Assembly: GCA_016195565.1 (NCBI GenBank)
Contig: JACPZK010000004.1
Span: 68,003 to 132,002 of the forward strand
Direction: 5' to 3'
Length of the DNA stretch: 64,000 bases
Source of the DNA: Nitrospirota bacterium
GTDB lineage: Bacteria > Nitrospirota > Thermodesulfovibrionia > Thermodesulfovibrionales > UBA1546
Shown: positions 1-64,000 of the stretch, piece by piece
How positions within the stretch are numbered: position 1 is the first letter of the stretch
Layout of the letters: the number at the start of each line of letters is the position of its first letter
Notes under the pieces: model-generated
Told to the model about the DNA's origin: nothing
Seen by the model: only the letters and a program-made list of their open reading frames with translations
The model's database searches: none
Translations under genes and position numbers: made by a program

Positions 1-103
1 GGTCATGGCAGGCAGGGAAAGGAGGGTAAATAAGGGTATAAAAATGAATAGAGTCATGGTCCCCTTTTAGTTTATTACCAATCAAAATAGAAAGGAGATT
101 AAT

Positions 104-724
104 ATGTTAAAGCGGTTATCGCTATTCTTAGTGTTTTCCAGTTTTCTAATAGGCATGGTGGGGTGTACATGCAAGCCAGCCGTGATCGGGTCTCTGCCTG
201 TAACGCTTCATCCTCAGGAAACTCAGAATTGGTGCTGGGCAGCAAGCGGGCAGATGGTAATGGATTATCTTGGCCATAATGTCTCTCAATGCACTGAGGC
301 CAATAATCGTTTCGGCCGCAACGATTGCTGCAATATCGATCTGTGCCCGCCACCAACGGAGGCCACCCCACACGGTTGTGTAGTCGGTGGCTGGCCGGAG
401 TTTGACAAATACGGGTTCACATTCAAAACAACTGCCAGTGCGCCGCTTACCTGGGACCAGTTGAGGGAACAGATTTCTAACGAATCTTACTGCAAGAAGA
501 AGCCGTTCGCCTTCTCATGGGGTTGGCTGGGCGGTGGAGGGCACATGATGGTTGCCAAAGGCTATCTCACATTGGCAGGGACAAACTATGTAGTTATCAT
601 GGACCCGTGGGCGCCGTGCGTCGGGGACGAGCGTATAATCACTTATGACTTTTATAACGCCGACCCAACGGACCATACGCACTGGGACGATTACTATGAC
701 GTAACATACACAGGAGGTAAATAA
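104..724 (+). CDS. Papain-like cysteine protease, lipoprotein (C39/C70-like)
   Basis: Predicted outer- or inner-membrane-anchored cysteine peptidase of 206 residues. The N terminus is a lipoprotein signal peptide with lipobox M-V-G-C (Cys21 would be lipidated). The catalytic layout of the papain-like superfamily is visible: QNWCWAASG places the nucleophile at Cys44 after an oxyanion Gln, GGGGHMMVAKGY gives His147, and VVIMDPW gives Asp167. Extra Cys residues (63, 75, 76, 81, 92, 130, 172) suggest disulfides outside the cytoplasm. A good Shine-Dalgarno sequence (aaaggag) precedes the ATG. It is the first of ten co-directional genes, and the next gene begins one base after its stop. Family fold is well supported; the substrate is unknown. 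Confidence 0.8.
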   Translation: MLKRLSLFLVFSSFLIGMVGCTCKPAVIGSLPVTLHPQETQNWCWAASGQMVMDYLGHNVSQCTEANNRFGRNDCCNIDLCPPPTEATPHGCVVGGWPEFDKYGFTFKTTASAPLTWDQLREQISNESYCKKKPFAFSWGWLGGGGHMMVAKGYLTLAGTNYVVIMDPWAPCVGDERIITYDFYNADPTDHTHWDDYYDVTYTGGK

Positions 725-725
725 G

Positions 726-1373
726 ATGCGAATCTTGATATCCTTACTTATTGCTCTATTTTTAATGGCCTCACAGGCGAGCGCGCAGGAGACAAAAGTG
801 CCTATTAAGGAGATACAACCCGTGGCACAAAGGTCTCTGGAGACCTTCAGCCAGCTTGTCACAAAGGAGAACTACAGGCAGATGGGTTTTGAATCTCCTG
901 AAGAGGTGCGCTCTGCAACCCTCGGCGCCCCCGTACAGGACTTCATGGTGCGGCTCGACAAGTTGAAAAAATACGAGCCGGGCAGCAGACCTGATGAATT
1001 GTTAACGGCAACAAGCCAGGTAATTTATCCGGTGCTTGTAAAAGGTCAGGTGAGGTCATCAATAACCCTCTCAAAGACTAAGGAAAGCTGGCAGGCCGTG
1101 TCATTCGGCGGTTTCAACTTCGTGAAACTGGTTTCAAGTACGCTAATGGAGAGCTCAAAAGTGACAGGGCTCGATTACTCATCCTATTTCCTTGTAAGAG
1201 TTCCTTCATTAAATCTCTTTTTCCTCGGCTTTCGCTCGAACAACGAGCTGATGCTTGTGCCGCTTACGGACAATCCCAAGATGGAATTCAAGGCTGGAGC
1301 CAGCATGAAGGCAGAAAAGGTCTTTTCCGCAATTCTGCCCGATGCCAAGGCGCATAACGGTCTACCAAGATAG
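726..1373 (+). CDS. Secreted protein of unknown function
   Basis: A 215-residue protein with a clear Sec signal peptide (hydrophobic core at residues 2-18, likely cleavage after ASA-Q). No domain is recognised. The mature part is mixed alpha/beta with a stretch around residues 98-130 rich in short beta-like segments, and there are no Cys residues. It follows the papain-like lipoprotein with a one-base gap and an aggaggt Shine-Dalgarno inside the preceding gene, so the two are almost certainly co-translated. The pairing suggests a periplasmic partner, inhibitor or chaperone of the protease, but nothing in the sequence proves that. Confidence 0.7.
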   Translation: MRILISLLIALFLMASQASAQETKVPIKEIQPVAQRSLETFSQLVTKENYRQMGFESPEEVRSATLGAPVQDFMVRLDKLKKYEPGSRPDELLTATSQVIYPVLVKGQVRSSITLSKTKESWQAVSFGGFNFVKLVSSTLMESSKVTGLDYSSYFLVRVPSLNLFFLGFRSNNELMLVPLTDNPKMEFKAGASMKAEKVFSAILPDAKAHNGLPR

Positions 1374-1452
1374 TAAAAGGTGAATGTCGTGAGCTTTGAG
1401 CAGGTCATGGAGGTATCAGAGGCAGTGGATAGTCTTGGTTAGGTTTAAAGCG

Positions 1453-1483
1453 ATACCGGGGCAGGCATTGCCTGCCCCGGTAT
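1453..1483 (+). terminator. Strong hairpin, possible terminator
   Basis: A perfect 15-bp inverted repeat (ATACCGGGGCAGGCA and its complement) separated by one base lies between the secreted-protein gene and the next lipoprotein gene. It would form a very stable stem. No U-run follows, so it may act as a partial terminator or an mRNA-stabilising element rather than a classic intrinsic terminator. Confidence 0.5.
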
Positions 1484-1513
1484 TAAAGATACACGGGAGG
1501 GTAGGAGGAAGAA

Positions 1514-3169
1514 ATGAAATCAAAAATATTTTATAAGTGGTATCTTTTAGTATTATTGAGTATTCTGATTTTCTACATAGGTGGCTGTTGCCCTCCTTTT
1601 TGTAAGCCAGAACCACCAAAACCTGATGATAGAAAATCCATATTGTCTCCTCCCACGGTCATTCCTCCGCTCTACGAATGTGCAACTGCTGTGTCAGTTC
1701 AAGGCTTTGTACCAGGAGCTACAATCGACATCTATGCTAACGGTGCACGCATTGGGGGTGGTGTCTCAGATGCACCATGGGGGCAGAGATTCTCGGTTAA
1801 CCCTGCTTTGGTTGTTGGGCAAGTTATCACTGCTACTCAGACAGTAAGCGGTGTAACGAGCCAGCTATCTGACGGTGTAGTGGTTGAATCCCTTTTTAAA
1901 ACCCATCCTGAAGGACTTCCAAAACCAAAACTTGAGACCCCGTTATACGACTGCGGTGGGGCTATAGGTGTTAATAATTTGGCACCGGGTGGACTTCTTG
2001 AGGTATTTGCGGATGGAAATCTTGTTGGCGATGTAAACGGATGCGGAGCCGGGCAATGGCTTTTTGTGAACCCTCCTTTTGTCAAAAATCAAGGAGTCTA
2101 TGCTGCTGAAACATTATGCCTGATTAGAGGACCTCAATCAGACTTGGAAACTGTGCAAGCAGCCCCTGCATCGCTTCCAACTCCCACGGTAAGGGATGTT
2201 TATGAAGGAGGGAAATACGCTACGGTGGATAATATAGTCAATGGCGCTATGACGAAAGTTTATAACGGGGCATTGCAAATTGCCGGACACTACTGTTCTG
2301 GGGGAAGCCAGATATTCAGGTTAAATCCTCAACCTGCGGCAGGAGACAGCCTTACCGCTGACCAACAGTTGTGCAATGTAAAAAGCAATCCATCGGATCC
2401 GACAACTGTAAAACCATGCCGTGAGCTACCGGCTCCGATGATACCTTCAATCTGTGCAGGAGATGATTCCATTACTGTATCAGGTACTGCCCCGGATGCC
2501 CGTATTCGTGTTTATGCCAATGGGAATCTTATTGGAGATGGGGGCGGAACCACGATAAACTTGACCCGCCCTGTAGTTGGCGGAGAATCAATCACTGTGA
2601 CACAATCATTAGGTCAATGTACCAGCCCGCCTTCTACCCCTGTTCAAGTCGGTCAAGGATCGAAAGTGGCTTGCAGTATACCACCATACAGCCCGGCCTA
2701 TTGGAACGACGGGGGATTTGTTGAGCTTCATAACAATTGCTATAACTATTCCAACAACAAAAGAACAGACACATTTGCCCAGCCTGGAAGGGCAGCAGGA
2801 GCTGTTTGGCATGATAGATGCGGAGATAAGCCTTGGGAGTGGGGTCCATGTGATACATGTAAAGACGTATATAATGCCGCCATTGCCGATGGCCTTAAAC
2901 CTTTGCCAGCCTCAGGAATTTGTCCCTGCAATAAGGATAAATTGGCTCTTGTTATAGCACCTGGTTGGGATTATCATTGGTATCGTCTGGATGGTGGCGG
3001 AATGTGGTCTCACAAGCCCGGGGGGACGCCGGCAACCGACCACGATAATTCCGGCAATCCCGTTGCCAATCCTGAAACAGCAGATAGGGGGGAATATACC
3101 GACTTTTGCGGCTATTTCTGCTCCTGTTCGGATGCTGCTCAGGGCCAAGGTCATGAAAATATTAACTAA
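1514..3169 (+). CDS. Lipoprotein with four Ig-like repeats and a C-terminal Cys/His domain
   Basis: A 551-residue lipoprotein: signal peptide ending I-G-G-C with the acylated Cys near residue 25. Four divergent repeats of about 75-90 residues follow, each opening with a pattern like LYECATAVSVQGFVPGATI and carrying an I-x-V/I-Y-A-N-G core (residues about 50-125, 140-215, 225-300, 310-385), with paired Cys. The C-terminal domain (about 395-551) has NNCYNYSNN, a FAQPG segment, DYHWYRLDGGGMWSHKPG and a Cys-rich tail. A conserved Cys followed by H-W and S-H-K-P looks like a papain/NlpC-type hydrolase core, but I cannot name the family. Shine-Dalgarno ggagggtaggagg is strong. Probably a surface or periplasmic adhesin-like enzyme. 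Confidence 0.65.
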   Translation: MKSKIFYKWYLLVLLSILIFYIGGCCPPFCKPEPPKPDDRKSILSPPTVIPPLYECATAVSVQGFVPGATIDIYANGARIGGGVSDAPWGQRFSVNPALVVGQVITATQTVSGVTSQLSDGVVVESLFKTHPEGLPKPKLETPLYDCGGAIGVNNLAPGGLLEVFADGNLVGDVNGCGAGQWLFVNPPFVKNQGVYAAETLCLIRGPQSDLETVQAAPASLPTPTVRDVYEGGKYATVDNIVNGAMTKVYNGALQIAGHYCSGGSQIFRLNPQPAAGDSLTADQQLCNVKSNPSDPTTVKPCRELPAPMIPSICAGDDSITVSGTAPDARIRVYANGNLIGDGGGTTINLTRPVVGGESITVTQSLGQCTSPPSTPVQVGQGSKVACSIPPYSPAYWNDGGFVELHNNCYNYSNNKRTDTFAQPGRAAGAVWHDRCGDKPWEWGPCDTCKDVYNAAIADGLKPLPASGICPCNKDKLALVIAPGWDYHWYRLDGGGMWSHKPGGTPATDHDNSGNPVANPETADRGEYTDFCGYFCSCSDAAQGQGHENIN

Positions 3170-3197
3170 TGCAAAATATTTAAATGGAGGTAGAAAC

Positions 3198-3692
3198 GTG
3201 TCTATTTTATTGCGATCAAAAAGACTTTTCTGTATAGCTATGTCGATCATAACAATATCAGTTGTGATCCTATCAGGCATTACCAGTGAAGCACAAGAAA
3301 AAGGGATGGGTGAAAAAAAGGGTTTAAAGGTGACGATACTGCTTTTCTCAGGCCGTCCTGATCCGACTTATCTATTAGAAGATAAAGCTGCAATAGAGCG
3401 ATTAAAAACCTTAATCGCCACTGCAAAGGTAAACGAGAAATTTGAAAAGGCCACTGTTATCCCTTCAATCCTCGGTTACAAAGGAATCATTGTAGATAAC
3501 CAGACAAAAGTTCCAGCTATCCCTGCCCATCTTGCTGTTTACAAGGGTAATATTGAAGTGAAAAATGAACGAAAAAAATTCCTGATAGATGAAGGGGGTG
3601 CTATAGAGGATCTTCTTCTGAAACAGGCAATTGAAAAGGGAGTGATAGATGAAAAGATACTTAAACGTATGAAATCAGAGACCGCTAAATAA
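3198..3692 (+). CDS. Secreted protein with SGRPDPT motif, unknown function
   Basis: The GTG at 3198 is chosen because GGAGG lies seven bases upstream and it opens directly into a signal peptide (basic RSKR, then a hydrophobic stretch to residue 27). An in-frame upstream reading extends back into the previous gene without any ribosome site. The 164-residue product has a mature domain beginning GLKVTILLFSGRPDP, followed by LGYKGIIV, and ends in a Lys-rich helix. There are no Cys residues beyond the signal. It lies 28 bases after the repeat lipoprotein and 11 before the transglutaminase-like gene, so it is part of the same unit. Function unknown. Confidence 0.65.
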   Translation: MSILLRSKRLFCIAMSIITISVVILSGITSEAQEKGMGEKKGLKVTILLFSGRPDPTYLLEDKAAIERLKTLIATAKVNEKFEKATVIPSILGYKGIIVDNQTKVPAIPAHLAVYKGNIEVKNERKKFLIDEGGAIEDLLLKQAIEKGVIDEKILKRMKSETAK

Positions 3693-3703
3693 AGGGGTAT
3701 AAT

Positions 3704-4894
3704 ATGAGTGTAATCATTGATGCTATCAAGTTCAACCACGATCCAAATTCTGCTGCCAATGATGCGGTTAATATCCGTAAAAACAAAACGCAATTTATCA
3801 ATGTGCCTGAATGGGTGCAGGGAATAAGCACAAAGGCTGAAGACTCTCTCGCTGCTTATGCAATAAAGGAGACGCAAGGAAATACTATAACTATTCAGGC
3901 GAGGTTTCACGCAGACGAAGGCATAGAGCAGGCTGAGATCAGGGCAATAGATCCAACTGTTACACCCAGCGGGTGTATTGGATGGATTATCAAAATACTC
4001 ATTGCTATATTCGGAAATGTTTTAGGTGAAGTAAAGAAGAAGCTGGTTACCTTTGGTGCCGGTGGAGATTCTGGTTTTGTTACCTTCGAACTCAAGAACC
4101 CAAAACTATGGGATGTTGGAGTTGGTATCCATTATACAACATGGAAATGGCAATACCGTTTAAATTGTCACAGTCCATGGATAGATATAGATACCACAAG
4201 GCATAAAATATATGTGTTGTTAGAGACCCCAAAAGATCCGTGGAAACAAACACCTTATAATGCTGCCAATGACCAGCTTCCATGGACTGAGGTAATAGAT
4301 TATTCCTGCATATGGGCTATTGGTGCAAAGGACAGAGATACTGCAGCAGGAAAGGTTACAGAAAGGGTGAATGCACTCGGCCCATCCATTGTTGAGTATG
4401 ACTGCCCTGGCGGTGGTGGAACACATTATTCATCTCCTAAATTTAACTGTACCGAATTTCTTGAGCGACTTAAGGGCGGTTCAGGACTCGGAAAGTATGT
4501 AAATTGCACTGATTGTGCGACAATCGTTTCAACATTTTCGAATATACTTGGATGTGACTTATGGCAGTCCAGAATGGGATCTGGATTTGGACTTAACGAG
4601 GTAATTTCTATAGGCTACTCTACATGGAGCACGCCTTGTGGCTGGTCAACATTTAACTATCATGAAGTTGCATGGAAGGGAGCGTGTGGCGTTGACGACG
4701 AGGTCTTCGATGCTTGTTTAAGAGTTGATGGGGATAGTAGTCCAAGAACTTCGCCTCACACACCGCTATTACCTATAAACATGAAGTTCGGAAATTGTGG
4801 GGACCTCTTATATCGAGATCGTTTAACTTCGCTTAGTGGATGCCCCTATTGTAATCCCCAACCGGCAACAAAGCAGCACCGACAAGTTATATAA
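3704..4894 (+). CDS. Transglutaminase/papain-fold-like protein, cytoplasmic
   Basis: A 396-residue protein with no signal peptide. The second half shows a Cys-His-Asp order typical of the transglutaminase-like (papain-fold) superfamily: VNCTDCATIVSTF (Cys271 at the start of a helix), FNYHEVAWKG (His320 on a strand) and VFDACLRVDG (Asp336). The first half holds a beta-rich domain, a short hydrophobic segment at residues 91-108 and a W/Y-rich stretch around 136-165. The Shine-Dalgarno is a weak aagggg. Whether it is a peptidase, an amide-bond ligase or an inactive relative cannot be told. The gene sits between a secreted protein and a beta-rich protein of unknown function. Confidence 0.6.
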   Translation: MSVIIDAIKFNHDPNSAANDAVNIRKNKTQFINVPEWVQGISTKAEDSLAAYAIKETQGNTITIQARFHADEGIEQAEIRAIDPTVTPSGCIGWIIKILIAIFGNVLGEVKKKLVTFGAGGDSGFVTFELKNPKLWDVGVGIHYTTWKWQYRLNCHSPWIDIDTTRHKIYVLLETPKDPWKQTPYNAANDQLPWTEVIDYSCIWAIGAKDRDTAAGKVTERVNALGPSIVEYDCPGGGGTHYSSPKFNCTEFLERLKGGSGLGKYVNCTDCATIVSTFSNILGCDLWQSRMGSGFGLNEVISIGYSTWSTPCGWSTFNYHEVAWKGACGVDDEVFDACLRVDGDSSPRTSPHTPLLPINMKFGNCGDLLYRDRLTSLSGCPYCNPQPATKQHRQVI

Positions 4895-4907
4895 AGGAGG
4901 ATGACGA

Positions 4908-5675
4908 ATGGCTAATAATCCTGAAGAAAGACAATACAACATTAGAAAATGGGCCGAACAGGCTGGGGTCGGTAAACCTTTACTTATCTGGAAATTCTTC
5001 ATGGCAGGAAAAGAAATTCCAGAATGGACGTTAATAAAGGCGCTTCCCGAAGAAATTCAAAAAGATAAAAGAACCATCACCTATATGTGGCAAAAGGGTA
5101 AAGGTAAGGGAGAAGAATTAATCAGAGTAGATGTTATAGAATCCGTTTCCTGGCGCCGAACACACGAAATATTGTTAGAACAACTAACCGGCGACTATCA
5201 GGCCTTTCAACTTCCGGAGGCTGCATCCCGAAAGATTGAATTGGGAGATGTTGCCTACACCGGTTTTGGGGAAACTATTCAATCCACAATCTTTGCCCGT
5301 GCAAATATGATTGTTCGTATCCATAGTGTTGGAAAGCAAAATATATCAATTGTTGATATAGCAAAGCAGGTAGATAATCTGTTTATCTCTAAACCAAAAC
5401 CATCTGAAAAGGGTGTCATCCCGGAGATTGAACTCTTTTCCCCGGACAAGATGATTACAAGAAGGGGCGAAAAAGTGGCATTGAACATTAAAGCCAGGGA
5501 CCCTCTTGATAGGCCGCTATGGTATAAACTTATGGCAGAGGAAGGGGAGTTTTTTGTCGAAGGTGAAAAGGTGTACTTTTTATCAGAAAAAGCTGGTCAA
5601 CCAAAGACCTCTCTATTCGTAATCAATGAAAATGGTTTTGTATCAGGCAGCAGCCTGAGTATTAAAGCAGAGTGA
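4908..5675 (+). CDS. Two-domain protein of unknown function (beta-sandwich C terminus)
   Basis: A 255-residue protein without signal peptide, preceded by a strong aaggaggatgacga Shine-Dalgarno. Residues about 55-155 form an alpha/beta region with the pattern IELGDVAYTGFGE followed by IFARANMIVRIHS and a helix containing IVDIAKQVDN, reminiscent of domains that read out a measured or transported protein but not one I can name. Residues about 168-250 look like an Ig-like beta-sandwich. No catalytic motif is seen. It follows the larger transglutaminase-like gene by 13 bases and precedes the second one, so it may be a partner of either. Confidence 0.6.
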   Translation: MANNPEERQYNIRKWAEQAGVGKPLLIWKFFMAGKEIPEWTLIKALPEEIQKDKRTITYMWQKGKGKGEELIRVDVIESVSWRRTHEILLEQLTGDYQAFQLPEAASRKIELGDVAYTGFGETIQSTIFARANMIVRIHSVGKQNISIVDIAKQVDNLFISKPKPSEKGVIPEIELFSPDKMITRRGEKVALNIKARDPLDRPLWYKLMAEEGEFFVEGEKVYFLSEKAGQPKTSLFVINENGFVSGSSLSIKAE

Positions 5676-5741
5676 GGTGTGGTTGGTATGAACGCCTGTC
5701 AGAGGAAGGTGGTATTAATAGAGAGAGCTAAAGAGGTTTTC

Positions 5742-6497
5742 ATGAAGAAAATTAAATACGGCGAATGGGCCGTCCATCCAGAGATTGCAGAGATGGTAAA
5801 AGTCCCGAAGGTTGCTACTGCGATATGGAAGAAGATGGCCACAAAACACGAAGGCGATGTTCTGTACTATAAGTTATGGAACTTCTGGGTAAGGGCCGGC
5901 GTTAAGGCTGATTTAAGGAGTGATATATTTTTCAGGGATTACGAGAGGGCAAATGCAGATACAGATGCCCTTTTAATAGATGTTGGTTTTCCATGGAGAA
6001 AGGCTGAAACTGAAGAAGAAGTCTGGGAGCGCATAGGCCTGGTCTGGAATTGGCTCAGAGACAATGTTCAGGTTAATAATGATGAATATAGCACCATATC
6101 CTCTGTGGAGGGTGAGTGGCCTTCTATCATGGATTATGCCAGATATTATGTGAGTCATGGGAATCTTGTCTGGGCTGCTTGCTTTTCGAAAGCACATCTC
6201 TTTGCCACATTGCTTGGAAGGATGGTTTATCCGAGATTCCGTTTTGCAATTGCCGAGGCGCATCATACAGAAAATGGGGCGCCTCCAACAGCAACGCATG
6301 TATATGTAGCAGTTTATGTGAGCGACCGCTGGTTTTATCTCGACCCCACAGCGGTTCATAGCGAGGATTTTCCTGACTTTAGACATAGAAAGTCCATAGG
6401 CGTGGATAGTTTTGATACAGTAGATTATGAACATCCGTATATGCTTATACCTGTTCCTTTATCAGGTTTTGAGCTTGTTCCTTATTTACCGAAGTGA
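5742..6497 (+). CDS. Transglutaminase-like cysteine protein
   Basis: A 251-residue protein from the ATG at 5742, chosen for the MKKIKYGEW start with aagagg upstream; an in-frame ATG at 5688 and a further one at 5679 would add up to 21 residues. The transglutaminase-like core is clear: NLVWAACFSKAHLFATLLGR (Cys147), THVYVAVYVSDRWFYLDPTA (His186 and Asp201). This is the usual order in bacterial transglutaminase-core proteins acting as peptidases or amidases. No signal peptide. It is the fourth papain-fold-type protein in 6.5 kb, which is unusual for one operon. Substrate unknown. Confidence 0.75.
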   Translation: MKKIKYGEWAVHPEIAEMVKVPKVATAIWKKMATKHEGDVLYYKLWNFWVRAGVKADLRSDIFFRDYERANADTDALLIDVGFPWRKAETEEEVWERIGLVWNWLRDNVQVNNDEYSTISSVEGEWPSIMDYARYYVSHGNLVWAACFSKAHLFATLLGRMVYPRFRFAIAEAHHTENGAPPTATHVYVAVYVSDRWFYLDPTAVHSEDFPDFRHRKSIGVDSFDTVDYEHPYMLIPVPLSGFELVPYLPK

Positions 6498-6554
6498 AGG
6501 AGGTCGGGTGATGATCACCGACAAATCTTAAGAATTAAATTAAGAGGAGGTATT

Positions 6555-6749
6555 ATGAAACTACGAGAAATCAAGGCCCTTGCAAAGGGGAAAGACGTTA
6601 AGGCCGGTAATATGAAAAAAGCAGAACTTATTAAAGCTATTCAAAAGGCTGAAGGTAATGCTGATTGTTTTGGGGCTGCAACATCAGGAGAATGTGATCA
6701 GACGAATTGTCTCTGGAGAGAGGATTGTTTGAACCTGAATAACAGGTGA
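6555..6749 (+). CDS. Mini-protein with SAP/HeH-like helix pair and Cys-rich tail
   Basis: Sixty-four residues preceded by taagaggaggt. Residues 1-33 (MKLREIKALAKGKDVKAG then MKKAELIKAIQKAEG) match the pattern of SAP/HeH or Rho-N type helix-extended-loop-helix modules that bind nucleic acid. The tail from residue 36 holds four Cys (DCFGAATSGECDQTNCLWREDC), spaced as in a small metal-binding or disulfide knuckle. It lies between the transglutaminase-like gene and a lipoprotein gene. Nucleic-acid binding is inferred from the helical pattern only. Confidence 0.65.
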   Translation: MKLREIKALAKGKDVKAGNMKKAELIKAIQKAEGNADCFGAATSGECDQTNCLWREDCLNLNNR

Positions 6750-6770
6750 GGATTATACGAGGAGGGTCAG

Positions 6771-7379
6771 ATGAAGAAACTCATTGTCGTCGTTTTAATC
6801 TGTTGTTGTTTGGCCTTTGCCGCAGCCTGTGTTACACCGCTTAAGGTTGTGAATGTGGGCGCTCCGGCCATAAACTGCGTGTTTGATCCGTCATGTAGGG
6901 TTACGGTGACTGACACCACTGCCCCTATTCCCATTCCTGCAGGAGGGACTAATTTTTTACAGTCCAGAACATTTGCAGGTCAACCTGGCGCTCCGGCCAA
7001 CGGCCTTCATGCGTATGAGTACAGGATTGATCTAAGGAATGCAATGGGTATCACATATATCCCCTGTATTAGCTCAATGACGCTTGAGTTCGGCCCTGTG
7101 GTCAGCACACTTGACTACGATGGAGACGGAGTGGCCGACCAAGTTTATGTCGTCACAAGCGGGGGGCTGGGTAGCATCGGCCTTGCTTCGGCGGAGAAGG
7201 AAGGCAACACGATTACCTTCAATTTTAGCGCTCCTGTATGTGCAGGTGGTCATCCTGGCGGCGGCCAGAGCGCCTATTTCTTCGGTTTGGTTTCCACACA
7301 ACCCCCGGGACCTGTTACGGCGACCGTAAAGGAGACTACTGGTACGGTGCACAACGTCCCTGTACTCGCACCTCAATGA
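6771..7379 (+). CDS. Lipoprotein of unknown function
   Basis: A 202-residue lipoprotein: basic start MKKL, hydrophobic core, lipobox F-A-A-A-C with the acylated Cys near residue 20. The mature protein is Gly/Pro/Thr-rich and beta-like. A DYDGDGVAD segment near residue 115 resembles a calcium-binding EF-hand/dockerin loop. The preceding aggagggtcag is a strong ribosome site. It sits 21 bases after the mini-protein gene. No family recognised. Confidence 0.6.
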   Translation: MKKLIVVVLICCCLAFAAACVTPLKVVNVGAPAINCVFDPSCRVTVTDTTAPIPIPAGGTNFLQSRTFAGQPGAPANGLHAYEYRIDLRNAMGITYIPCISSMTLEFGPVVSTLDYDGDGVADQVYVVTSGGLGSIGLASAEKEGNTITFNFSAPVCAGGHPGGGQSAYFFGLVSTQPPGPVTATVKETTGTVHNVPVLAPQ

Positions 7380-7529
7380 AGGACGGTTCTTTTTTAAGTC
7401 GCCAATCCAAAATGAGGGAGGTGATGACTAAGATTTAAGCGAAAGTAGAATGGCTGAACTTCTATCCTTATAGGGTTTAATTGGTTATATGAAAACACGG
7501 ATATCTTATATCAAATATGAGGGAGAAAC

Positions 7530-9191
7530 ATGGAGGACGGTATGGAGAAAGTTAAAATCAAACCTTATATTGGAACTAAAATGATTCTGCTCGCCTTCAA
7601 TTGGGAATCAGGAAAAGACAGAAGTGATTTTTTAGGATTTGCAATTAAAAGATCTCCGGGTTATGGAAAAGCAAAAGAGAACTGGCTGCCCAACAGAATC
7701 AGTTTCGATGGACCGGTTAAGGGAAGGGAGTTTCCCTCCAATAAAAGTCCTATCCAAAAATTTATGTGGTGGGACAATAGAGTCAATCATAAAGACAGGT
7801 CAATAGAGTATACGTATACGATTTATCCGGTTGTTGGCAGCAAGGACAACCTAAACTTAGTTGAGAATGCGAAGAGTTCAATCAAAACAAAATTACTGCC
7901 TGATGAATTCAACGGTGTGGGGACATACTTTAATAGAGCAGTTGTCAGTTCCCAGGCATTTTCAAAAAAATTTCCGAAGGGCGTAACAAGTGCTAATAAA
8001 CTTAAAGCATTAAAATGGCTTGCCGATGGCTTAGAGCAGGTAATCCCAAGCTTTTTAAATAATTCGGATGCTGTCGAAGGAGCGATTTATCATTTAGAAG
8101 ATAAGTATTGGATAATACCGGCATTCGAAGATTACCCGAAGTCTATATCCTTAGTTTACGATAATGCTAAGGGTGATGACAAAACAAATAGCTATGCTGT
8201 CTCAAAACTGGGGGGAACGGCTCATGTGCAATTACTGCCCCGGACACGCACGTCTATAATGCATAACAAGTTTTTAGTTAGATTAACCGGCAACAAGGCG
8301 ACTGAGGTGCTGATGGGTTCAGCAAATTTCACTACCGATGGGTTATCGCAACAAGCCAACTACTTGCATACTTTCGCCTGTCCTGAGCTTGCCGGGCATT
8401 ATCTGGGCAGAAAGAGGATTCTGGAGGATGATCCTAAAAAAGCAGAAACGGCAAAACTTGCAGAATGGTCGGATGAAATCACTTTTAACGGGTTGCAAAT
8501 CCGAGCGTATTTTTCACCCGAGAAAAAACCGGGAAGAATTGCCATGTCTCCAATAATTGACGCAATTAATAACGCAAAAAAATCTGTAGTTTTCTCACTA
8601 TTCAGTCCTACTGACTCTGAACTTAGGAATGTTATTTTTGAAGCTGCTGACCGAGGCTTAATGATGTTTGGCTTGATAAATAAAGTTGATGATACTAAAC
8701 CGGAAAGAACAAGCGAAAGGGCTGATGTTGTGGCAAGAGTTGAAATCTACCACAGATCAAAAAATAATAAGGATGTTTACGGGCATTCTTACTTTAAAAA
8801 AGACGAAGCCCCTGATGGTTTCTGGTGGGAAAAAAGCGGTTTTGGAAAAAGAAAACATCCCGTTTATATTCATCACAAGTTTATTGTTATAGATGCTGAA
8901 ACCGATAATCCAACCATTTATACAGGCTCTGCCAACATGAGCAGCAACTCCAATTACAATAATGATGAAAACCTTCTTGAAATCAAGGGAGGGAAAGAGC
9001 TGGCATCCATTTATCTGGCGGAATTTTTGAGACTTTATGAGCATTACAGGGCAAGAGTTCAATGGGATGACTTTATAAAAAAGGGGGAAAAATCAACTTA
9101 TAAGCTTGCGGGAAATTCAAGATGGGCAAAAGACGATTATGACTCTAATAACCCAAAATCAAAGTCAAGGCTTTCAATGGTTGGGCAATAG
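7530..9191 (+). CDS. Phospholipase D-like protein with two HKD motifs
   Basis: A 553-residue member of the PLD superfamily. Two catalytic half-sites are visible: IMHNKFLVRL...GSANFT (His245, Lys247) and IHHKFIVID...GSANMSSNS (His448, Lys450, Asp455). The first lacks the usual acidic residue at the +7 position (Leu252), so one half may be weakened. No signal peptide or membrane segment. Such proteins act as phospholipases, nucleases or helicase-linked restriction factors; a 150-residue N-terminal region precedes the first HKD. Shine-Dalgarno gagggagaaac fits the ATG at 7530. It is the last gene of the accessory cluster, separated from the lipoprotein by 150 bases with no gene. Confidence 0.8.
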   Translation: MEDGMEKVKIKPYIGTKMILLAFNWESGKDRSDFLGFAIKRSPGYGKAKENWLPNRISFDGPVKGREFPSNKSPIQKFMWWDNRVNHKDRSIEYTYTIYPVVGSKDNLNLVENAKSSIKTKLLPDEFNGVGTYFNRAVVSSQAFSKKFPKGVTSANKLKALKWLADGLEQVIPSFLNNSDAVEGAIYHLEDKYWIIPAFEDYPKSISLVYDNAKGDDKTNSYAVSKLGGTAHVQLLPRTRTSIMHNKFLVRLTGNKATEVLMGSANFTTDGLSQQANYLHTFACPELAGHYLGRKRILEDDPKKAETAKLAEWSDEITFNGLQIRAYFSPEKKPGRIAMSPIIDAINNAKKSVVFSLFSPTDSELRNVIFEAADRGLMMFGLINKVDDTKPERTSERADVVARVEIYHRSKNNKDVYGHSYFKKDEAPDGFWWEKSGFGKRKHPVYIHHKFIVIDAETDNPTIYTGSANMSSNSNYNNDENLLEIKGGKELASIYLAEFLRLYEHYRARVQWDDFIKKGEKSTYKLAGNSRWAKDDYDSNNPKSKSRLSMVGQ

Positions 9192-9416
9192 TTTCAACCC
9201 TGCCCTCTTAGGAGGTCAGCCGTGCCAAAACATAGAAGTCTTTCGGGGAGCCCATTTATAAACCCTAACCGCAGGACATAAGAGAAAGGAGGAAAAATTC
9301 AGGATTTACAGGTGGCTTGCAACTGAAGGCGCCCTGATATTTGATTTCGGGGCAAAATAAACTGGACAGTTCACTGTGATGGGATTGTCCCAATAATTCA
9401 AGAGAGGAGATTACAA

Positions 9417-9593
9417 ATGACTAAAACTGCATCAGTCAAAGAATTCAACTTAAAAGTAGCCAAGCTTATCAAGGAATTAAGCCCAGAGGAAATCGTGGAA
9501 GTTCTAAGCTCTGAAGAATCCTTAATTAATATGCCGCACGATAAGAATATTCATCGTCGTGTCAGCCCTGAAGCTAAAAGCCAAGTTAGTTAA
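9417..9593 (+). CDS. Small protein of 58 residues, candidate modified-peptide precursor
   Basis: Starts MTKTASVKEF behind a strong agagaggagatt ribosome site and ends PEAKSQVS. Residues 8-37 are a charged amphipathic helix (LKVAKLIKELSPEEIVEVLSS), the tail from residue 38 is polar (MPHDKNIHRRVSPEAK) and Cys-free. That helix-plus-tail design, directly upstream of a B12 radical SAM enzyme, resembles leader/core precursor peptides. It could equally be a small regulatory protein. Codon use looks normal. Nothing else in the window resembles it. Confidence 0.5.
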   Translation: MTKTASVKEFNLKVAKLIKELSPEEIVEVLSSEESLINMPHDKNIHRRVSPEAKSQVS

Positions 9594-9602
9594 TTCAGCA
9601 GA

Positions 9603-9638
9603 ACTAACTATCTGTGCCGCAAGGCACAGATAGTTAGT
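9603..9638 (+). promoter_or_regulatory. Perfect 16-bp hairpin with GCAA loop between small ORF and radical SAM gene
   Basis: Arms ACTAACTATCTGTGCC (9603-9618) and its exact complement (9623-9638) enclose a GCAA tetraloop. It lies ten bases after the small ORF and 22 before the radical SAM start, with no U-run. This is the usual place for a stem that protects a precursor transcript or attenuates expression of the downstream enzyme. Confidence 0.65.
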
Positions 9639-9660
9639 AATTTAGTGAGGCAACCAAAAA

Positions 9661-11637
9661 ATGACAGACCTTTTACTTGTTTTTCCTCCTCAATGGAGCC
9701 CTTTTCAGCCACCTCTCGCTCCGCCAAGTTTATCTGCATGGTTAAAGCGAGAAGGTTTTGATGTGTCCAGTCAGGACGTAAATATATTATTTTTTGAATG
9801 GCTTCTATCGGATGAATGCGCAGAAATACTTATTAAAAGAGTTAGAAAACTGCCCTTAAGACAATCCCAAAAGGACGGATATGAAGCTGTATTGAAGAAT
9901 GCTGGTGACTTTAGGCGGGATATATTTTCACTTCGGGACTTAAAAAAATCAAAAATATCTTTAAATCATGAGGATTTGATAAAAAAATACTATATCGCCA
10001 CAAAAGCTCTTGAGGTATACCTGGAAGTTATTTCAAAGATATCTGATGCTTTTGCATTATATCCATATGATTTTCGATTGAAAGGAGGCAATCTTAATTT
10101 CAATACGTTAGAACAAATGCTGCTCAACCCTCCCGAAGTGTTCAGCATTTATGCCGAACAAATAATTGAGAAGAATATTATGCCTGCAAATCCAAAAATT
10201 ATAGGATTATCCTGTCTAGGACAGGAACAATTATATTTCGTTCTTTTATTCGGGCAATTACTTAAATCCAGATCGGACATTCCTATTATTGTTGGAGGAA
10301 CTTTCTTGACTAGAATATTTGAGCAAGGCTCCCTGAAAGCGAGCTGGTTTACGAAATATTTCGATATTATCGTAATAAATGAAGGAGAAAAACCGTGTCA
10401 AGAAATATTGTCAAATCTCAGAGACGGCTTTGCTCTTACCAAAGAAGTTTCCGGGATAATATTTTTGGAAGATAACACGATTGTCTCATCCCCTCCCGGC
10501 AGAGCATTAAATCCAGCAGAAATACCTATTCCTGATTTTGATGACATGCCCCTTGAGCGTTATTTTTCCATTGCGACTACCCTTCCACTTCTCGCATCAA
10601 GAGGATGTTACTGGGGCAAATGTGAATTTTGTCGTCATGGAATGGTTTATGGTGATAATAATTTTAAGGTTTATGAAATTAACAAGGTATTAGATACAGT
10701 GAACCATCTTTCACAAAAATATAACATTTCACAATTCTCATTTCGAGATGAAGCAATGCCGCCTTCCATCATTCGTCAATTAGGTAAAGTGTTTCCTCCT
10801 CATGTTGAAACGGGTTGGACCTTTTCAGGAGACGTTCGCTTCGATAAATCATTTACCATGGATGATTTCACAAATCTTTATAAGATCGGATTTCGATCTC
10901 TTCAGGTAGGATTAGAATCAGGATCAGAACATGTTCTGAAATTGATGAAGAAAGGAGATGATAATTACAGAAAAGAAACAATGATTAGAAATTTAGCAAC
11001 TGCAACTGAATCCGGCATTTGGATACACTGCTTTTTATTTTTTGGCTTTCCCGGTGAAACCGATGAAGACGCCAGGCAAACTTATGAGTTTGTTTTGCAT
11101 CATGCAAATACAATAGGCAATTTTGGATGCGGAACTTTTATCCTGGAACATAATTCGCCAATTTTCCGTCATGTTAATGATTTTGGCGTACGAATAATGA
11201 ATCAGTCCGATAACACGCGCATGAACGTATTTTATGAACACGAAGTTTCCGAAGGTATTTCAATCAAGAGAGCTTTGGAATGGATGGAAACACTTGTATC
11301 GGCGTCAAACAAAATATCAAAATTTCACGCTGTCAGCTGGATACCCAGGGAACAATATCTCTGTATTCTATCCAGAATAGAACCTCATCAACTTATAGAA
11401 GAAGGACAGTCCATCCGCACATTTAAAAATTTACCCCAAAATGCTTCTTTATCGGAAATAGCCAGTTTGATTTCGCATCCAAGAGAAGAAAATACTGTTA
11501 TATTGATTAATCGAATAAATCACCGGATTTTAAATCTAAAAGGCAAATCGTCTGAACTAATACGCTTATTTTATGAAAACGATTTTGAGTTGCTCAAAAT
11601 GCATGAATATTGCCCAAATTGTATCGACTGGCTCTGA
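9661..11637 (+). CDS. B12-binding domain radical SAM protein
   Basis: A 658-residue enzyme. The N-terminal part (to about residue 265) has the B12-binding Rossmann pattern: LLLVFPPQW at the start, then IIGLSCLGQEQ, IIVGGTF and IIVINEGEKP. The radical SAM barrel begins at residue 311, SRGCYWGKCEFC, with cluster ligands Cys316, Cys321 and Cys324 (CX4CX2C rather than the canonical CX3CX2C, a variant known in B12 radical SAM proteins). WTFSGDVRF, LQVGLESGSE and FLFFGFPGETDED continue the barrel. The last 60 residues (ENTVILINRINHRILNLKG) loosely resemble a PqqD-type peptide-recognition fold. Preceded by the 58-residue ORF and a hairpin; substrate unknown. Confidence 0.85.
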   Translation: MTDLLLVFPPQWSPFQPPLAPPSLSAWLKREGFDVSSQDVNILFFEWLLSDECAEILIKRVRKLPLRQSQKDGYEAVLKNAGDFRRDIFSLRDLKKSKISLNHEDLIKKYYIATKALEVYLEVISKISDAFALYPYDFRLKGGNLNFNTLEQMLLNPPEVFSIYAEQIIEKNIMPANPKIIGLSCLGQEQLYFVLLFGQLLKSRSDIPIIVGGTFLTRIFEQGSLKASWFTKYFDIIVINEGEKPCQEILSNLRDGFALTKEVSGIIFLEDNTIVSSPPGRALNPAEIPIPDFDDMPLERYFSIATTLPLLASRGCYWGKCEFCRHGMVYGDNNFKVYEINKVLDTVNHLSQKYNISQFSFRDEAMPPSIIRQLGKVFPPHVETGWTFSGDVRFDKSFTMDDFTNLYKIGFRSLQVGLESGSEHVLKLMKKGDDNYRKETMIRNLATATESGIWIHCFLFFGFPGETDEDARQTYEFVLHHANTIGNFGCGTFILEHNSPIFRHVNDFGVRIMNQSDNTRMNVFYEHEVSEGISIKRALEWMETLVSASNKISKFHAVSWIPREQYLCILSRIEPHQLIEEGQSIRTFKNLPQNASLSEIASLISHPREENTVILINRINHRILNLKGKSSELIRLFYENDFELLKMHEYCPNCIDWL

Positions 11638-11747
11638 GGCGTTAAACCTCTTTAATTGTTCCGCGGCTCATCCTTAGCTGTCTCCCTGCCTTGCGAGTTC
11701 TATGCTGTGCGTTATAAAAATAAAGGTGTCGACTTCAAATTAAAACT

Positions 11748-11987
11748 TTAGGGCTGTGAGGGTTCCCCTGTTTCCTCTAAAAGTTGTCTTATATATTTCA
11801 GAGCTTCTTCGGCGGCTTCTTCATCCACTTTCTGTATGGCGAAACCTGCATGCACCAGGACAAAGTCTCCAATCTTTGCATCATCAGGCATAAGGAGAAG
11901 GCTTACACTGCGTTGTGCGCCATAGACCTCAACAGTGGCATTCAAATCCTGAATCGTTATTATTTTAGATGGAACTGCAAGGCACAT
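11748..11987 (-). CDS. hypC: Hydrogenase maturation chaperone HypC/HybG
   Basis: A 79-residue protein beginning MCLAVPSKI; Cys2 is the conserved residue that carries the Fe(CN)2CO intermediate with HypD and binds the large-subunit precursor. The body (VEVYGAQRSVSLLLMP, IGDFVLVHAGFAIQKVDE) is the OB-fold typical of the family, at normal length. It is the last gene of the hydrogenase unit, 61 bases after the maturation protease. HypA, B, D, E and F are not in the window and must be elsewhere. Confidence 0.95.
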   Translation of the reverse strand: MCLAVPSKIITIQDLNATVEVYGAQRSVSLLLMPDDAKIGDFVLVHAGFAIQKVDEEAAEEALKYIRQLLEETGEPSQP

Positions 11988-12048
11988 TTTTTTCTCCCGT
12001 TAAAATAGTCTAATGCATTACTTCATAATCTGTAAACAGGCTCGTAAA

Positions 12049-12588
12049 TCAAGGCTCTGTTGTGATTTTTGAATGATTCCCCAGCGCTTTTATTTTCTTG
12101 AGTTCATCAAAAACAAGTTCTTTAACCTTAGGCATTGCCATTCTGACTTCATCTGACAGTTCAAGCCCCCATAAAATGTTTTTCGGCTGTACAGCTATAA
12201 TCACTGTTTTTGGCTTTGCGCCTGTAAGCGCAGCCATATCAAGGACGTCTGTGAGGCTTATCTGGTGAAGTGATATTTTCTGTTCTGAATGAAAGCTCAT
12301 ATCCTCTGGAGAAAACTTGAATATTGATCCCGGCGCGTCACCGGCCTCTACAACATCTATTACAATCAGGTAATCAATTGAACGAAATGCAGGGATAAGC
12401 TGGTGGCTTACTGTCCCAGCTTCAAGTATCTGAACATTGGGAGGAAATGCGGTTTCTTCAAGCGATTGAATTAGATGGACTCCGAATCCGTCATCTCTGA
12501 GCAGAATATTCCCCACGCCAAGAATTAAAACTTTAGGGGGAGGCGATACACCTCCCCCACTTTGCTCAAGAATACCCTTTTTTGTCAT
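12049..12588 (-). CDS. hyaD: Hydrogenase maturation protease (HyaD/HycI family)
   Basis: Cleaves the C-terminal extension of the [NiFe] large subunit after nickel insertion. Signature VLILGVGNILLRDDGFG near residues 20-36 (Asp, nickel-sensing) and LIVIDVVEAGDAPG. The ATG at 12588 is taken as start; it lies inside a REP-like palindrome and has no clear ribosome site, and a TTG nine bases further upstream is also open. The first 18 residues (KKGILEQSGGGVSPPP) are not family-like and encode a GC-rich hairpin, so the N terminus seems to be formed by inserted DNA. Core family assignment is secure. Confidence 0.88.
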   Translation of the reverse strand: MTKKGILEQSGGGVSPPPKVLILGVGNILLRDDGFGVHLIQSLEETAFPPNVQILEAGTVSHQLIPAFRSIDYLIVIDVVEAGDAPGSIFKFSPEDMSFHSEQKISLHQISLTDVLDMAALTGAKPKTVIIAVQPKNILWGLELSDEVRMAMPKVKELVFDELKKIKALGNHSKITTEP

Positions 12589-12656
12589 TGCGAGCAAAGC
12601 GAAGCAATCCCACTATTTTCTTGAGATTGCTTCGGGACTCCGTCCCTCGCAATGAC
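12584..12656. repeat. REP-like palindromic element, copy 1
   Basis: An imperfect palindrome bounded by GTCATTGCGAG on the left and CTCGCAATGAC on the right, with inner arms GAAGCAATCC / GAGATTGCTTCGG. It lies between hyaC and the maturation protease and overlaps the protease start. The same boundaries recur at 19664-19811. Confidence 0.8.
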
Positions 12657-12688
12657 ACTCCTATAATAGATATTACCCTTTTCATTCA

Positions 12689-13333
12689 TCAGAATTTTTT
12701 CTTGAGTTTATAGCCTGTAAAAATGGAACTGAAGGTCTTGTCTTTGTGGACAACAGACCATATCAAACCCATATACATATGGGCGCCGAGAAAGATGATG
12801 AAAACCCACATTGAAAGGAAATGCCATATTCTTGTGTAGGATTCACCACCGAGCATTGCATTAACCCATCTGAAACTCTCCTGAGCGTTGATGAATCCGA
12901 ATGCATTTCCTTTATAAAGAGCCGCGCCTGTAAATGTTGTGAAGATTATCAGCACTGCAATTAAGAGATAGGCAAACGCCTGGAGCGGATTATACTTCCT
13001 GTAATCTTTATGCGTATCATTTACGAAGAGATAGTAAGCGAGCATATCAGGAAGATCTTTCAGGTTTTTAGTTATGCTGAAGTCTTTCCAGTCTCTGTCA
13101 AATGCAGAGTTGAATGCCAGGTATACTCTTACAACAAGCCCCAGGACAAGCGCATATGCAGCAACAGAATGAAAAAATTTCATCCAAGACATTACTGCGC
13201 TTTCAGCGCTCCCGCTTATAAACGGCCAGTGGATGTAAAACCCTGTGAATACGAGTGCCGCTATTGCAATGACCCTGACCCAGTGCTCTGCTCTTAACGC
13301 CAAACTCCATTCATATTTAAGTTCATTTGCCAT
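12689..13333 (-). CDS. hyaC: Ni/Fe-hydrogenase b-type cytochrome subunit
   Basis: A 214-residue membrane protein with four hydrophobic segments (about 17-38, 53-72, 119-142, 170-192). His residues that ligate two b hemes are visible in the family positions: RAEHWVRV (His17), KFFHSVAAY, IWHFLSMW and LGAHMYMG. It anchors HyaAB to the cytoplasmic membrane and passes electrons from H2 to the quinone pool. It follows hyaB by nine bases. Confidence 0.93.
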   Translation of the reverse strand: MANELKYEWSLALRAEHWVRVIAIAALVFTGFYIHWPFISGSAESAVMSWMKFFHSVAAYALVLGLVVRVYLAFNSAFDRDWKDFSITKNLKDLPDMLAYYLFVNDTHKDYRKYNPLQAFAYLLIAVLIIFTTFTGAALYKGNAFGFINAQESFRWVNAMLGGESYTRIWHFLSMWVFIIFLGAHMYMGLIWSVVHKDKTFSSIFTGYKLKKKF

Positions 13334-13342
13334 ATCTCCTCC

Positions 13343-14935
13343 CTATGACACCTTAAATTGCATTATCCTGTTGGATTCGGGATGTATCACGTGGACTGTG
13401 CACGCAAGACACGGATCAAATGAATGCACAACCCTCAAGACCTCAAGAGGTTTCTCAGGATTGACTACTGCCGTTCCGACAAGCGCCTCCTCAATCGGTC
13501 CCCTTACACCCTTGTCATCCCTCGGGCAAACGTTCCACGTTGTAGGCACAACGCACTGGTAGTTTTTAATCTTCTTCCCTTCAACATCTAACCAATGCCC
13601 CAGCGCTCCTCTGGGAGCTTCCCATAGTCCGATACCTTTTGCCTTGTCAGGTATTTCGTACGGCGTATAAACCTCTGCCTTGCCTTTTTTGATATTCTCT
13701 ACAATATCAAGTCCCCACTGATACATGGAATCAGCAACCATCTTGCATTCAAGCGCACGGGCCGCAATCCTGCCGACCACACCCAGGAGAACCTGCGGCT
13801 TTCCTGCGTGCCCGATTGCAGCCAATGTGTTGTCAATCAGTTTTTTCGCTGTTGGCTGTCCCGATGCATACGCCACGAGCATTCTTGCAAGGGCGCCGGC
13901 CTCCATTGGTTTATTCTTCAATCTTGGCGCCTTTGCCCATGTGTATTTTTTGTTAGGATCGTATTCTGTATATTCAGGGTCTGTTTCACCAATGCTTGGA
14001 TTTAAAGGTTGTGTGCCTTTATACCAACTATGTGAGGTGTGCTCTGTCACATCCTCTGGCTTTGCATCATGGACTTTCGGAAAGTCCTCGGCAAATATAG
14101 CCCCTCTCGGCAGAAGCCTCTTCTTGGGATCAAAGGATGCATCCTCAAAGACTCCCCATGAGAGGAAATTTGCATGTCCCTTTCCTACCCCGGCATAGTC
14201 AAGATAATAAGGGGCAATTGCAAGCACATCAGGAACATAGACAGTGTCTATCCAGTTCTGTAATTCTTTTATCCTGAAAAGATAATTAGCAATATCATCA
14301 ACAGTAGGGACATGAGTAGAGCCGCCAGGAGGGCTTGTCATTGTCATAGGCATTCTTCCGCCGAAGAGCGCGCTCAACTGAGCCGCCTTTGCCTGCATAT
14401 CCAGAGCCTCAAGATAATGAGCTACAGCGAGCAAATTTAAATCAGGAGGGAGTTTGTACGCGGGGTGTCCCCAGTATCCGTTTGCGAACGGCCCAAGCTG
14501 TCCTGATTCAACAAATGACTTGAGTTTTGCCTGCACCTTTTTAAGCGATGCTTCTTTGGGCTGCGCTTTAAGGGCAGCAACAACATCAACATAATCAAGC
14601 GCGGCAAGATGATAAAACCAGAGTATGTGCGAGTGAACAAACTGGCACCCTTCAACTATATTTCTTATTATCCTGCCATTGTCAGGAGGTTTTATCTTAA
14701 AAGCATCGTCCATGCTCATTGAAGATGTGTGTCCATGCGATGTGGGGCATACTCCGCAGATTCGCTGGGTAAGATGCCAGGCGTCTCTCGGGTCCCTGCC
14801 TTTCAGGATTATTTCAAAACCCCTGAACAAAGTGCCGCTTGTCCATGCGTCTTTAACCTTGCCGCCCTCAATCTCAACATCAATCTTTAAATGCCCTTCT
14901 ATCCTTGTAACTGGGTCTATGGTTATACGCGCCAT
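13343..14935 (-). CDS. hyaB: [NiFe] uptake hydrogenase large subunit
   Basis: A 530-residue catalytic subunit. The nickel-binding motifs are both intact: RICGVCPTSHGHTS (L1, residues 58-71) and DPCLACTVH (L2). The final 15 residues after that His are the peptide removed by the maturation protease encoded downstream. The L2-proximal region (SFDPCLACTVH) matches group 1 membrane-bound enzymes. Starts with MARITIDPVTRIEGH, the classical start. ATG overlaps the hyaA stop by one base, indicating translational coupling. Confidence 0.96.
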   Translation of the reverse strand: MARITIDPVTRIEGHLKIDVEIEGGKVKDAWTSGTLFRGFEIILKGRDPRDAWHLTQRICGVCPTSHGHTSSMSMDDAFKIKPPDNGRIIRNIVEGCQFVHSHILWFYHLAALDYVDVVAALKAQPKEASLKKVQAKLKSFVESGQLGPFANGYWGHPAYKLPPDLNLLAVAHYLEALDMQAKAAQLSALFGGRMPMTMTSPPGGSTHVPTVDDIANYLFRIKELQNWIDTVYVPDVLAIAPYYLDYAGVGKGHANFLSWGVFEDASFDPKKRLLPRGAIFAEDFPKVHDAKPEDVTEHTSHSWYKGTQPLNPSIGETDPEYTEYDPNKKYTWAKAPRLKNKPMEAGALARMLVAYASGQPTAKKLIDNTLAAIGHAGKPQVLLGVVGRIAARALECKMVADSMYQWGLDIVENIKKGKAEVYTPYEIPDKAKGIGLWEAPRGALGHWLDVEGKKIKNYQCVVPTTWNVCPRDDKGVRGPIEEALVGTAVVNPEKPLEVLRVVHSFDPCLACTVHVIHPESNRIMQFKVS

Positions 14936-16038
14936 TATTTATTACCCCCTTCCTTTTCTCCCTTGCCTCTTCCTGATGATTTTGTAGCTATGGCATGGGC
15001 CGCTATGCCTACAGCAGTTGCAACTCCTGCAACAGCGCCAATCTTATCTGCTGTTGCCTGAATGCCGGGCAACTTTACATCCGGGAGTCGTTCATAAAAG
15101 CCCGCAAATTTATCAGGCCATCCATGCTCAGCGCAGCCTATGCATGGACCTCCGGACTTCACACACCAGCTGATTCTGTCGTTATACATAACCTTAGGGC
15201 ATGCAGAGTAAGTCATCGGGCCTTTGCATCCCATCTTATATAAACAGTATCCCAAAGCCTCTTCGTTAGAACCGAATGTCTCTACAAATCTTCCCGCATC
15301 AAAATTCGCTCTTCGCTCGCAGTTCTCATGTATAGTCTGGCCATAGAACATCTTGGGACGCCCGAAGCTGTCAAGCTCAGGAAGTTTGCCAAGAAGCAGA
15401 TAATTCACAACTACCGCCACAAGATACTCTACATTAACAGGGCAGAGGTCAAGGTTAACAACGGCTTTTTTTACTCCGACCTTCTTAAGCGCCTCTGTAA
15501 CGCCTATAATTTGTGATGGATTGGGTTTTGCTGCCGGCACGCCGCCGAATGTAGCACAGCTTCCGACTGCAAGAATTGCCACCGCCGGGCCGGAAAATTC
15601 CTTAAGTATATCAAGCATCTCTTTGCCTGCTATCATGCCATGCCCTTTCTTTGTGGGAACACCGCCTTCCACTATGAGAATATAATCACCGGCCTTTTTT
15701 GAGTTCTGAAGAATTTCCTCTGCCTGTTTTCCTGCGGCAGCCATGATTGTCTCGTTGTAATCAACGCTCAGGATGTCAAGAACAAGGTCAGCGGCATTTG
15801 GATATGTTGCCTTGATGAGAGCCTCTGTGCAGCCTGAATCCGATGCAAAGTTAAGCCATACAACAGGCGGCCTTTTGGATGCCTTTTCTATAGCTGCTGC
15901 AATTTTAGGAATAAATGATTCCGACAACCCGAGAAGGGCAGCGGTAGCGCCGCAGAATTTCAGAAAGTCCCTTCTTTTAATTCCCTGAAATTCGAAAGTC
16001 CCGAGAAATTGCTTACTGATTTCTTCCCTGTCTCCCAT
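14935..16038 (-). CDS. hyaA: [NiFe] hydrogenase small subunit, Tat-exported, atypical Fe-S ligands
   Basis: A 367-residue electron-transfer subunit. Twin-arginine signal KRRDFLKFC at residues 21-29 and a C-terminal hydrophobic anchor (about 332-350). Proximal cluster: the usual first Cys of CxxC is Asp67 in NFASDSGCTE, with Cys70, Cys161 and Cys199 kept. Distal cluster: His237, Cys240, Cys265 and Cys271. Medial cluster: Cys280, Cys299, Cys302 plus Cys292 in the place of the Pro that marks [3Fe-4S] enzymes, so a [4Fe-4S] is likely. The start has a strong aaggagggg site. Together with HyaB it oxidises H2 on the periplasmic side. Confidence 0.95.
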   Translation of the reverse strand: MGDREEISKQFLGTFEFQGIKRRDFLKFCGATAALLGLSESFIPKIAAAIEKASKRPPVVWLNFASDSGCTEALIKATYPNAADLVLDILSVDYNETIMAAAGKQAEEILQNSKKAGDYILIVEGGVPTKKGHGMIAGKEMLDILKEFSGPAVAILAVGSCATFGGVPAAKPNPSQIIGVTEALKKVGVKKAVVNLDLCPVNVEYLVAVVVNYLLLGKLPELDSFGRPKMFYGQTIHENCERRANFDAGRFVETFGSNEEALGYCLYKMGCKGPMTYSACPKVMYNDRISWCVKSGGPCIGCAEHGWPDKFAGFYERLPDVKLPGIQATADKIGAVAGVATAVGIAAHAIATKSSGRGKGEKEGGNK

Positions 16039-16133
16039 AGAATTTTCCCCTCCTTCTGTTTTGATTCACTTTATAAAAGGTCCAAAGCTATTTCTCCTTA
16101 CAGTCATTTAAAATTCTGATAATCTTAATGCAA

Positions 16134-16162
16134 ATAGTATTAGACTTCATCTGCTTTGTCAA
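16134..16162 (-). promoter_or_regulatory. Sigma-70 type promoter for the hydrogenase operon
   Basis: On the minus strand a perfect -35 TTGACA (16162-16157) is followed by a 17-base spacer and -10 TACTAT (16139-16134). It lies about 95 bases upstream of the hyaA start and points into the operon. Confidence 0.7.
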
Positions 16163-16189
16163 GGAGTTTTTTAAACTGAAGGTAAGCCC

Positions 16190-17490
<1,301 letters not shown>

Positions 17491-17494
<4 letters not shown>

Positions 17495-18666
17495 CTGCCA
17501 AGCACCTTCTTGATTCCCTTTGCCGCCTGTTTTATCCTGTGCTCGTTCTCAACAAGGGCAAACCTCACATGCTCGTCCCCGCCCTCTCCAAACCCGATTC
17601 CGGGAGCTACGGCAACGCCTGCATCTTTAATCAGAAGTTTTGCAAACTCCAGTGAACCCATCTTCCTGAACTGCTCCGGAATCTTCGCCCATACAAACAT
17701 GGTTGCCCTTGGAGGCTCAATAATCCATCCTGCCTGATTTAGTCCCTTTATTAATACATTCCTTCTTGACTCGTATATTTTTCTGAATTCCTCAACACAA
17801 TCCTGAGGCCCTCTCAGAGCAACAATGCTTGCAATCTGTATGGGTTGGAACATCCCGTAGTCAAGATAACTCTTTATCTTTATCAGCGCTCCGACAATAT
17901 CCTTATTCCCAACGCAAAAACCGACTCTCCATCCTGCCATGGAATAGCTTTTTGTAAGAGAGAAAAATTCAACTCCTACATCCTTTGCTCCCGGAACCTG
18001 CAAAAAGCTCGGCGCCTTGTAATTATCAAACACAAGGTCTGCATAGGCAAAATCATGAACAACTATTATATTGTTTTCTTTTGCAAAATCCACGACCTTC
18101 TTAAAGAACTCCAGCCCTTCAACAACGATTGTTGTCGGATTGTGAGGGAAGTTCATTATAAGCATCTTAGGCCTGGGCCATGTTTTTTTAAATGCCTTTT
18201 CCATTTCTGCAAAAAAATCAATCCCCGGCCCTATCGGAATGCTTATAACCTCACCGCCTGCAATTATCACACTGTAAGGATGTATCGGATATGCAGGCGC
18301 AGGCGTCATAACAACATCTCCGGGCTGTATGGTTGCAAGGGCAAGGTGCGAAAGCCCTTCCTTTGACCCGATAGTTACAACTGTCTCGCTTTCAGGGTCT
18401 AAGTCAACATCAAATCTCCTCTTGTACCACTCGCATACCGCCATCCTCAACTGGGTGATTCCCTTTGATGCAGAATACCTGTGGTTCTTGGGATTATTCG
18501 CTGCCTCGCAGAGCTTGTCTATCACATGTTTTGGGGCAGGCATGTCAGGATTTCCCATGCCAAGGTCAATTATATCATCCCCGCGTTTTCTTGCCTCCAT
18601 CTTTAGGCCGTTGACTATGGCAAACACATAAGGCGGAAGCCTCTTTATCCTGTTAAACTCAAACAT
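17491..18666 (-). CDS. PLP-dependent aminotransferase class I/II (AlaC / LL-DAP aminotransferase-like)
   Basis: A 391-residue fold-type I aminotransferase. Seen: [14 protein letters not shown] near the N terminus, [17 protein letters not shown] (Asn that contacts PLP), VHDFAYADL (Asp to pyridine N) and [15 protein letters not shown] with the PLP-forming Lys near residue 236. Length and motifs match the alanine/valine-type AlaC (YfdZ) group, also close to LL-diaminopimelate aminotransferase. It is directly upstream of hom in the same unit, so an aspartate-family amino acid role is likely. Substrate cannot be fixed from motifs alone. Confidence 0.88.
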
Positions 18667-18671
18667 TTAAT

Positions 18672-18760
18672 TCCTCCAAAAAGTTAAAATTTGAAAGTTT
18701 AAAGTTAAAAATTAAAAGTTTTAAAACTCTTAACTCTTCACTTATAACTCATAACTGCTG
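18672..18760. repeat. AAGTTAAA-type low-complexity repeat
   Basis: Between the aminotransferase and lipA lies a run of variants of AAAGTTAAAA and of its reverse complement (TTAACTCTT, TAACTCATAACT). The last 20 bases run into lipA and form its final codons. A similar block is at 41007-41090. Confidence 0.6.
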
Positions 18761-19592
18761 TATGCATCTCCTCCGCATTCATTGAACTCCTTACAAGCGG
18801 AGCTGATGCCGCATATTTAAACCCTATTTTAACGGCTGTTTCTTTATATTCATTAAAAATCTCCGGCCTTACATATTCCTTAACAGGGAGATTCTGCTTG
18901 CCCGGCCTGAGGTATTGTCCTATTGTCACAGTATCACAGCCGGAATCTTTAAGGTCTTTCAATACGCTGACGACCTCATTGAAAGTCTCGCCCAGCCCTA
19001 CCATCAGCCCTGATTTTGCGTTAATATCAAGCGCTATCTTTTTTGCATTTCGCAACACATTTAAGGATCTTTCGTAATTTGCCTGAGGCCTTACATGCGG
19101 ATAAAGCCTTGGCACAGTCTCTACATTATGATTATAGACATCGGGCGCAGAATCAAGGACAGTCTTCAGTGCATCGTAATCACCTTTAAAATCAGGGGTG
19201 AGAACTTCCACCGTTGTCTTGGGAAGATGTTTTTTTACTGCCTTTACTGTTTCAGCAAAATGCCTGGCGCCGCCGTCAGGCAAGTCATCACGTGTAACAG
19301 AGGTTACAACCACATATTTCAATCCCATATCCTTTGCAGCCAGAGCAACCCTTTCAGGTTCCATTTCATCAAGAGGCTTAGGAGCAGAGGACTCTACAGA
19401 GCAGAACCCGCAGTTTCTTGTGCATGCAGAGCCGAGAATCATGAAAGCCGCCGCAGGTTTTGAAAAGCATTCTCCAATGTTCGGACATCGCGCCTCCTCG
19501 CAGACAGTTGAAAGGCGGTGATTCCTCAAAATCTGTTTAGTATCATGCCCCCCCATAGGGCTTTTTACTTTTATCCACTCCGGCAATCGCAT
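18738..19592 (-). CDS. lipA: Lipoyl synthase
   Basis: Radical SAM enzyme that inserts two sulfurs into octanoyl-carrier proteins. 284 residues with the auxiliary cluster motif CEEARCPNIGEC (about residues 32-43) and the radical SAM motif CTRNCGFC (about 58-65), followed by TSVTRDDLPDGGA, the family hallmark, and VMVGLGET. The third auxiliary-cluster ligand, a Ser near the C terminus, is present in PLVRSSMNAEEM. The last four codons come from the flanking low-complexity repeat. The GTG/ATG start is taken at MRLPEWIKV. Isolated from other lipoate genes here. Confidence 0.96.
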   Translation of the reverse strand: MRLPEWIKVKSPMGGHDTKQILRNHRLSTVCEEARCPNIGECFSKPAAAFMILGSACTRNCGFCSVESSAPKPLDEMEPERVALAAKDMGLKYVVVTSVTRDDLPDGGARHFAETVKAVKKHLPKTTVEVLTPDFKGDYDALKTVLDSAPDVYNHNVETVPRLYPHVRPQANYERSLNVLRNAKKIALDINAKSGLMVGLGETFNEVVSVLKDLKDSGCDTVTIGQYLRPGKQNLPVKEYVRPEIFNEYKETAVKIGFKYAASAPLVRSSMNAEEMHTAVMSYK

Positions 19593-19663
19593 GGTTATTA
19601 AACATAAAATAAATGGAAAAGTTTGTCAATCACAGGCAGGACTGAAAAATAGACATGGAAGGT

Positions 19664-19811
19664 TGTCATTGCGAGGCAAAGCCGAAGCAATCTGACACGA
19701 AGTGTCATTCCGAACGAAGTGAGGAATCTCAAGTGAGATTGCCACGGGCTACGCCCTCGCAACGACCTTTTAGGTCGGATTGCCACGAACCCTTCGGGTT
19801 CTCGCAATGAC
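19664..19811. repeat. REP-like palindromic element, compound copy 2
   Basis: Two or three imperfect palindromes in tandem, bounded by GTCATTGCGAGG and CTCGCAATGAC as in the copy at 12584-12656. Inner parts include CACGAAGTGTCATTCCG, TCGCAACGACC and AACCCTTCGGGTT. It fills most of the divergent gap between lipA and the EamA transporter; apparent reading frames inside it are not genes. Confidence 0.85.
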
Positions 19812-19869
19812 AGAAAATGCAATGTGTTAAAATGTTACCTATGCTTTATACGGAGGATATTGTTTCCCA

Positions 19870-20706
19870 ATGAATAGAATGATGCCTTCTCTTTATATTC
19901 TGCTTGCCATATTCCTGTGGAGCGGTCTTGGTATAATCGTAAGGCTTTCCGGCGTTGAGGTACACATCCTCATTTTTTATTCGGTCATAACAGCCTTGAT
20001 TGTTCAGGGCTTAATCTTATCACACAAAAATTACAGGAAGGAAATCCCTGATTTCAGGAGGCTTAAATATCCTGCAATATTAGGCGTCGCAGGGCTCCTG
20101 AATACGTTTTCTTATTTTCTTGCCTTTAAACATACAACGATAGCAAATGCAGTGCTCACTCATTACACTGCTCCTCTAATTGTTGCTTTTCTTGCCCCAT
20201 TATTTCTGAGAGAAAAAGTAACACGAAAGATTATTGTTGCAATAGTCATAGCTTCAACAGGCCTGTGGATTATGCTTAACGGATTTTCGTTCAAGGAAGG
20301 ACATGCTCTCGGAATAACCGCGGGGCTGGTATCGGGATTCGCTTATGCAGCAGTCATTATTTTCATCAGAGTTTACACGCAGAGCTTTAATCCTGTAGTG
20401 CTTGCCTTTTTCTCAAACGCAGTCATTGCAATCTTTCTTGCGCCTTTTGTCAGGGAGTTTCCGGTAAATGCGCTCTGGAGTTTTCTGGCAATGGGGATTG
20501 TTCATTCTACAATAGCCCCGATTCTCTACTTTAAAGGCCTTCGCTATGTCTCTGCCGGCAGAACTGCTGTGCTTGGGTATCTTGAACCCGTTATCGCGAT
20601 AATCTTCGGCATAATATTTTTGAATGAATTGCCGGGAAAAGGCTCAATTATCGGAGGACTGCTGATAATATTTTCAGGGTACCTTACTTTAAGAGAGGGG
20701 AAATAA
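19870..20706 (+). CDS. EamA/DMT-family transporter
   Basis: A 278-residue inner-membrane protein with about ten hydrophobic segments in two homologous halves, the EamA arrangement (VLTHYTAPLIVAFLAPLF in the first half, GRTAVLGYLEPVIAIIFG in the second). Members export amino acids or other small metabolites. The substrate is not readable from sequence. The start is at MNRMMPSLY; ribosome site weak (cggaggatattg). Single gene, convergent with the YgjP-like gene. Confidence 0.85.
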   Translation: MNRMMPSLYILLAIFLWSGLGIIVRLSGVEVHILIFYSVITALIVQGLILSHKNYRKEIPDFRRLKYPAILGVAGLLNTFSYFLAFKHTTIANAVLTHYTAPLIVAFLAPLFLREKVTRKIIVAIVIASTGLWIMLNGFSFKEGHALGITAGLVSGFAYAAVIIFIRVYTQSFNPVVLAFFSNAVIAIFLAPFVREFPVNALWSFLAMGIVHSTIAPILYFKGLRYVSAGRTAVLGYLEPVIAIIFGIIFLNELPGKGSIIGGLLIIFSGYLTLREGK

Positions 20707-20753
20707 GCAGAGCTTCTCCGGAACTTTTGCTGATTTTTCCGCTCCGGGTTCCT

Positions 20754-21425
20754 TTAAATACTCAGAGTCCTTTCGTTATCCTTCAACCACTTTTGCCTTC
20801 TTTTAAAATCAGGCATGATGCTTTTTACTTTATCCCAAAATAATCTTGAGTGGTCTCTTTGTTCCAAATGCACAAGTTCATGCACAATTACATAGTCAAT
20901 TATTTCCAGCGGCGCCATTATCAAACGCCAGCTGAAATTTACAGTTCTCTTTGAGCCGCTTGAGCCCCATCTTCTTTGAGCGCCAGTGATTTTGATTGAG
21001 AGCGGCTTATATCCGGTAAGGCTTGAATACCACTCGCAGCGCTCTTTTATCTTCTTTTCCGCGACTGATTTGTACCACTTTATCACAACATCCCTTGCAT
21101 AAGGCACTTTTTCCAGAGATAAAAGCAGATTATCTTTAAGCTCAATATCAACACTAATACTATCCACAATTTCCAAATTATAGCTCTTTCCGAGACAAAA
21201 GAATGACTCTCCATTTACAAATTCCTTAGCTTTTGGCTTAGGCCTGCTCTGTATCTCCTGCAACTTTGCTCTAATCCATACACGTTTTTCATTAACCAGC
21301 TTTTCCAAATAATCAAAAGGAGTTTTGAGCGGTGCGCGGATAACGAGCGTTGCATCGTGTGTCAGCACAAGCGCAATCGTTTTTCTTTTTGAGCGGATTA
21401 TTCTGCTGATTTTAATTTCTTCCAT
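20754..21425 (-). CDS. YgjP-like metal-dependent hydrolase (SprT/DUF45 type)
   Basis: A 223-residue protein of the YgjP/WLM metalloprotease family. The zinc motif is VHELVHLEQRDHSRLFWDKV (HExxH at about residues 183-187 with a third His nearby), preceded by RWGSSGSKRTVNFSWRLIMAPLEIIDYV, a signature of the family. It is often coupled to restriction-type or methylase loci. A direct repeat carrying a TATAAT box lies just upstream of its start, leaving almost no leader. Confidence 0.88.
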   Translation of the reverse strand: MEEIKISRIIRSKRKTIALVLTHDATLVIRAPLKTPFDYLEKLVNEKRVWIRAKLQEIQSRPKPKAKEFVNGESFFCLGKSYNLEIVDSISVDIELKDNLLLSLEKVPYARDVVIKWYKSVAEKKIKERCEWYSSLTGYKPLSIKITGAQRRWGSSGSKRTVNFSWRLIMAPLEIIDYVIVHELVHLEQRDHSRLFWDKVKSIMPDFKRRQKWLKDNERTLSI

Positions 21426-21434
21426 AAAGTGCGG

Positions 21435-21527
21435 AACTATTATAACAGACGGCGGAAGTTGAAAAAAATGGAAGGTAAGGGGGGGCTGGGATTTCAGATT
21501 CTTGAGAGGGCGGAGTTTAAGACGTGA
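21435..21527 (-). repeat. 93-bp direct repeat with promoter, copy A
   Basis: Matches 22615-22706 over about 93 bases with scattered differences. On the minus strand both copies carry an extended -10 TGTTATAAT (here 21447-21439), with downstream genes starting soon after. Copy A precedes the YgjP-like gene; copy B precedes the zeta-like toxin gene. Confidence 0.8.
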
Positions 21528-21638
21528 GAGCGGAACGTTCCAATGATACGCTAAGAGTTGCCACTGAAAAATCGTACTCTCTTTTCATAATATCAAGACC
21601 TCCTTTCAATATATTGAATCTCTACTTTCCCTTCTACT

Positions 21639-21797
21639 CTATGAGTCGCAGACAATCGCAATCTCCTCCGGCGTGAGGCCATAGAGTTTATAAACCATTT
21701 GGTTAATTTGTTTTTCGAGATTGGAGATGTCAGCATTGGGGCTTTTTGTTTGGCGGAGAGGATTTGGTCAACGAAATATGAGAAAGGTTGTAACTCG
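21639..21797 (-). pseudogene. Remnant of a DNA methylase/restriction C terminus, frameshifted
   Basis: Minus-strand translation gives NELQPFSYFVDQILSAKQKAP and then, after a -1 shift, NADISNLEKQINQMVYKLYG followed by LTPEEIAIV and a stop. The last part is the well-known C-terminal tail of Eco57I/TaqI-type N6-adenine methylase or restriction-methylase proteins. Loss of one A near 21721-21727 explains the shift. Only about 50 residues remain, so this is a dead fragment. Confidence 0.7.
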
Positions 21798-21986
21798 TTA
21801 TTGTACTGCAATTTCTTCGGGCTTAATCCAGACAATTTTCCCATCACGCCAGACAACAATCGGGTTGCCGGCCTGTTTATGCTTTAACAAAGCATCACGA
21901 ACACCTTGAGCCAATGCCTGAGTGATCCTTTCAGGGTCTGCAAAAGCCTCAGCGATTTTGTCTTTATGTTTTTCCTTTATTGCCAT
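21798..21986 (-). CDS. Small protein paired with zeta-like toxin, putative antitoxin
   Basis: Sixty-two residues (MAIKEKHKDKIAEAFADPE... KIVWIKPEEIAVQ). It overlaps the zeta-like kinase gene by 23 bases and lies downstream of it. Charge-rich helix followed by a beta-like segment WRDGKIVWIKPEEI; such small partners are common behind zeta/AAA toxin genes and neutralise them. Here the order is kinase first, small protein second. Function is inferred from the pairing. Confidence 0.6.
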   Translation of the reverse strand: MAIKEKHKDKIAEAFADPERITQALAQGVRDALLKHKQAGNPIVVWRDGKIVWIKPEEIAVQ

Positions 21987-22566
21987 ATGCCTCTTTAATA
22001 TTATGCCAAAGAGAGGGATTGTTTACAAGCAGACTTATATCTTTTTCACCATAAGCCAGCAATTTGGGATTCCCTCCTCCTGAGTTGTCATAAAAAAACC
22101 ATGTATCCGCCAAAGGACGATAGAGTTTGAAAAAATTCCGAATGCCAGAATGATAACGCCGCCTGATAGTTTCCTCCGGCACATTGTGCCCGCCCATACG
22201 GACCCGCTCAGCGACGCGCGCAATAGCAAAATCCTCATTTGGCAGCCATAGAAAAACCAGATGAAAGTCGTAGTCTGTTTTGCTCAGGTCAGCAATCCAT
22301 GGAGCAAAAGTACGACTTGCCAATGTTGTCTCAAAGGCAAAATTAACACGTTTTTTTGCAAGATAATGTATGCGCTCAAGCATTACGCGTCCTGCATGAA
22401 AAACTGCACCCTCAGGCTGAAATCCGGATAGACCTTGTGCGATTAGGTCTGCATTAACAAACTCAGTAACCTTAAGCGTACCTTTCAGTAAGGAAGGCGC
22501 AGTTGTTGATTTTCCTGCACCGTTTGGGCCTGCTATGACTATAAGATTCTGGCGCTGAATTTTCAT
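21964..22566 (-). CDS. Zeta toxin-like P-loop kinase
   Basis: A 200-residue protein with Walker A GPNGAGKST (residues 14-22), NADLIAQGLS and FETTLASR, the zeta-toxin sugar-nucleotide kinase pattern, and RVRMGGHNVPEETIRRRY, the conserved Arg-rich region. Zeta toxins phosphorylate UDP-N-acetylglucosamine and poison cell-wall synthesis, or act as regulated kinases. Upstream, a direct repeat carries a promoter (TGTTATAAT). It forms a two-gene unit with the 62-residue protein. Confidence 0.82.
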   Translation of the reverse strand: MKIQRQNLIVIAGPNGAGKSTTAPSLLKGTLKVTEFVNADLIAQGLSGFQPEGAVFHAGRVMLERIHYLAKKRVNFAFETTLASRTFAPWIADLSKTDYDFHLVFLWLPNEDFAIARVAERVRMGGHNVPEETIRRRYHSGIRNFFKLYRPLADTWFFYDNSGGGNPKLLAYGEKDISLLVNNPSLWHNIKEAYGNKGKT

Positions 22567-22614
22567 AAAGATTTATTTCTTCCCCTCCACAATCGCAATG
22601 TGCGGTTTGAGTTG

Positions 22615-22706
22615 AACTATTATAACAGACAGAGGAAGTTGAAAAAAATGGAAGGTAAAGGGTGGCTGGGATTTCAGATTCTTGAGATGGCAGGATTTAG
22701 ACGTGA
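22615..22706 (-). repeat. 92-bp direct repeat with promoter, copy B
   Basis: Second copy of the 93-bp element at 21435-21527. The -10 TGTTATAAT lies at 22627-22619. It stands 49 bases upstream of the zeta-like gene start. The two copies bracket the zeta-like pair and the methylase remnant. Confidence 0.8.
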
Positions 22707-22791
22707 TTGACCTGCCCGCAGTAGGGGTCTGGGGGGATTGCGGGCGGGTTTCTGACTGGGGGTTTCGGAAAGGAAGCTGCTATGCAAATTA

Positions 22792-23787
22792 CTATTGCGG
22801 TTTGATTTTCTGTTGAGGTTGTGACCCAACGAAAATCTGCTGAAATTGCTTGCCCCACGATACACCGTGCGCGCTTTCGTACAATTTCACAAACGGACTG
22901 ACGTTGAAAAATCCATTGAGTAAGATATATGACTCCCATAACAAATCTTGAAGCGTATCGTCAGCAAGTTCAATTTTCAAACCAAAGGCGGTAAGCTTAT
23001 CCATAGGCAAAGGTCGTGAGTGCATCAAATGCGTATCATAATCGGAAAAGTAGCTCACCGCCTTTTTGATTTTTTTACCAACATTTTTTTTACCCTTAAA
23101 CATATACTTTTTTAGCCAAGTTGAAACAAGCTCTTTTGATAACTTTTCCGAATCCTCGCAAAGCTCCAATAGCTCAAGCGAGTATTTTTCAATGAGCGGG
23201 ATATATGCGGGCAAAGCCTCGGGGCCTTCTTTGGCAATTCTCTCTTTTGCTTTCTCAAAACCTCGCTTGATAGAACGGGCGGGAACTCCGTTTATTTGTG
23301 GGTCAATTGGCCCCAAAATTGCGCTAGAGTGCAAAACAATAGAATTGCCGGACAAAGCCAACATCGTGGCCGCTGAATAGGCAGAGTGTGGAATAAGAAA
23401 ATTTATTTCTTCAAACTTATCACGCAATAAACAAACAAGACGCTCCGTTGCGTCTGGTCTCCCGCCAGGACTATGCAAAAGCACATCAATGGATTTACTG
23501 CCCTTTACTGAATTGATAAGATCAGTGAAACCGTCTACATCGGAAAGGTCAATCGTATTCGGAGCGTTCTGCGGCACACCCTCCAAAAATTTCGTAGCGT
23601 AAATTAGAAGTGGGCGGCCACGATGCTTTTCAATTTCCTCATAGCAAGCATTACGAAGCGCAAATAAATCCTTGGTAGTTATTGGTTGCCCTGCTTGTTG
23701 TGCAGTACCAAAATAATCATGCCAATCTTGCGTAGTCTTAAACTTTTTACGTTGTGGTTGAGGCGATTCCATACTGGTTAATTTCAA
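22792..23787 (-). CDS. SDH_sah / ClpP-like serine protease family protein
   Basis: A 331-residue protein of the ClpP/crotonase-fold SDH_sah group. Seen: IDVLLHSPGGRPDATERLVCLLRDK (oxyanion Gly-Gly), IPHSAYSAATMLALSGNSIVLHSSAILGPIDPQ with the Ser/Ala core, matching SppA/ClpP-type serine-Lys hydrolases. No signal peptide, so it acts in the cytoplasm or is peripheral. Its 5' end overlaps a small upstream gene by 41 bases. The family is scattered on accessory DNA, but its exact role is unknown. Confidence 0.82.
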   Translation of the reverse strand: MKLTSMESPQPQRKKFKTTQDWHDYFGTAQQAGQPITTKDLFALRNACYEEIEKHRGRPLLIYATKFLEGVPQNAPNTIDLSDVDGFTDLINSVKGSKSIDVLLHSPGGRPDATERLVCLLRDKFEEINFLIPHSAYSAATMLALSGNSIVLHSSAILGPIDPQINGVPARSIKRGFEKAKERIAKEGPEALPAYIPLIEKYSLELLELCEDSEKLSKELVSTWLKKYMFKGKKNVGKKIKKAVSYFSDYDTHLMHSRPLPMDKLTAFGLKIELADDTLQDLLWESYILLNGFFNVSPFVKLYESAHGVSWGKQFQQIFVGSQPQQKIKPQ

Positions 23788-23971
23788 AATTAAGCGTTGA
23801 ACCAGTCGCCGCCTTAAAAGTCGGTTTCCTGCCCATCGCTATGTCTGCCCTCTCAATAAGATCAGAGGTTTTTTTGTAATGGTCATAAGACTTCAACGCC
23901 TCGGAGTTTTTTTCCAAAACCTTCCTTGAAACTACTTTAGAGATTAGTTTTTGAGGGGATTCTTTCGTCAT
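23747..23971 (-). CDS. Small protein upstream of the SDH_sah gene
   Basis: ATG at 23971 is chosen over 23998 because the shorter product starts MTKESPQK with the longer N-terminal part (MFEYSILTI) unlikely. Seventy-four residues, basic at the N terminus and helical (LEKNSEALKSYDHYKKTSDLIERADIAMG). It is encoded in a different frame overlapping the SDH_sah gene by 41 bases, so both are translated together. Pattern resembles antitoxin- or partner-type small proteins. No family recognised. Confidence 0.55.
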   Translation of the reverse strand: MTKESPQKLISKVVSRKVLEKNSEALKSYDHYKKTSDLIERADIAMGRKPTFKAATGSTLNFEINQYGIASTTT

Positions 23972-24032
23972 TATAGTAAGTATACTATATTCAAACAAAT
24001 AAACAAAATCAATCTTTTTATGCTAAAACTGT

Positions 24033-24378
24033 TGGTGGAGGCGGCGGGAATTGAACCCGCGTCCGAAAGCACTACTCTCAGGTTTCTACATGTTTGTTCT
24101 GCCTACTTAATCTCGGATGATGAACCGCCGGCAAACGGGCTATTTCATCACCCCATCTCCCTTTATCTTGCCTCAAGTTCAGGAGAAAGACCTGAGGCCA
24201 GCCTGCTGCCTTCGCTGCATCCAAAACACAGGCAATCTTGGAGCAGCGTGCCGCTTTAATTAAGCAGCAAGTGCCAGTTCGTTGTTGGCTTTTGTGTTTT
24301 TTCCCATCTTTTTACGTGGTGATGGAGCCACGACATGCCACCTAAGCCTCGTAACCCCCGTCGAGCCCTTTCGCCCCC
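24033..24378 (-). ncRNA. ssrA: Transfer-messenger RNA
   Basis: Minus-strand RNA of about 346 bases. The 5' end GGGGGCGAAAGGGCTCGACG and the 3' end GGGTTCAATTCCCGCCGCC-TCCACCA fold together as the tRNA-like part (GGGGGCG pairs with CGCCTCC, CCA is encoded). An internal open frame ends GCT GCT TAA and encodes the tag GKNTKANNELALAA, ending in the degron ALAA. It rescues stalled ribosomes together with SmpB, whose gene lies 2 kb away on the same strand. Its apparent ORFs on the plus strand are not real. Confidence 0.97.
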
Positions 24379-24503
24379 GAGGACAAACTCTACGTTTATA
24401 ATAACATTTATCTGTTGTGTGTTGCACGCCGGACTGACTTCAGGGAAAATAAGGAATACACTTATGATTGCGCTGTAATGTCCCTGTATAATGCAGTTAT
24501 GGT

Positions 24504-26381
24504 TTATCCCTTCTTCTTTATCATTATCAGGTCATTGGTCATTCGCGTGACATCGTCGTAAAACTTTTTAACCTTCTCGTATTGCGCCGCTGGAGTGCGG
24601 GACTCTTTGTATTCATACACCTCTATCCCGGATATGGTATTTCCATTGACATGGTATGTGCGTTCGTATCTCGCAAAAATATGGTTCAGCGCCACTATCT
24701 TGGGCAAATTCACAATCTCATACCCGTCAGGGATCAAATAGGTCACATGCTTTTCTTTTCTGGCATTGTCGGTAAACACAATAGGATATTTCCTTTTTGG
24801 CGTTGTAAATAGTGTTCCACGCGGCCTCTGGGGCATCCCGAACATCATCATGTCTCCAACGCGCTGAACCCTGTGTGAGTTCTCATATTTCAGTCGCACA
24901 GTGATTTTAGTATGGGGAGTACTCAGGTTTTTCCATTCTCTTTCAAGCACCTTTCCGCCAGAGGAAAAGGCGGACTCGAAAGTAGCGAAAAATTTCTGTT
25001 GTTCATCGTTAGGCATGTTCCTAAACCTTTCCCTAATTGAGATAGAGAGTTCCATGGGAAGTAATGCAGTCGCCTCGACGATAGCAATTCCATCATCCTG
25101 AATCACGGCATGTTCCTCGGTAATGGTCACCACTTCTGACTCATCCATCAACGGTATAGTGCTGAAAAAGCCGCCTTTCTCGTTTACCACCAAAACTGTC
25201 CTTTTAGACAAGGCAGCTGGAATTTCGTAAAAATAGTATCCTTTATGCAAAAGGTCATAGTAATATTTTTTACCATCTATCTAAAAGAAAATAATGGCAT
25301 GGTTGAAATAGGTTGGCATGGGCAGCAGTCCTTCTTTTTTGAAGACCGTGCTCGAAGGGAAGAGCACGGGATATGCTTTTACGCCTATCTCGGAAAGCAT
25401 AGCCATCCCCATGAGAGTATAATCCTTACAGTCTCCATATTTGTTGGAAAACATCTGGTCCGAGGGATGGGGCTCATAGCTGTGGAAGTCCATGTTCATA
25501 GCAACATAGCGAAAATCATCCTGTATATATTCGATAATGGCCTGTACCTTATCGGAGAGTAATTTCTTGCCCTTGGTTATCTCATTTGCCTTCTTCTTCA
25601 TTTCGTCGGATAGGCGCAGGTTCTTACTGAAGAGGTTCCATGCCCATATTGACATCTCTTCCCACGAATCCAGCGTAGAAATTGCCACAGTCTCATATAC
25701 CTCTTCCCATGGCGGCATATACTCTTCAAATTCTATTTTATCAATGTCCGATATCTCCCATGTATAGATAACATTATCTTTAGAATAGGTAACAATCGGC
25801 TTTCTGTCAGTATTGATATATTTGAAATGCAGTTTCATGTCCTTAGGTGCGACCATGGTATATTTCTGCACCTTCACCGGCACGGCAGAGGAGAGGGAAA
25901 TCATGTCGTAAAAGTTCTTTTCAATTACCGGTTTTGTGGTTTCGACAGCCACTTGCCAGTCGATTACACTTCCCACCACCACATGAGGCATCGTAATAAG
26001 TTTTGTCCGTTCGTCACTGTAAACAGCATATCCCTTTTTCAAAGCTAAGTCCTGTATTTCCCGCGACTGCAGCTTCTCGCCTCCTGGAGTTATGGTGAAG
26101 GCCTGTATGTCCTTTACTACCTCCCTGCTCTTGTCGTAGTCGACAGATATCTCCCCCATGTCTTTTGCACCATCTTTTTGGATCCTTGCCACAAACCGGG
26201 TCGTGGTCAAAGTGGTAAAATCTTTTCTGAGTTCAACTGTCCGTTCAGAGCGCAGAAATACATACGGCTCATCCCTATACTTCTCTTCCCATGTTTGTGG
26301 TGTGTCTGACGCATACGATGACAAGAATATGCATAGCACTGCGGCCATTACAGTGAATGTTATGTACTTTGGTCTTCTCAT
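24504..26381 (-). pseudogene. DUF3857/transglutaminase-like protein interrupted by an in-frame amber codon
   Basis: One continuous reading frame of 626 codons is broken only by TAG at 25283-25281 (codon 367). The upstream part has a signal peptide, a DUF3857 domain (residues about 40-230) and the transglutaminase core with Cys318 in KYGDCKDYTLMG and His361 in YFNHAII; downstream in the same frame the protein continues IDGKKYYYDLLH with Asp376, then a beta-rich C-terminal domain. So the stop separates His from Asp. A recent nonsense mutation, a sequencing error or readthrough all fit. The shape is that of a secreted DUF3857 protein. Confidence 0.8.
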
Positions 26382-26427
26382 ATAAGCCCTCCATTAAGAA
26401 TGCAAAATATATATCTTATCCAAACTT

Positions 26428-26871
26428 TTACCTGCTTTTCATCGCCCTTTCTATTTCTCTGTCAGCTTCTTTTTTCTTTATAGCATCTCTTTTTTCATAC
26501 TGTCTCTTGCCCTTTGCAAGCCCTATCTCAACCTTTGCGAAAGAGCCTTTGAAATATATCTTTAAAGGAATAAGCGAGTAACTTTTTTGCGCCACCTGCC
26601 CCCTTAATCTCTCTATCTCTTTTTTGTGCAGGAGCAGTTTTCTCGTTCTAAGCGGTTCATGATTTGTGATGTTGCCGTGGCTGTAAGGGCTGATGTGACA
26701 ATTAATAAGAAAGAGCTCGCTATCCTTTGCAAGAACATAGCTGTCTTTCAGATTCCCCTTCCCTTCCCTCAGGGATTTCACCTCAGTTCCCAAAAGGGCA
26801 ATGCCGGCCTCTGTTTTTTCCTCTATGTGATAATCGTGGTATGCCTTCCTGTTCTGGCAGACTATGTTCAT
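26428..26871 (-). CDS. smpB: SsrA-binding protein
   Basis: A 147-residue partner of tmRNA. Family landmarks: [40 protein letters not shown] at the N terminus, [21 protein letters not shown] in the middle, [32 protein letters not shown] at the basic C-terminal helix. Binds the tRNA-like domain of the tmRNA encoded downstream. Normal length. Confidence 0.97.
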
Positions 26872-26979
26872 TGATTATGATAACATGTCCCTCTTCTGCA
26901 TTTCCTTTCTTTAAAATCCGAAGCGTCCAATTTAATTTTCATTCCCTTATGCTCTATTGTTGTCCCCACTGTAATTATT

Positions 26980-27558
26980 TTATTTAAGTCTTCCCTCTGC
27001 TGCCTTCCAGTCAATGTTCTTAAAGAACGCCTCTATATAGTCAGCCCTCTTAAGTCCGTAATCAAGCATGAATGCATGCTCGAAAACATCCATGATGAGA
27101 ATTAGACTGCATCCTGCGGGATGGGATACATCGTGCTCGTTTATCCAGAAATTAATCAGCCTTCCGCTCTGGCTGTCGTGATAGAGAGCAGCCCATCCGA
27201 TGCCTCTCATCGTTCCTGTTCCCCTGAAATCTTTTTCCCACGCCTCATAACTGCCGAAGCCCTCTGCGAGTTTCTTTGCAAGCTTACCGCCTTTGTCAAT
27301 TCCACCCTTCCCTCCGAGGTTCTCGAAGTAATACTCGTGAAGCCTCATTCCGTTAAACTCCCAGCCAAGCCTCCTTTTGAGTTCTGCAAATTCAGGGGCG
27401 CCGGTTTTCCCGTCCTTCAGCATCTGGTCAAGCGTATCCAGCACTTTATTGGTGTTAGTAACATACCCCTGATAGAGCGTGAAATGATTCTTTAGCAATG
27501 TCTCGCTGAACCCCTCCATCCCTATGAGTTTTGAATAGTCCTTTGCTGCGTATGGCAT
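26980..27558 (-). CDS. Superoxide dismutase, Fe/Mn family (divergent)
   Basis: A 192-residue enzyme converting superoxide to oxygen and peroxide. Metal ligands are visible: His in LLKNHFTLYQGYV, His in MRLHEYYFENLGG, and Asp and His in IMDVFEHAFMLDYG. Second-shell residues differ from classic SODs (LYQGY replaces HHQ.Y; Phe replaces Trp and Tyr in the VFEHAF stretch), as in a deep-branching group found in anaerobes. Presence suggests defence against traces of oxygen. It starts six bases after the hemE stop in the same direction, so the two may be cotranscribed. Confidence 0.88.
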   Translation of the reverse strand: MPYAAKDYSKLIGMEGFSETLLKNHFTLYQGYVTNTNKVLDTLDQMLKDGKTGAPEFAELKRRLGWEFNGMRLHEYYFENLGGKGGIDKGGKLAKKLAEGFGSYEAWEKDFRGTGTMRGIGWAALYHDSQSGRLINFWINEHDVSHPAGCSLILIMDVFEHAFMLDYGLKRADYIEAFFKNIDWKAAEGRLK

Positions 27559-27563
27559 AACCG

Positions 27564-28601
27564 TTACCTCCTTTTGCTGTACTTATGCACAGCTTCTACG
27601 GCCGCAATGGCATTCTTTACAGGCGTCTCCGGAAGTATCCCATGCCCGAGATTGAATATATGCCCTTTTGCGCTTTTCCCCTTTAATAATATGTCCTGAA
27701 CTTTCTTCCCAATCTCTTCTTCCGGTAAAAAAAGCGCGCACGGGTCTATGTTGCCCTGAACAGCCACTTTTTTGCCGAGCCTCTTTATCGCATCAGCAAT
27801 ATCAATCCTCCAATCAATGCCTATAACATCAGCGCCAGATTTTTTCACCTCTTTAATAATTCCGGCGCAGTTATTCGCAAAATAGATTACAGGCGTTTCA
27901 GGATGCTGCTTCTTGAGGCTGGTTACAATCTTTTTCACGTATGGAAGTTCAAATTCTTTATAGTCGTCAGGCGCAAGTATGCCTGCCCATGAGTCAAATA
28001 TCTGGACCGCCTGAGCGCCTGCAATTATCTGGCTTGAAAGGTATGAGATAACTGTCTTTGTCAGTTTTTTCATCAGATAATCAAATACTGCCCTGCTCTG
28101 AAACATCATCTTTTTTGTATTTAGAAAGTTCTTTGAGCTTCCGCCTTCAATCATGTATGTGGCAAGCGTAAATGGAGCCCCGGAAAATCCGATGAGAGGG
28201 ACTTTTTTCTCAAGCTCTTTCCTCAGAATCTTTATCGTATCCAGAACAAATGGCATTGAATCTTCAGTGTCCGGCACTACAAGCCTGTCAACAGCGGATT
28301 TAGTCCTGACTGGTTCGCTCAAAACAGGCCCCTTTTTTTCCGAGAATTCAAGGTGCATCCCCATTGCCTCAACAGGGATGAGTATGTCCGAAAAAAGTAT
28401 TGCTGCATCAACGCCTAATATGTCAACGGGCTGAAGAGTTACCTTTGCGGCAAGTTCAGGGGTTTTGCAGAGAGTAAGAAAATCAACCTGCTCCCTTACG
28501 GCCTGATATTCGGGAAGGTATCTGCCTGCCTGACGCATAAACCAGACCGGAGTGTAATCCACCTCTTCACCCCTGCACGCTTTAAGAAATGTATCGTTCA
28601 T
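27564..28601 (-). CDS. hemE: Uroporphyrinogen decarboxylase
   Basis: Decarboxylates uroporphyrinogen III to coproporphyrinogen III. 345 residues with PVWFMRQAGRYLPEYQAVR (residues 18-36), which includes the substrate-binding Arg, ILFSDILIPVEAMG (catalytic Asp), GFSGAPFTLATYMIEGG and FDSWAG. Start at MNDTFLKACR. It follows the restriction endonuclease gene with a 13-base gap; the pair ahbD/hemE seems to have been split by the restriction-modification genes. Confidence 0.97.
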   Translation of the reverse strand: MNDTFLKACRGEEVDYTPVWFMRQAGRYLPEYQAVREQVDFLTLCKTPELAAKVTLQPVDILGVDAAILFSDILIPVEAMGMHLEFSEKKGPVLSEPVRTKSAVDRLVVPDTEDSMPFVLDTIKILRKELEKKVPLIGFSGAPFTLATYMIEGGSSKNFLNTKKMMFQSRAVFDYLMKKLTKTVISYLSSQIIAGAQAVQIFDSWAGILAPDDYKEFELPYVKKIVTSLKKQHPETPVIYFANNCAGIIKEVKKSGADVIGIDWRIDIADAIKRLGKKVAVQGNIDPCALFLPEEEIGKKVQDILLKGKSAKGHIFNLGHGILPETPVKNAIAAVEAVHKYSKRR

Positions 28602-28614
28602 TAATCCTCCGCTA

Positions 28615-29259
28615 TCATTTAGGATAAATCATTTGGACTAATTCTTTATAAAATTTGGGTAGAAAAGTTCTCATATTCATATTAGGTTTTTTTGCTGAAA
28701 AAGCCACATCGCGACCTTTTACACAATAAATTCCCAATAGTTCATTTCTTTCAGGAAAGCCACAATAAAGCACGAAATTTGTAGTATCAATACCAACAGT
28801 AGATTGATTTATTGTCAGTTGAAATTCTTTGCTCCGAGAACCTTTTATTTCCAATCTGCTATTGTCCGAGACGCGCTTTAAATCATTAGACCCCTCTCCT
28901 TTAATAAAATAAATACCATTTTGAAGATATGCTTCTACACAAACGGCAGCAATATTAGAAATAGTTTGACCACGTAGCTTATTTTTTTGCAACTCTTTCT
29001 CCCATCCAGAGATAATCTTCTTTTGAATCTTTTCATCACGGAGAAACGCAAGTATTTTAGAGCATTTCTCCTCACTTTGAGATTTGTTTAGTTCATCTAT
29101 AATTCGCTCAAAAAGGGTTTTGCCCGGAGAAACAGCTTTTAATTTTATGCTCTGAATAAAAACATCAAGAAATCTACCGATAAATTGAATATCTGAAAAA
29201 GCACTTGTGATTCCGTTTATTAATTCTTGTTGCTCTTCTTCTTTTAGGATTTTTGGCAT
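28615..29259 (-). CDS. Putative type II restriction endonuclease
   Basis: A 214-residue protein without close family recognition. A PD-(D/E)xK-like core is suggested by RLEIKGSRSKEFQLTI (Glu137, Lys139) with an acidic residue in AYLQNGIYF (Glu109 upstream). Its start overlaps the end of the adjacent DNA methyltransferase gene by 16 bases, the standard arrangement of a type II restriction-modification pair. Recognition site unknown. Function is inferred from the pairing and the motif; it could instead be a control protein. Confidence 0.65.
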   Translation of the reverse strand: MPKILKEEEQQELINGITSAFSDIQFIGRFLDVFIQSIKLKAVSPGKTLFERIIDELNKSQSEEKCSKILAFLRDEKIQKKIISGWEKELQKNKLRGQTISNIAAVCVEAYLQNGIYFIKGEGSNDLKRVSDNSRLEIKGSRSKEFQLTINQSTVGIDTTNFVLYCGFPERNELLGIYCVKGRDVAFSAKKPNMNMRTFLPKFYKELVQMIYPK

Positions 29260-30230
29260 TTTTCCCTCCTTAATTTCCTTTGCGCTTCTAATAAATAATT
29301 TTCATCGATTTCAAATCCAACAAATAATACATTTAATCTATACGCAGCGATAGCGGCGTTGCCGATACCTAAGAATGGGTCCATAGCAAGCCTGATTTTA
29401 TTTATTCCGTGAAGTTTATAGCAAAATTCAACCAATTCAATAGGAAAAGTCGCTGGATGCGGACGCTCGGCATCTCCGTTTTGTATTGTCTTATATGGAA
29501 TAAACCAAGTATTTCCACGGCAACGGATATCGTCTCCAGCCGTCTGCCAACGTACAACATTCGATTTATCGGAATATGGTACGCCAATGGCCTTTCTGTC
29601 CAATTCCACATCGCCATTCTTCGTTAAATGAAATATAAACTCATGACAGTCATTTAGAAAACGTTTACTATTAATCGGTTTATAATGACCAAGGGATTCT
29701 ACTGCACCGTTTTTTCCTACCGAAATAGATTTGATCCAATGAATGGTGTTTTGTAAACAAAAAAGCTCTCTTAGGGTAAATAAAACCTCATAAGGAACCC
29801 ATGGATCAGACGGTTTTCCGCCAAGGTTTAAAAATAGAGAGCCCTTATCCGATAAAATACGTTTCAAAGCGAAGCCCCAATTGTAAATCCAGTTAAGGTA
29901 ATTTTTCCGAGGTATTTTGTCATCATAAGAATTATACTTTACTCCAAGATTATAAGGGGGCGATGTGACGACAATATCTACGCAGCCTCTATCCATCATT
30001 TTCATTCCAGTTAAACAATCTTCCAAGTATAGATGAATTCTTTCTTGCTTATTTTCAAACAATAATCGTTTTCCCTTCTTTTGTGTTTCTGTTGAAAAAG
30101 TGGCAATGGATTCCCCAATTGAATCCGGAAAAACAGCAGTTGTCCTTCCTACAGTCTTTAAGCGGGAATTCCGAAAGTTGATTGCTTTTGTTGCTTTCAC
30201 TTTTTTTACGAAAGAACCTCTTTTTTTCAT
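29244..30230 (-). CDS. Site-specific DNA methyltransferase (beta class)
   Basis: A 328-residue methyltransferase. Catalytic motif IV is TSPPYN at residues 89-94 and the SAM-binding motif I ([16 protein letters not shown]) comes later, so the order is beta-class; the TSPPY form points to N4-cytosine or N6-adenine methylation. The N-terminal 60 residues are basic ([22 protein letters not shown]). It overlaps the ahbD stop by four bases. Target sequence unknown; the partner endonuclease overlaps its end. Confidence 0.85.
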
Positions 30231-31309
30231 TTATTCCCCTGAACGATTTTCTTTTTCATCTTAATAGGCACGTATCCGCAGAACGGCTCCTCTTCAAGAT
30301 AATCGCCGTGTATTGAATAGGACCTTGCCCTGCAGCCTCCGCAGACGTTTATATACTCGCATGAACCGCACCTGCCTTTATATTTCTTGAAATCGCGAAG
30401 CTCTTTGAAAAGCCCTGAATTTTCCCATATATCTTTAAACGACTGCTGCCTTATATTCCCGGCAGGCTTCGGGAAATAACTGCATGGAAGCACATTGCCG
30501 TCCACATCAATCAAACATATAAGCTGTCCTGCAATGCAGCCTTTTGCGCCGCCTGTGGAAAACTTCAAAGTCCTTTTTTCAAACTTAGCGCCTTCCTCTT
30601 TTGATTTTTGCAAAACCACCCTGTAATAGTGAGGCGCGCATGTCGGCCTTACAAGCATATCCTTTTCATCTTTCTCCATCTGATAATGCCATTCAAGAAT
30701 CTCTTCGTAGGCCTCTTTGGAAATGAGTTCGCTCATTATCTCCTCGCCCCTTCCCGTGGGCACTATCATGAACATATACCATGCAGTTGCGCCGAGTTCT
30801 TTTGCAAGTTTATATACCTTGGGTATTTCTTCCTGATTTCTCTTTGAGAAAGAGGAATTGACGATAAATTCTATCCCGTGCTTCTTAAAAAGCCTTGCAG
30901 CATTTATCGTCCCTGCAAACGCACCCTTCTGATTTCTGAAGTCATCATGCACCTTTTCATCAGAGCCGTCAATACTTATAGAGACTATTTTAATTCCTGA
31001 ACTCTTTATCTTTTCGCAGGACTCATCGGTAACCAGCGTGCCGTTTGTGGCAAGGCACATTCTCAGCCCTTTTTCTGTGCCGTATTTGGCGATCTCAAAG
31101 ACATCTTCCCTTACCAGCGGTTCGCCGCCTGAAAGAACAACAACGGGCTTTGCATAGCTTACAATGTCATCTATTATCCTGAAAGCCTCTGAGAGAGGAA
31201 AATCAGGATGCCCTTTTATCTCCATCTCTGACGATGAGCGGCAGTGCACACAACGCAGGTTGCATCTACGAGTTATTTCCCATGCTATCCACTTAGGCGC
31301 AAATTCCAT
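30227..31309 (-). CDS. ahbD: Radical SAM heme synthase AhbD-like (Fe-coproporphyrin III to heme b)
   Basis: A 360-residue radical SAM/SPASM protein. Radical SAM cluster motif [10 protein letters not shown] at residues 14-23 and C-terminal SPASM ligands ([14 protein letters not shown]... [15 protein letters not shown]... FCGY). The [10 protein letters not shown] segment, rich in residues seen in AhbD/NirJ proteins, supports the alternative heme pathway that uses siroheme-derived Fe-coproporphyrin. Its stop overlaps the methyltransferase start. Whether it works with HemE-derived product or with siroheme products cannot be decided; AhbABC are not in the window. Confidence 0.8.
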
Positions 31310-31483
31310 AGATGATTATTATACCTTTTCTGTATTCTGAAATGTAATTGCTACCAGATTCTCAACCAGATTTTGATTAAAATGGCGAAGGATTATGTTT
31401 TTAGGTTTTTGTAGAAACAGGCACTGGCACTGTTATTCTTAAAACTTGACCCTATGTTTTTCTTCCCTAACGGAATAACGCGC

Positions 31484-31696
31484 CTAAATTTTCTTTTTGC
31501 GTTTGCTTTTTATTTCCGACATAATATCTTGAACGCTCAGCCCTTTCAACCATCTCTCTCTCTCTTTAGTATAATCACCGGCTCCCGTTTCAAATTGCTG
31601 AAGGAAGCGAACCAAGCCTAAAGGACCTAAAGCCTTAGCTACCGCCTCCAGACCTACTTTTCTTAAAACCACGGGACTTATTGTTTGTGTGCTCAT
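31484..31696 (-). CDS. Small protein behind PIN toxin, putative antitoxin
   Basis: Seventy residues ([34 protein letters not shown]... KSKRKKKI). A Gly-rich N-terminal helix pair and a basic Lys/Arg tail. It starts within the last four bases of the PIN-domain gene, so translation is coupled, with the toxin encoded first. Antitoxin role is inferred from the pairing. The preceding 174 bases up to ahbD hold no gene. Confidence 0.6.
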
Positions 31697-32145
31697 CTAA
31701 TTACCTCCGCCACCCATTCAAGTGGGTTTCTTATTTCTATTTTTAAATTACTTCTGCGCTGAGCCGCCTTGCTTAATAAGCCGTCATCCGTTGTAAGCAA
31801 AACATCTGCATCGCCTTTCTCAGCGCAAGCGATGTGCAGAGCATCAAATGTCTTAAATCCTAATTTTTCAAGTTTTAAAGCTCTAAATTCAAGACCTCTA
31901 TCAACGGCAATGTATGACTGATGCATTGATGCAAGAATGCTGACTTTAAGCTTTTTCTCGCTATCAGGCATTTTGGATATTTCTATGTCTATAGCTTCGC
32001 TGCCAATCACATTCCAATTCAAAGTCTGACTATAATTTAATATAGACAGGACTGCCTCTGATTCAAGATGTATCCTGGCCTGTGTTTGATCATCAAATGG
32101 GCGATTTAAACAACACACATCAAGATAAATCCTTAGTTTTTTCAT
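31693..32145 (-). CDS. PIN-domain ribonuclease, VapC-type toxin
   Basis: A 150-residue PIN domain. Acidic residues of the active site are in place: IYLDVCCLN (Asp9), SEAVLSILN and [25 protein letters not shown] (two acidic groups in the last third). PIN toxins cut tRNA or rRNA. It is encoded upstream of its likely antitoxin with a four-base overlap, the reverse of the vapBC order. Confidence 0.82.
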
Positions 32146-32194
32146 ACGATAAATTATACCAGATACTATTGAAAAAGAAACAATTCATATCTTA

Positions 32195-32350
32195 CGAAGA
32201 TGAGCGCTGACTCTGCTTTCCGCATAAAATCTGTAAAGCGTCCCTCAGATATCTCATTCCCTAAGAAATTAGGCGCTGACCCTGCTTATTCCACTAAAAT
32301 GTATTTTTTAGGTTTGACCCCAGCTCCTATTCTCTCTTTGTGCCGTTTCA
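32195..32350. repeat. Scattered remnants of a short interspersed element
   Basis: Between the PIN toxin and hflX the phrases GAGCGCTGACTCTGCTT and AGGCGCTGACCCTGCTT repeat about 67 bases apart, followed by GGTTTGACCCCAGC and GGTTTGACCCTC. These resemble the end fragments left by REP-associated elements. No coding sequence seen in the 261 bases from 32146 to 32406. Confidence 0.5.
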
Positions 32351-32406
32351 GGCAGAATTTTTTTAAATGAATTATGAAGGTTTGACCCTCATCTTCCCCC
32401 TCCTCC

Positions 32407-34044
32407 TTATTTTTCCCCTTCAAATTTCCCGTTATCCCAGATGTTTTTCTCTATTACATCAAGGAGCGGGTTAAATGTGGACTGTCTCAGGGCTGATACA
32501 TGAATTGCATTGTAGCGGAGCGCTATATTTTTAATCTCATCCTCTGCAACCTTATCTGCCTTGTTGAATACAATTATTCTCTTTTTGTCTGACAGGTTAA
32601 GTTCTCCGAGTATGTTTTCAACGGATTCCATCTGCTGTTCAAACCTCGGATTGGATATGTCCACAAGATGCAAAAGCAGGTCTGCGTCCTGAAGCTCTTC
32701 GAGTGTTGATTTAAAGGCTGTCATCAAATCTTTTGGAAGGTCTCTTATGAAGCCTACTGTATCGGTTATGATAACATCTCTTTCTTTTGGGAATCTGAGA
32801 CGCCTGCTTGCAGTGTCAAGCGTTGCAAACATCTTTTCTTCTACGAACACTTCACTTCTGGTAAGTGAGTTCAGTAGTGTTGATTTGCCTGCATTTGTGT
32901 ATCCGATGATTGAGACAATAGGAATCATTTTTTCAACCCTTCTCTGTTTTCTCTGTTTCCTTGCCTCACTCAGGGATTTAAGCTCTTTTTCGAGAAGGGT
33001 AATCCTGTCCCTTACACGCCTCCTGTCTATCTCAAGTTTCATTTCACCGGGGCCCCTTCCGCCGATTCCTCCCATCAAACGGGACATTGCCGTTCCCTTT
33101 CCTGTCAGTCTCGGCAGCCTGTATTTAAGCTGCGCAAGCTCGACCTGAACCTTTCCGTCCCTGCTGTGCGCCCTTCTTGCGAATATGTCCAATATGAGCT
33201 GTGAGCGGTCAATAACCTTGAGTTCTGTAAGTTCTCCTATTTCCTTCACCTGAGACGGATTCAGATCCTGATCAAATATCAAAAGCGTTGCGCCTTTGTT
33301 CAGGGCATTGATTATCACATCTTTGAGCTTGCCTTCACCCATAAGATACTTAGGGTTTATATCTTTGGGCCTCTGGATTACTGCATCAAGCACAAGCACA
33401 TTGCTCGAAAAAGCCAGCTCCTTCAGCTCTTCAAGCGAATCCTCCTGTTCATATTTCGTCTTCTTGGATACGCTTATGAGGATTGCCTTTTCCCTTAAAT
33501 CCTTCCGGTCAAACAGCCTTTTCCTGTCCATCTCTTCTTCAAGCGACTCTATGAAAGACATGAAATCAAGATTAAACCTGTAGAAATTTACGGGGGGTGA
33601 GACATCCACCGGCTTTTCTGAGCCGCGCGGCATAAGATGCGCAGTATAAATATTGTCAGGAAGATTATCTTTCACTCCGATTGCGGCAATAATATCAAGC
33701 CTGAGAAGGGCAAGGTCTGTGAGGTCATCCTGACTGAGCGGCTCATTCTTCAGATGGGTGTGCACCAGGCGAATGCCGCGCAGCGCGCGCCTGCCGAGCG
33801 GAAAATCTTCAAGCCCTGAAATGAAAACACCCTTTGCATCGCCGACAATGACATGGGTAATCTTTCCGTCTCTAGTTATCAGAAGGCCTATCTGTCTTCC
33901 TATCTCCGATGAAAGCTCTGTAAGGTATCTTGCCAGTTCAGGAGTTATTACTTTATCGTCTGGAACCTTCCTGCGGTAAATCCTTTCAAGCGCATGCAGG
34001 TAGTTTCCCTTAAGCCCTGATATGTTGCCGTAGAGTGATGGAAT
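32407..34044 (-). CDS. hflX: Ribosome-associated GTPase HflX
   Basis: The protein is about 545 residues if it begins at ATT (34044), which has GGAGGG (34057-34052) seven bases upstream; the frame is open and family-like from there (YGNISGLKGNYLHALERIYRRK, then IGRQIGLLITRDGKITHVIVGDAKGVF). An ATG at 34059 is in the same frame but is followed by TAA three codons later. The first internal GTG (33765) would remove the N-terminal domain. GTPase motifs: GYTNAGKSTLLNSL (G1), DTVGF (G3), NKAD (G4). It splits stalled 70S ribosomes under stress. Domain order: N-terminal HflX domain, Arg-rich coiled coil, G domain. Confidence 0.93.
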   Translation of the reverse strand: MPSLYGNISGLKGNYLHALERIYRRKVPDDKVITPELARYLTELSSEIGRQIGLLITRDGKITHVIVGDAKGVFISGLEDFPLGRRALRGIRLVHTHLKNEPLSQDDLTDLALLRLDIIAAIGVKDNLPDNIYTAHLMPRGSEKPVDVSPPVNFYRFNLDFMSFIESLEEEMDRKRLFDRKDLREKAILISVSKKTKYEQEDSLEELKELAFSSNVLVLDAVIQRPKDINPKYLMGEGKLKDVIINALNKGATLLIFDQDLNPSQVKEIGELTELKVIDRSQLILDIFARRAHSRDGKVQVELAQLKYRLPRLTGKGTAMSRLMGGIGGRGPGEMKLEIDRRRVRDRITLLEKELKSLSEARKQRKQRRVEKMIPIVSIIGYTNAGKSTLLNSLTRSEVFVEEKMFATLDTASRRLRFPKERDVIITDTVGFIRDLPKDLMTAFKSTLEELQDADLLLHLVDISNPRFEQQMESVENILGELNLSDKKRIIVFNKADKVAEDEIKNIALRYNAIHVSALRQSTFNPLLDVIEKNIWDNGKFEGEK

Positions 34045-34067
34045 TTTTTAACCCTCCATTTTTATTT

Positions 34068-37019
34068 TCACAGAGTTACATCAAACTCCATCTCGACATC
34101 TCCGAGTATAAACCTCTTTCTCAGCGCCTTAACCTTAACTGTCTCACCTTTCTTTTTATAGAATAGGTGTATTTTCATATCTTCCATACTGCCTATTGAT
34201 TCGCTATCAAGGGAAAGTATTATATCTCGGGTCTTGAGTCCTGCTTTCTCAGAAACGCTGTTTTCAGGGAATCCCTCTATCATTAGCCTGCCATCTTCCT
34301 CTTTCAGTGAGGCCATTAGCTTGGGTGAGGTAATGCCTTCCATTGATTGCGGATAGAAGATATAATCGGCAATATTCTTCTCCATATTCGCATCACTCAG
34401 AATAACCGCATACTCATAACCGTTTCTCCTGAATGTTCTTTTGGGTATGCCTGACCCGTACTGGATATGGCCTCCTCCGACGATCACAACAAACTGCCCG
34501 TTTTGCTGAAAATCCTGATTCTTCTTAAAAAATTCATCTATGGACTGTGCCATGGTCTCGTCCCAGAGTACCTGTGATTGGTAAAAGAAGTCAAAATTCC
34601 TGTCTTTTGAGTTCTGGTGCATCTTAAAGACCTTCATAAGCCTGTCTCTGTATTCATTGTCAGAAAAGTCCATCTGCTGCGGTATCTCCTTTTTTTCCTC
34701 ATCTGAAAGGGAATCGAGCCCGCTCTTTGAAACCTTATTCACAATCTCACGCCTGATATTAAGGGCAACAACAGGTATCTTCTCCTCCCTTGCAAAATCG
34801 AGTATTGGCTTGTAGAGATTGTAGTCAAACACCCATCTCTTGAAGTATTCGGATTTCTTCAGGAACTCCTTTTCGCTTATCCTGCCTGCTGCATAGTCGT
34901 CAAGCGCTCCCTGAAACGGCCGCTGAAACATCTCCATTCCGATAGCAAGCCTTTTATTCTTCGCATGCAGTCCTTTTATAACCTGAAGCTGAATATTGTG
35001 ATGTGCAAACTGGTCATGTTGTTCACCGGTATAGATTACCTTCTTGCTGGAAACGCTGTTTATAACATCATTCAATGTCTTTAAGTCAGAGACCGCAACT
35101 GCAAGCGGCTGTTCTATGAGATTCACAACAACCCCCCTTTCTGATTCATCGATCCTTTTATAAATATTTTTGCCCATGTCAAAGGCGAGTGCGCTGTATT
35201 TTCCGTAGTGAAATATCTTTCTGAATGCTGCATCAATCTCGTCCTTTGACCTGCCGTTTATAATGCCTATGACCTTCTGATGATTCAATGGATTGGTTTT
35301 CACGGTTATGCTGAAGCCTGCATCTATTGTTTCAGGCTTTCCGTAAAGCCTTTTGACAAGCGGATTGTCATTGCCGATTATGATAATGGATGATGCCTTT
35401 ATATCCGAATCCTTTATATCTTTAATTTCTTTCTGCAAGGCATCCTTTTCTTTCAGTATCTCGATAACGCCGCTGTAAAGCTCATTTTTAGAAACCGGCA
35501 ATGCTATCAAAATTTTTTCATCGCCGCTAAGCCGCGCAATCACAGGCGGGATTTCTTTATTTGAGAGCCGCCTTACTATATCATAGTCCTCATCCATCAC
35601 CATCTTTTCCGGCCCCCTGTCTACAACCATGCTGAAGCTGTTTACCTTTTTATCGACCCTGAATGAATCTTTAATTTTCATATCGCCGGCATATATTGTC
35701 ACAGGCACATCCATTACATAGACCTTTGCGCCCTGAATTATGTCGAAGCTCACCTCGAATTTAGTGCCTTTATGGACTGTCTTTATATTCTCAAAATGGA
35801 GTTCAGGAATACCCTTCTCATCAAGCCACTGCCTGAAAAACCACTGCAAATCCTTTCCATAATTCCTCTCAAGTATAGCTCTCAAATCATCCCATGATGC
35901 CTTCTGAAATGCCTTCTCTTTTATGAAATCCTTTAAAGACTTGTAAAAAACATCTTCTCCTGTCATCCTTTTGAGTATATGAAATATCATTGCTGCCTTG
36001 CCGTAGCCTATTGCCTTTGATGCGGAGTCGAACCTGCCCTTGAACTCCCCGACAGGAAATTCATTTTTTTCATTTACATAACTTCCATAATCTATCAATG
36101 ACTGCTTTCTGTACTCCCATCCTTTGCCCTTTTGTTCTTCATATAGGTGGTCTGAAAGGTAGGTTGTCAAACCTTCTGTCCAATTGCCCTTTTCATAGTC
36201 AGCATACACAAGATTGCCGAACCACTGATGGAGTATCTCATGACCGAGGGATGTCTCTACAATAAAGGGAAGCCTCACAACGTCCTGCCCGAGAAGCGTA
36301 TAAGTAGGCATTGAGTATCCTGTAGACAAAAAGTTTTCAACTACCGAAAACCTCTTGTACGGATATTTGCCGATAATGCCTTCGTAAAGCTTGAGGTATT
36401 TTTTTGTGTATTCTATATATTTTTTAGCGAGTTCAATATCCTCATGGAAGAAATAGGCAAGTATTTCAATATCGTTAAAACTATCCTTTATTATTTTATA
36501 GCGCTTTGCAGCGACAAGGTTTATGCCCTCAATAGGATACGGAAATTCAAAGATGAATTCGGCGCTGCCGTTTTTTGTGGTTTTGATAATGCTTTCCGCC
36601 TCTGATACAGCCTCGTAGCCCTCAGGAAGGGTTGTCTTAAGCCTATATCTGAACAGTCCTTCTATCTGCGGATACCACAGACCTGTCAGCGATATCCCCT
36701 TTTCTCCGATCATATTATTGTTATCCCTGAATACCCCTTCATATCTTATTGCGACAATGCCTTTATCAGTTCCGGAGGTTTTCAATATTCCTTTCCGGAT
36801 ATCGAATGGGATGCGCTGTTTATTTAGGCTTACATCAAGAATCTTAAGCTGTCCTGTATTAACAGTTATATCCTTTGAGCGGGCATTAATCCTCGCAACG
36901 CCTGTTATCTTCGCATTTTGAATATCAAAGGAAACATCCAGATGATACTCAGGCAGTTCAGCTGCAGATGTAAAGGCAGGTAGAAATAAAAGCATGCTTA
37001 TTAAAAATCTTCCGAACAT
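34068..37019 (-). CDS. Fusion of M1 metallopeptidase, ChaN-like heme-binding domain and PDZ domain
   Basis: A 983-residue secreted protein with signal peptide (residues 1-19). Residues about 20-480 are an M1-family aminopeptidase fold: HEILH (260-264) with the third ligand Glu 17 residues later in GNWTEGLTTY, one shorter than the usual 18, so binding geometry may differ. Residues about 640-880 match ChaN (IYTGEQHDQFAHH, GMEMFQRPFQ, FVVIVGGGHIQYGSG), a heme-binding periplasmic domain. The end is a PDZ domain (GFPENSVSEKAGLKTRDIILSLD). I know no standard family with this combination; it may process or sense periplasmic proteins. Confidence 0.85.
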   Translation of the reverse strand: MFGRFLISMLLFLPAFTSAAELPEYHLDVSFDIQNAKITGVARINARSKDITVNTGQLKILDVSLNKQRIPFDIRKGILKTSGTDKGIVAIRYEGVFRDNNNMIGEKGISLTGLWYPQIEGLFRYRLKTTLPEGYEAVSEAESIIKTTKNGSAEFIFEFPYPIEGINLVAAKRYKIIKDSFNDIEILAYFFHEDIELAKKYIEYTKKYLKLYEGIIGKYPYKRFSVVENFLSTGYSMPTYTLLGQDVVRLPFIVETSLGHEILHQWFGNLVYADYEKGNWTEGLTTYLSDHLYEEQKGKGWEYRKQSLIDYGSYVNEKNEFPVGEFKGRFDSASKAIGYGKAAMIFHILKRMTGEDVFYKSLKDFIKEKAFQKASWDDLRAILERNYGKDLQWFFRQWLDEKGIPELHFENIKTVHKGTKFEVSFDIIQGAKVYVMDVPVTIYAGDMKIKDSFRVDKKVNSFSMVVDRGPEKMVMDEDYDIVRRLSNKEIPPVIARLSGDEKILIALPVSKNELYSGVIEILKEKDALQKEIKDIKDSDIKASSIIIIGNDNPLVKRLYGKPETIDAGFSITVKTNPLNHQKVIGIINGRSKDEIDAAFRKIFHYGKYSALAFDMGKNIYKRIDESERGVVVNLIEQPLAVAVSDLKTLNDVINSVSSKKVIYTGEQHDQFAHHNIQLQVIKGLHAKNKRLAIGMEMFQRPFQGALDDYAAGRISEKEFLKKSEYFKRWVFDYNLYKPILDFAREEKIPVVALNIRREIVNKVSKSGLDSLSDEEKKEIPQQMDFSDNEYRDRLMKVFKMHQNSKDRNFDFFYQSQVLWDETMAQSIDEFFKKNQDFQQNGQFVVIVGGGHIQYGSGIPKRTFRRNGYEYAVILSDANMEKNIADYIFYPQSMEGITSPKLMASLKEEDGRLMIEGFPENSVSEKAGLKTRDIILSLDSESIGSMEDMKIHLFYKKKGETVKVKALRKRFILGDVEMEFDVTL

Positions 37020-37287
37020 TTTTTTTATTATACATCAAGCGGCATTATTCAGCTAAGATTATATCATTCCAAAAATACCAATCAATCATTTTTATGGCAG
37101 GCATGTGGGCTGAAAAAGCTTTACGGCAGATTGAATAAGTTCCTTATTGCCACGTCGCTATCTTTATGCCTTTCTTGTTGAATTTATCTGTAAGGGAGTT
37201 TAAAACAGGAAAGGTGGGGTTAATTTTGTCAACAAATAAGTTTTTTGTGATATATTAATGACATACAACTTATGAAGGAGGAATTTT

Positions 37288-37638
37288 ATGGGACTATGGG
37301 ACAGGGTTAAAAAGGACATCCAGAAAGGTGTTGATGAAAGTATTGCTGCTGTAAGAAAGGGAGCTACTGTTGCCGTTGAAAAGGCAGAGGAACTGGCAGA
37401 GGAAGGAAAGAGGAGATACAAAGTTTTTGAACTGAAAATGAAGGTTCAGTCTAATTTCACAGAACTCGGCGGGAAGGTTTACGACCTTGCTTCAAAAGGC
37501 GCCAAGAATCCCCTCCTTGACGCGAAAGTGCTATCTGCTATCAAGGGAGTAAAAAAACTTGAAGCTCAGATTGCAAAGCTTGAAAATCTCTCCCCTAAAA
37601 AGAAAGGCGCTCGTAAATCAAAACCAAAAAGAAAATAG
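37288..37638 (+). CDS. Helical protein of unknown function
   Basis: A 116-residue all-helical protein (MGLWDRVKKDIQKGVDESIAAVRKG) with a likely coiled coil over residues 10-60 and a Lys-rich tail (SPKKKGARKSKPKRK). A strong aaggaggaatttt ribosome site precedes it. No membrane segment or catalytic motif. The 268 bases before it hold no gene; a weak TATATT -10 is possible near 37251. It may be a small phasin- or histone-like protein; function not assigned. Confidence 0.6.
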   Translation: MGLWDRVKKDIQKGVDESIAAVRKGATVAVEKAEELAEEGKRRYKVFELKMKVQSNFTELGGKVYDLASKGAKNPLLDAKVLSAIKGVKKLEAQIAKLENLSPKKKGARKSKPKRK

Positions 37639-37660
37639 CTGCGATAGAGACAACGAAAAT

Positions 37661-37852
37661 AATCCCTCCTCGCCCCCCTTTAGAAAAGGTGGGATGGGGG
37701 GATTTACAGATAAATATTTGCGGCAATGCTTCCTGCAAATTGCGGAAAGCAGGATGCGCGGGATTTGCAGGATGTCCGGGATTTATGTCAAGATAGAATC
37801 CATAGCAAATTAAGCGAGCTAAATCTGGATTCCCACTTCCGTGGGAATGACA
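37661..37852. repeat. REP-like elements before lemA
   Basis: A cccctcgcccccc / ggggggatt inverted pair (37668-37703) and a TCCCAC-TTCC-GTGGGA hairpin near 37830-37850, both types common as intergenic palindromes. They fill the gap between the helical protein and lemA; no gene is seen there. Confidence 0.6.
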
Positions 37853-37878
37853 CAAGGGAACTAAACAGGAGGAAACTA

Positions 37879-38463
37879 ATGAAAAAACATCTGCTTTATC
37901 TTTTAATCTTGATAACTGTCTTCGCCCTTTCAGGCTGCGGTTATAACACAATGCAGGCAAATGAAGAGGCTGTAAAGGCAGCATGGGGTGATGTTGAGGC
38001 ATCATACCAGAGGAGAAATGATTTAATACCGAATCTTGTAGAGGTTGTGAAGGGATACGCTAAACATGAAAGAGAAACACTTACCGCAGTTACAGAAGCA
38101 AGGGCAAAGGTTGGATCAATACAGATGTCAAAGGATATGCTCAACGACCCGAAGGCATTCACTCAATTCCAGCAGGCGCAGGGTGCGATGAGCAGTGCAC
38201 TTTCCAGGCTCATGGTCGTTGTAGAGAAATATCCTGACCTTAAAGCAAACCAGAACTTCAGAGACCTTCAGCACCAGCTTGAAGGAACGGAGAACAGGAT
38301 AAATGTTGCGCGGACACGCTACAACAAGGCTGTTGAGACTTTCAACACATCAATCAGGATATTCCCTAATAATCTTACTAACAAACTCCTGCTGCAGTTA
38401 AAGTCCAGAGAGCCTTTCAAGGCAGAGGCAGGGTCTGAAAAGGCGCCGCAGGTAAAATTCTAA
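37879..38463 (+). CDS. lemA: LemA family lipoprotein
   Basis: The ATG at 37879 is chosen because of caggagg (37867-37873) and the signal sequence that follows (L-S-G-C, acylated Cys at residue 19). Earlier in-frame starts fall in repeat DNA. 194 residues, mostly helical, with the family start [29 protein letters not shown] and PNNLTNKLL near the end. LemA proteins sit at the membrane with TPM-domain partners; two TPM genes follow directly, so the three probably act together, possibly in envelope stress. Confidence 0.92.
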
Positions 38464-38464
38464 T

Positions 38465-39466
38465 TTGAAACTATTTACCAAGGCAGGATATAGTATTTGC
38501 GCTCATTCTCGTCCCGACAAGTCGGGACTCCGAGGTATTTTATCTCTTTATTTATCATATACAAACTGTTTGAATATCGATAAAATAAAACCGCTTAAAA
38601 TACTATATCCTGCCTGTATTCTTTTTTTTATCTTTTTGTTTACTCTTTCAGCCCATGCCCTTGATGTGCCAAAACTACAGGGGCATGTTAATGATTACGC
38701 AAATATGCTATCCCCATCAACTAAGGCTGAACTGGAAAAAGAGCTTAATTCTTTTGAACAGACAGATTCAACGCAGATTGTCATCCTCACAATCCCCTCT
38801 CTTGAAGGAGAAGTCTTGGGGGAATTCAGCATCAAAGCTGCTGAGGCATGGATGATAGGACAGAAAGGGAAAGACAACGGCATAATCATCACTGTTGCAA
38901 AACAGGAAAAAAAGATAAGGGTTGAGGTTGGCCGCGGGCTCGAAGGAGTATTGACTGACCTTGCTGCGGGAAGAATCGTTAACCTTGTTATAGAACCTAG
39001 ATTCAAAAGAGGTGATTTTGACGGAGGTTTTGTCGCGGGAGTGCATTCTCTTATTGACGCAACAAGGGGAGAGTTTAAGGCTGATAAAAATCATTTGCCC
39101 AAAAAGAAGGACACCATACACAGCTTCTTAACAATTCTTATCTTTGGTGGAATAGTTTTACTATTCATAGGAAGCATGTCACGCATCTTTGGAGGCGTAT
39201 CAGGAGCAATAGGCCTTCCTGCGCTGGTACATCTGGCGCTTACTCCAATCGGGCTTATTGCATTTATCATCCTCTCTGCTTCAGGATTGCTTGCAGGACT
39301 TTTCCTGCCAAAACTTTTCTCCTCAGGCGGCCATCATGGCGGCGGTTTCTGGCCCGGCGGAGGATACTATGGGTCAGGCAGTGGTTTTAGCGGAGGAGGA
39401 GACTTTGGAGGCTTCAGCGGCGGAGGCGGCAGTTTTGGCGGAGGCGGAGCATCAGGAGACTGGTAA
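38465..39466 (+). CDS. TPM-domain (YgcG-type) secreted membrane protein
   Basis: A 333-residue protein; TPM (TLP18.3/Psb32/MOLO-1) domain over residues about 75-195 (YANMLSPSTKAELEKELNSFE... GRGLEGVLTDLAAGRIVNLVIEPRFKRGDFDGG), then two membrane segments and a Gly-rich tail (SGGGGSFGGGGASG). The start is uncertain: TTG at 38465 follows lemA by one base but has no clear ribosome site; the first 48 codons lie in an inverted-repeat element. Likely real signal peptide is ILYPACILFFIFLFTLSAHA. Confidence 0.75.
   Translation: MKLFTKAGYSICAHSRPDKSGLRGILSLYLSYTNCLNIDKIKPLKILYPACILFFIFLFTLSAHALDVPKLQGHVNDYANMLSPSTKAELEKELNSFEQTDSTQIVILTIPSLEGEVLGEFSIKAAEAWMIGQKGKDNGIIITVAKQEKKIRVEVGRGLEGVLTDLAAGRIVNLVIEPRFKRGDFDGGFVAGVHSLIDATRGEFKADKNHLPKKKDTIHSFLTILIFGGIVLLFIGSMSRIFGGVSGAIGLPALVHLALTPIGLIAFIILSASGLLAGLFLPKLFSSGGHHGGGFWPGGGYYGSGSGFSGGGDFGGFSGGGGSFGGGGASGDW
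38481..38617. repeat. Inverted-repeat element inside the 5' end of the TPM gene
   Basis: Outer arms GGCAGGATATAGTATTT (38482-38498) and AAATACTATATCCTGCC (38599-38615) enclose a smaller hairpin CCCGAC-AA-GTCGGG (38513-38526). The whole element is about 137 bases and lies between the lemA stop and the TPM signal peptide, apparently supplying codons to the 5' end of the TPM gene. Confidence 0.7.
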
Positions 39467-40107
39467 TGGAAAATAATTCGAAGGCAAAAAGATTTTTCAC
39501 TGAAGAAGAGAAAAAAAGGATAGAAGAGACAACCCGTGATGTTGAATCCCGCACCATCGGAGAGGTTGCCGTAATGGTTGTTGGCTGCAGCAATCAGTAC
39601 ATTGAGGCGGAAATATTGGGAGGGATATTTCTCGGAGGCATCATCTCGCTGATTATAACCGCCTTATACTTTAACTCGTCTGTCTGGTCCTTCATTCCTG
39701 TGAGTTTTATCTTGTTTTTCCCGGCAAGCTTTCTATTCAGGAAATTTCCTGTTCTTAAAATTTCATTTATCGGCTTCAGAAGAAAAGAGGAAACTGTAAG
39801 GCAGAGGGCTGTAAGGGCGTTTTATGAAAAGGGGCTTTATAAGACCAGAAAAAATACCGGGGTTCTGTTCTTCATCTCCATCCTTGAAAGAAAGGTCTGG
39901 GTGCTTGCCGATAAAGGAATTCATAAAAAGATAGAACAGGAGACTCTGAATAAATTTGCGATAACCGTATCTCAGGGGATAAAAGAAGGCCGTGCCTGCG
40001 ATTCTTTATGTGATGCCATAAGAGAAACCGGAGCGCTTCTTGCAAAACATTTTCCTGTAACTCCGGGCGATACAGACGAGCTTTCAAATAAAGTGATGAC
40101 TGAATAA
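39466..40107 (+). CDS. Second TPM-domain membrane protein
   Basis: A 213-residue protein starting at ATG that overlaps the previous stop by one base. TPM domain with two membrane segments near residues 53-72 and 74-92 (IFLGGIISLIITALYFNSSVW, IPVSFILFFPASFLF), plus KRIEETTRDVESRTIGEVAVMVV and GVLFFISILERKVWVLADKGIHKKI. It belongs to the lemA-TPM-TPM unit. No signal peptide. Confidence 0.82.
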   Translation: MENNSKAKRFFTEEEKKRIEETTRDVESRTIGEVAVMVVGCSNQYIEAEILGGIFLGGIISLIITALYFNSSVWSFIPVSFILFFPASFLFRKFPVLKISFIGFRRKEETVRQRAVRAFYEKGLYKTRKNTGVLFFISILERKVWVLADKGIHKKIEQETLNKFAITVSQGIKEGRACDSLCDAIRETGALLAKHFPVTPGDTDELSNKVMTE

Positions 40108-40136
40108 GGGCTCAGCCATCACTTATATTCAACTCC

Positions 40137-40988
40137 TTACTTTGCAATCCTGTCTGAGTCAACCGGGATCAGAACTATCTCAATCCTGCGGTTCTTTGAC
40201 TTTCCCTCTTCCGTGTCATTTGATTCAATAGGCTTGTATTCTGCATATCCCGCGGGGCTGAGAAGTTTAGGGTCAACACCTTTTTCCTGAAGATACCTTA
40301 ACACATTCGTTGCCCTTGCGTTTGACAGCTCCCAGTTAGTCGGAAATTTCTTTGCTATCCTCGGCCCTATCTTGACATTATCCGTATGCCCTTCAATCCG
40401 TATCTGTTTGTCGGTGACTTTCTTGAGTATTTCGGCTACTCTGTCAAGCACCTTCTTCCCATCCTTTTTCACATCCGCGCTTCCTGAATCAAACAATATC
40501 TTGTCCACCATGCTCAGCGAAAGTTTATCTCTGAGCTGCGTAACCGCTATCTCGCCTTTCTTTATCTCGTCCTTTAATTCGTCAACAAGGTTGGTATATG
40601 TTTTTTTCAGCTCTGCTACCGCCTTGTCCTTCTCTTCTATGGCCTGCGATTTTTCCTTTGAGAGTCCGGCTATCTCTGTCTTTAACTCCGTTATCTGGGC
40701 GTTTTTTGACTTTAATTCATTTTCAAGTTCTTTTATCTTCTGTTCTTTTTCAGACAATTTTGCCTTAGTGCTGACCAAATCCCTTGTCAGTTCATCCTTA
40801 TTTGCTTCAAGCATGGCCTTGAGCGCCGCCTTCTCCCCTTCCCTTGTCTTAAGTTTTTCTTCTAAAACCGAGACATCCTTTTTAAGATTATCAATATCAC
40901 TGAGCCTTGCCTTATGTTCCTCTGTTGACACACAGCCGGAAAAGATCAGAATTCCCAGAACAACAGACAGCATTTTTATTGTTCTCAT
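40137..40988 (-). CDS. OmpA-family lipoprotein with coiled coil
   Basis: ATG at 40988 has gggaggt six bases upstream and starts the lipoprotein signal MRTIKMLSVVLG with F-S-G-C. Residues about 25-165 are a long coiled coil, then an OmpA C-terminal peptidoglycan-binding domain (ILFDSGSADVKKDGKK, IRIEGHTDNVKIGPRIAKKFPTNWELSNARA, SKNRRIEIVL). It links the outer membrane to peptidoglycan. It lies just downstream of the Omp85 gene on the same strand. Confidence 0.88.
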   Translation of the reverse strand: MRTIKMLSVVLGILIFSGCVSTEEHKARLSDIDNLKKDVSVLEEKLKTREGEKAALKAMLEANKDELTRDLVSTKAKLSEKEQKIKELENELKSKNAQITELKTEIAGLSKEKSQAIEEKDKAVAELKKTYTNLVDELKDEIKKGEIAVTQLRDKLSLSMVDKILFDSGSADVKKDGKKVLDRVAEILKKVTDKQIRIEGHTDNVKIGPRIAKKFPTNWELSNARATNVLRYLQEKGVDPKLLSPAGYAEYKPIESNDTEEGKSKNRRIEIVLIPVDSDRIAK

Positions 40989-41006
40989 AAATACACCTCC
41001 CATTCT

Positions 41007-41090
41007 TAAATTACGAGTTAAGAGTTAAAAGTTATGAGTTAAGGATTTTATTTTTTTAACTTTTAATTTTACACTTCTAACTTTTAACTT
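41007..41090. repeat. GAGTTAAG/AACTTTTAA low-complexity block
   Basis: Repeated variants of GAGTTAAGAGTTAAAAG and TAACTTTTAAT, comparable to the block at 18672-18760. Sits between the OmpA-like lipoprotein and the Omp85 gene; no gene inside. Confidence 0.6.
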
Positions 41091-41136
41091 GTTTCCTGAT
41101 TATAACAATTCAGCAATGACTCTGCAATGCTCACAT

Positions 41137-43863
41137 TTAGAACGCATGCCCGATGCTGAAATGCACCTCTCCCCTGCTTTCACCTGTTTCTCTGTCCAGT
41201 TTATGGCCATAGTCAATCCTCAGAGGGCCCACAGGCGTATTGTATCTTATGCCTGCACCGGCAGTATATTTTATCTCTGAGAGCTTTATATCGCCGTTTT
41301 TTTTCCATACATTGCCGCCGTCAAGAAATGTTACAAGGCCAAACCCCTTGCCAATAGATGTCCTGAGTTCAAGATTTGTCAGGATAAATGCATTCCCGCC
41401 TGTCGGAGAGCCGTCAGCGCCTTTAGGCCCCAGCGTATCCTGTTCATATCCGCGGACAGTAGTCCTGCCGCCGAGAAAAAACCTCTCTACAAGCGGAAGC
41501 TCTCTTGTCTTCTCAAAACCCTGAGACATCCCGCTTTTTAAAGAAACCGCAATAACAAAATTTTTACTCAACGCCTTATAAACACTTCCGTTGACTATTG
41601 CTTTTACAAAATCAGTTTCTGACAGAAGGTATCCCGATGCGGTTTTCACGGATATCCCGGCAAGCACGCCTTTTCTGGGGTCAAAAGGATTGTCCCTCGT
41701 ATCGTAGACTATACCCGGCCTTATCCCTGCAATAGCAAGCGTTCCCACATCTTCTTTCGTAAGGATAACATCAGGCTTCACCTCAAAAGTTTTGACTAAT
41801 GAAAAATCATAAAAAATCTCACCTTTCACCCTTTCGCTGAATTTCTTCTCAAAGCCTACGCTCGCAGTGTGCCTTCTCAGTTTATACCGCGTCTCACGGG
41901 TCTCCATGCTTTTCTCCGTCCTTTCTTCTTTTATGAGCAGCGCCTTGAAGGGAAGAGGTTTTTCTAAGAACCACGGCTCGGTATAATTCACTATATAACG
42001 CTGCTCAAGCGTACTGATTTCAGTCCTGAATGATAGCTGCCTGTTCATTCCAAAAAGATTTCTGTAGCTTACATCAAATGACCCCCTGAACCGCTCATAA
42101 TCCCCGTATCCAACACCAAACTCAACAACCCCCGCATTCCCTTCCTTCACCCTGACATGAACATTCTTCACATCGCCTTCTTTTTCTATCGCATCCACAT
42201 CCACCTCAGTAAACAAACCCAGCCTGTAAAGTTTCTGCCGCGTCTTCGTGAGGAGAGATGGATTAAAAGGAGCGCCGTTTTCGTAGAGCATTTCTCTCTT
42301 TATTACCTCATTCTTTGTCTCCGCATTGCCGCTTATTACTGTTTTCCCGAACAAGGTTAGTTTTCCTTCATCAATCTCAAAAATGATCTTCACCCCTTTT
42401 TCTCCGGCTTCCTGCTTTATATCAACCTTTGAGTCAATAAAACCGTTACTCGAATAAAGGTCAATAATCTTGTATCTTGCATCCGATATATCAACTTCAT
42501 TGTAAGGATCCCCTGTTTTTATTCTGACGGCATTTATTATTTCTTTTTTTGAGATAAAAATTGCCCCCTTTATCTCAATACCTTCTATCAAGGTCTTTGC
42601 GCCTTCTTTAATTTTTATTATAAGGTCCGCCCTGGAATCTTTTACTGCAATCCTGACGTCATCTATCGCCGCGTTCAGATAGCCGAGCGCGTTATAAAAC
42701 TCTGTTAATATTGCTTTGTCTGACTCTATAAGGTCTGGATTGTACAGCTTCCCTTTTTTTAAGAGCATTACATCTTTCAGATTTTTTTCAGATATGGTTA
42801 TTCCTTCGAAAGTTACAGAATTAACAACAACCTCGCTCCCCTCAAAAATAAAAAACCTGATAATAACAGTGTCTTTGTTTGATGTTATAACAGGCGCTAT
42901 CTGAACAAAAGGAAACCCCTTAGTGTAGTATAAGGACACAATCCTTGATATTGCCTCTTCAACCAGGTCATCCCTGAAGTCTTCAACCTCAAAAAACGGA
43001 GCCTCTTTAGTGAGAGTCTCTGAATTCAGCGCCGAGTTGTTTTCAAAAACGACTTCGAGCTTCTTACCCGGGTCTATGTTAATGTCAAGATTGCCATTGC
43101 TGAAAGTATAGGGGCCGACAACAGGCTTAAGAAAATTATTTTTCTTATAATAAAGCCTTATTCTCTCTATTTCTTTTCTTAAGTTAACCTGGTCATATAT
43201 GTCGCCTTCCTCTATTTTAATCAGTTCTTTATGACCTTTCGCTTCCGCAGGCCCGATGATTTTGATGCTTTTTATTATCTCAGGCATTCCCTCGTCTATT
43301 GTAAGTAAAAGATTCACACTGTAAGGCGCGCCTGCATTCTCTACAGCCAGTTTTATATCTGCGTGAGGAAATCCCCTTTCATGCAATGCATTCTTAAGCT
43401 CCTTTACGGCATCTTCCATACGGTCATGACTCATAACTTGATCTTCTTTTAATGAAAAATGATTTCTTATTATCTTCTTTGAAAGGCGTTGGTTTCCGGC
43501 AATAACGATTTTCTTTATTATATCTCTCTCCCTGACCCTTATTATTATGAAGGTTCTGTCTTCATCATTAATTTCAACAGATATGTCCTCAAATATCCCC
43601 TTGAGAAACGCCAATTTCAATCCGGCGCGGACAGCTGAAGGGTTAAAGACATCACCAACCTTTATGTTTAAAAGGTCCAGAAGTTCTTCGCTCTTCATGG
43701 AATGCAGCCCTGAGACATCAACTTTACTGACTGCAGCGTATGCTGTCTCAGCAGATACAACAGAGGGATGAGCAAGAAACGGTGTGAAAATAAAAATCAG
43801 AGCTGATAAAAAAATAGTTTTTATCATTCTTCTGCGTTTATCTGGTAACCATAAGCATTTCAT
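41137..43863 (-). CDS. Omp85-family outer-membrane protein with seven POTRA domains
   Basis: A 908-residue BamA/TamA-type protein. Seven POTRA-like repeats can be delimited by their strand-helix pattern (starts near residues 42, 115, 192, 267, 344, 421, 498), followed by the 16-strand barrel domain with VRGYEQDTLGPKG (substrate-binding VRGF/Y-like motif) and a C-terminal strand ending GHAF, the beta-signal. Signal peptide is MIKTIFLSALIFIF; ATG at 43827 gives it at once, the ATG at 43863 adds 12 residues. It inserts proteins or lipids into the outer membrane with the TamB partner encoded next. Confidence 0.88.
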   Translation of the reverse strand: MKCLWLPDKRRRMIKTIFLSALIFIFTPFLAHPSVVSAETAYAAVSKVDVSGLHSMKSEELLDLLNIKVGDVFNPSAVRAGLKLAFLKGIFEDISVEINDEDRTFIIIRVRERDIIKKIVIAGNQRLSKKIIRNHFSLKEDQVMSHDRMEDAVKELKNALHERGFPHADIKLAVENAGAPYSVNLLLTIDEGMPEIIKSIKIIGPAEAKGHKELIKIEEGDIYDQVNLRKEIERIRLYYKKNNFLKPVVGPYTFSNGNLDINIDPGKKLEVVFENNSALNSETLTKEAPFFEVEDFRDDLVEEAISRIVSLYYTKGFPFVQIAPVITSNKDTVIIRFFIFEGSEVVVNSVTFEGITISEKNLKDVMLLKKGKLYNPDLIESDKAILTEFYNALGYLNAAIDDVRIAVKDSRADLIIKIKEGAKTLIEGIEIKGAIFISKKEIINAVRIKTGDPYNEVDISDARYKIIDLYSSNGFIDSKVDIKQEAGEKGVKIIFEIDEGKLTLFGKTVISGNAETKNEVIKREMLYENGAPFNPSLLTKTRQKLYRLGLFTEVDVDAIEKEGDVKNVHVRVKEGNAGVVEFGVGYGDYERFRGSFDVSYRNLFGMNRQLSFRTEISTLEQRYIVNYTEPWFLEKPLPFKALLIKEERTEKSMETRETRYKLRRHTASVGFEKKFSERVKGEIFYDFSLVKTFEVKPDVILTKEDVGTLAIAGIRPGIVYDTRDNPFDPRKGVLAGISVKTASGYLLSETDFVKAIVNGSVYKALSKNFVIAVSLKSGMSQGFEKTRELPLVERFFLGGRTTVRGYEQDTLGPKGADGSPTGGNAFILTNLELRTSIGKGFGLVTFLDGGNVWKKNGDIKLSEIKYTAGAGIRYNTPVGPLRIDYGHKLDRETGESRGEVHFSIGHAF

Positions 43864-43880
43864 TTTGGATTCAGCCCTTT

Positions 43881-46800
43881 TTATTTAAATTCAAATCTGA
43901 ACTTAATATCTCCGCCGACGCTGCCTTTTTCATCCCGCACGCCAACCAGTGAGACATTTTTATCAAGAATATACTCAAGTTTAAGCACCTGTTCCTCGGT
44001 AGAGCCCACGGCAGATGTGTAAGTCACAAAAAGTTTATCGCCTAAAAGCCTCTTTGATGCGGTAACTCTCGGGCCTACCGTGCCTGTGGACTTTGACACA
44101 TAAGGGTCTACCTGAACCCTGTCAATGCCGGTTATGCTCTTTATCCTTTCTTCAAAGACATCCTGAACCTTGCCTGTCAGAAACGAAGCAGCTTCGCCGG
44201 CTCCAATTCCTCCCTCAAGGCCTTTTAATTGTTTCCCTATTTGCCCTACAGTAAGCAAGCTGAGGATATCCGTCTCCTCAAGTGGCGGATCAGAAACAAG
44301 AGAGAGGTTAAAACGCTCCATTTGTCCTTCAAGGCTCAGTCTTATGTTGTACCCTTTCACTATTGTCTGTGCGACGATCTCCATTACAGGGTTTATCCTG
44401 TTCTGGTCAGTAAAATCAGCGCTTGCGTTCAGTATTCTGAATTCATTGTTCCTGAAATAGACCTTGCCCTCTTTGGACTCAACCCTTCCGAAAAGGAGCG
44501 GATGCCCTATCGCGCCTCTCAAAACCATATCCACTTTCAACGGCGCACGCGCTATGTTGTTGTCCACAATGATATTCTCTGCTCCATATATCTTCACATT
44601 CAATACTGCTTTTTCTGCCCCTGTCAGTTCACCCTTCGGTCTTTCTGTAGTCTTTGCCTTGAGAAGCCAACTCTTCCATTCTACCCTCTCTCTATACCTA
44701 GCCCTGTTTACTCTTACATCGCCGGTAATATTCTGCGCATCAAGAGTCCCTTTATAGAGAACATTGCCGTGAAAATTAACAGAGAAATCTTTGGATACGG
44801 AAGTTGTGATGTTGTTCAGTTTTGTATCGAGATAAAACCTCTTAAGATTAAAACCGCTGATATAGACAACACCCGTCGCATCTATATCTCCGCCTCCAAG
44901 TTTTCCGGAGAGTTTACGTATAACAATCCTGCTTCCCTCAAAATAAAATAAACCGTTTATTGAACTAACTCGCTGGTGTATGTCCTTTAATCCGAACAGC
45001 CCGTTGCTCACATTGAGATTGCCGTTTATCTGAGGGTTGTCCCATTTACCTGCTGCAGTCAGGGCGAAATCAGCATCGCCCCTCAGAACGCCAATCTTAT
45101 TTGAAAATCCCTTCAGAGGAGAAAGCGCTGAACTCCCTTCAAGCGATATATTGTACTCTCTGCCTATTTCCATACTGCCCCGCATGCTGAAAGAGGCATT
45201 TCCGCTCCGCATCGTAAATGCGGAAAACGACATCTTTCTATTATCAAATCTGAATTCTATATCCGAATCATTGGAAAAGCTGTGTCCATAAAGAGCCGCA
45301 TTAACCTGATTTAAAACCGCAGAAGCTGAAAAGGTTTTTCTGGTTCCCGACATAACCGCATTTCCCTTCATATTGACTACAAGGTCCTCAGGAACATCCT
45401 TCAGCAAAGCTGACAGAAGAAAATCATATCTGCCTGATGTCATGGTAAGCTCTCCACTCCATGGCAGTAAATCACTCAGATATCCCTTTCCTTTCATAAT
45501 CACCTTCTCATTAAAAAGCACTGCGCTGAACAGAATATCCTTATTTTTAATAGAAGCATTTATGGCGCCTGCGCCAAGCAGTTTGCCTTTAAATGTTCCG
45601 CCTGATAATTGCCCGTTTATAGTTATGGAGGGATTATCAAAAGTGCCTGAGCCTGTTGCATTTATATTCAATACCGCATCGTCAGGCATGCCTCTCAGTC
45701 CCATATCTTTCAAGAATAGTTTACTGCCGGATGCGCTGAATGAAAACTTCTCTATATCTGAAATCCTCCCCTCAACAGTCATTGCAGAGCCGCCTTTCTT
45801 AATAAGAGCCCTTTTTACTGCGATGTCTTTATGCCTATAGGAGAAATCAGTTGTCAGAGAGTCTGCTGAAAATTTATAAGCCTCTGCATTGATTACAGTT
45901 GCAGAGCCCGAATATTCAGGATAGGAGGCATTGCCTGTTAGCTTAAAGTCCGTATTCAGTCTGCCCTTCAATGGAAGTTTTTTATAAAAGGCTGTTACCA
46001 GCCTTTCAATATCAGCGCCTCTTAATGATACTGCAAGGTTGTAATCAGGCTGTTTCAAATCGAAAATCTTCTTTGCAGCGTTAAACTTTACATATCCTCT
46101 TGCAGTGTGCTCCTCATCTTTTGCTTTAACAGATAATTGCTTTATCTCAAGGATATTTTTCCTGTAAGACAGCTCGCCGGAAACATTATCAAGACCGTAA
46201 CCTTTTAGGGATGCTGAATTCATACTCACTGCGCCGCTTATCAATGGGTCATCAAATTTTCCGGTTATTGTGCCCGTAAATTCGCCCGTCCCTTTCAGAA
46301 GGTCAAAATAAGGAGACGTGAGGTCTGCAATGTCATGAGTTATAAGCCTGCCTTTAAGGTTGAGCGCTGAAGCAGACATAGCAACTGTGCCGTTTATATC
46401 CAGCGCTGACTTATCAGTCCTGATTTCCGTATTAGAAAGAGAAAGCATATCACCCAGCACCATAAATTCACCTTTAATCCTCTTTACTCTCCCTATTAAA
46501 TCACTCCCCGTATGCTCGCTGTTGTAACTGAACCATCCGGAGGGATTAAATTCGCTGTCAGAAGAAAAAAGCTCTCCTTTTACCTTGCCCTTCGGAGCCG
46601 CTATATCCATACCGATAAGCTTGAAAGCCGGCTGACTGTCAACATCCGTAAAATTCACCCGCACTGAATAATGATCAACTTTCGGCATTTTTAAAGCTGC
46701 CTCTGCGTCTGCCCTGCCATTGTAAAGCTCTGCCTTACCGTTTTTGAAACTCATGACTCCGTTGCCGTAAACTATATTGCATTTGAGTCTGTCCACAGCA

Positions 46801-47810
46801 ACATCAAAAAGATTTCCTTTTTTTAACGTTGCGTCCGCTTGGCCCGTAATCTTTGAACCCGCTCCGCTTATCTTCCCGTCAAAATCCACCCAGCCTTCAA
46901 CTCTCTCTTTTACTTTGAGAAGTTCCATCAAAGACTGAAGATAAAAATTGCCGCTGACTCTGATATCCACAAAAGGAGCGCCTTCTCCAAATTTTATATC
47001 GCCCTTTGCAAATATCTTTCCCTCACCGCTCCTCTTCAGCCCGAAAACTTTTTTTACAGAATCAGCGGAAAGCTCAATAGCTGTCTTTATATTGCCTTTT
47101 CCTTCAGCAGAATAAAAACCGCCTGCCTTCAGTTCTGAATCATAGGCCCTGAGAGTGACGTTCTTTATATCAATTCCGTCTTTCCTGAAAAACAATACAG
47201 CATCTGCGCTAACTTTCAATTCAGGGAAACCCTGAATATTGGAGATAAATTCTTTTATGCCGGCTTTCATTCGCGTGGTTTCACCTAACAGAATCTCACC
47301 GCTCAATCCCTTGCCCCTTAAAACAGCGCCATACGCAGGATCATAAAAGCCAAATCCTCCGTCACGCACTTCTATCACATCCACAACAACTTTCATCTTC
47401 TTGGGGTCTTCCTTGCTCAAATACTCTTTAACCCTCTTGATGATGTCCTCCGCCTGTTCCCTGTCAGTCCATAACTCCGGCTCTTTCAGCACTATTCTTT
47501 TAAGCGCTATTTTTTTTCTCCGTATTGCGGACAGCATCGGATAGCCCTTTATCCTGTCAACAGTCAAAACCCTGTTGCCCTCATCATCAAACAACTTCAC
47601 GCCCTTTGCCTCAATGAATAACGGGAATAAATTAAGGTATATTGACTGGGCTATCACCTTGCGGCCTGTCATGTTCTCAAGTTCCGGCAGTATTATTTTC
47701 TTTAATGCATTTGATATGTGCGGGCCGCGGGAAACAAAGATAATTATCCCTATGAGCAGTACGCCCGTGGAAAGATATGCTATTCGTTTTATCCTTTTAG
47801 ATTTTTCCAT
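43881..47810 (-). CDS. tamB: TamB-like inner-membrane/periplasmic bridge protein
   Basis: A 1309-residue protein with an N-terminal membrane anchor (residues 10-28), a long beta-rich middle with AsmA/DUF3971-like repeats, and a DUF490 C-terminal domain (about 1060-1309; TDILSLLTVGQIGKQLKGLEGG and VQVDPYVSKSTGTVGPRVTA). TamB spans the envelope and moves phospholipids or assists outer-membrane assembly. It overlaps the glnD end by 22 bases and is followed at 17 bases by the Omp85 gene, so they form one unit. Shadow ORFs on the other strand are ignored. Confidence 0.92.
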   Translation of the reverse strand: MEKSKRIKRIAYLSTGVLLIGIIIFVSRGPHISNALKKIILPELENMTGRKVIAQSIYLNLFPLFIEAKGVKLFDDEGNRVLTVDRIKGYPMLSAIRRKKIALKRIVLKEPELWTDREQAEDIIKRVKEYLSKEDPKKMKVVVDVIEVRDGGFGFYDPAYGAVLRGKGLSGEILLGETTRMKAGIKEFISNIQGFPELKVSADAVLFFRKDGIDIKNVTLRAYDSELKAGGFYSAEGKGNIKTAIELSADSVKKVFGLKRSGEGKIFAKGDIKFGEGAPFVDIRVSGNFYLQSLMELLKVKERVEGWVDFDGKISGAGSKITGQADATLKKGNLFDVAVDRLKCNIVYGNGVMSFKNGKAELYNGRADAEAALKMPKVDHYSVRVNFTDVDSQPAFKLIGMDIAAPKGKVKGELFSSDSEFNPSGWFSYNSEHTGSDLIGRVKRIKGEFMVLGDMLSLSNTEIRTDKSALDINGTVAMSASALNLKGRLITHDIADLTSPYFDLLKGTGEFTGTITGKFDDPLISGAVSMNSASLKGYGLDNVSGELSYRKNILEIKQLSVKAKDEEHTARGYVKFNAAKKIFDLKQPDYNLAVSLRGADIERLVTAFYKKLPLKGRLNTDFKLTGNASYPEYSGSATVINAEAYKFSADSLTTDFSYRHKDIAVKRALIKKGGSAMTVEGRISDIEKFSFSASGSKLFLKDMGLRGMPDDAVLNINATGSGTFDNPSITINGQLSGGTFKGKLLGAGAINASIKNKDILFSAVLFNEKVIMKGKGYLSDLLPWSGELTMTSGRYDFLLSALLKDVPEDLVVNMKGNAVMSGTRKTFSASAVLNQVNAALYGHSFSNDSDIEFRFDNRKMSFSAFTMRSGNASFSMRGSMEIGREYNISLEGSSALSPLKGFSNKIGVLRGDADFALTAAGKWDNPQINGNLNVSNGLFGLKDIHQRVSSINGLFYFEGSRIVIRKLSGKLGGGDIDATGVVYISGFNLKRFYLDTKLNNITTSVSKDFSVNFHGNVLYKGTLDAQNITGDVRVNRARYRERVEWKSWLLKAKTTERPKGELTGAEKAVLNVKIYGAENIIVDNNIARAPLKVDMVLRGAIGHPLLFGRVESKEGKVYFRNNEFRILNASADFTDQNRINPVMEIVAQTIVKGYNIRLSLEGQMERFNLSLVSDPPLEETDILSLLTVGQIGKQLKGLEGGIGAGEAASFLTGKVQDVFEERIKSITGIDRVQVDPYVSKSTGTVGPRVTASKRLLGDKLFVTYTSAVGSTEEQVLKLEYILDKNVSLVGVRDEKGSVGGDIKFRFEFK

Positions 47811-50260
47811 AGAGATTCCAGCAATTTCACAGCCTTAAGCCCGTTAACCTTTTTGCCGTCATGCTGAATATAAAAAACATCCTGAGCAATGCCTGATTCA
47901 GTATTAACCCTTGCCGATATTATATTCAGCCCGCTTTCATGCATAAGATTAGACACATCATAAAGAAGGCCGTGCCTGTCCTGTGAAAAAAATTCAACGA
48001 CCGTGCTTTCCTCGGAGGTCTCATTGTCAAGTTCCACAAACACGTCAAATTTCCCGTTAACCTTTTTTGCGATACCGCGCAGAATTATTGATTCGCCTCC
48101 TGCTGCAACATCCTTCAGCCCGTTTTTAATAACATCTTCCATTTCATTCCACCAGAGTTCTTTCCAGTTTGAAATTTGAATTTTATCAATAATGAGTCCA
48201 TTTTTACCAGTATACAGCCTGGCCCTTACTATATTCAGCCATTTTGAAGAAAGAAACCCGACTATCCGTGAAAAAAGCCCGGGGCTGTCCCATGCGCCGA
48301 TTATTATCTCTGTTATGCCTCGTGCTTTTTCGCTTATTGATACTGCAAAACCGTCACTCCGGACACTGCGCGCAAGGTTGTAATCCTCTTGTATTTTTTC
48401 AGGAGGCGTTGAGAGCAGATACTTCTCAGGCATCTCATTAATGAAACTGCTTAATCCCTCTCTGTCAGCATCTGCGCAGGAAGACAGAATACTTTCTATA
48501 TAAGCCGCAGGGTCTTTCCTTATTCCGCGGAGATGATTTAAGGTCCTTTCATAGAGATCTTTAAGGAGATAGGCCTTCCACTCTGTCCAGAAATCAGGAT
48601 TGACGGCAGACATATCCGCATAGGTCATAAGACAGAGCGCCGTCAGGCTTTCTTCGTCGCTTGCTGAATCAGCAAACTGCGCTATAACCTCAGCATCCTC
48701 AATCTCCCTTTTTAATGCAAAAACAGACATCAGGATATGGTTTCTGACAAGGAATTCTATCCTTTGGCGTTTCTCAATATCAATATTGAACCTCTCCACA
48801 ATATTTTTAAGCCTTTTGTATCCTTCCTCTTCATGATACCTGCCTGCAGCCTTGCCTATGTCGTGAAAGAGCAATGCCATGAATAGTATTTCTCTCTCCT
48901 TTATATTCTTCATAATTTCGGCGAGATGTTCAAGGTTTTTATACTTTGTAGCAGCCAAGCTCTCAAGGTTCCTTATTGCAAGCATTGTATGTTCATCAAC
49001 AGTATATCTATGAAAGGGTTCATGAATCACAAGAGACTTCAATGCGCCGAATTCAGGAATAAATCTTCCAAGCACGCCTGTTTCATGCATCTCCCTGAGG
49101 GTCTCATATACCCTTTCCCCCTTAAACACCTCAAGAAAGAACGCTACAGCCTTGCGGGAATTCCTGACCTTTCTGCCAACTAAAAGCAAATTGCGCTTAA
49201 TATCTTCCCTGAGAGTATGGCTGAAATATCCTCCTGTTTTTGAAAAGGCGTAAAAAGCCTCCATAATGCCGATAGGGTTGTTTTTTAAAAAATCCTTCTC
49301 TGATGAGATAATCACGCCTTTATACAAAATAAAATTATCCGTTATCTTTTTCTTTCTTGCTGCTCCCCATCTCCCTGTAATCAGCCATTGCCTGAGGCAC
49401 ATGCCTGATATTGTGGATGCTATCTCCTTTACGGCGCTCGCCTTAAGGTAAAAATACCGCATAAACCTCTCCGGGCCCGAAAACTTCTTTGAATCATTAA
49501 ACCCCATCTTTTTTGAAACATAATCCTGTGCGCTGAATGAAAGAGCATCATCCCTCCTGCTGCTTATGAGATGCAGGCAGAATCTCACTTTCAGCAGAAA
49601 ATCATATGCCTTAATAAGCCTCCTGAAATCATTCCTTGAGGTAACATCTGATATGCCTTCAATGTTATTAATCTTCAGCGCAATCTTTGAAAGCCATAGC
49701 ACTGTGTGTATGTCCCTGAGCCCTCCCTGCCCTTCCTTTACATTCGGTTCAAGCAGGAACACCGAGCCGCCGAACTCCCTGTGCCTCTTCTCCATTTCTT
49801 TCAGCTTTCCGCTTATGAAATTCTTCTGCTTTCTGTATGCAAGCTCCGGATAAACTCTCTCATGAAAGCTGTTATATAATCCTCTGTCTCCGGCGATAAA
49901 CCTCGCTTCAAGCAAAGATGTATGCGTGCGCAGGTCTTTTTTTGCCTCTGCAATACATTCATCAGCAGTCCTGAAGCAGTGGCCGATTGTAAGCCCTGCA
50001 TCCCATAGTTTATAAAGCACGGATTCAACTTTTTTTGAATCTGTTTTATCATCTGCAAAAAACATAATATCAATATCAGAATAAGGAGCAAGCTCTGCCC
50101 TGCCGTATCCTCCAGTTGCAATAAGGGCGATAGGTTTCTTTGATTCTATCGAATTGAAAATCCCTGAAAGAAAGTCGTCTATCTTTTGAGTGTAAAAAGC
50201 TGCAAGCTGCCGCCCGCTTAATCCGTCAAAAACCTCTTCGATATCCTTAAAAAAGTCCAC
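47789..50260 (-). CDS. glnD: [PII] uridylyltransferase/uridylyl-removing enzyme
   Basis: An 823-residue nitrogen sensor. Domains in order: nucleotidyltransferase (GGYGRAELAPYSDIDIMFF, residues about 51-69), helical linker, HD domain with VDEHTMLAIRNLE and LFHDIGKAAGRYHEE, two C-terminal ACT domains (TEIIIGAWDSPGLFSRIVGFL and STVVEFFSQDRHGLLYDVSNLM). It uridylylates PII proteins when glutamine is low. It is first in the glnD-tamB-omp85 unit. Confidence 0.95.
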   Translation of the reverse strand: MDFFKDIEEVFDGLSGRQLAAFYTQKIDDFLSGIFNSIESKKPIALIATGGYGRAELAPYSDIDIMFFADDKTDSKKVESVLYKLWDAGLTIGHCFRTADECIAEAKKDLRTHTSLLEARFIAGDRGLYNSFHERVYPELAYRKQKNFISGKLKEMEKRHREFGGSVFLLEPNVKEGQGGLRDIHTVLWLSKIALKINNIEGISDVTSRNDFRRLIKAYDFLLKVRFCLHLISSRRDDALSFSAQDYVSKKMGFNDSKKFSGPERFMRYFYLKASAVKEIASTISGMCLRQWLITGRWGAARKKKITDNFILYKGVIISSEKDFLKNNPIGIMEAFYAFSKTGGYFSHTLREDIKRNLLLVGRKVRNSRKAVAFFLEVFKGERVYETLREMHETGVLGRFIPEFGALKSLVIHEPFHRYTVDEHTMLAIRNLESLAATKYKNLEHLAEIMKNIKEREILFMALLFHDIGKAAGRYHEEEGYKRLKNIVERFNIDIEKRQRIEFLVRNHILMSVFALKREIEDAEVIAQFADSASDEESLTALCLMTYADMSAVNPDFWTEWKAYLLKDLYERTLNHLRGIRKDPAAYIESILSSCADADREGLSSFINEMPEKYLLSTPPEKIQEDYNLARSVRSDGFAVSISEKARGITEIIIGAWDSPGLFSRIVGFLSSKWLNIVRARLYTGKNGLIIDKIQISNWKELWWNEMEDVIKNGLKDVAAGGESIILRGIAKKVNGKFDVFVELDNETSEESTVVEFFSQDRHGLLYDVSNLMHESGLNIISARVNTESGIAQDVFYIQHDGKKVNGLKAVKLLESLWKNLKG

Positions 50261-50465
50261 TTAGTATGATACTATATGCAGTATGATTTAGAGTAGGGAT
50301 GAGAGGCAGAACTCAGCGTCTTAAGGTGTAGGCAATATAATCTCTCCTTTGTCTTCCTTAATGCTTCGTCTTGTGCTATATTGTTTTAAATTGTCGGAAA
50401 AGGCAAATGTTCGGATAAAATTGTGAACTATGAATAATAAGAGATAAAAAGGTAACGTCAAATCT

Positions 50466-50699
50466 ATGTTCAAAAAAGAAGCCAAGTTTATGCTGTATGT
50501 TCTTCTGGTACCGATTATGCTTGGCGTCCTTGGTGCTTTGATAGTCCCAAGACTTTTTAATAGTGGATGTAAAAATGCAATAATTAAAGAAATATTATCG
50601 CCAGACCAAAAAAGAAAAATAGTCGTATTTGCTCGTGATTGTGGTGCTACTACTGGCTATAGCACGCAGGTTTCTCTAATATCGATAAAAGTAAAGTAA
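50466..50699 (+). CDS. Truncated small membrane protein (CGATTGYSTQ family)
   Basis: Seventy-seven residues with a membrane segment (residues 6-28) and the motif FARDCGATTGYSTQVSLI. That motif is common in small hypothetical proteins which run further; here the frame stops at an AAG TAA within the left end of the transposase element (IR starts at 50721), so the 3' end appears lost. The gap 50261-50465 before it has no gene. Function unknown. Confidence 0.55.
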   Translation: MFKKEAKFMLYVLLVPIMLGVLGALIVPRLFNSGCKNAIIKEILSPDQKRKIVVFARDCGATTGYSTQVSLISIKVK

Positions 50700-50720
50700 A
50701 ATGAGAGTAAAATTGAGAGT

Positions 50721-51436
50721 AAAATGGGACGGTTCTATTTTCTTGACAAGAAGGATGTAATGTGATAGATTCTGTGCATGCCGAGAACAGCAAGGATAGC
50801 GCCGAAAGAAAATGTTTATCACATCTTAACAAGAGGGAATAATCGTCAGGATGTTTTCAAAACAAAGAAAAGTTTAAGTTCAAGATTTATCACTACGTAT
50901 TAATGAGGAATCATATACATCTTGTGCTTGAAACGACGGAGAGAGGCGGCAGCATGGCTGAGATAATGAAAGGGATAAACCCAGTTTTTCAAAGGCAGAT
51001 ACAGGCACATAGGGCATTTCTGGCAAGACAGATATAAGAGCATCTTAATATCGAAGGATGATTATCTTCTTGCATGTGGTAGTTATGTAGAATTGAACTC
51101 TGTAAGAGCAAAGATAGTTGAAGACCCGAAAGATTATAAATGGAGCAGTTACAGTGTATATGCATATGGGAAGAAGGATTTGATAGTAGATGAACATTCA
51201 ATCTACAAAGACCTATCAAAAGACGAAGCAGAAAGAAGGAAGAAATACAGGGAATTTGTAAGAGGGATGATTAAGGAGAAAGAAGCAATGAAAGGCGAGA
51301 TGAATAAAAGGGTGTTATACGGCAGTGAAGATTTTATAGAAAAGGTGACTAAGAAATATAAAGTTGAAGCAGTGATAAAGCCGAAGGGGAGGCCAAGAAA
51401 GGATGAAGATGATGAAAAATAGAACCGTCCCATTTT
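50721..51436. mobile_element. Element with inverted repeats carrying a decayed REP-type transposase
   Basis: Identical 21-base inverted repeats (left 50721-50741, right 51416-51436, core GGGACGGTTCTATTTT) bound the region. Between them is a single decayed Y1 transposase of the TnpA-REP type. The element interrupts the 3' end of the small membrane protein gene and precedes the hydrolase. Confidence 0.8.
50778..51422 (+). pseudogene. TnpA-REP/Y1-type transposase, inactivated
   Basis: The 5' part reads MPRTARIAPKENVYHILTRG, the canonical start of REP-associated tyrosine transposases; it then runs out of frame. A second frame gives IYHYVLMRNHIHLVLETTERGGSM with the HUH motif HIH. A third frame resumes GHFWQDRYKSILISKDDYLL and continues to the 109-residue C-terminal part. 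The catalytic Tyr segment between is damaged. At least two lesions, so it is not functional. Confidence 0.85.
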
Positions 51437-51449
51437 TCCCATTTTTTTT

Positions 51450-52244
51450 ATGAAACAGATATTAGCGATATTTCTGGTGGCTCTATCGTTTTTCTTTAGT
51501 CCTGTTACCTCTGTCCAAGCATCCGAGAAAGTGATTGATATTCCTACACGCCCCGGTGTAACGCAACGATTCCTCTATCTATCTCCAGAGAATCCTAAAG
51601 CCGCTGTTATCCTGTTTGCCGGCGGCCATGGCGGACTCCAGATATCTCAATCAGGCACGTTCACATGGGGGGAAGGAAACTTCATAGTGCGAACACGTCA
51701 CCAATTCGTTGAACGAGGTCTGGCAGTAGCGGTTATAGATGCCCCTTCTGATCGTCAAAGTCCTCCATTCCTCGGCGGCTTCCGTCAAAAACCCGAACAT
51801 GTCGCAGACATAAAGGCCGTAATTACATGGCTCAAAAAACAAAACAATGTGCCCGTCTGGCTTGTCGGAACGAGCCGAGGAACCCAATCCGCTGCCTTCA
51901 TTGCTACACAGCTCGGTTCCAAGGACGGCGGCCCTGATGGGCTGGTATTGACCTCAACAATACTGTCCGACGACAAAGGACGTCCCGTGCCTGAAATGCC
52001 GTTAGAAACAATTGCTATTCCTGTTTTAGCGGTCCACCATGAACAAGACGGCTGCAAGCATTGCTCATACAGTGAAATTCCGCGTCTTATGGAAAAATTG
52101 ATGGCAGTTCCCAGAAAGAAATTGATCACCGTCAAAGGGGGCGAAAATCGTGGTGATCCCTGCAAGGCCTTTGCGTATCATGGCTTTAATGGCATAGAAA
52201 CAGATGTTGTCGCTAGGATATCTGAATGGATCAAGCAAAAATAA
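51450..52244 (+). CDS. Secreted alpha/beta hydrolase
   Basis: A 264-residue protein with a signal peptide (residues 1-24) and an alpha/beta hydrolase core. Nucleophile elbow GTSRGTQ (Ser about 145) in VWLVGTSRGTQSA, acidic residue in LAVHHEQDGC and catalytic His in FAYHGFNGIE. Oxyanion segment ILFAGGHGGLQ is upstream. Could be an esterase or peptidase; substrate unknown. It lies just behind the transposase element. Confidence 0.78.
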   Translation: MKQILAIFLVALSFFFSPVTSVQASEKVIDIPTRPGVTQRFLYLSPENPKAAVILFAGGHGGLQISQSGTFTWGEGNFIVRTRHQFVERGLAVAVIDAPSDRQSPPFLGGFRQKPEHVADIKAVITWLKKQNNVPVWLVGTSRGTQSAAFIATQLGSKDGGPDGLVLTSTILSDDKGRPVPEMPLETIAIPVLAVHHEQDGCKHCSYSEIPRLMEKLMAVPRKKLITVKGGENRGDPCKAFAYHGFNGIETDVVARISEWIKQK

Positions 52245-52256
52245 TAAAGAATAATT

Positions 52257-52333
52257 AGGGACACATCCCATTTGTGCTATTGTGCTATGAACAAGCATAT
52301 AATAAGCCCAAGGGCTGAGGGACACTTCCCATA
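52257..52333. repeat. Remnant repeat pair AGGGACACWTCCCAT
   Basis: AGGGACACATCCCAT and AGGGACACTTCCCAT occur 61 bases apart between the hydrolase and the 87-residue ORF. These look like ends left by small interspersed elements. Confidence 0.5.
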
Positions 52334-52367
52334 TTTCATAAAAATCTTTACATATAAAGGATGTTAA

Positions 52368-52631
52368 ATGATACTTAAGAGAACCAATCGCGTTTATTAC
52401 ACAAGGTCAGATGGTTATCCTCAAATCAGGGTCTATCACAAAAAGGGTTTAGGGAAGAAGATGCCGCGATACCTCTTGAAATGTGGTTGTTGCGACGAGA
52501 AGTTGGAAATATACTATGACGACGAAGGACTTGAAATAAATGGTGTGAACGGTTCGATAGATGATTGGCGTGAGATTTTTCTTCCACTATTGCGGATTAA
52601 GCAGAAAGGCAACAGGCTTATTGTCAAATAG
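52368..52631 (+). CDS. Small protein of unknown function (87 residues)
   Basis: Starts MILKRTNRVYYTRSDGYPQ with an aaagga site upstream. A KCGCCDEKL stretch (two Cys pairs) suggests a metal knuckle, followed by the acidic YYDDEGLEI and WREIFLPLL. Looks like a real small protein by codon use; no family recognised. Confidence 0.6.
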   Translation: MILKRTNRVYYTRSDGYPQIRVYHKKGLGKKMPRYLLKCGCCDEKLEIYYDDEGLEINGVNGSIDDWREIFLPLLRIKQKGNRLIVK

Positions 52632-52714
52632 TGTTAACCAAAAATATTAATTATCCTAACAACTCACTCCAGCTGACACGGTAAAACCGTGCTGCTGATT
52701 TCAGACGTTCTAAC

Positions 52715-53986
52715 TCAAACCTTCTTAAACGCCAGCACCGCATTCACGCCGCCGAATCCGAATGAATTTGAAACTGCGGTTTTAATCTCAGCCTTTCTGG
52801 TTTCAGTGACATAGTTCAAATCACACTCAGGGTCTTTTGTCTTAAGGTTTATAGTAGCGGGAATTATGCCCTCATAAAGACTCATTAATGTAACAGCCGC
52901 CTCAAATGCGCCTGATGCCGCAAGCATGTGCCCTGTCATTGACTTTACAGCGCTTATCGGAATTTCATAAGCCCTTTTGCCAAAGGCAAGTTTTATAGCC
53001 TCTGTTTCTGCCTTATCACCGAGAGGCGTTGATGTGCCGTGCGCATTGATATAATCCACATCTACGTGCAATAACCCCCCTTCTTCCATCGCAATCCTTA
53101 TCGCCCTTGCCTCTCCCTCTGCGCCGGGCCTTGTCTGATGGAATGCATCCGTGGTATTTCCGTATCCTATAATCGCGCCATAAATCTTCGCCCCTCTTTT
53201 TAAGGCAGACTCATAATCTTCAAGGACAAGAACAGATGCGCCTTCTGCAAGAACAAAACCGTCTCTCGTTTTATCAAACGGCCTGCTTGCTGAGGCGTCG
53301 TTTCTTTTTGATAATGCGCCTGACACGCCATACCCTTCTACGCACAGCCTGCATATCGGAGCCTCTGTGCCTCCGGCAAAAACAGGGCCATCGTATCCTG
53401 ACTTTATCAATCTGTACGCCTCGCCTATTGCATTTGCGCCTGATGAGCAGGCATTCGATACGCCAAGACAGTGCCCTTTTATCCCGAGCTTCTGAGCCAC
53501 ATAAGACGCTGCGGCATTCACGCTTGTTGAAGGCATGAGATAAGGGGAAAGGCGTGATGCGTGATGCGTGGTACGTGATGCGTATATTTTTTCCAATTCC
53601 CTTTCAATTGTGGTAATCCCGCCTCTGCTTGAGCCGATAATCACACCGCCTGAAGCGAGTGACGAGTGACGAGTGACGAGTGACGAAACTTTATTTTTTT
53701 CTGATGGCTGGAGCAGTCCTGCATCTTCTGCCGCCATAAAAGAGGCAGCAACCGCATACTGAACAAAGGGATCAAGATGGGTCATCTCTTTTTGAGACAG
53801 ATACAGTCCTGCATCAAAGCCTTTTAATTCTCCTGACATTTTCCACTTCATCGGGGGAACATCAAATCTTGTTAGAGGAGCTATGCCCGATAATCCTTTT
53901 TTAACAGACGTCCACGATTCATGGAATGAATTACCCAGAGAAGTGACTGCGCCGATGCCTGTTACAACAACTTTTCTCATTGTCAA
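52715..53986 (-). CDS. fabF: 3-oxoacyl-ACP synthase II with two tandem-repeat insertions
   Basis: A 423-residue KAS II that elongates acyl-ACP in fatty acid synthesis. Catalytic Cys in GVSNACSSGANAIG, His in NAHGTSTPLGDKAE and KSMTGHML. Family length is about 410-414; the surplus comes from two insertions coding VTRHSSLA (about residues 98-112) and THHASR (about 133-146), both from tandem repeats and both in surface loops. Start MTMRKVVVTGIGAV. Alone here, without acpP or fabG. Confidence 0.95.
   Translation of the reverse strand: MTMRKVVVTGIGAVTSLGNSFHESWTSVKKGLSGIAPLTRFDVPPMKWKMSGELKGFDAGLYLSQKEMTHLDPFVQYAVAASFMAAEDAGLLQPSEKNKVSSLVTRHSSLASGGVIIGSSRGGITTIERELEKIYASRTTHHASRLSPYLMPSTSVNAAASYVAQKLGIKGHCLGVSNACSSGANAIGEAYRLIKSGYDGPVFAGGTEAPICRLCVEGYGVSGALSKRNDASASRPFDKTRDGFVLAEGASVLVLEDYESALKRGAKIYGAIIGYGNTTDAFHQTRPGAEGEARAIRIAMEEGGLLHVDVDYINAHGTSTPLGDKAETEAIKLAFGKRAYEIPISAVKSMTGHMLAASGAFEAAVTLMSLYEGIIPATINLKTKDPECDLNYVTETRKAEIKTAVSNSFGFGGVNAVLAFKKV
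53549..53585. repeat. In-frame tandem repeat insertion in fabF (second)
   Basis: GCGTGATGCGTGATGCGTG-type repeats read as TTHHASR on the gene strand. Frame is kept. Located in the loop before the conserved MPSTSVN segment. Confidence 0.75.
53653..53687. repeat. In-frame tandem repeat insertion in fabF (first)
   Basis: Four copies of CGAGTGA in a row; on the gene strand TCACTCG repeats are read as SLVTRHSSLA. Located in a loop before the strand VIIGSSRGG. The frame is unbroken. Confidence 0.8.
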
Positions 53987-54120
53987 CTATGATAGCATAT
54001 CTGGTTTACAATGACGCCAACTCAAAGCCTGCCGCCTCTTAAGTAGTTCCAGTCTTAGAACAAAAAGTTTTCCCTACCATTTCCTATGTTAATTATGTTA
54101 TCTTTTCCAGAGAGGAAAAG

Positions 54121-54900
54121 GTGCCCGGAGAAATCCTGAAAAAGAAGCGTGAAGAATTGGGGTATAACCTCAAGGAAATTGCCAAGACCCTGAAAATAAG
54201 ATCCGATTATCTAAAGGCAATTGAAGAGGGAACCTTTGAAAAACTTCCCGTAGAGGTTTATACAAAAGGCTACATCAGAGAGTATGCCAAATTTCTTAAA
54301 ACAGACCCTGAAGCTGTTATAAAGGCTTATATAGAAAAGATATCGCCTCCTGTAATAGAAAAACAACCTGACCCTATTACTTCTGCTGAAAATACCATTA
54401 AAGAAGAGAAAACCGATAAAAGATACTCCGCGACTGCAATCACGCTGTCAGCAGTGGCAGTTGCAGCTTTATTAATTGCTTTATCCTTATTTGTTTTTGC
54501 TCCTGAAGAACCCAAAACGCCTCTGCCTGAAAAAACAGCGCCAACACCGCCCGCGCTGCAGAGCGTCAGCCCAGTGCAAGAAAAAGAAAATACTGAAAAA
54601 GCAAAAACAGAAGCTGCGGCAAATCCACAAGGAGAAAAAACAGCGAAAGAACACAGCCTTGAGATTCTCGCTTCAGACAAAACATGGATTCTTGTAACTA
54701 TTGACAATACTGAGTCAAAAGAACTCCTTCTAAACAAAGGCGAGTCGGCAAAGCTTTCGGCAAAGAACGGCTTTTTTCTGAAAATCGGAAATGCCGGCGG
54801 AATCAAACTGATATTTGACGGAAAGGACATAGGAGCGCCCGGAGAAAATGGCAAGGTCATAACACTCAATCTTCCGTCCGATAAAAACTTCAACCGTTAA
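54121..54900 (+). CDS. RodZ-like helix-turn-helix membrane protein
   Basis: A 259-residue protein from GTG at 54121 with a preceding gaggaaaag. N-terminal Xre-type HTH (LKKKREELGYNLKEIAKTLKIRSDYLKAIEEG, residues 6-37), membrane segment (about 102-127), Pro/Ala/Lys-rich linker, and a C-terminal beta domain of the DUF4115/RodZ kind. RodZ links MreB to the envelope and shapes the cell. It lies directly upstream of the Crp/Fnr regulator with a 22-base gap. Confidence 0.82.
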   Translation: MPGEILKKKREELGYNLKEIAKTLKIRSDYLKAIEEGTFEKLPVEVYTKGYIREYAKFLKTDPEAVIKAYIEKISPPVIEKQPDPITSAENTIKEEKTDKRYSATAITLSAVAVAALLIALSLFVFAPEEPKTPLPEKTAPTPPALQSVSPVQEKENTEKAKTEAAANPQGEKTAKEHSLEILASDKTWILVTIDNTESKELLLNKGESAKLSAKNGFFLKIGNAGGIKLIFDGKDIGAPGENGKVITLNLPSDKNFNR

Positions 54901-54922
54901 AAGAAACGACCTCCTTAAGACA

Positions 54923-55594
54923 ATGATTGACTTTAAAAAAATTCCGATATTCAGCACGTTAAACGCTTCCGACATGGAGGAAGCAAAACCTTACCTCATC
55001 CCCGCCAAATTCAAGAAAAAAGAGGTTATATTTTCCGAGGGAGATTCGTCCGACTGGCTTTATGTCGTAATTAAAGGCAAGGTCAAGATTACCAAGCTCT
55101 CACAGAGTGGAAGAGAAATCATACTTGAAATCATTTCTCCGATGGATTTTTTTGGCGGAGTTGCCGTAATGAGAGGCTTCCCCTACCCCGCAAATGCCGT
55201 TGCGATGGATGATGCGGAGCTTCTAAAAATATCACGCAGCAACTTAATGCGCATACTCGACAGATTCCCCAACCTTATGTATTGTATGGCGATGAATATA
55301 GGCGACAGAATCAAAGGCTCCCATGAGGCGTTGAAAAACATTGCTGTTGAAAAAGTTGAATCACGAATAGCCTCTTTGCTCATAAAGCTTGCTGATAAAG
55401 CAGGCAGCAAAACTGATGGCAGCATTACTATCGACATGAAACTTACAAAACAGGATATTGCCGAGATGGTCGGAACCACTGTAGAGACATCCATAAGGAC
55501 AATGAGCAAATTCAAAAAACTCGGCATTGTCTCAGAAAAAAGCGGAAAGATATTTATAAAAGACTTAACCAAGCTTAAATCTCTTTGCAGTTAG
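54923..55594 (+). CDS. Crp/Fnr-family transcription factor, likely nitrosative-stress regulator
   Basis: A 223-residue regulator: cNMP-like beta-roll (EVIFSEGDSSDWLYVVIKGKVKI, FFGGVAVMRG), long dimer helix and winged HTH (KQDIAEMVGTTVETSIRTMSKFKKLGIV). Recognition helix T-V-E-T-S-I-R keeps the FNR-type Glu and Arg, but Ile replaces FNR Ser212. No N-terminal Cys cluster like FNR, so it may sense NO through heme or another cofactor, as DNR/HcpR do. It sits next to seven matching palindromes upstream of nitrite/NO genes, the basis of the regulon proposal. Confidence 0.88.
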   Translation: MIDFKKIPIFSTLNASDMEEAKPYLIPAKFKKKEVIFSEGDSSDWLYVVIKGKVKITKLSQSGREIILEIISPMDFFGGVAVMRGFPYPANAVAMDDAELLKISRSNLMRILDRFPNLMYCMAMNIGDRIKGSHEALKNIAVEKVESRIASLLIKLADKAGSKTDGSITIDMKLTKQDIAEMVGTTVETSIRTMSKFKKLGIVSEKSGKIFIKDLTKLKSLCS

Positions 55595-55598
55595 CCCT

Positions 55599-56006
55599 TT
55601 ACTCTGCCGCCTTTGAATAGAGTGTTGCAATCATGTTATAGAAAAACATAAAAATTGAGACTGCCTCAACCACTCCGAAAGCAGCGGTAATGCCTCTGTA
55701 AGAATCTGTCTGATTATAAATACCGAGAGTATAGAACAACAGCATTCCCACAAGACCAATATTCGCAAGCCAGAACTGAACCTCTCCTATAGTCTTGCTC
55801 TTCAAAAATCTGCCTGCAAATTTAGGGAGTATGTGGTAACCAACCCCAAAAATCATCATCGAAACCCATCCAAGCAGCATAAGATGAGAGTGCACAAACT
55901 TAAATTGCATCAAAGACGGATTGCCGAACATGAATATCCCAAGCACTGCGGCGATTGTGAGATACACAATGCTCATCAAGATAAAGTTTTTAACAAATCT
56001 GTCCAT
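55599..56006 (-). CDS. Small membrane protein related to heme-copper oxidase/NnrS-like subunits
   Basis: A 135-residue protein with four membrane segments (about 8-28, 40-62, 76-95, 104-125). The segment VHSHLMLLGWVSMMIFGVGYHILPKF has His residues at intervals (37, 39, 56) like heme-binding helices of subunit I proteins, but the full catalytic set is missing. It is divergent from the 152-residue protein gene, with two TATGA-N6-TCATA sites between. Probably a heme-binding NO-stress protein; not certain. Confidence 0.72.
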   Translation of the reverse strand: MDRFVKNFILMSIVYLTIAAVLGIFMFGNPSLMQFKFVHSHLMLLGWVSMMIFGVGYHILPKFAGRFLKSKTIGEVQFWLANIGLVGMLLFYTLGIYNQTDSYRGITAAFGVVEAVSIFMFFYNMIATLYSKAAE

Positions 56007-56061
56007 AAAGCCCTCCTGTGTTTTATTTATACATAAATTATATCATTACATATACGATTGC

Positions 56062-56077
56062 TATGATAAATGTCATA
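56062..56077. promoter_or_regulatory. Palindrome TATGATAAATGTCATA, regulator site 1
   Basis: Fits TATGA-N6-TCATA. 56 bases from the start of the 135-residue membrane protein (minus strand) in the divergent gap. Confidence 0.75.
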
Positions 56078-56105
56078 AAACGGCAGCTCTTAGCAATTAG
56101 CTTTA

Positions 56106-56121
56106 TATGACATATATCATA
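56106..56121. promoter_or_regulatory. Palindrome TATGACATATATCATA, regulator site 2
   Basis: Fits TATGA-N6-TCATA. 58 bases upstream of the ATG at 56180 (plus strand). Pairs with site 1 in a 173-base divergent region. Confidence 0.78.
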
Positions 56122-56179
56122 GAACTCTTACCTAAATCAGTGTAATCTAAAATCAAGAACTTTAAAAATGGAGGTTGAA

Positions 56180-56638
56180 ATGAAAGCAAATATAATTGAA
56201 GGATGCCCGTCATGCTCTTCTATTGGAGAGTTGGCAAAGGAGACCGAAGGTAAAAAGGACTACAGGCTTTCGCACTGGCCCATACAGATTAAGCTTATGG
56301 GAACGGTCATCCCGTTCCTTAATAATGCAGACCTGCTTGTAGCTGCTGACTGCACAGCCTTTGCCCTACAGAATTTCCATGAAAGATTCCTGAAGGACAG
56401 GAAGCTCCTGATAGGCTGTCCCAAGCTGGATAATGCGCAAGCCTATATTGAAAAGTTCACCGAGATATTCAGCAATATCCCCATTAAAAGCGTTTCATGT
56501 CTGAGGATGGAGGTTCCGTGCTGCGGAGGAATGACGGCGATACTAAGGGAAGCAATAAACAAGTCCGGGAAGGATATACCGTTTGCTGAGACTATCATAG
56601 GAGTTAAGGGTGATGTGCTTTCCGAGAGGGGAATATGA
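56180..56638 (+). CDS. Cys-rich iron-sulfur-like protein of unknown role
   Basis: ATG at 56180 has GGAGG five bases upstream; the ATG at 56168 would cover that site. 152 residues, Cys at GCPSCSS (9 and 12), AADC, GCPK, VSC and PCCGG. LSHWPIQIKLM, FLNNADLLVAADC and MEVPCCGGMTAILREAI are conserved in a family of Fe-S proteins that usually carry a ferredoxin domain in front; here that domain is absent. Likely electron-transfer partner in the NO/nitrite block. Confidence 0.72.
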   Translation: MKANIIEGCPSCSSIGELAKETEGKKDYRLSHWPIQIKLMGTVIPFLNNADLLVAADCTAFALQNFHERFLKDRKLLIGCPKLDNAQAYIEKFTEIFSNIPIKSVSCLRMEVPCCGGMTAILREAINKSGKDIPFAETIIGVKGDVLSERGI

Positions 56639-56649
56639 CACATATCATA
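56634..56649. promoter_or_regulatory. Palindrome TATGACACATATCATA, regulator site 3
   Basis: Fits TATGA-N6-TCATA. It overlaps the stop codon of the preceding gene and lies 70 bases before the DUF1858 gene start at 56720. Confidence 0.75.
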
Positions 56650-56719
56650 AACTTCTCTTCAGTTTATTGTTAAACTGAAAGCAAGAACAGGCAAAAACTT
56701 GAATGTAAAGGAGGCAGAG

Positions 56720-56932
56720 ATGATAGCAACAAAGACAAAATTCACAAAAGACACCATAATAGGAGATATAGTAATGCACAGCCCTGCCGCATCAAATGTT
56801 ATAGAAAAATACTTCGGCAACGGCTGCTTCACATGTCAGGGCATGAAGGTAGAGTCTCTTTCATTTGGGGCAATGATGCACAATGTTGACCCTAACAAGA
56901 TTATTGAAGAACTAAACGCTTTGGAGGAATAA
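56720..56932 (+). CDS. DUF1858 / hybrid-cluster-protein-associated redox disulfide domain protein
   Basis: ATG at 56720 is chosen for taaaggaggcagag upstream. 70 residues: DTIIGDIVMHSPAASNVIEKYFGNGCFTCQGMKVESLSFGAMMHNVDP. The CFTC pair is the redox disulfide of the prismane-associated domain (TIGR03980), often found beside hcp. It may assist in NO detoxification. Followed one base later by a 42-residue Cys protein. Confidence 0.85.
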   Translation: MIATKTKFTKDTIIGDIVMHSPAASNVIEKYFGNGCFTCQGMKVESLSFGAMMHNVDPNKIIEELNALEE

Positions 56933-56933
56933 A

Positions 56934-57062
56934 ATGGAAACAAAATGTTTTGTATGCGAAAAAACAGACAAGGGAGTTGTCTATCTTAAGTGCATCCACG
57001 AAGGAAAAGAAAAGTTTGTATGTGTGAGATGCCTGCCGGTTCTGATACACGGAGCGCATTAA
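56934..57062 (+). CDS. 42-residue four-Cys mini-protein
   Basis: Starts METKCFVCEKTDKGVVYL and ends CVRCLPVLIHGAH. Two CxxC pairs (residues 5-8 and 30-33) suggest a zinc ribbon or small electron carrier. It starts one base after the DUF1858 stop, with an aggaat site inside that gene, so it is surely co-translated. No family name given. Confidence 0.7.
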   Translation: METKCFVCEKTDKGVVYLKCIHEGKEKFVCVRCLPVLIHGAH

Positions 57063-57220
57063 GATAAAGCAATATTAACCGTCTGACAGATTATTTTCTA
57101 TGGCATTTTAAATGGCGTTCATATCTAAACAGAATCCTTTTAAAATGCCAAACTCCTTTGCATACGGACAGAGTTCCTCTGCCTCGGTACTCCAAAAAGA
57201 AAAATCCGAAAACCTAAAAA

Positions 57221-57236
57221 TATGATTTAAATCATA
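57221..57236. promoter_or_regulatory. Perfect palindrome TATGATTTAAATCATA, regulator site 4
   Basis: Perfect 16-base dyad, identical to site 5. Lies 206 bases before the octaheme nitrite reductase start, farther than the others, but about 102 bases upstream of the promoter -35. Confidence 0.8.
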
Positions 57237-57322
57237 CCCTTGAAAAATAAGTTCACTTATCCTAAGCACAATATGTTCTCATTATCACAATATCAGAATA
57301 GCACAATAGCTCGAATCGTTAT

Positions 57323-57350
57323 TTGACTTCCATTCCAACTCTGCTATGCT
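57323..57350 (+). promoter_or_regulatory. Putative promoter of the octaheme nitrite reductase
   Basis: TTGACT (57323-57328), 16-base spacer, TATGCT (57345-57350). Would start transcription about 86 bases before the ATG. Confidence 0.5.
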
Positions 57351-57442
57351 TCACTTATAAGGGGGTGAGAAGCATAACAAAAAGCGGCAAAGCAGCAGGA
57401 CATGTATTAACAACTCTTTAAATCTTAAAAAGGAGGGATTAA

Positions 57443-59140
57443 ATGAAAAAGAGATTTCTTATAGCATTTATGGCAGCGCTTGCAATTTCCATGTTAATCG
57501 GAATCCATTACTCAAGTGCAGATGCGGAAAAGGCAAAACCGTATGCAGGGACAACTGCCAAGAAAGCAATGCCTGCAGAAAAAGCAGTTAAGGTTGAGAC
57601 CTGCTATAGCTGCCATTCACCGATAAAAGAGCTTCATACAATGGGCAAACATGCAAAGGTTAATTGCACGAACTGCCATAGCGGTCTTGACAAACATCAA
57701 AAAGCACCCGGACCTGAGACAAGGCCTTCAACCAACACATCATGGGAGGCTTGCGGACAGTGCCACAAGGAGCAATATGACAGTTTTATGAAAACTGCCT
57801 ATTACAGGCCTGCAAGAGATGAGAAATCACAGCTAACAAACAGGGCGCCTAACCCGTTCTGGGACAAACTTATGATGGGGCACGGCTTCACAAAGGAGCA
57901 CAACCTCACAAGAAGCCACAACTGGATGCTCATAGACCATCTTATTGTTGACAGGGCATACGGAGGAAGGTTCCAGGGGAAAAACGGCTGGCAGTACATA
58001 TTTGATAAGGGCAAGGCCTGGGATGTCCTTATGGACAAATATCCGCAAACCAATGAGCATAAGGCATTTATTCCTCAGAGCGCTGCCGCTGCAAATCCAG
58101 TTTGTCTTCAGTGCAAATCACAAGACAACATCCTTGATTGGGCCTATATGGGCGACCCGGATAAAGGCGCAAAATGGTCAAGGACATCCAATGTTGTTGA
58201 GGTTGCAAAGTCTATTCAACATGGCCTTAACTGTTTCCAATGTCACGACCCGCATGCTGCAAAACCAAGAATAGTCCGAGATGGTCTTATCGATGCACTG
58301 ACAAGACCTGACGGAGATACCCTCTGGCACAAGGATCCAAAGAGGACCGGCATCAAGGTCATTGAAATGGGATTAAGGGGTTATACGAGGAAAATAGCGC
58401 TGCTTGATAAGTATGACACAAGGCTTCAGTGCGGGCAGTGCCATGTGGAATATAACTGTAACCCGGGGTATGATCCCAAAAATTCCGACACCTCAAAATA
58501 CACTATCACAATGGCTGACAGAAGGACAAACCACTTCCCGTATAAGGACGTATTCGACCTTTATGACCATTATGTAAATAAGGTCAGCTTCCTTGACTTC
58601 AAACACACACTGACCGGCGGCCTCCTCTGGAAGGCGCAGCATCCCGAATCAGAGACATTCTATAATTCAAAGCATGCAAAGGCTGGCGCGGGATGCGACA
58701 GCTGCCACACACCAAAGGTTAAGGACAAAAAGACCGGGAAAACATACACATCCCACTTTGCAGTTACACCGAGAGTTCAGTTGAAAGAGACATGCCTGAA
58801 ATGCCATTCCAAATGGACAGAAGAGCAGGCAAAATATTCCATTGACTCGATAAAGGCGCATATTAAGGGTAAGATGAGAAAAGCCGAGTTCTGGCTCTCT
58901 GCGCTCATAGACAAGATTGTTGAGGGCAAGAAGGCTGGACTTGCTGAAGACGTTATCAACAAGGCTCAGAATCAGCATCTACGGGCTCATATCCTCTGGG
59001 AGTACTGGACTGCCGAAAATTCTGACGGTTTCCACAATCCTGAAATGGCAAGGGAATCTCTGACAAAATCAGTTGATGAGTCACTGAAAGGCATCAAAAT
59101 CCTTACTGATGCAATGACTGCAAAAACAGCAGCAAAGTAA
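57443..59140 (+). CDS. Octaheme nitrite reductase (ammonia-forming, TvNiR-like)
   Basis: A 565-residue exported protein (signal peptide to about residue 27). Eight heme motifs in order: CYSCH (54), CTNCH (75), CGQCH (104), CLQCK (221), CFQCH (264), CGQCH (330), CDSCH (418), CLKCH (451); the fourth is the CxxCK catalytic heme, as in TvNiR. Active site: Tyr337 in CGQCHVEYNC with Cys339 two residues later (the TvNiR Tyr-Cys link spacing), His400 in LWKAQHPES, and an Arg near 171-176 in DRAYGGR. Reduces nitrite to ammonium in the periplasm. Shine-Dalgarno aaaggaggg. Followed by a terminator. Confidence 0.93.
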   Translation: MKKRFLIAFMAALAISMLIGIHYSSADAEKAKPYAGTTAKKAMPAEKAVKVETCYSCHSPIKELHTMGKHAKVNCTNCHSGLDKHQKAPGPETRPSTNTSWEACGQCHKEQYDSFMKTAYYRPARDEKSQLTNRAPNPFWDKLMMGHGFTKEHNLTRSHNWMLIDHLIVDRAYGGRFQGKNGWQYIFDKGKAWDVLMDKYPQTNEHKAFIPQSAAAANPVCLQCKSQDNILDWAYMGDPDKGAKWSRTSNVVEVAKSIQHGLNCFQCHDPHAAKPRIVRDGLIDALTRPDGDTLWHKDPKRTGIKVIEMGLRGYTRKIALLDKYDTRLQCGQCHVEYNCNPGYDPKNSDTSKYTITMADRRTNHFPYKDVFDLYDHYVNKVSFLDFKHTLTGGLLWKAQHPESETFYNSKHAKAGAGCDSCHTPKVKDKKTGKTYTSHFAVTPRVQLKETCLKCHSKWTEEQAKYSIDSIKAHIKGKMRKAEFWLSALIDKIVEGKKAGLAEDVINKAQNQHLRAHILWEYWTAENSDGFHNPEMARESLTKSVDESLKGIKILTDAMTAKTAAK

Positions 59141-59152
59141 TAAAAAGATTCA

Positions 59153-59183
59153 AGCAGAAGGGTCTGTTTATGACCCTTCTGCT
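59153..59183 (+). terminator. Hairpin terminator after octaheme nitrite reductase
   Basis: Arms AGCAGAAGGGTC (59153-59164) and GACCCTTCTGCT (59172-59183) with loop tgtttat, followed by TTATCTG. Ends the reductase transcript. Confidence 0.75.
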
Positions 59184-59271
59184 TTATCTGAACCCGCATC
59201 CAGTTAAAGTTTTAATTCCTTTTACCGAAGCAATGCATCAAATCAACCCTTGCATTTTTAAAAAATTGTAT

Positions 59272-59287
59272 TATGATTTAAATCATA
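59272..59287. promoter_or_regulatory. Perfect palindrome TATGATTTAAATCATA, regulator site 5
   Basis: Identical to site 4. It lies 78 bases before the norC start at 59366. Confidence 0.82.
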
Positions 59288-59365
59288 GAAGTAAAACACG
59301 GTTTAACCTTAAAATTATCCAAAACAACAACCGGATTATCACCGGAAATCTTGAAGGAGGTGTTT

Positions 59366-60055
59366 ATGAACAATAAGGCTGCAAAAAATCTTTTCATCTA
59401 CGGCAGTCTCTTCTTCTTTGTTATCTTTGTTGCCCTCACAGTTGACACTATGGGGAAACTTGACAAGAGGGCACCTGAGATAACAGAAGATGTGAATGCT
59501 GGGAAAATGGCATGGCACAAATATGACTGCATCGGATGTCATACCATTTTTGGAAACGGTTCTTATTTTGCGCCCGACATGACAAAGGTCGCTGAGAAGA
59601 AACCAAAGGAGTATCTTAAAAAGTTTCTGATGGATCCAAAGGCTGTCAATCCAAAGACATCAATGCCTAAACTTGGAATAAGCTCTGAAGAGGCTGACAA
59701 ACTGTTAGCGTTCCTCGAATGGACTTCAAAAGTCGACACCAACGGCTGGCCTCCAAAACCAATTCTTGCCACAGCAGCAGGTGTTGGAGGAAAAGAGCTT
59801 ACAGAAGGACAAAAAATTTATCGGTCGTCAATCTGTTCCAACTGTCACATGATAAACGGAATCGGAGGTACAACGGCACCTGAACTTACTAATGTCGGAG
59901 CTAAAAGAGACAGGGCCTGGCTCATAGGCCATTTCAAAAACCCGTCAGCATATGTGCCCAACTCTGCAATGCCTGCTTTTGGGAATCTGAAAGAAAAAGA
60001 GCTTAATGACTTAACCGATTACATGCTTACGCTTAAGCAGGAGGTGACTAAATGA
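59366..60055 (+). CDS. norC: NorC with extra C-terminal cytochrome c domain
   Basis: ATG at 59366 has gaaggaggtg upstream. 229 residues: membrane anchor (residues 9-29), NorC-like domain with heme motif CIGCH (55-59) in HKYDCIGCHTIFGNGSYFAPDMTKV, then a second cytochrome c domain with CSNCH (157-161) and MPAFG as distal Met. Typical NorC has one heme and about 145-150 residues. It donates electrons to NorB. The norB ATG overlaps the end by four bases. Confidence 0.93.
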   Translation: MNNKAAKNLFIYGSLFFFVIFVALTVDTMGKLDKRAPEITEDVNAGKMAWHKYDCIGCHTIFGNGSYFAPDMTKVAEKKPKEYLKKFLMDPKAVNPKTSMPKLGISSEEADKLLAFLEWTSKVDTNGWPPKPILATAAGVGGKELTEGQKIYRSSICSNCHMINGIGGTTAPELTNVGAKRDRAWLIGHFKNPSAYVPNSAMPAFGNLKEKELNDLTDYMLTLKQEVTK

Positions 60056-61425
60056 GCATAAAATATGAAAGCCAAAAATTAGCTCAGAATTTCTATACAT
60101 TTGCCGTGCTTCTGTTCCTGGTACAGGTAGTGGTCGGCATAATAGCTGCCGTTCAGTTCATCCGGCCCGACTTTTTCATCCTGAACTTCAACATAATAAG
60201 GACTCTCCATATCAACGCCCTTGTGGTGTGGTTGCTTGTGGGGTTCATGGGCGCAACCTATTATGTTGTTTCTGAAGAATCGGAGAGTGAGTTATGGAGC
60301 CTTCCCCTTGCAAAATTCCAGTTTTGGGCAACGGTTGTAGCAATAACATCAGTGGTTCTCGGCTACATTATTATGGGAATAAATCCACAGGCAAACACCC
60401 TTGTATTCGGCACAAGGCTTTTAAATGAGGGAAGGGAATATATTGAGGCCCCGCGCTGGGCAGACATCCTGATTGTCATATCAATTCTCTTGTTCCTCCT
60501 GAACTGTTTTATGACCGTGCTCAAGACAAAGAAGTGGACAGGCATTCAGGGTGTTCTCCTCGGCGGCCTTGTTTTCCTCGCCCTGATGTATCTTCCCGGC
60601 ATGATGTACACAAAGAGCATGGTAAAAGACCAGTTCTGGTGGTGGTGGGTTGTGCATCTCTGGGTTGAGGGCGCATGGGAAATAATCGCAGGCGCACTGC
60701 TCGCTTTTATGTTGATGAAGCTTGTCGGAGCAAAGAGAGAGGTAGTTGAGAAATGGATGTATGTTGAAGTGGGCCTTGTTATGTTTACAGGAATTCTCGG
60801 CATAGGCCATCACTATTACTGGATTGGCACGCCGTCTTACTGGCTCTGGGTCGGCGGTATATTCAGCTCGCTTGAGCCGATTCCATTGCTTGTGATGGTA
60901 TGGGACGCATTCAGGACAACGAGAGAAACAAGAAACGTAACCAATAAGGCAGGGCTTTATTATACAGTAGCTCATGCGATATTCAACTTTGTAGGCGCAG
61001 GGCTATGGGGTGTAATACACACACTGCCGCAGGTAAACAAATGGACTCATGGCACACAGATAACGGCAGCGCATGGACATCTTGCATTCTACGGCGCATA
61101 CGTCCTTCTTGTCATGGCAATGATATATGTAACACTTCCTGCAATCAGGGGTGTTAAGGAATTTAATCCATCAAGGGCCTTTCAGTCATTCTGGTGGATG
61201 ACAATCTCGATGGTATTAATCGTTCTTACGATAACAGGCGCGGGGATGGTACAAGTCTATATGGAAAGACTCATGGGGCTTGATTATGTGGCTGTCAAGA
61301 GTATATACAATCTCTGGTTCTGGATATTTAGGGCGATATTCGGTGTCGGCTTTCTCATCGGCGTGGGGATATTTGTAGTGGATTACTTCAAGCTTGGGAA
61401 AGAGCCTGCTACGGCAAAGGCATAG
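60052..61425 (+). CDS. norB: Cytochrome-c dependent nitric oxide reductase, large subunit
   Basis: A 457-residue membrane protein with about 12 segments reducing NO to N2O. Family residues are all present: His202, Glu206 and Glu210 in HLWVEGAWE (heme b3 / FeB site), GIGHHYYWIG with the HH pair, and SLEPIP with the conserved Glu. The absence of an N-terminal extra hydrophilic part separates it from quinol-type qNor. It forms a unit with norC, under site 5. Confidence 0.95.
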   Translation: MSIKYESQKLAQNFYTFAVLLFLVQVVVGIIAAVQFIRPDFFILNFNIIRTLHINALVVWLLVGFMGATYYVVSEESESELWSLPLAKFQFWATVVAITSVVLGYIIMGINPQANTLVFGTRLLNEGREYIEAPRWADILIVISILLFLLNCFMTVLKTKKWTGIQGVLLGGLVFLALMYLPGMMYTKSMVKDQFWWWWVVHLWVEGAWEIIAGALLAFMLMKLVGAKREVVEKWMYVEVGLVMFTGILGIGHHYYWIGTPSYWLWVGGIFSSLEPIPLLVMVWDAFRTTRETRNVTNKAGLYYTVAHAIFNFVGAGLWGVIHTLPQVNKWTHGTQITAAHGHLAFYGAYVLLVMAMIYVTLPAIRGVKEFNPSRAFQSFWWMTISMVLIVLTITGAGMVQVYMERLMGLDYVAVKSIYNLWFWIFRAIFGVGFLIGVGIFVVDYFKLGKEPATAKA

Positions 61426-61431
61426 CTTAAA

Positions 61432-61463
61432 AATACGAGGGCGGTTGAAACCGCCCTCGTATT
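61432..61463 (+). terminator. Strong hairpin after norB
   Basis: Arms AATACGAGGGCGGTT and AACCGCCCTCGTATT around a two-base loop, starting seven bases after the norB stop. Likely terminator or transcript stabiliser; no U-run. Confidence 0.7.
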
Positions 61464-61585
61464 CGTCTATCATATCCGTATGAAAAATTTTCTCCTGATT
61501 TTCTCCATCACTGTTTCTTTATCATGTATTTATATTTCTAATTATTTTCATAATCGCCCTCTGGAGATGGTGGTAAAATCATAAT

Positions 61586-61601
61586 TATGACTTATATCAT
61601 A
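61586..61601. promoter_or_regulatory. Palindrome TATGACTTATATCATA, regulator site 6
   Basis: Fits TATGA-N6-TCATA. It lies 34 bases before the ATG at 61636. Confidence 0.78.
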
Positions 61602-61635
61602 GTGCGCTCTCACCTTTATGTGTTATTAATAAACC

Positions 61636-62598
61636 ATGAAGCTGACAATATACAGAAGAATTACTCAGGTGTCATTTATACTGCTCATCTTTCTCATGCC
61701 GGTTCTGGACATCCTCAGATACGACACTGCAACAAAAGAACTCATAGTGTTCGGTCAGTCCTGGAGCCTCGGACTAAAAGAGGGTTTTTATGCCGACCCG
61801 TCAGCTTCCGGAGCATTTCATATAGCCATTCAGTTTTTCCTGAAGGCAATACTCCCGTGGCTTTTTATTCTCGCGATATTTCCTTTACTCGGCTATCTCA
61901 CAGGCAGGTTATTCTGTGGATGGCTCTGCCCCGAAGGGACACTCTTTGAGCTGTCTGATTATCTGACCTTAAAGCTTACAGGAAGAAGAAGTCTTTATAC
62001 TAAGAAGCCGAATGACCCTGACACATGCAAAACCAATAAGCTGATTTACCGAGCTTTAGCATTTGCAAGCGCAGTGATAATTCCGCTTATTGGAGGCATA
62101 GCGCTCACAGGGTATTTTGTAGCTCCGAAAACCATTTGGAGCCAGATAATAAACTGGGATTTTACATTAGGGGTAAAGGCAGGCATTATCGGGGTTTCCA
62201 TATACATGCTGATTACTTCAATATTTGTCAGGCATACGCTCTGCAAATTCGTCTGCGCTGCAGGCCTTATGCAGATGCTTTTTGGATGGATAAGCCCTCT
62301 TTCCCTGAGACTTAAAATGGATGTTGCAAGGAGTAGAGATTGCACTGACTGTAAAGAATGCGAGAAGGCATGTTTTATGAATGTTATTCCAAGGAAAAAT
62401 AAAAGGGATATCTCGTGCGTGAATTGCGGCGCCTGCATAGCTGCATGCAATAAAGAACTCGGCAATGGCAAAGGGCTTTTTCATTATAGCTTTGGCGAAA
62501 AATGCACTTCGCCCATGGAAAATTCTAAGAACCTGACCGAGATACCATCTTATCCCTTACAGAAAGGGCGGGAAGGTGTTAAAATTAAAGCGTTATGA
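61636..62598 (+). CDS. NapH/NosR-type polyferredoxin membrane protein
   Basis: A 320-residue protein with five or six membrane segments and two types of Cys motif: GRLFCGWLCPEGTLFEL and RHTLCKFVCAAGL (the CxxxCP pairs of the family), then two 4Fe-4S sites RDCTDCKECEKACF and SCVNCGACIAACN. Such proteins (NapH, NosR/NirI) pass electrons from quinol to periplasmic reductases. Preceded by regulator site 6. Followed by a cupin gene. Confidence 0.88.
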   Translation: MKLTIYRRITQVSFILLIFLMPVLDILRYDTATKELIVFGQSWSLGLKEGFYADPSASGAFHIAIQFFLKAILPWLFILAIFPLLGYLTGRLFCGWLCPEGTLFELSDYLTLKLTGRRSLYTKKPNDPDTCKTNKLIYRALAFASAVIIPLIGGIALTGYFVAPKTIWSQIINWDFTLGVKAGIIGVSIYMLITSIFVRHTLCKFVCAAGLMQMLFGWISPLSLRLKMDVARSRDCTDCKECEKACFMNVIPRKNKRDISCVNCGACIAACNKELGNGKGLFHYSFGEKCTSPMENSKNLTEIPSYPLQKGREGVKIKAL

Positions 62599-62609
62599 AG
62601 GAGGGATAT

Positions 62610-62924
62610 ATGGAAACATTAGACCTGAAGAAGTTAATTAAATTTCAGCCTGACAGGATTTCAAGAGAGATGCTTTCTGACAAGCCTGAGATGCGCATTG
62701 CCTTGATGTGTTTAAACGAAGGGCAGAAACTTGAACCGCATAAGGCGCCATTAAGGCTTCTCATGTACTGTGTTCAGGGCAAAGGAACATTTATCGTCGG
62801 AGATGAACGCATTGAGGCAGATGAAAAAACATACATACTCTGTGACCCGATGGTGCCTCACGGCTTTGAGGCAGACAAAGGCGAAAAACTTGTGGTTATG
62901 GCTGTTGTTACGCCGGTTGAATAG
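62610..62924 (+). CDS. Cupin-domain protein
   Basis: ATG at 62610 is chosen for gaaggagggatat upstream. A 104-residue single cupin: LNEGQKLEPHKAPLRLLMYCVQGKGTFIVGDERI and YILCDPMVPHGFEADKGEKL (His in each motif, so a metal site is likely). Starts 11 bases after the polyferredoxin stop, in the same unit. Substrate unknown. Confidence 0.85.
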   Translation: METLDLKKLIKFQPDRISREMLSDKPEMRIALMCLNEGQKLEPHKAPLRLLMYCVQGKGTFIVGDERIEADEKTYILCDPMVPHGFEADKGEKLVVMAVVTPVE

Positions 62925-62963
62925 GCAATAAATATTTTTAAAGCAGTCAAGGTATAGTGGTCA

Positions 62964-63509
62964 CTAAAGCCAATATTCAGGATATTTTCTGTTTCTTGAA
63001 AGGTTATTTACAATAAGCGCAACAATCAGAAGTACGACTGCTCCTGCTCCGGCAGGGACAAAGGCATAAAGAAATCCAAGGTTGTGTATCTTTTCGCCTC
63101 CAATAACGGCAATTAATGCCGTAGCTCCGCCGGGAGGGTGAAGAGTCTTTGTTACAAGCATCGCAACAATAGCAATAGATACTCCAATTGCAGCAGCAAG
63201 CCATATCATTTCACCGAATAACTGATATGATGCGACACCGATAAGTCCTGATATTACATGCCCGCCCACAAGATTTCTCGGCTGTGCCAGCGGGCTTTTT
63301 ATTGCGCCATAGACAAGCACTGCGGATGCGCCAAAAGAACCTATTATCAGAGTGAGATCTCTCGGCTCAAAATATTTTGAAGAAAGGTAACCGCAGATGC
63401 CAATGCCAATCGCAGAGCCAAGCCATGACCAGATAACCTCTGGTAATCCTACAGCAGGTGGTCCCTTCGCACCTCCAGCCATTTTTATAAAATATTCCTT
63501 AACGCTCAT
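62964..63509 (-). CDS. HPP-family membrane protein, possible nitrite transporter
   Basis: A 181-residue protein with four or five membrane segments and the HPP motif TKTLHPPGGATALIAVIGG near the middle, with GSFGASAVLVYGA and GHVISGLIGV. Some HPP proteins in cyanobacteria and chloroplasts take up nitrite. Here it neighbours nitrite and NO reduction genes, which supports that idea. Co-directional with a 45-residue gene seven bases upstream. Confidence 0.85.
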   Translation of the reverse strand: MSVKEYFIKMAGGAKGPPAVGLPEVIWSWLGSAIGIGICGYLSSKYFEPRDLTLIIGSFGASAVLVYGAIKSPLAQPRNLVGGHVISGLIGVASYQLFGEMIWLAAAIGVSIAIVAMLVTKTLHPPGGATALIAVIGGEKIHNLGFLYAFVPAGAGAVVLLIVALIVNNLSRNRKYPEYWL

Positions 63510-63516
63510 TTTTTAT

Positions 63517-63654
63517 TTAACGCTCTTTGGGTTTGCGCATGCCCGTCTTCGCCGCACCACAGCCCTTACATGCCCTGCCGCCTTCAAGCGTGATTAGCGC
63601 ATTATCCCCATCTAACCTGATTACCGTTCCGTTTTCTGTTACTGTAGGATTCAT
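63517..63654 (-). CDS. Truncated RseC/SoxR-reducing-type protein
   Basis: Forty-five residues: MNPTVTENGTVIRLDGDNALITLEGGRACKGCGAAKTGMRKPKER. The start and the ACKGC pair match the N-terminal part of RseC-type proteins, which have more Cys and two membrane segments beyond. The rest is missing, so it may be a mini-gene or a remnant. Its start is 36 bases from site 7, and the HPP gene follows it. Confidence 0.55.
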   Translation of the reverse strand: MNPTVTENGTVIRLDGDNALITLEGGRACKGCGAAKTGMRKPKER

Positions 63655-63690
63655 GTTAATAACATTCTAACCCATTATAATCGCCCCGGT

Positions 63691-63706
63691 TATGATTTAT
63701 CTCATA
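63691..63706. promoter_or_regulatory. Palindrome TATGATTTATCTCATA, regulator site 7
   Basis: Fits TATGA-N6-TCATA with one mismatch in the middle. It stands in the divergent gap between the truncated RseC-type gene and the ORF at 63733. Confidence 0.72.
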
Positions 63707-63732
63707 GTTGTGCCCGTTTTTTAAATTATGTC

Positions 63733-63855
63733 ATGGGCCGTATAATGCTTGCCTTTATTGCTGCTTATATCACCGCAACGTATATCTTTACTCATCACAT
63801 GGAAGGCGTGATTTTAAAGAGTGCTTCCCACAGATACGGAGGAAGCGGAATTTGA
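63733..63855 (+). CDS. Possible 40-residue membrane mini-protein
   Basis: MGRIMLAFIAAYITATYIFTHHMEGVILKSASHRYGGSGI: a short hydrophobic helix and basic tail. Starts 26 bases after site 7 without a clear ribosome site. Too short to be sure; listed because the site is close. Confidence 0.35.
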   Translation: MGRIMLAFIAAYITATYIFTHHMEGVILKSASHRYGGSGI

Positions 63856-63923
63856 CATCCTCTAAAAAGTGTGATTTAATTCAATTAACATATAATCAAT
63901 ATTGCCAAATAATAGGTTTGTTT

Positions 63924-64000
63924 ATGGCAGAGGTGAATGTTAACAAGGAAGTTTCAGGCGAAAAGAATGGGGTAACTAACATGTATGACTTAGCTAACTT
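63924..64000 (+). CDS. Start of an ORF running off the window
   Basis: ATG at 63924 opens a frame that stays open to the window end (MAEVNVNKEVSGEKNGVTNMYDL). The ribosome site is weak. Only 25 codons visible, so no function can be given. Confidence 0.4.
   Translation, partial: MAEVNVNKEVSGEKNGVTNMYDLAN

What the first reader, a model, noticed from the sequence alone, without database searches (positions are those of the whole stretch)
104..9191. Ten-gene accessory cluster rich in papain-fold proteins plus a PLD-like enzyme
Four different Cys-His-Asp type proteins (Cys44; the repeat lipoprotein domain; Cys271; Cys147), two exported partners, a beta-sandwich protein, a nucleic-acid-binding-like mini-protein, a lipoprotein and a two-HKD protein follow each other with strong ribosome sites and short gaps. 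Exported and cytoplasmic members are mixed. I know no described system with this set; it may be an envelope-peptide processing, antagonism or defence locus.
Basis: inference. Interest (0 to 1): 0.7.

Follow-up and report, generated by a model that had tools for sequence, protein, structure and literature searches.

The report
Mobile island of cysteine-protease pairs
A horizontally inserted stretch of a Nitrospirota-type bacterial genome carries several protease-like enzymes, some beside their own partner protein, and a four-gene core of it also turns up in a distant phylum, so part of this odd cluster is a real but still uncharacterised travelling unit.

Summary
The ten genes are real. They are the 3' part of a ~22-kb island, not a natural unit: two same-genus genomes have the flanks (gltD, hypC) only ~1.8 and ~3.8 kb apart. 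The whole set of ten was found nowhere else. A core does travel: P5 (396 aa) and P6 (255 aa) are adjacent in 4 of 4 genomes with P5, including Fodinibius halophilus (another phylum). P4 and the C-terminal cysteine domain of P3 are adjacent or fused in 5 of 8 records with that domain. P2-type proteins lie beside a papain-fold gene in 2 of 2 cases. The pattern is papain-fold enzyme plus non-enzymatic partner (P1-P2, P3C-P4, P5-P6), like staphopain/staphostatin or SpeB/Spi loci, but with unnamed families. P7, P8 and P9 have no support as members. The PLD recurs convincingly only in G014, on another contig. Integron attC sites lie just upstream (two) and just after P6 in G014, so cassette capture probably helped assembly. 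Best reading: a mobile arsenal of envelope or secreted hydrolases with dedicated inhibitor, chaperone or immunity partners. Catalysis, localisation and partnership are inferred; both structure predictions failed (pLDDT 36 and 49).

The parts
104..724 (+). P1: lipoprotein-type papain-fold protein, Peptidase_C39_2/C70 match, Cys44-His147-Asp167
726..1373 (+). P2: exported protein, no enzyme family; 28% relative in G031 lies next to a C1 papain gene
1514..3169 (+). P3: lipoprotein, N-terminal Ig-like repeats (sub-threshold) and C-terminal cysteine domain P3C (about residues 383-551; NNCY Cys409, DYHWYR His488)
3198..3692 (+). P4: exported small protein (FSGRPxP domain), fused to P3C in three other records
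3704..4894 (+). P5: 396-aa transglutaminase/papain-like protein without signal peptide, Cys271-His320-Asp336, many invariant Cys
4908..5675 (+). P6: 255-aa partner, directly after P5 in 4 of 4 genomes
5688..6497 (+). P7: Cys-His-Asp (transglutaminase/NAT-like) protein; start may be 5742 (251 aa); found in no other relative searched
6555..6749 (+). P8: 64-aa Rho_N/SAP-like mini-protein with Cys-rich tail (below Pfam cut-off)
6771..7379 (+). P9: 202-aa lipoprotein, weak FG-GAP
7530..9191 (+). P10: PLD-superfamily protein, second HKD motif complete, first lacks the Asp
9417..9593 (+). 58-aa peptide gene before the B12 radical SAM gene, same island, precursor-like by position only
9603..9638 (+). 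long hairpin between the peptide gene and the radical SAM gene
9661..11637 (+). B12-binding radical SAM protein, nearest rSAM_ocin_1 (128 bits, below cut-off 282)
11727..11987 (-). right border of the island (homology to G006/G002 resumes near 11727) and hypC

Best explanation
The ten genes are the 3' part of a ~22-kb genomic island in a variable spot between gltD and hypC of a Nitrospirota-type bacterium, built from horizontally moving pieces that in part are integron cassettes (insertion and transfer shown by comparison; integron role strongly suggested). The unit with a shared history is a set of pairs: a papain-fold cysteine enzyme plus a dedicated non-enzymatic partner. P3C-P4 and P5-P6 are the conserved core; P1-P2 is a likely third pair. 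I infer that the enzymes act at the envelope or outside the cell as hydrolases or transferases against foreign or surface material (competitor attack, or processing of proteins), and that P4, P6 and P2 act as inhibitor, pro-domain in trans, chaperone or immunity factor, as staphostatins and Spi do. P10 (PLD) would be a further hydrolase of the same arsenal. P7-P9 may be passengers.
For: Island: flanks 1.8 kb (G006) and 3.8 kb (G002) apart against 22 kb here, homology breaking at L005:9530 and window 11727. Pairing: P5-P6 adjacent and in the same order in 4 of 4 genomes with P5; P3C-P4 adjacent or fused in 5 of 8 records with P3C. Order P3C/P4-P5-P6 in G000 and G014; P3C-P4 next to a P5 remnant in Fodinibius. 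P2-type protein beside a papain-fold gene in 2 of 2 cases. Selection: dN/dS G000-G014 0.03 for P5, 0.11 for P6, 0.06 for P10. P6 diverges faster than P5 (39% against 68-71% identity to Fodinibius). Precedent: C10/C47 proteases co-transcribed with cytoplasmic inhibitors, two on mobile elements (PMC3462683, abstract and passages). Hydrolase company in related loci: patatin, M35, transglutaminase core, C1 papain.
Against: No catalytic activity, partner binding or location is shown. P3C, P4, P5 and P6 match no Pfam, NCBIfam, PADLOC or named PHROG family and no useful PDB sequence for P5 and P3C; structure predictions were useless (pLDDT 36 and 48.6). P5 and P6 lack signal peptides, so an outside role needs an unknown route. 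The G219 copy of P5 has three in-frame stops and Fodinibius also holds a decayed P5 copy, so the module is often lost. P1 and P7-P9 are not shown to belong. GC content of the island (0.42-0.43) does not differ from the flanks.
Confidence: 0.45

Rival explanations
1. Chance neighbourhood: an integron/hotspot dump of unrelated cassettes. The genes stand together because capture put them there, and papain folds are common among cassette proteins.
For: attC-like sites at L005:17832 and 19728 directly upstream and one after P6 in G014; integron integrase over cut-off in 5 of 13 genomes searched and 3' integrase fragments in G000; the gltD-hypC interval holds different genes in three genomes; P7 in 0 of 60 other relatives.
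Against: No attC in window 1-14000 (best 8 bits); P5-P6 and P3C-P4 are kept across phyla; purifying selection.
Confidence: 0.3
2. A RiPP biosynthesis island: radical SAM enzymes modify the small Cys-rich ORF (L005:16189) and the 58-aa peptide, and papain-type proteases cut leaders.
For: Three radical SAM proteins, two with a small ORF directly upstream; C1A proteases such as PoyH cut leaders in RiPP clusters (PMC10885120, passages).
Against: The G014 13.4-kb locus and the Fodinibius loci with P3C-P4 and P5-P6 show no radical SAM gene in their ORF lists, read by eye; the proteases are lipoproteins or paired with other proteins; no exporter gene seen between L005:10265 and window 11637; no radical SAM model reached its cut-off.
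Confidence: 0.15
3. Anti-phage defence locus with a PLD effector.
For: P10 weakly matches ZacB (34.5 bits) and DrmC (31.3 bits) models of PADLOC.
Against: None of the other nine proteins matches PADLOC at E 0.1; exported lipoproteins are unusual in defence systems (general knowledge).
Confidence: 0.05

Closest known systems
Staphopain-staphostatin (C47) and SpeB-Spi (C10) operons; Bacteroides Bfp/Bfi and Btp/Bti loci
   Same: Papain-fold protease gene next to a gene for a non-enzymatic partner; some on mobile elements (PMC3462683, abstract and passages)
   Different: Different protein families; partners here are larger (164-255 aa) and partly exported; P4 can be fused to its enzyme domain; inhibition untested
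Peptidase C39_2 / C70 (AvrRpt2-type) papain-like families
   Same: P1 passes both Pfam cut-offs
   Different: P1 is lipoprotein-like; P3C, P5 and P7 do not match
Integron cassette arrays
   Same: attC-like sites and integron integrases in the genus and next to the cluster
   Different: No attC between the ten genes
Proteusin-type RiPP clusters (PoyH C1A protease; B12 radical SAM methyltransferases, recalled)
   Same: C1 papain and B12 radical SAM genes in one island
   Different: The 58-aa peptide matches no NCBIfam model; core module exists without radical SAM genes
PLD superfamily nucleases/phospholipases (NucT, DrmC, mitochondrial cardiolipin hydrolase)
   Same: PLDc_2 domain and a complete HKD in P10
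   Different: Own subfamily of 553 aa; substrate not predictable

Membership tests
Protease-inhibitor operon (staphopain/staphostatin type) | papain-fold protease and partner adjacent and conserved as a pair | tested here: met
   P5-P6 4 of 4 genomes; P3C-P4 5 of 8 records; the papain fold of P5 and P3C itself is motif-based
Protease-inhibitor operon (staphopain/staphostatin type) | partner is homologous to staphostatin, Spi or another known inhibitor | tested here: not met
   no Pfam or NCBIfam match for P2, P4, P6 over cut-off
Protease-inhibitor operon (staphopain/staphostatin type) | partner inhibits the enzyme | not testable with these tools
   needs proteins
Peptidase C39_2/C70 | profile match over the curated cut-off | tested here: met
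   P1 33 bits (24) and 28.7 bits (19); P3, P5, P7 no match
Integron cassette array | attC site after each cassette | tested here: not met
   none in window 1-14000; two just upstream, one after P6 in G014
Integron cassette array | integron integrase in the genome or clade | tested here: met
   two 3' fragments at contig starts in G000; full-length over cut-off in 5 of 13 genomes
RiPP cluster | modifying enzyme scoring over a RiPP model's cut-off | tested here: not met
   best 128 bits against 282 and 148 against 500
RiPP cluster | precursor peptide of a known class | tested here: inconclusive
   58-aa peptide matches no NCBIfam model; the 61-aa ORF at L005:16189 was not searched
Known defence system | complete set of system genes | tested here: not met
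   PADLOC matches only for P10, weak
PLD superfamily | two HKD motifs | tested here: inconclusive
   second complete, first lacks the Asp; PLDc_2 over cut-off

The most novel reading that the evidence does not exclude
P3C-P4-P5-P6 is an undescribed, horizontally mobile antagonism module: two unrelated cysteine enzymes, each kept in check by its own partner (P4, P6), moved between phyla partly as integron cassettes and combined in related loci with phospholipases (PLD, patatin) and a metalloprotease under a response-regulator/AraC switch.
Probability: 0.2. Interest if true: 0.75.

Novelty: new variant of a known kind. Interest (0 to 1): 0.5.

Why it matters
If right, four protein families with no name become two testable enzyme-partner pairs, with homologues in a named strain (Fodinibius halophilus 2W32) in which knock-outs could be tried. 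It also suggests that multi-gene pieces of a hydrolase locus ride on chromosomal integrons of Nitrospirota, whose cassettes are little known.

Tried and rejected
Structure prediction of P5 (pLDDT 36.0) and P6 (48.6): too poor, so no fold search was run. PDB sequence searches for P5, P3C and P1: nothing useful (the one P3C hit, a sperm protein at E 0.043, is taken as chance). The G057 match to P5 (29%, three stops, antisense to a gene that I read as hemG-like) was dropped as spurious. The G017 match to P10 (18.5 bits) was dropped. Viral collections: no relative of P5 or P6; the P4-P3C fusion found none in IMG/VR, the P3C alignment found one IMG/VR locus and the phage collection one record. Plasmids: none for P5 or P6. 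The attC idea as an explanation of the gaps between the ten genes was tested with a covariance model and rejected for window 1-14000. GC content gave no island signal. Defence was tested with PADLOC and set aside. The canonical attC core consensus that I recall was not found in the one paper I searched for it (PMC8946536, 0 occurrences), so it is not used as evidence. No control was run for how often papain-fold genes cluster by chance.
Full report
What is there. Ten + strand ORFs fill window 104-9191 with good ribosome sites and gaps of 1 to 150 nt. I call them P1 to P10. Pfam names only P1 (Peptidase_C39_2 33 bits, Peptidase_C70 28.7 bits, both over cut-off) and P10 (PLDc_2, 69 bits); P8 reaches Rho_N below cut-off; P2 to P7 and P9 get nothing over cut-off. 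NCBIfam names none over cut-off and PADLOC has only weak P10 matches. In P3 the conserved cysteine domain is the last ~170 residues (P3C): NNCY, DxHxxR and a following WS are shared by six sequences from Nitrospirota, Fodinibius, Rhizobium, Vibrio and Streptomyces.

The cluster is part of an island. Upstream, in L005 (G000:C4:48203-68202; the window is G000:C4:68003-132002), co-directional genes continue from 10265: an exported 427-aa protein, a 444-aa protein (U2), a Cys-rich repeat protein, a C1 papain gene split in two frames, a propeller, a C13 legumain-like lipoprotein, a 61-aa Cys-rich ORF, a radical SAM/SPASM protein, a 194-aa Cys-rich protein and a second radical SAM protein. Downstream lie a 58-aa peptide gene and a B12 radical SAM gene. 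In G006 and G002 of the same genus, gltD and hypC, the flanks, are separated by about 1.8 kb (a multihaem cytochrome gene, by eye) and 3.8 kb (propeller and ABC genes, by eye); in G000 by about 22.0 kb. Homology to G006 stops at L005:9530 and resumes at window 11727. GC does not differ from the flanks.

Which genes travel together. P5: 3 of 61 relatives matched, of which I drop G057 as spurious, leaving G000 and G014; 3 of 295 genomes of the phylum, again minus G057, leaving G000 and G219; 1 of 92 in the family of Fodinibius halophilus. A strict-pattern scan of GTDB genomes gave two loci: Nitrospirae bacterium FW300_bin.22, whose contig has the length of the G014 contig, and Fodinibius halophilus at 68%. 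In all four genomes P6 follows P5 directly. The G219 copy of P5 has three in-frame stops and is cut by the contig end.

P3C and P4. They are adjacent in the window and in Fodinibius (L046, 9446-10394), and fused P4-P3C in G014, on a Rhizobium plasmid and on a Streptomyces plasmid. P3C without detected P4 occurs on a Vibrio plasmid, in an IMG/VR contig and in a phage protein that carries a signal-like start and a weak trypsin-like match ahead of P3C, two genes after an annotated holin. So 5 of 8 records pair them. In Fodinibius, P3C-P4 sit just after a decayed copy of the P5 start and before a CARDB lipoprotein with a transglutaminase-like motif (motif by eye). In G014 the order is U2 homologue, an exported 402-aa protein (papain-like to my eye, no Pfam match), P4-P3C fusion, a second P4, P5, P6.

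The other members. A P2 relative (28%, E 7e-15) exists in G031, 1 of 60 other relatives, and stands next to a C1 papain gene that is 56-61% identical to the broken one in L005, with a U2-like fragment (by eye), a patatin and two response-regulator/AraC genes close by. P7: 0 of 60 other relatives. P10: G014 only, among 40 other relatives (82-89%, two contig ends), if the 18.5-bit G017 match is left out; in G014 it lies next to a Hint-like protein (below cut-off), an M35 metalloprotease (147 bits) and a response-regulator/AraC gene 48% identical to the one on the P5 contig. No such regulator was found by tblastn in L005, L006, L040 or the window. P8 and P9 were not traced.

Selection. G000 against G014: dN/dS 0.03 for P5, 0.11 for P6, 0.06 for P10 (residues 1-387); P6 against G219 0.23 (simple counting method, synonymous sites near saturation). 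P5 is better kept than P6 in the comparisons made.

Integron traces. An element at L005:19722-19806 folds far better than shuffles (z -4.8), a diverged copy at 17826 does not (z -0.5). BLAST found the element repeatedly in the genus. G000 contigs C5 and C26 both begin with the 3' end of an integron-integrase-like gene (75 bits), and integrases over the cut-off occur in 5 of 13 genomes searched. A covariance model of 12 elements found, besides its own members, a site at L007:1997-1919 in G014, about 90 nt after P6 (31 bits, E 9e-4), in a locus not chosen for such sites; G005 contig C276 carries both such elements and integrase pieces. Window 1-14000 has none with filters off (best 8.2 bits). 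So the two-gene unit (194-aa protein and radical SAM) just upstream looks like a cassette, and P6 of G014 is followed by an attC-like site; the ten genes themselves are not a normal array.

How it most likely works. Shown: insertion, presence in two phyla, conserved pairs, purifying selection. Inferred: papain-like folds of P3C, P5 and P7 (motifs only), activity, location, and the role of P2, P4 and P6 as inhibitor, pro-domain, chaperone or immunity factor. The nearest working model is the co-transcribed cysteine protease with a cytoplasmic inhibitor (staphopain-staphostatin, SpeB-Spi, Bacteroides C10 loci), which PMC3462683 describes (abstract and passages read). A fusion of P4 in front of P3C in three records fits a pro-domain or chaperone at least as well as an immunity protein. 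Related loci with patatin, PLD and M35 protease suggest a hydrolase arsenal aimed outward, but nutrition by extracellular digestion cannot be told from antagonism with these data.

Literature. Searches: integron with Nitrospirota, sedentary chromosomal integron terms with Nitrospirae, Thermodesulfovibrionia with integron, integron with cysteine protease and transglutaminase. PMC9668308 mentions Nitrospirota among phyla with attC homologous to archaeal ones (one passage). None of the listings points to this gene set; the four core families have no name to search for, so absence from print is not established.

Noticed in passing
L005:17832-17900 and 19728-19798; L007:1919-1997: attC-like integron recombination sites next to the island genes and after P6 in G014; integron integrases in the genus.
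   Followed up: yes
L005:9960-10074 and 13368-13482: 115-nt repeat, 97% identical, with an inner palindrome, ahead of the exported 427-aa gene and of the C1 papain gene; perhaps a duplicated promoter region.
   Followed up: no
L005:13470-14398: C1 papain gene split over two frames; an intact relative exists in G031 (L070:4769-5686).
   Followed up: partly
L005:16189-17755 and window 9417-11637: Two radical SAM genes each directly behind a small ORF (61 and 58 aa), possible peptide-modification units; a long hairpin at window 9603 separates the second pair.
   Followed up: partly
L013:2656-3702: P5 copy of G219 keeps the frame over 349 codons but has three in-frame stops; a recent pseudogene or an unusual reading of stops.
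   Followed up: partly
L048:3309-5507 (phage PV036447.1): Phage protein with signal-like start, weak trypsin-like domain and a C-terminal P3C domain, two genes after an annotated holin, in a phage of Anaeroplasmataceae.
   Followed up: partly
interval gltD-hypC in G000, G002, G006 (L005/window, L054, L055): Three same-genus genomes hold three different gene contents between the same flanks: an insertion hotspot.
   Followed up: yes
L011:2520-6600 (Vibrio plasmid): P3C homologue in a row with a C45 peptidase, a hypothetical protein and an asparaginase.
   Followed up: no

Follow-up and report, generated by a model that had tools for sequence, protein, structure and literature searches.

HcpR proteins (HcpR1/HcpR2) are known in Desulfovibrio, Geobacter, Clostridium and Bacteroidetes (PMC1274295, PMC12750200). 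Their boxes, TGTGA-N6-TCACA, TTGAC-N4-GTCAA and GTAAC-N4-GTTAC, vary with residues 180/181 of the protein (PMC1274295, PMC12750200). NO sensing by HcpR is haem-based, involving, for example, Met68 of P. gingivalis HcpR (PMC12750200), and HcpR2 of Desulfovibrio desulfuricans has been proposed to be a repressor released by NO (PMC5701242). The box of DNR is TTGAT-N4-ATCAA (PMC1274295). Our literature search found no described nitrogen-oxide regulator for Thermodesulfovibrionales, no work linking Thermodesulfovibrio with HcpR, and no paper in PMC containing the box strings reported here.

The window (the whole 64-kb stretch of DNA analysed) carries a gene cluster that includes a Crp/Fnr regulator gene at 54923, confirmed as the only one of its kind in the window, and that contains seven copies of a 16-base box, TATGA-N6-TCATA. 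Boxes are unstranded, and offsets are counted in bases from the box centre to the -10-like element:

54923..55594, plus strand: Crp/Fnr-family regulator, 223 aa (Pfam cNMP_binding and HTH_Crp_2, alignments, CRP-type fold)
55599..56006, minus strand: COX1-like membrane protein, 135 aa, four helices (Pfam COX1 positions 310-404, alignment, model, weak PDB match)
56037..56042, minus strand: -10-like TATAAT of the COX1-like gene, offset 27 from box 1
56062..56077: box 1, TATGATAAATGTCATA, serving the minus-strand COX1-like gene
56106..56121: box 2, TATGACATATATCATA, serving the plus-strand gene at 56168; TAATCT, offset 29
56168..56638, plus strand: Cys-rich, probably Fe-S protein, 156 aa (no Pfam match; box-bearing orthologues in 11 loci)
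56634..56649: box 3, TATGACACATATCATA; -10-like TAAACT, offset 29
56699..56932, plus strand: DUF1858 / hybrid-cluster-protein-associated redox disulfide domain protein (PF08984, TIGR03980)
56934..57062, plus strand: conserved 42-aa CxxC protein (METKCFVCEKTD...), same operon as the DUF1858 gene
57221..57236: box 4, TATGATTTAAATCATA, perfect dyad; -10-like TATCCT, offset 29
57443..59140, plus strand: octaheme nitrite reductase, 565 aa (phmmer match to 2zo5, an eight-heme nitrite reductase, E=1.3e-164)
59272..59287: box 5, TATGATTTAAATCATA, perfect dyad; -10-like TAAAAT, offset 30
59351..60055, plus strand: NorC-like cytochrome c, two haem domains, adjoining norB
60052..61425, plus strand: NorB, the cNOR catalytic subunit (matches 3o0r chain B, E=8e-116)
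61586..61601: box 6, TATGACTTATATCATA; -10-like TATTAA, offset 30; start codon at ~+2
61636..62598, plus strand: polyferredoxin (NapH/CcoG-like), 320 aa
62595..62924, plus strand: cupin protein, 109 aa, same operon as the polyferredoxin
62964..63509, minus strand: HPP transmembrane protein, 181 aa (PF04982), 3' of the RseC-N-like ORF in the same direction; homologue in L146 preceded by a box
63517..63654, minus strand: 45-aa ORF like the RseC N-terminus (MNPTVTENGTVIRLDGDNALITLEGGRACKGCGAAK...), no Pfam match of its own; full-length RseC homologue in L139 carries a box
63691..63706: box 7, TATGATTTATCTCATA; -10-like TAGAAT (63664-63669, minus strand), offset 29

An exact scan found these seven copies and no other in the window, at the positions given in the preliminary description, and the two identical perfect dyads are as reported there. 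Resampling of the window with first-order composition yielded 0.1 boxes on average and never more than 2; among the 1024 five-base N6 dyads scanned, none of the others occurs more than once in 54923-63855. That the boxes precede gene starts also holds, with the refinement that the pair 56062/56106 is divergent and that 63691 faces the minus strand. A plus-strand ORF after 63691 was rejected as a target because the -10 element and the RseC/HPP genes are on the minus strand. There is no box upstream of the regulator gene itself. A structured RNA leader was considered as well, and no Rfam match was found across 52000-64000. Equal abundance of the motif elsewhere would have spoken against the preliminary description, but the whole genome (2.30 Mb) has 14 exact boxes versus 3 for the reversed control. 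Seven of the 14 are outside the cluster. Five of them fall within coding genes (lgt, murE, rseP, nuoM, TPR) and look like chance background, one lies between nitrogenase-like genes, and one (contig C20:1333) precedes a small Cys-rich gene with a similar promoter geometry.

The enrichment anticipated for relatives was found: regions around regulator orthologues, nearly all of which are in Nitrospirota, contain 58 boxes versus 0 reversed controls (584 kb). Promoters of the COX1-like gene were collected by gene, the motif playing no part in finding them. In 58 such promoters newly sampled from relatives, the box is present with at most one mismatch in 56 (34 exact, 22 with one mismatch) and missing from 2, versus 2% with one mismatch and 0 exact in random DNA; an earlier set had the exact box in 32/34. 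Since the mismatch affects the outermost base every time, ATGA-N6-TCAT is invariant upstream of this gene. The box is retained where the target is far from the regulator gene (G003, G012, G024, G045), and its conservation extends to GC-rich genomes of the order.

At a distance of 29-30 bases from the box centre there is a recurrent -10 hexamer (54 of 112 oriented pairs, with other offsets averaging 3.5). The same spacing was seen again in the gene-anchored COX1-like set, and all seven boxes of the window fit it within ~2 bases. The box is therefore centred at -41.5, the position at which CRP/FNR proteins activate, and the sites look like class II activator sites.

Membership of the regulator in the Crp/Fnr superfamily is clear, as PF00027 and PF13545 are both above cut-off and the fold matches CRP structures over its full length. 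With E. coli CRP (22% identity), the system shares N6 dyad spacing, the inner G-A, equivalents of E181 and R185, and the class II position. Unlike in CRP, V stands in for R180 and I for G184, and the third base of wTGTGA (second of the five) is A, not G. The cAMP contacts (E72, R82, S83) are also lost, with PYPAN-ending GGVAV...PYPAN aligned to the GELGL...RSA cassette. With E. coli FNR (25% identity), the regulator shares equivalents of V208, E209 and R213 and activation at -41.5, but S212 is replaced by I, the box is not TTGAT-N4-ATCAA, the half-site base is A rather than T, and the 4Fe-4S cysteine set is absent from the regulator and its orthologues in alignments. The half-site is thus neither TTGAT nor TGTGA, as had been proposed; it is one base apart from the latter, with A at the discriminating base. 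The recognition helix, V187-E188-T-S-I191-R192, has V at the position of CRP R180, which matches this base, and agrees with the residue 180/181 code (PMC1274295). E188 and R192 (CRP E181, R185) would retain the G-A of the half-site, V187 would remove the contact of R180 to the G of TGTGA, and, as a guess, I191 (S212 in FNR, G184 in CRP) would select A. This V-E-x-x-I-R helix is the only one of matching type in the genome. The AlphaFold model gave no clue to the ligand.

Box-bearing genes include those for the octaheme nitrite reductase, NorCB and the DUF1858 protein. In three relatives the box also precedes hcp, the test gene of the preliminary description; hcp is absent from the source genome, whose sole Prismane-family gene encodes CODH. 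Such nitrogen-oxide targets, together with co-occurrence of the regulator and its main target, support the suggested nitrite/NO regulon. HcpR is likewise a Crp/Fnr protein without FNR cysteines, found in strict anaerobes, with regulons that comprise hcp, Hcp-associated ferredoxin-type proteins, nitrite reductase and sometimes norB. However, none of its three known boxes is present here, TATGA-N6-TCATA being paired with V180/I184 (CRP numbering), and hcp is a target in relatives only. DNR and NnrR, which activate nitrite and NO reductase genes in denitrifying proteobacteria, are Crp/Fnr proteins as well, but their box is of the TTGAT type, and the orthologues found for the present regulator are nearly all in Nitrospirota.

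Taken together, the box, its conservation, the -10 spacing, the targets and the unique helix point to an activator of the HcpR/DNR type whose half-site, TATGA, is new. Very probably, the regulator is a dimeric, cAMP-independent class II activator of nitrite/NO genes, and Thermodesulfovibrionales appear to turn on these genes via one such protein and a 16-base box. The dimer would bind TATGA-N6-TCATA (invariant core ATGA-N6-TCAT) at -41.5 and recruit RNA polymerase. The induced set would comprise the octaheme nitrite reductase, NorCB, DUF1858, COX1-like, polyferredoxin-cupin and RseC/HPP genes, and hcp where present, whose products would reduce or detoxify nitrite and NO. The signal may be NO or a nitrite-derived cue, possibly perceived via haem as in HcpR. 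It is unlikely, if worth weighing, that the regulator binds and activates as proposed in response to a general redox or anaerobic cue, with nitrogen-oxide genes forming part of a wider respiratory regulon. Some targets in relatives have no nitrogen-oxide role (ClC channel, CBS proteins, CODH-like, phosphatase), and the sensor ligand is not readable from sequence; however, FNR-type cysteines are lacking, and nitrite reductase, Nor, Hcp and Hcp-associated proteins make up the core of the target set.

HcpR-type repressor models such as that for D. desulfuricans HcpR2 (PMC5701242) suggest that the regulator could instead act mainly as a repressor released by NO. We consider this improbable given that the boxes occupy an activating position and none overlaps the -10. 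Slightly more improbable still is that another factor, Crp-type or unrelated, binds the box, with the neighbouring regulator playing no part. We infer binding by the regulator from sequence, and three genomes (G031, G046, G061) have the COX1-like gene and box with no orthologue detected, perhaps owing to incomplete assemblies. However, the sites have the architecture of CRP-type operators (an N6 dyad, TGA/TCA arms, -41.5). The only other full-length Crp-type protein of the genome is a less likely binder, since its recognition helix is R-E-A-I-S-K, for which a CRP-like G would be the expected preference. Boxes also track the regulator (270 versus 28 controls in genomes with it, 86 versus 24, still something of an excess, in those without a close orthologue, kinship ignored), as does the COX1-like gene (81/104 genomes with the regulator versus 3/45 without, kinship ignored); conversely, the regulator was found in 81/84 genomes having this gene. 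A chance cluster or AT-rich repeat, for which nothing speaks beyond the AT-rich box centres, is ruled out for practical purposes by resampling (~0.1 expected), reversed-pattern controls, the unlike spacers and flanks of the copies, the fixed -10 spacing and order-wide conservation, GC-rich genomes included.

The COX1-like protein is the regulon's most constant target, a further difference from HcpR regulons, and its least understood part. Alignment revealed invariant H39-S40-H41 and H58, and the model weakly resembles COX1 and NOR chains (best E 0.08). We tentatively speculate that a third CRP/FNR code (A, not G or T, at the discriminating base, dictated by V187 and I191) runs a nitrosative regulon across the order, with this uncharacterised 135-residue HxH protein as a core that is kept more constantly than hcp or nor; the protein might be a minimal membrane haem protein handling or sensing NO.

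The regulator would thus be of a known kind, a Crp/Fnr nitrogen-oxide activator, and its half-site TATGA would be new. Thermodesulfovibrionales comprise sulfate reducers, magnetotactic and subsurface bacteria, and this large, mostly uncultured order gains a testable regulon and operator. A further pairing would enter the CRP/FNR specificity code: V180 and I184 (CRP numbering) with A as the third base of wTGTGA. An orphan four-helix COX1-like protein becomes a candidate for the core of the NO response, and searches with the box may reveal more members of the regulon in metagenomes.

A 16-base box, TATGA-N6-TCATA, recurs in the neighborhood of the gene for a 223-residue Crp/Fnr-family protein (hereafter the regulator). 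The preliminary description placed copies at 56062, 56106, 56634, 57221, 59272, 61586 and 63691 and nowhere else in the window. All seven proved exact and zero further exact matches were found, whereas resampling of the window gives an expected count of 0.1 by chance. No other five-base N6 dyad was found twice in the same stretch. The genes concerned are, in order:

54923..55594, plus: Crp/Fnr protein, the regulator
55599-56006, minus: COX1-like membrane protein, 135 residues
plus: Cys-rich protein, 156 residues
plus: DUF1858 protein (hybrid-cluster-associated domain, TIGR03980)
56934-57062, plus: 42-residue CxxC protein (METKCFVCEKTDKGVVYLKCIHEGKEKFVCVRCLPVLIHGAH), in the DUF1858 operon
plus: octaheme nitrite reductase (E=1e-164 to 2zo5, an eight-heme enzyme)
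plus: NorC-like protein
plus: NorB (E=8e-116 to cNOR)
plus: polyferredoxin-cupin, polyferredoxin at 61636
minus: 45-residue RseC-N-like ORF
minus: HPP protein

The positions originally reported thus stand, and the assignment of boxes to genes is refined at two places: the 56062/56106 pair serves divergent genes, and the box at 63691 is oriented to the minus strand. The 42-residue CxxC protein is conserved, with homologues at two other loci (L026 and L173:2427-2633). The nitrite reductase leader is unusually long (∼180 nt from predicted start to ATG, 57237-57442), and no Rfam match was found in it.

Genome-wide (2.30 Mb), we found 14 exact boxes versus 3 matches to the reversed pattern used as control. 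Five of the seven boxes outside the cluster are intragenic; one of the seven, at C22:63487, lies between nitrogenase-like genes. The box at C20:1333 (L169, C20:1333-1624) precedes an 80-residue zinc-ribbon-like Cys-rich protein and is followed by a –10-like TAAAAA at the spacing seen at other boxes. Because of this gene context and spacing, it is probably an eighth regulon site; it is the sole convincing box outside the cluster.

A regulator search of genome contigs returned 41 loci, nearly all from Thermodesulfovibrionales/Nitrospirota metagenome-assembled genomes. These loci (584 kb) hold 58 boxes versus 0 reversed controls, usually ∼450–850 bp past the regulator, upstream of the COX1-like gene and its neighbor. 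As this count was collected using the motif itself, COX1-like promoters were then examined motif-free. At the loci already collected, 32 of 34 carry an exact box and two a box with one mismatch. A further 58 promoters were picked from relatives using only gene position: 34 carry the exact box and 22 a box with one mismatch, compared with 0 and 39 of 2000 random pieces, respectively. Mismatches are confined to the outermost base, ATGA-N6-TCAT being invariant in 56/56. In family f2 genomes (L204-L216) one arm's outermost base is usually C (CATGA); hence the box drifts there, with its inner bases fixed. It is retained where the COX1-like gene is far from the regulator or on another contig (G003, G012, G024, G045), as predicted by a trans-acting relation and not by inheritance of one DNA stretch. 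In three genomes (G031, G046, G061; L202, L201, L203) the COX1-like gene and an exact box are present, but the assemblies yielded no close orthologue of the regulator.

Refined boxes number 270 versus 28 controls in genomes with a close regulator orthologue and 86 versus 24 in those without; the COX1-like gene occurs in 81/104 and 3/45 genomes, respectively (raw counts, kinship ignored). The sole other full-length Crp-type protein of the window's genome reads R-E-A-I-S-K where the regulator reads V-E-T-S-I-R. This second Crp-type regulator, with cAMP-pocket-like residues and an R-E helix, directly follows a YihY-like membrane protein that carries a fused cNMP-binding domain (L196, L200; C4:11240-12293). 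Aligned with E. coli CRP and FNR, regulator V187 corresponds to R180 and V208, E188 to E181 and E209, I191 to G184 and S212, and R192 to R185 and R213. Rodionov et al. 2005 (PMC1274295) linked residue 180 to base 3 of wTGTGA, and residue 181 to base 6. The regulator and the box fit this code, E181 and A6 being retained and R180 and G3 altered; I191 may also contribute to specificity. Even orthologues with ∼45% identity (T/V-E-T-x-I/F-R) lie close to perfect boxes. The cAMP contacts are absent from the regulator in the E. coli CRP and FNR alignment, as are the FNR cysteines in the orthologue and E. coli alignments.

A –10-like TA...T begins 29.5 bases from the box center in 54 of 112 oriented box/target pairs (mean per offset, 3.5). 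Gene-anchored promoters give the same peak (offset 29 in 31/56, offset 30 in 11/56), and within the window each of the seven boxes is accompanied by a –10-like hexamer (offset 27–30); box 2 has two candidates, of which TAATCT at 29 is better placed. With the –10 at –12 to –7, the box center therefore falls at –41.5, where CRP and FNR sit at class II promoters. This predicted placement is the strongest evidence that the box may serve activation. In several box-driven genes the start codon is predicted at ∼+1 to +3, ∼42 bases off the box center:

61586-61640: polyferredoxin (gene 61636)
L139:1037-1090: RseC-like
L170:2960-3010: RseC-like
L165:2000-2056: sulfite/nitrite-reductase-type protein

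Judged from sequence, their mRNAs are apparently leaderless.

Over all loci, box targets cluster as COX1-like (29), Cys-rich 156-residue (11), multiheme cytochromes of nitrite reductase or HAO-like type (9), DUF1858 (7), polyferredoxin (5), cupin (5), NorC (4), Prismane family (4), CBS (3), RseC-like (2), HPP (2) and ClC (2). A box lies upstream of the sulfite/nitrite-reductase-type protein of L165, and in two relatives one precedes an HAO-like multihaem cytochrome (PF13447; L142:2187-3440, L172:626-1858). The Prismane targets comprise three Hcp-type proteins, by sequence and length, and one CODH-like protein. Thus hcp, proposed earlier as a test gene, is indeed box-preceded in relatives; it was not found in the window's own genome. 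The regulator would be an HcpR/DNR-like class II activator, for which we infer binding, activation and signal alike. It resembles HcpR in its way of working, but the window box is none of the known HcpR boxes and hcp control is seen in relatives only; we therefore do not class it as HcpR. A literature search for box strings found the box in no PMC paper.

The commonest target, the COX1-like protein, covers COX1 profile positions 310–404, with H39-S40-H41 and H58 invariant in the alignment. Its predicted fold has four helices (pLDDT 79), the top structural matches being COX1 and NOR chains, all weak, and the window NorB has HGH at a seemingly similar place to its HxH. It is a reasonable guess, and no more, that the COX1-like protein is a haem protein acting on NO.
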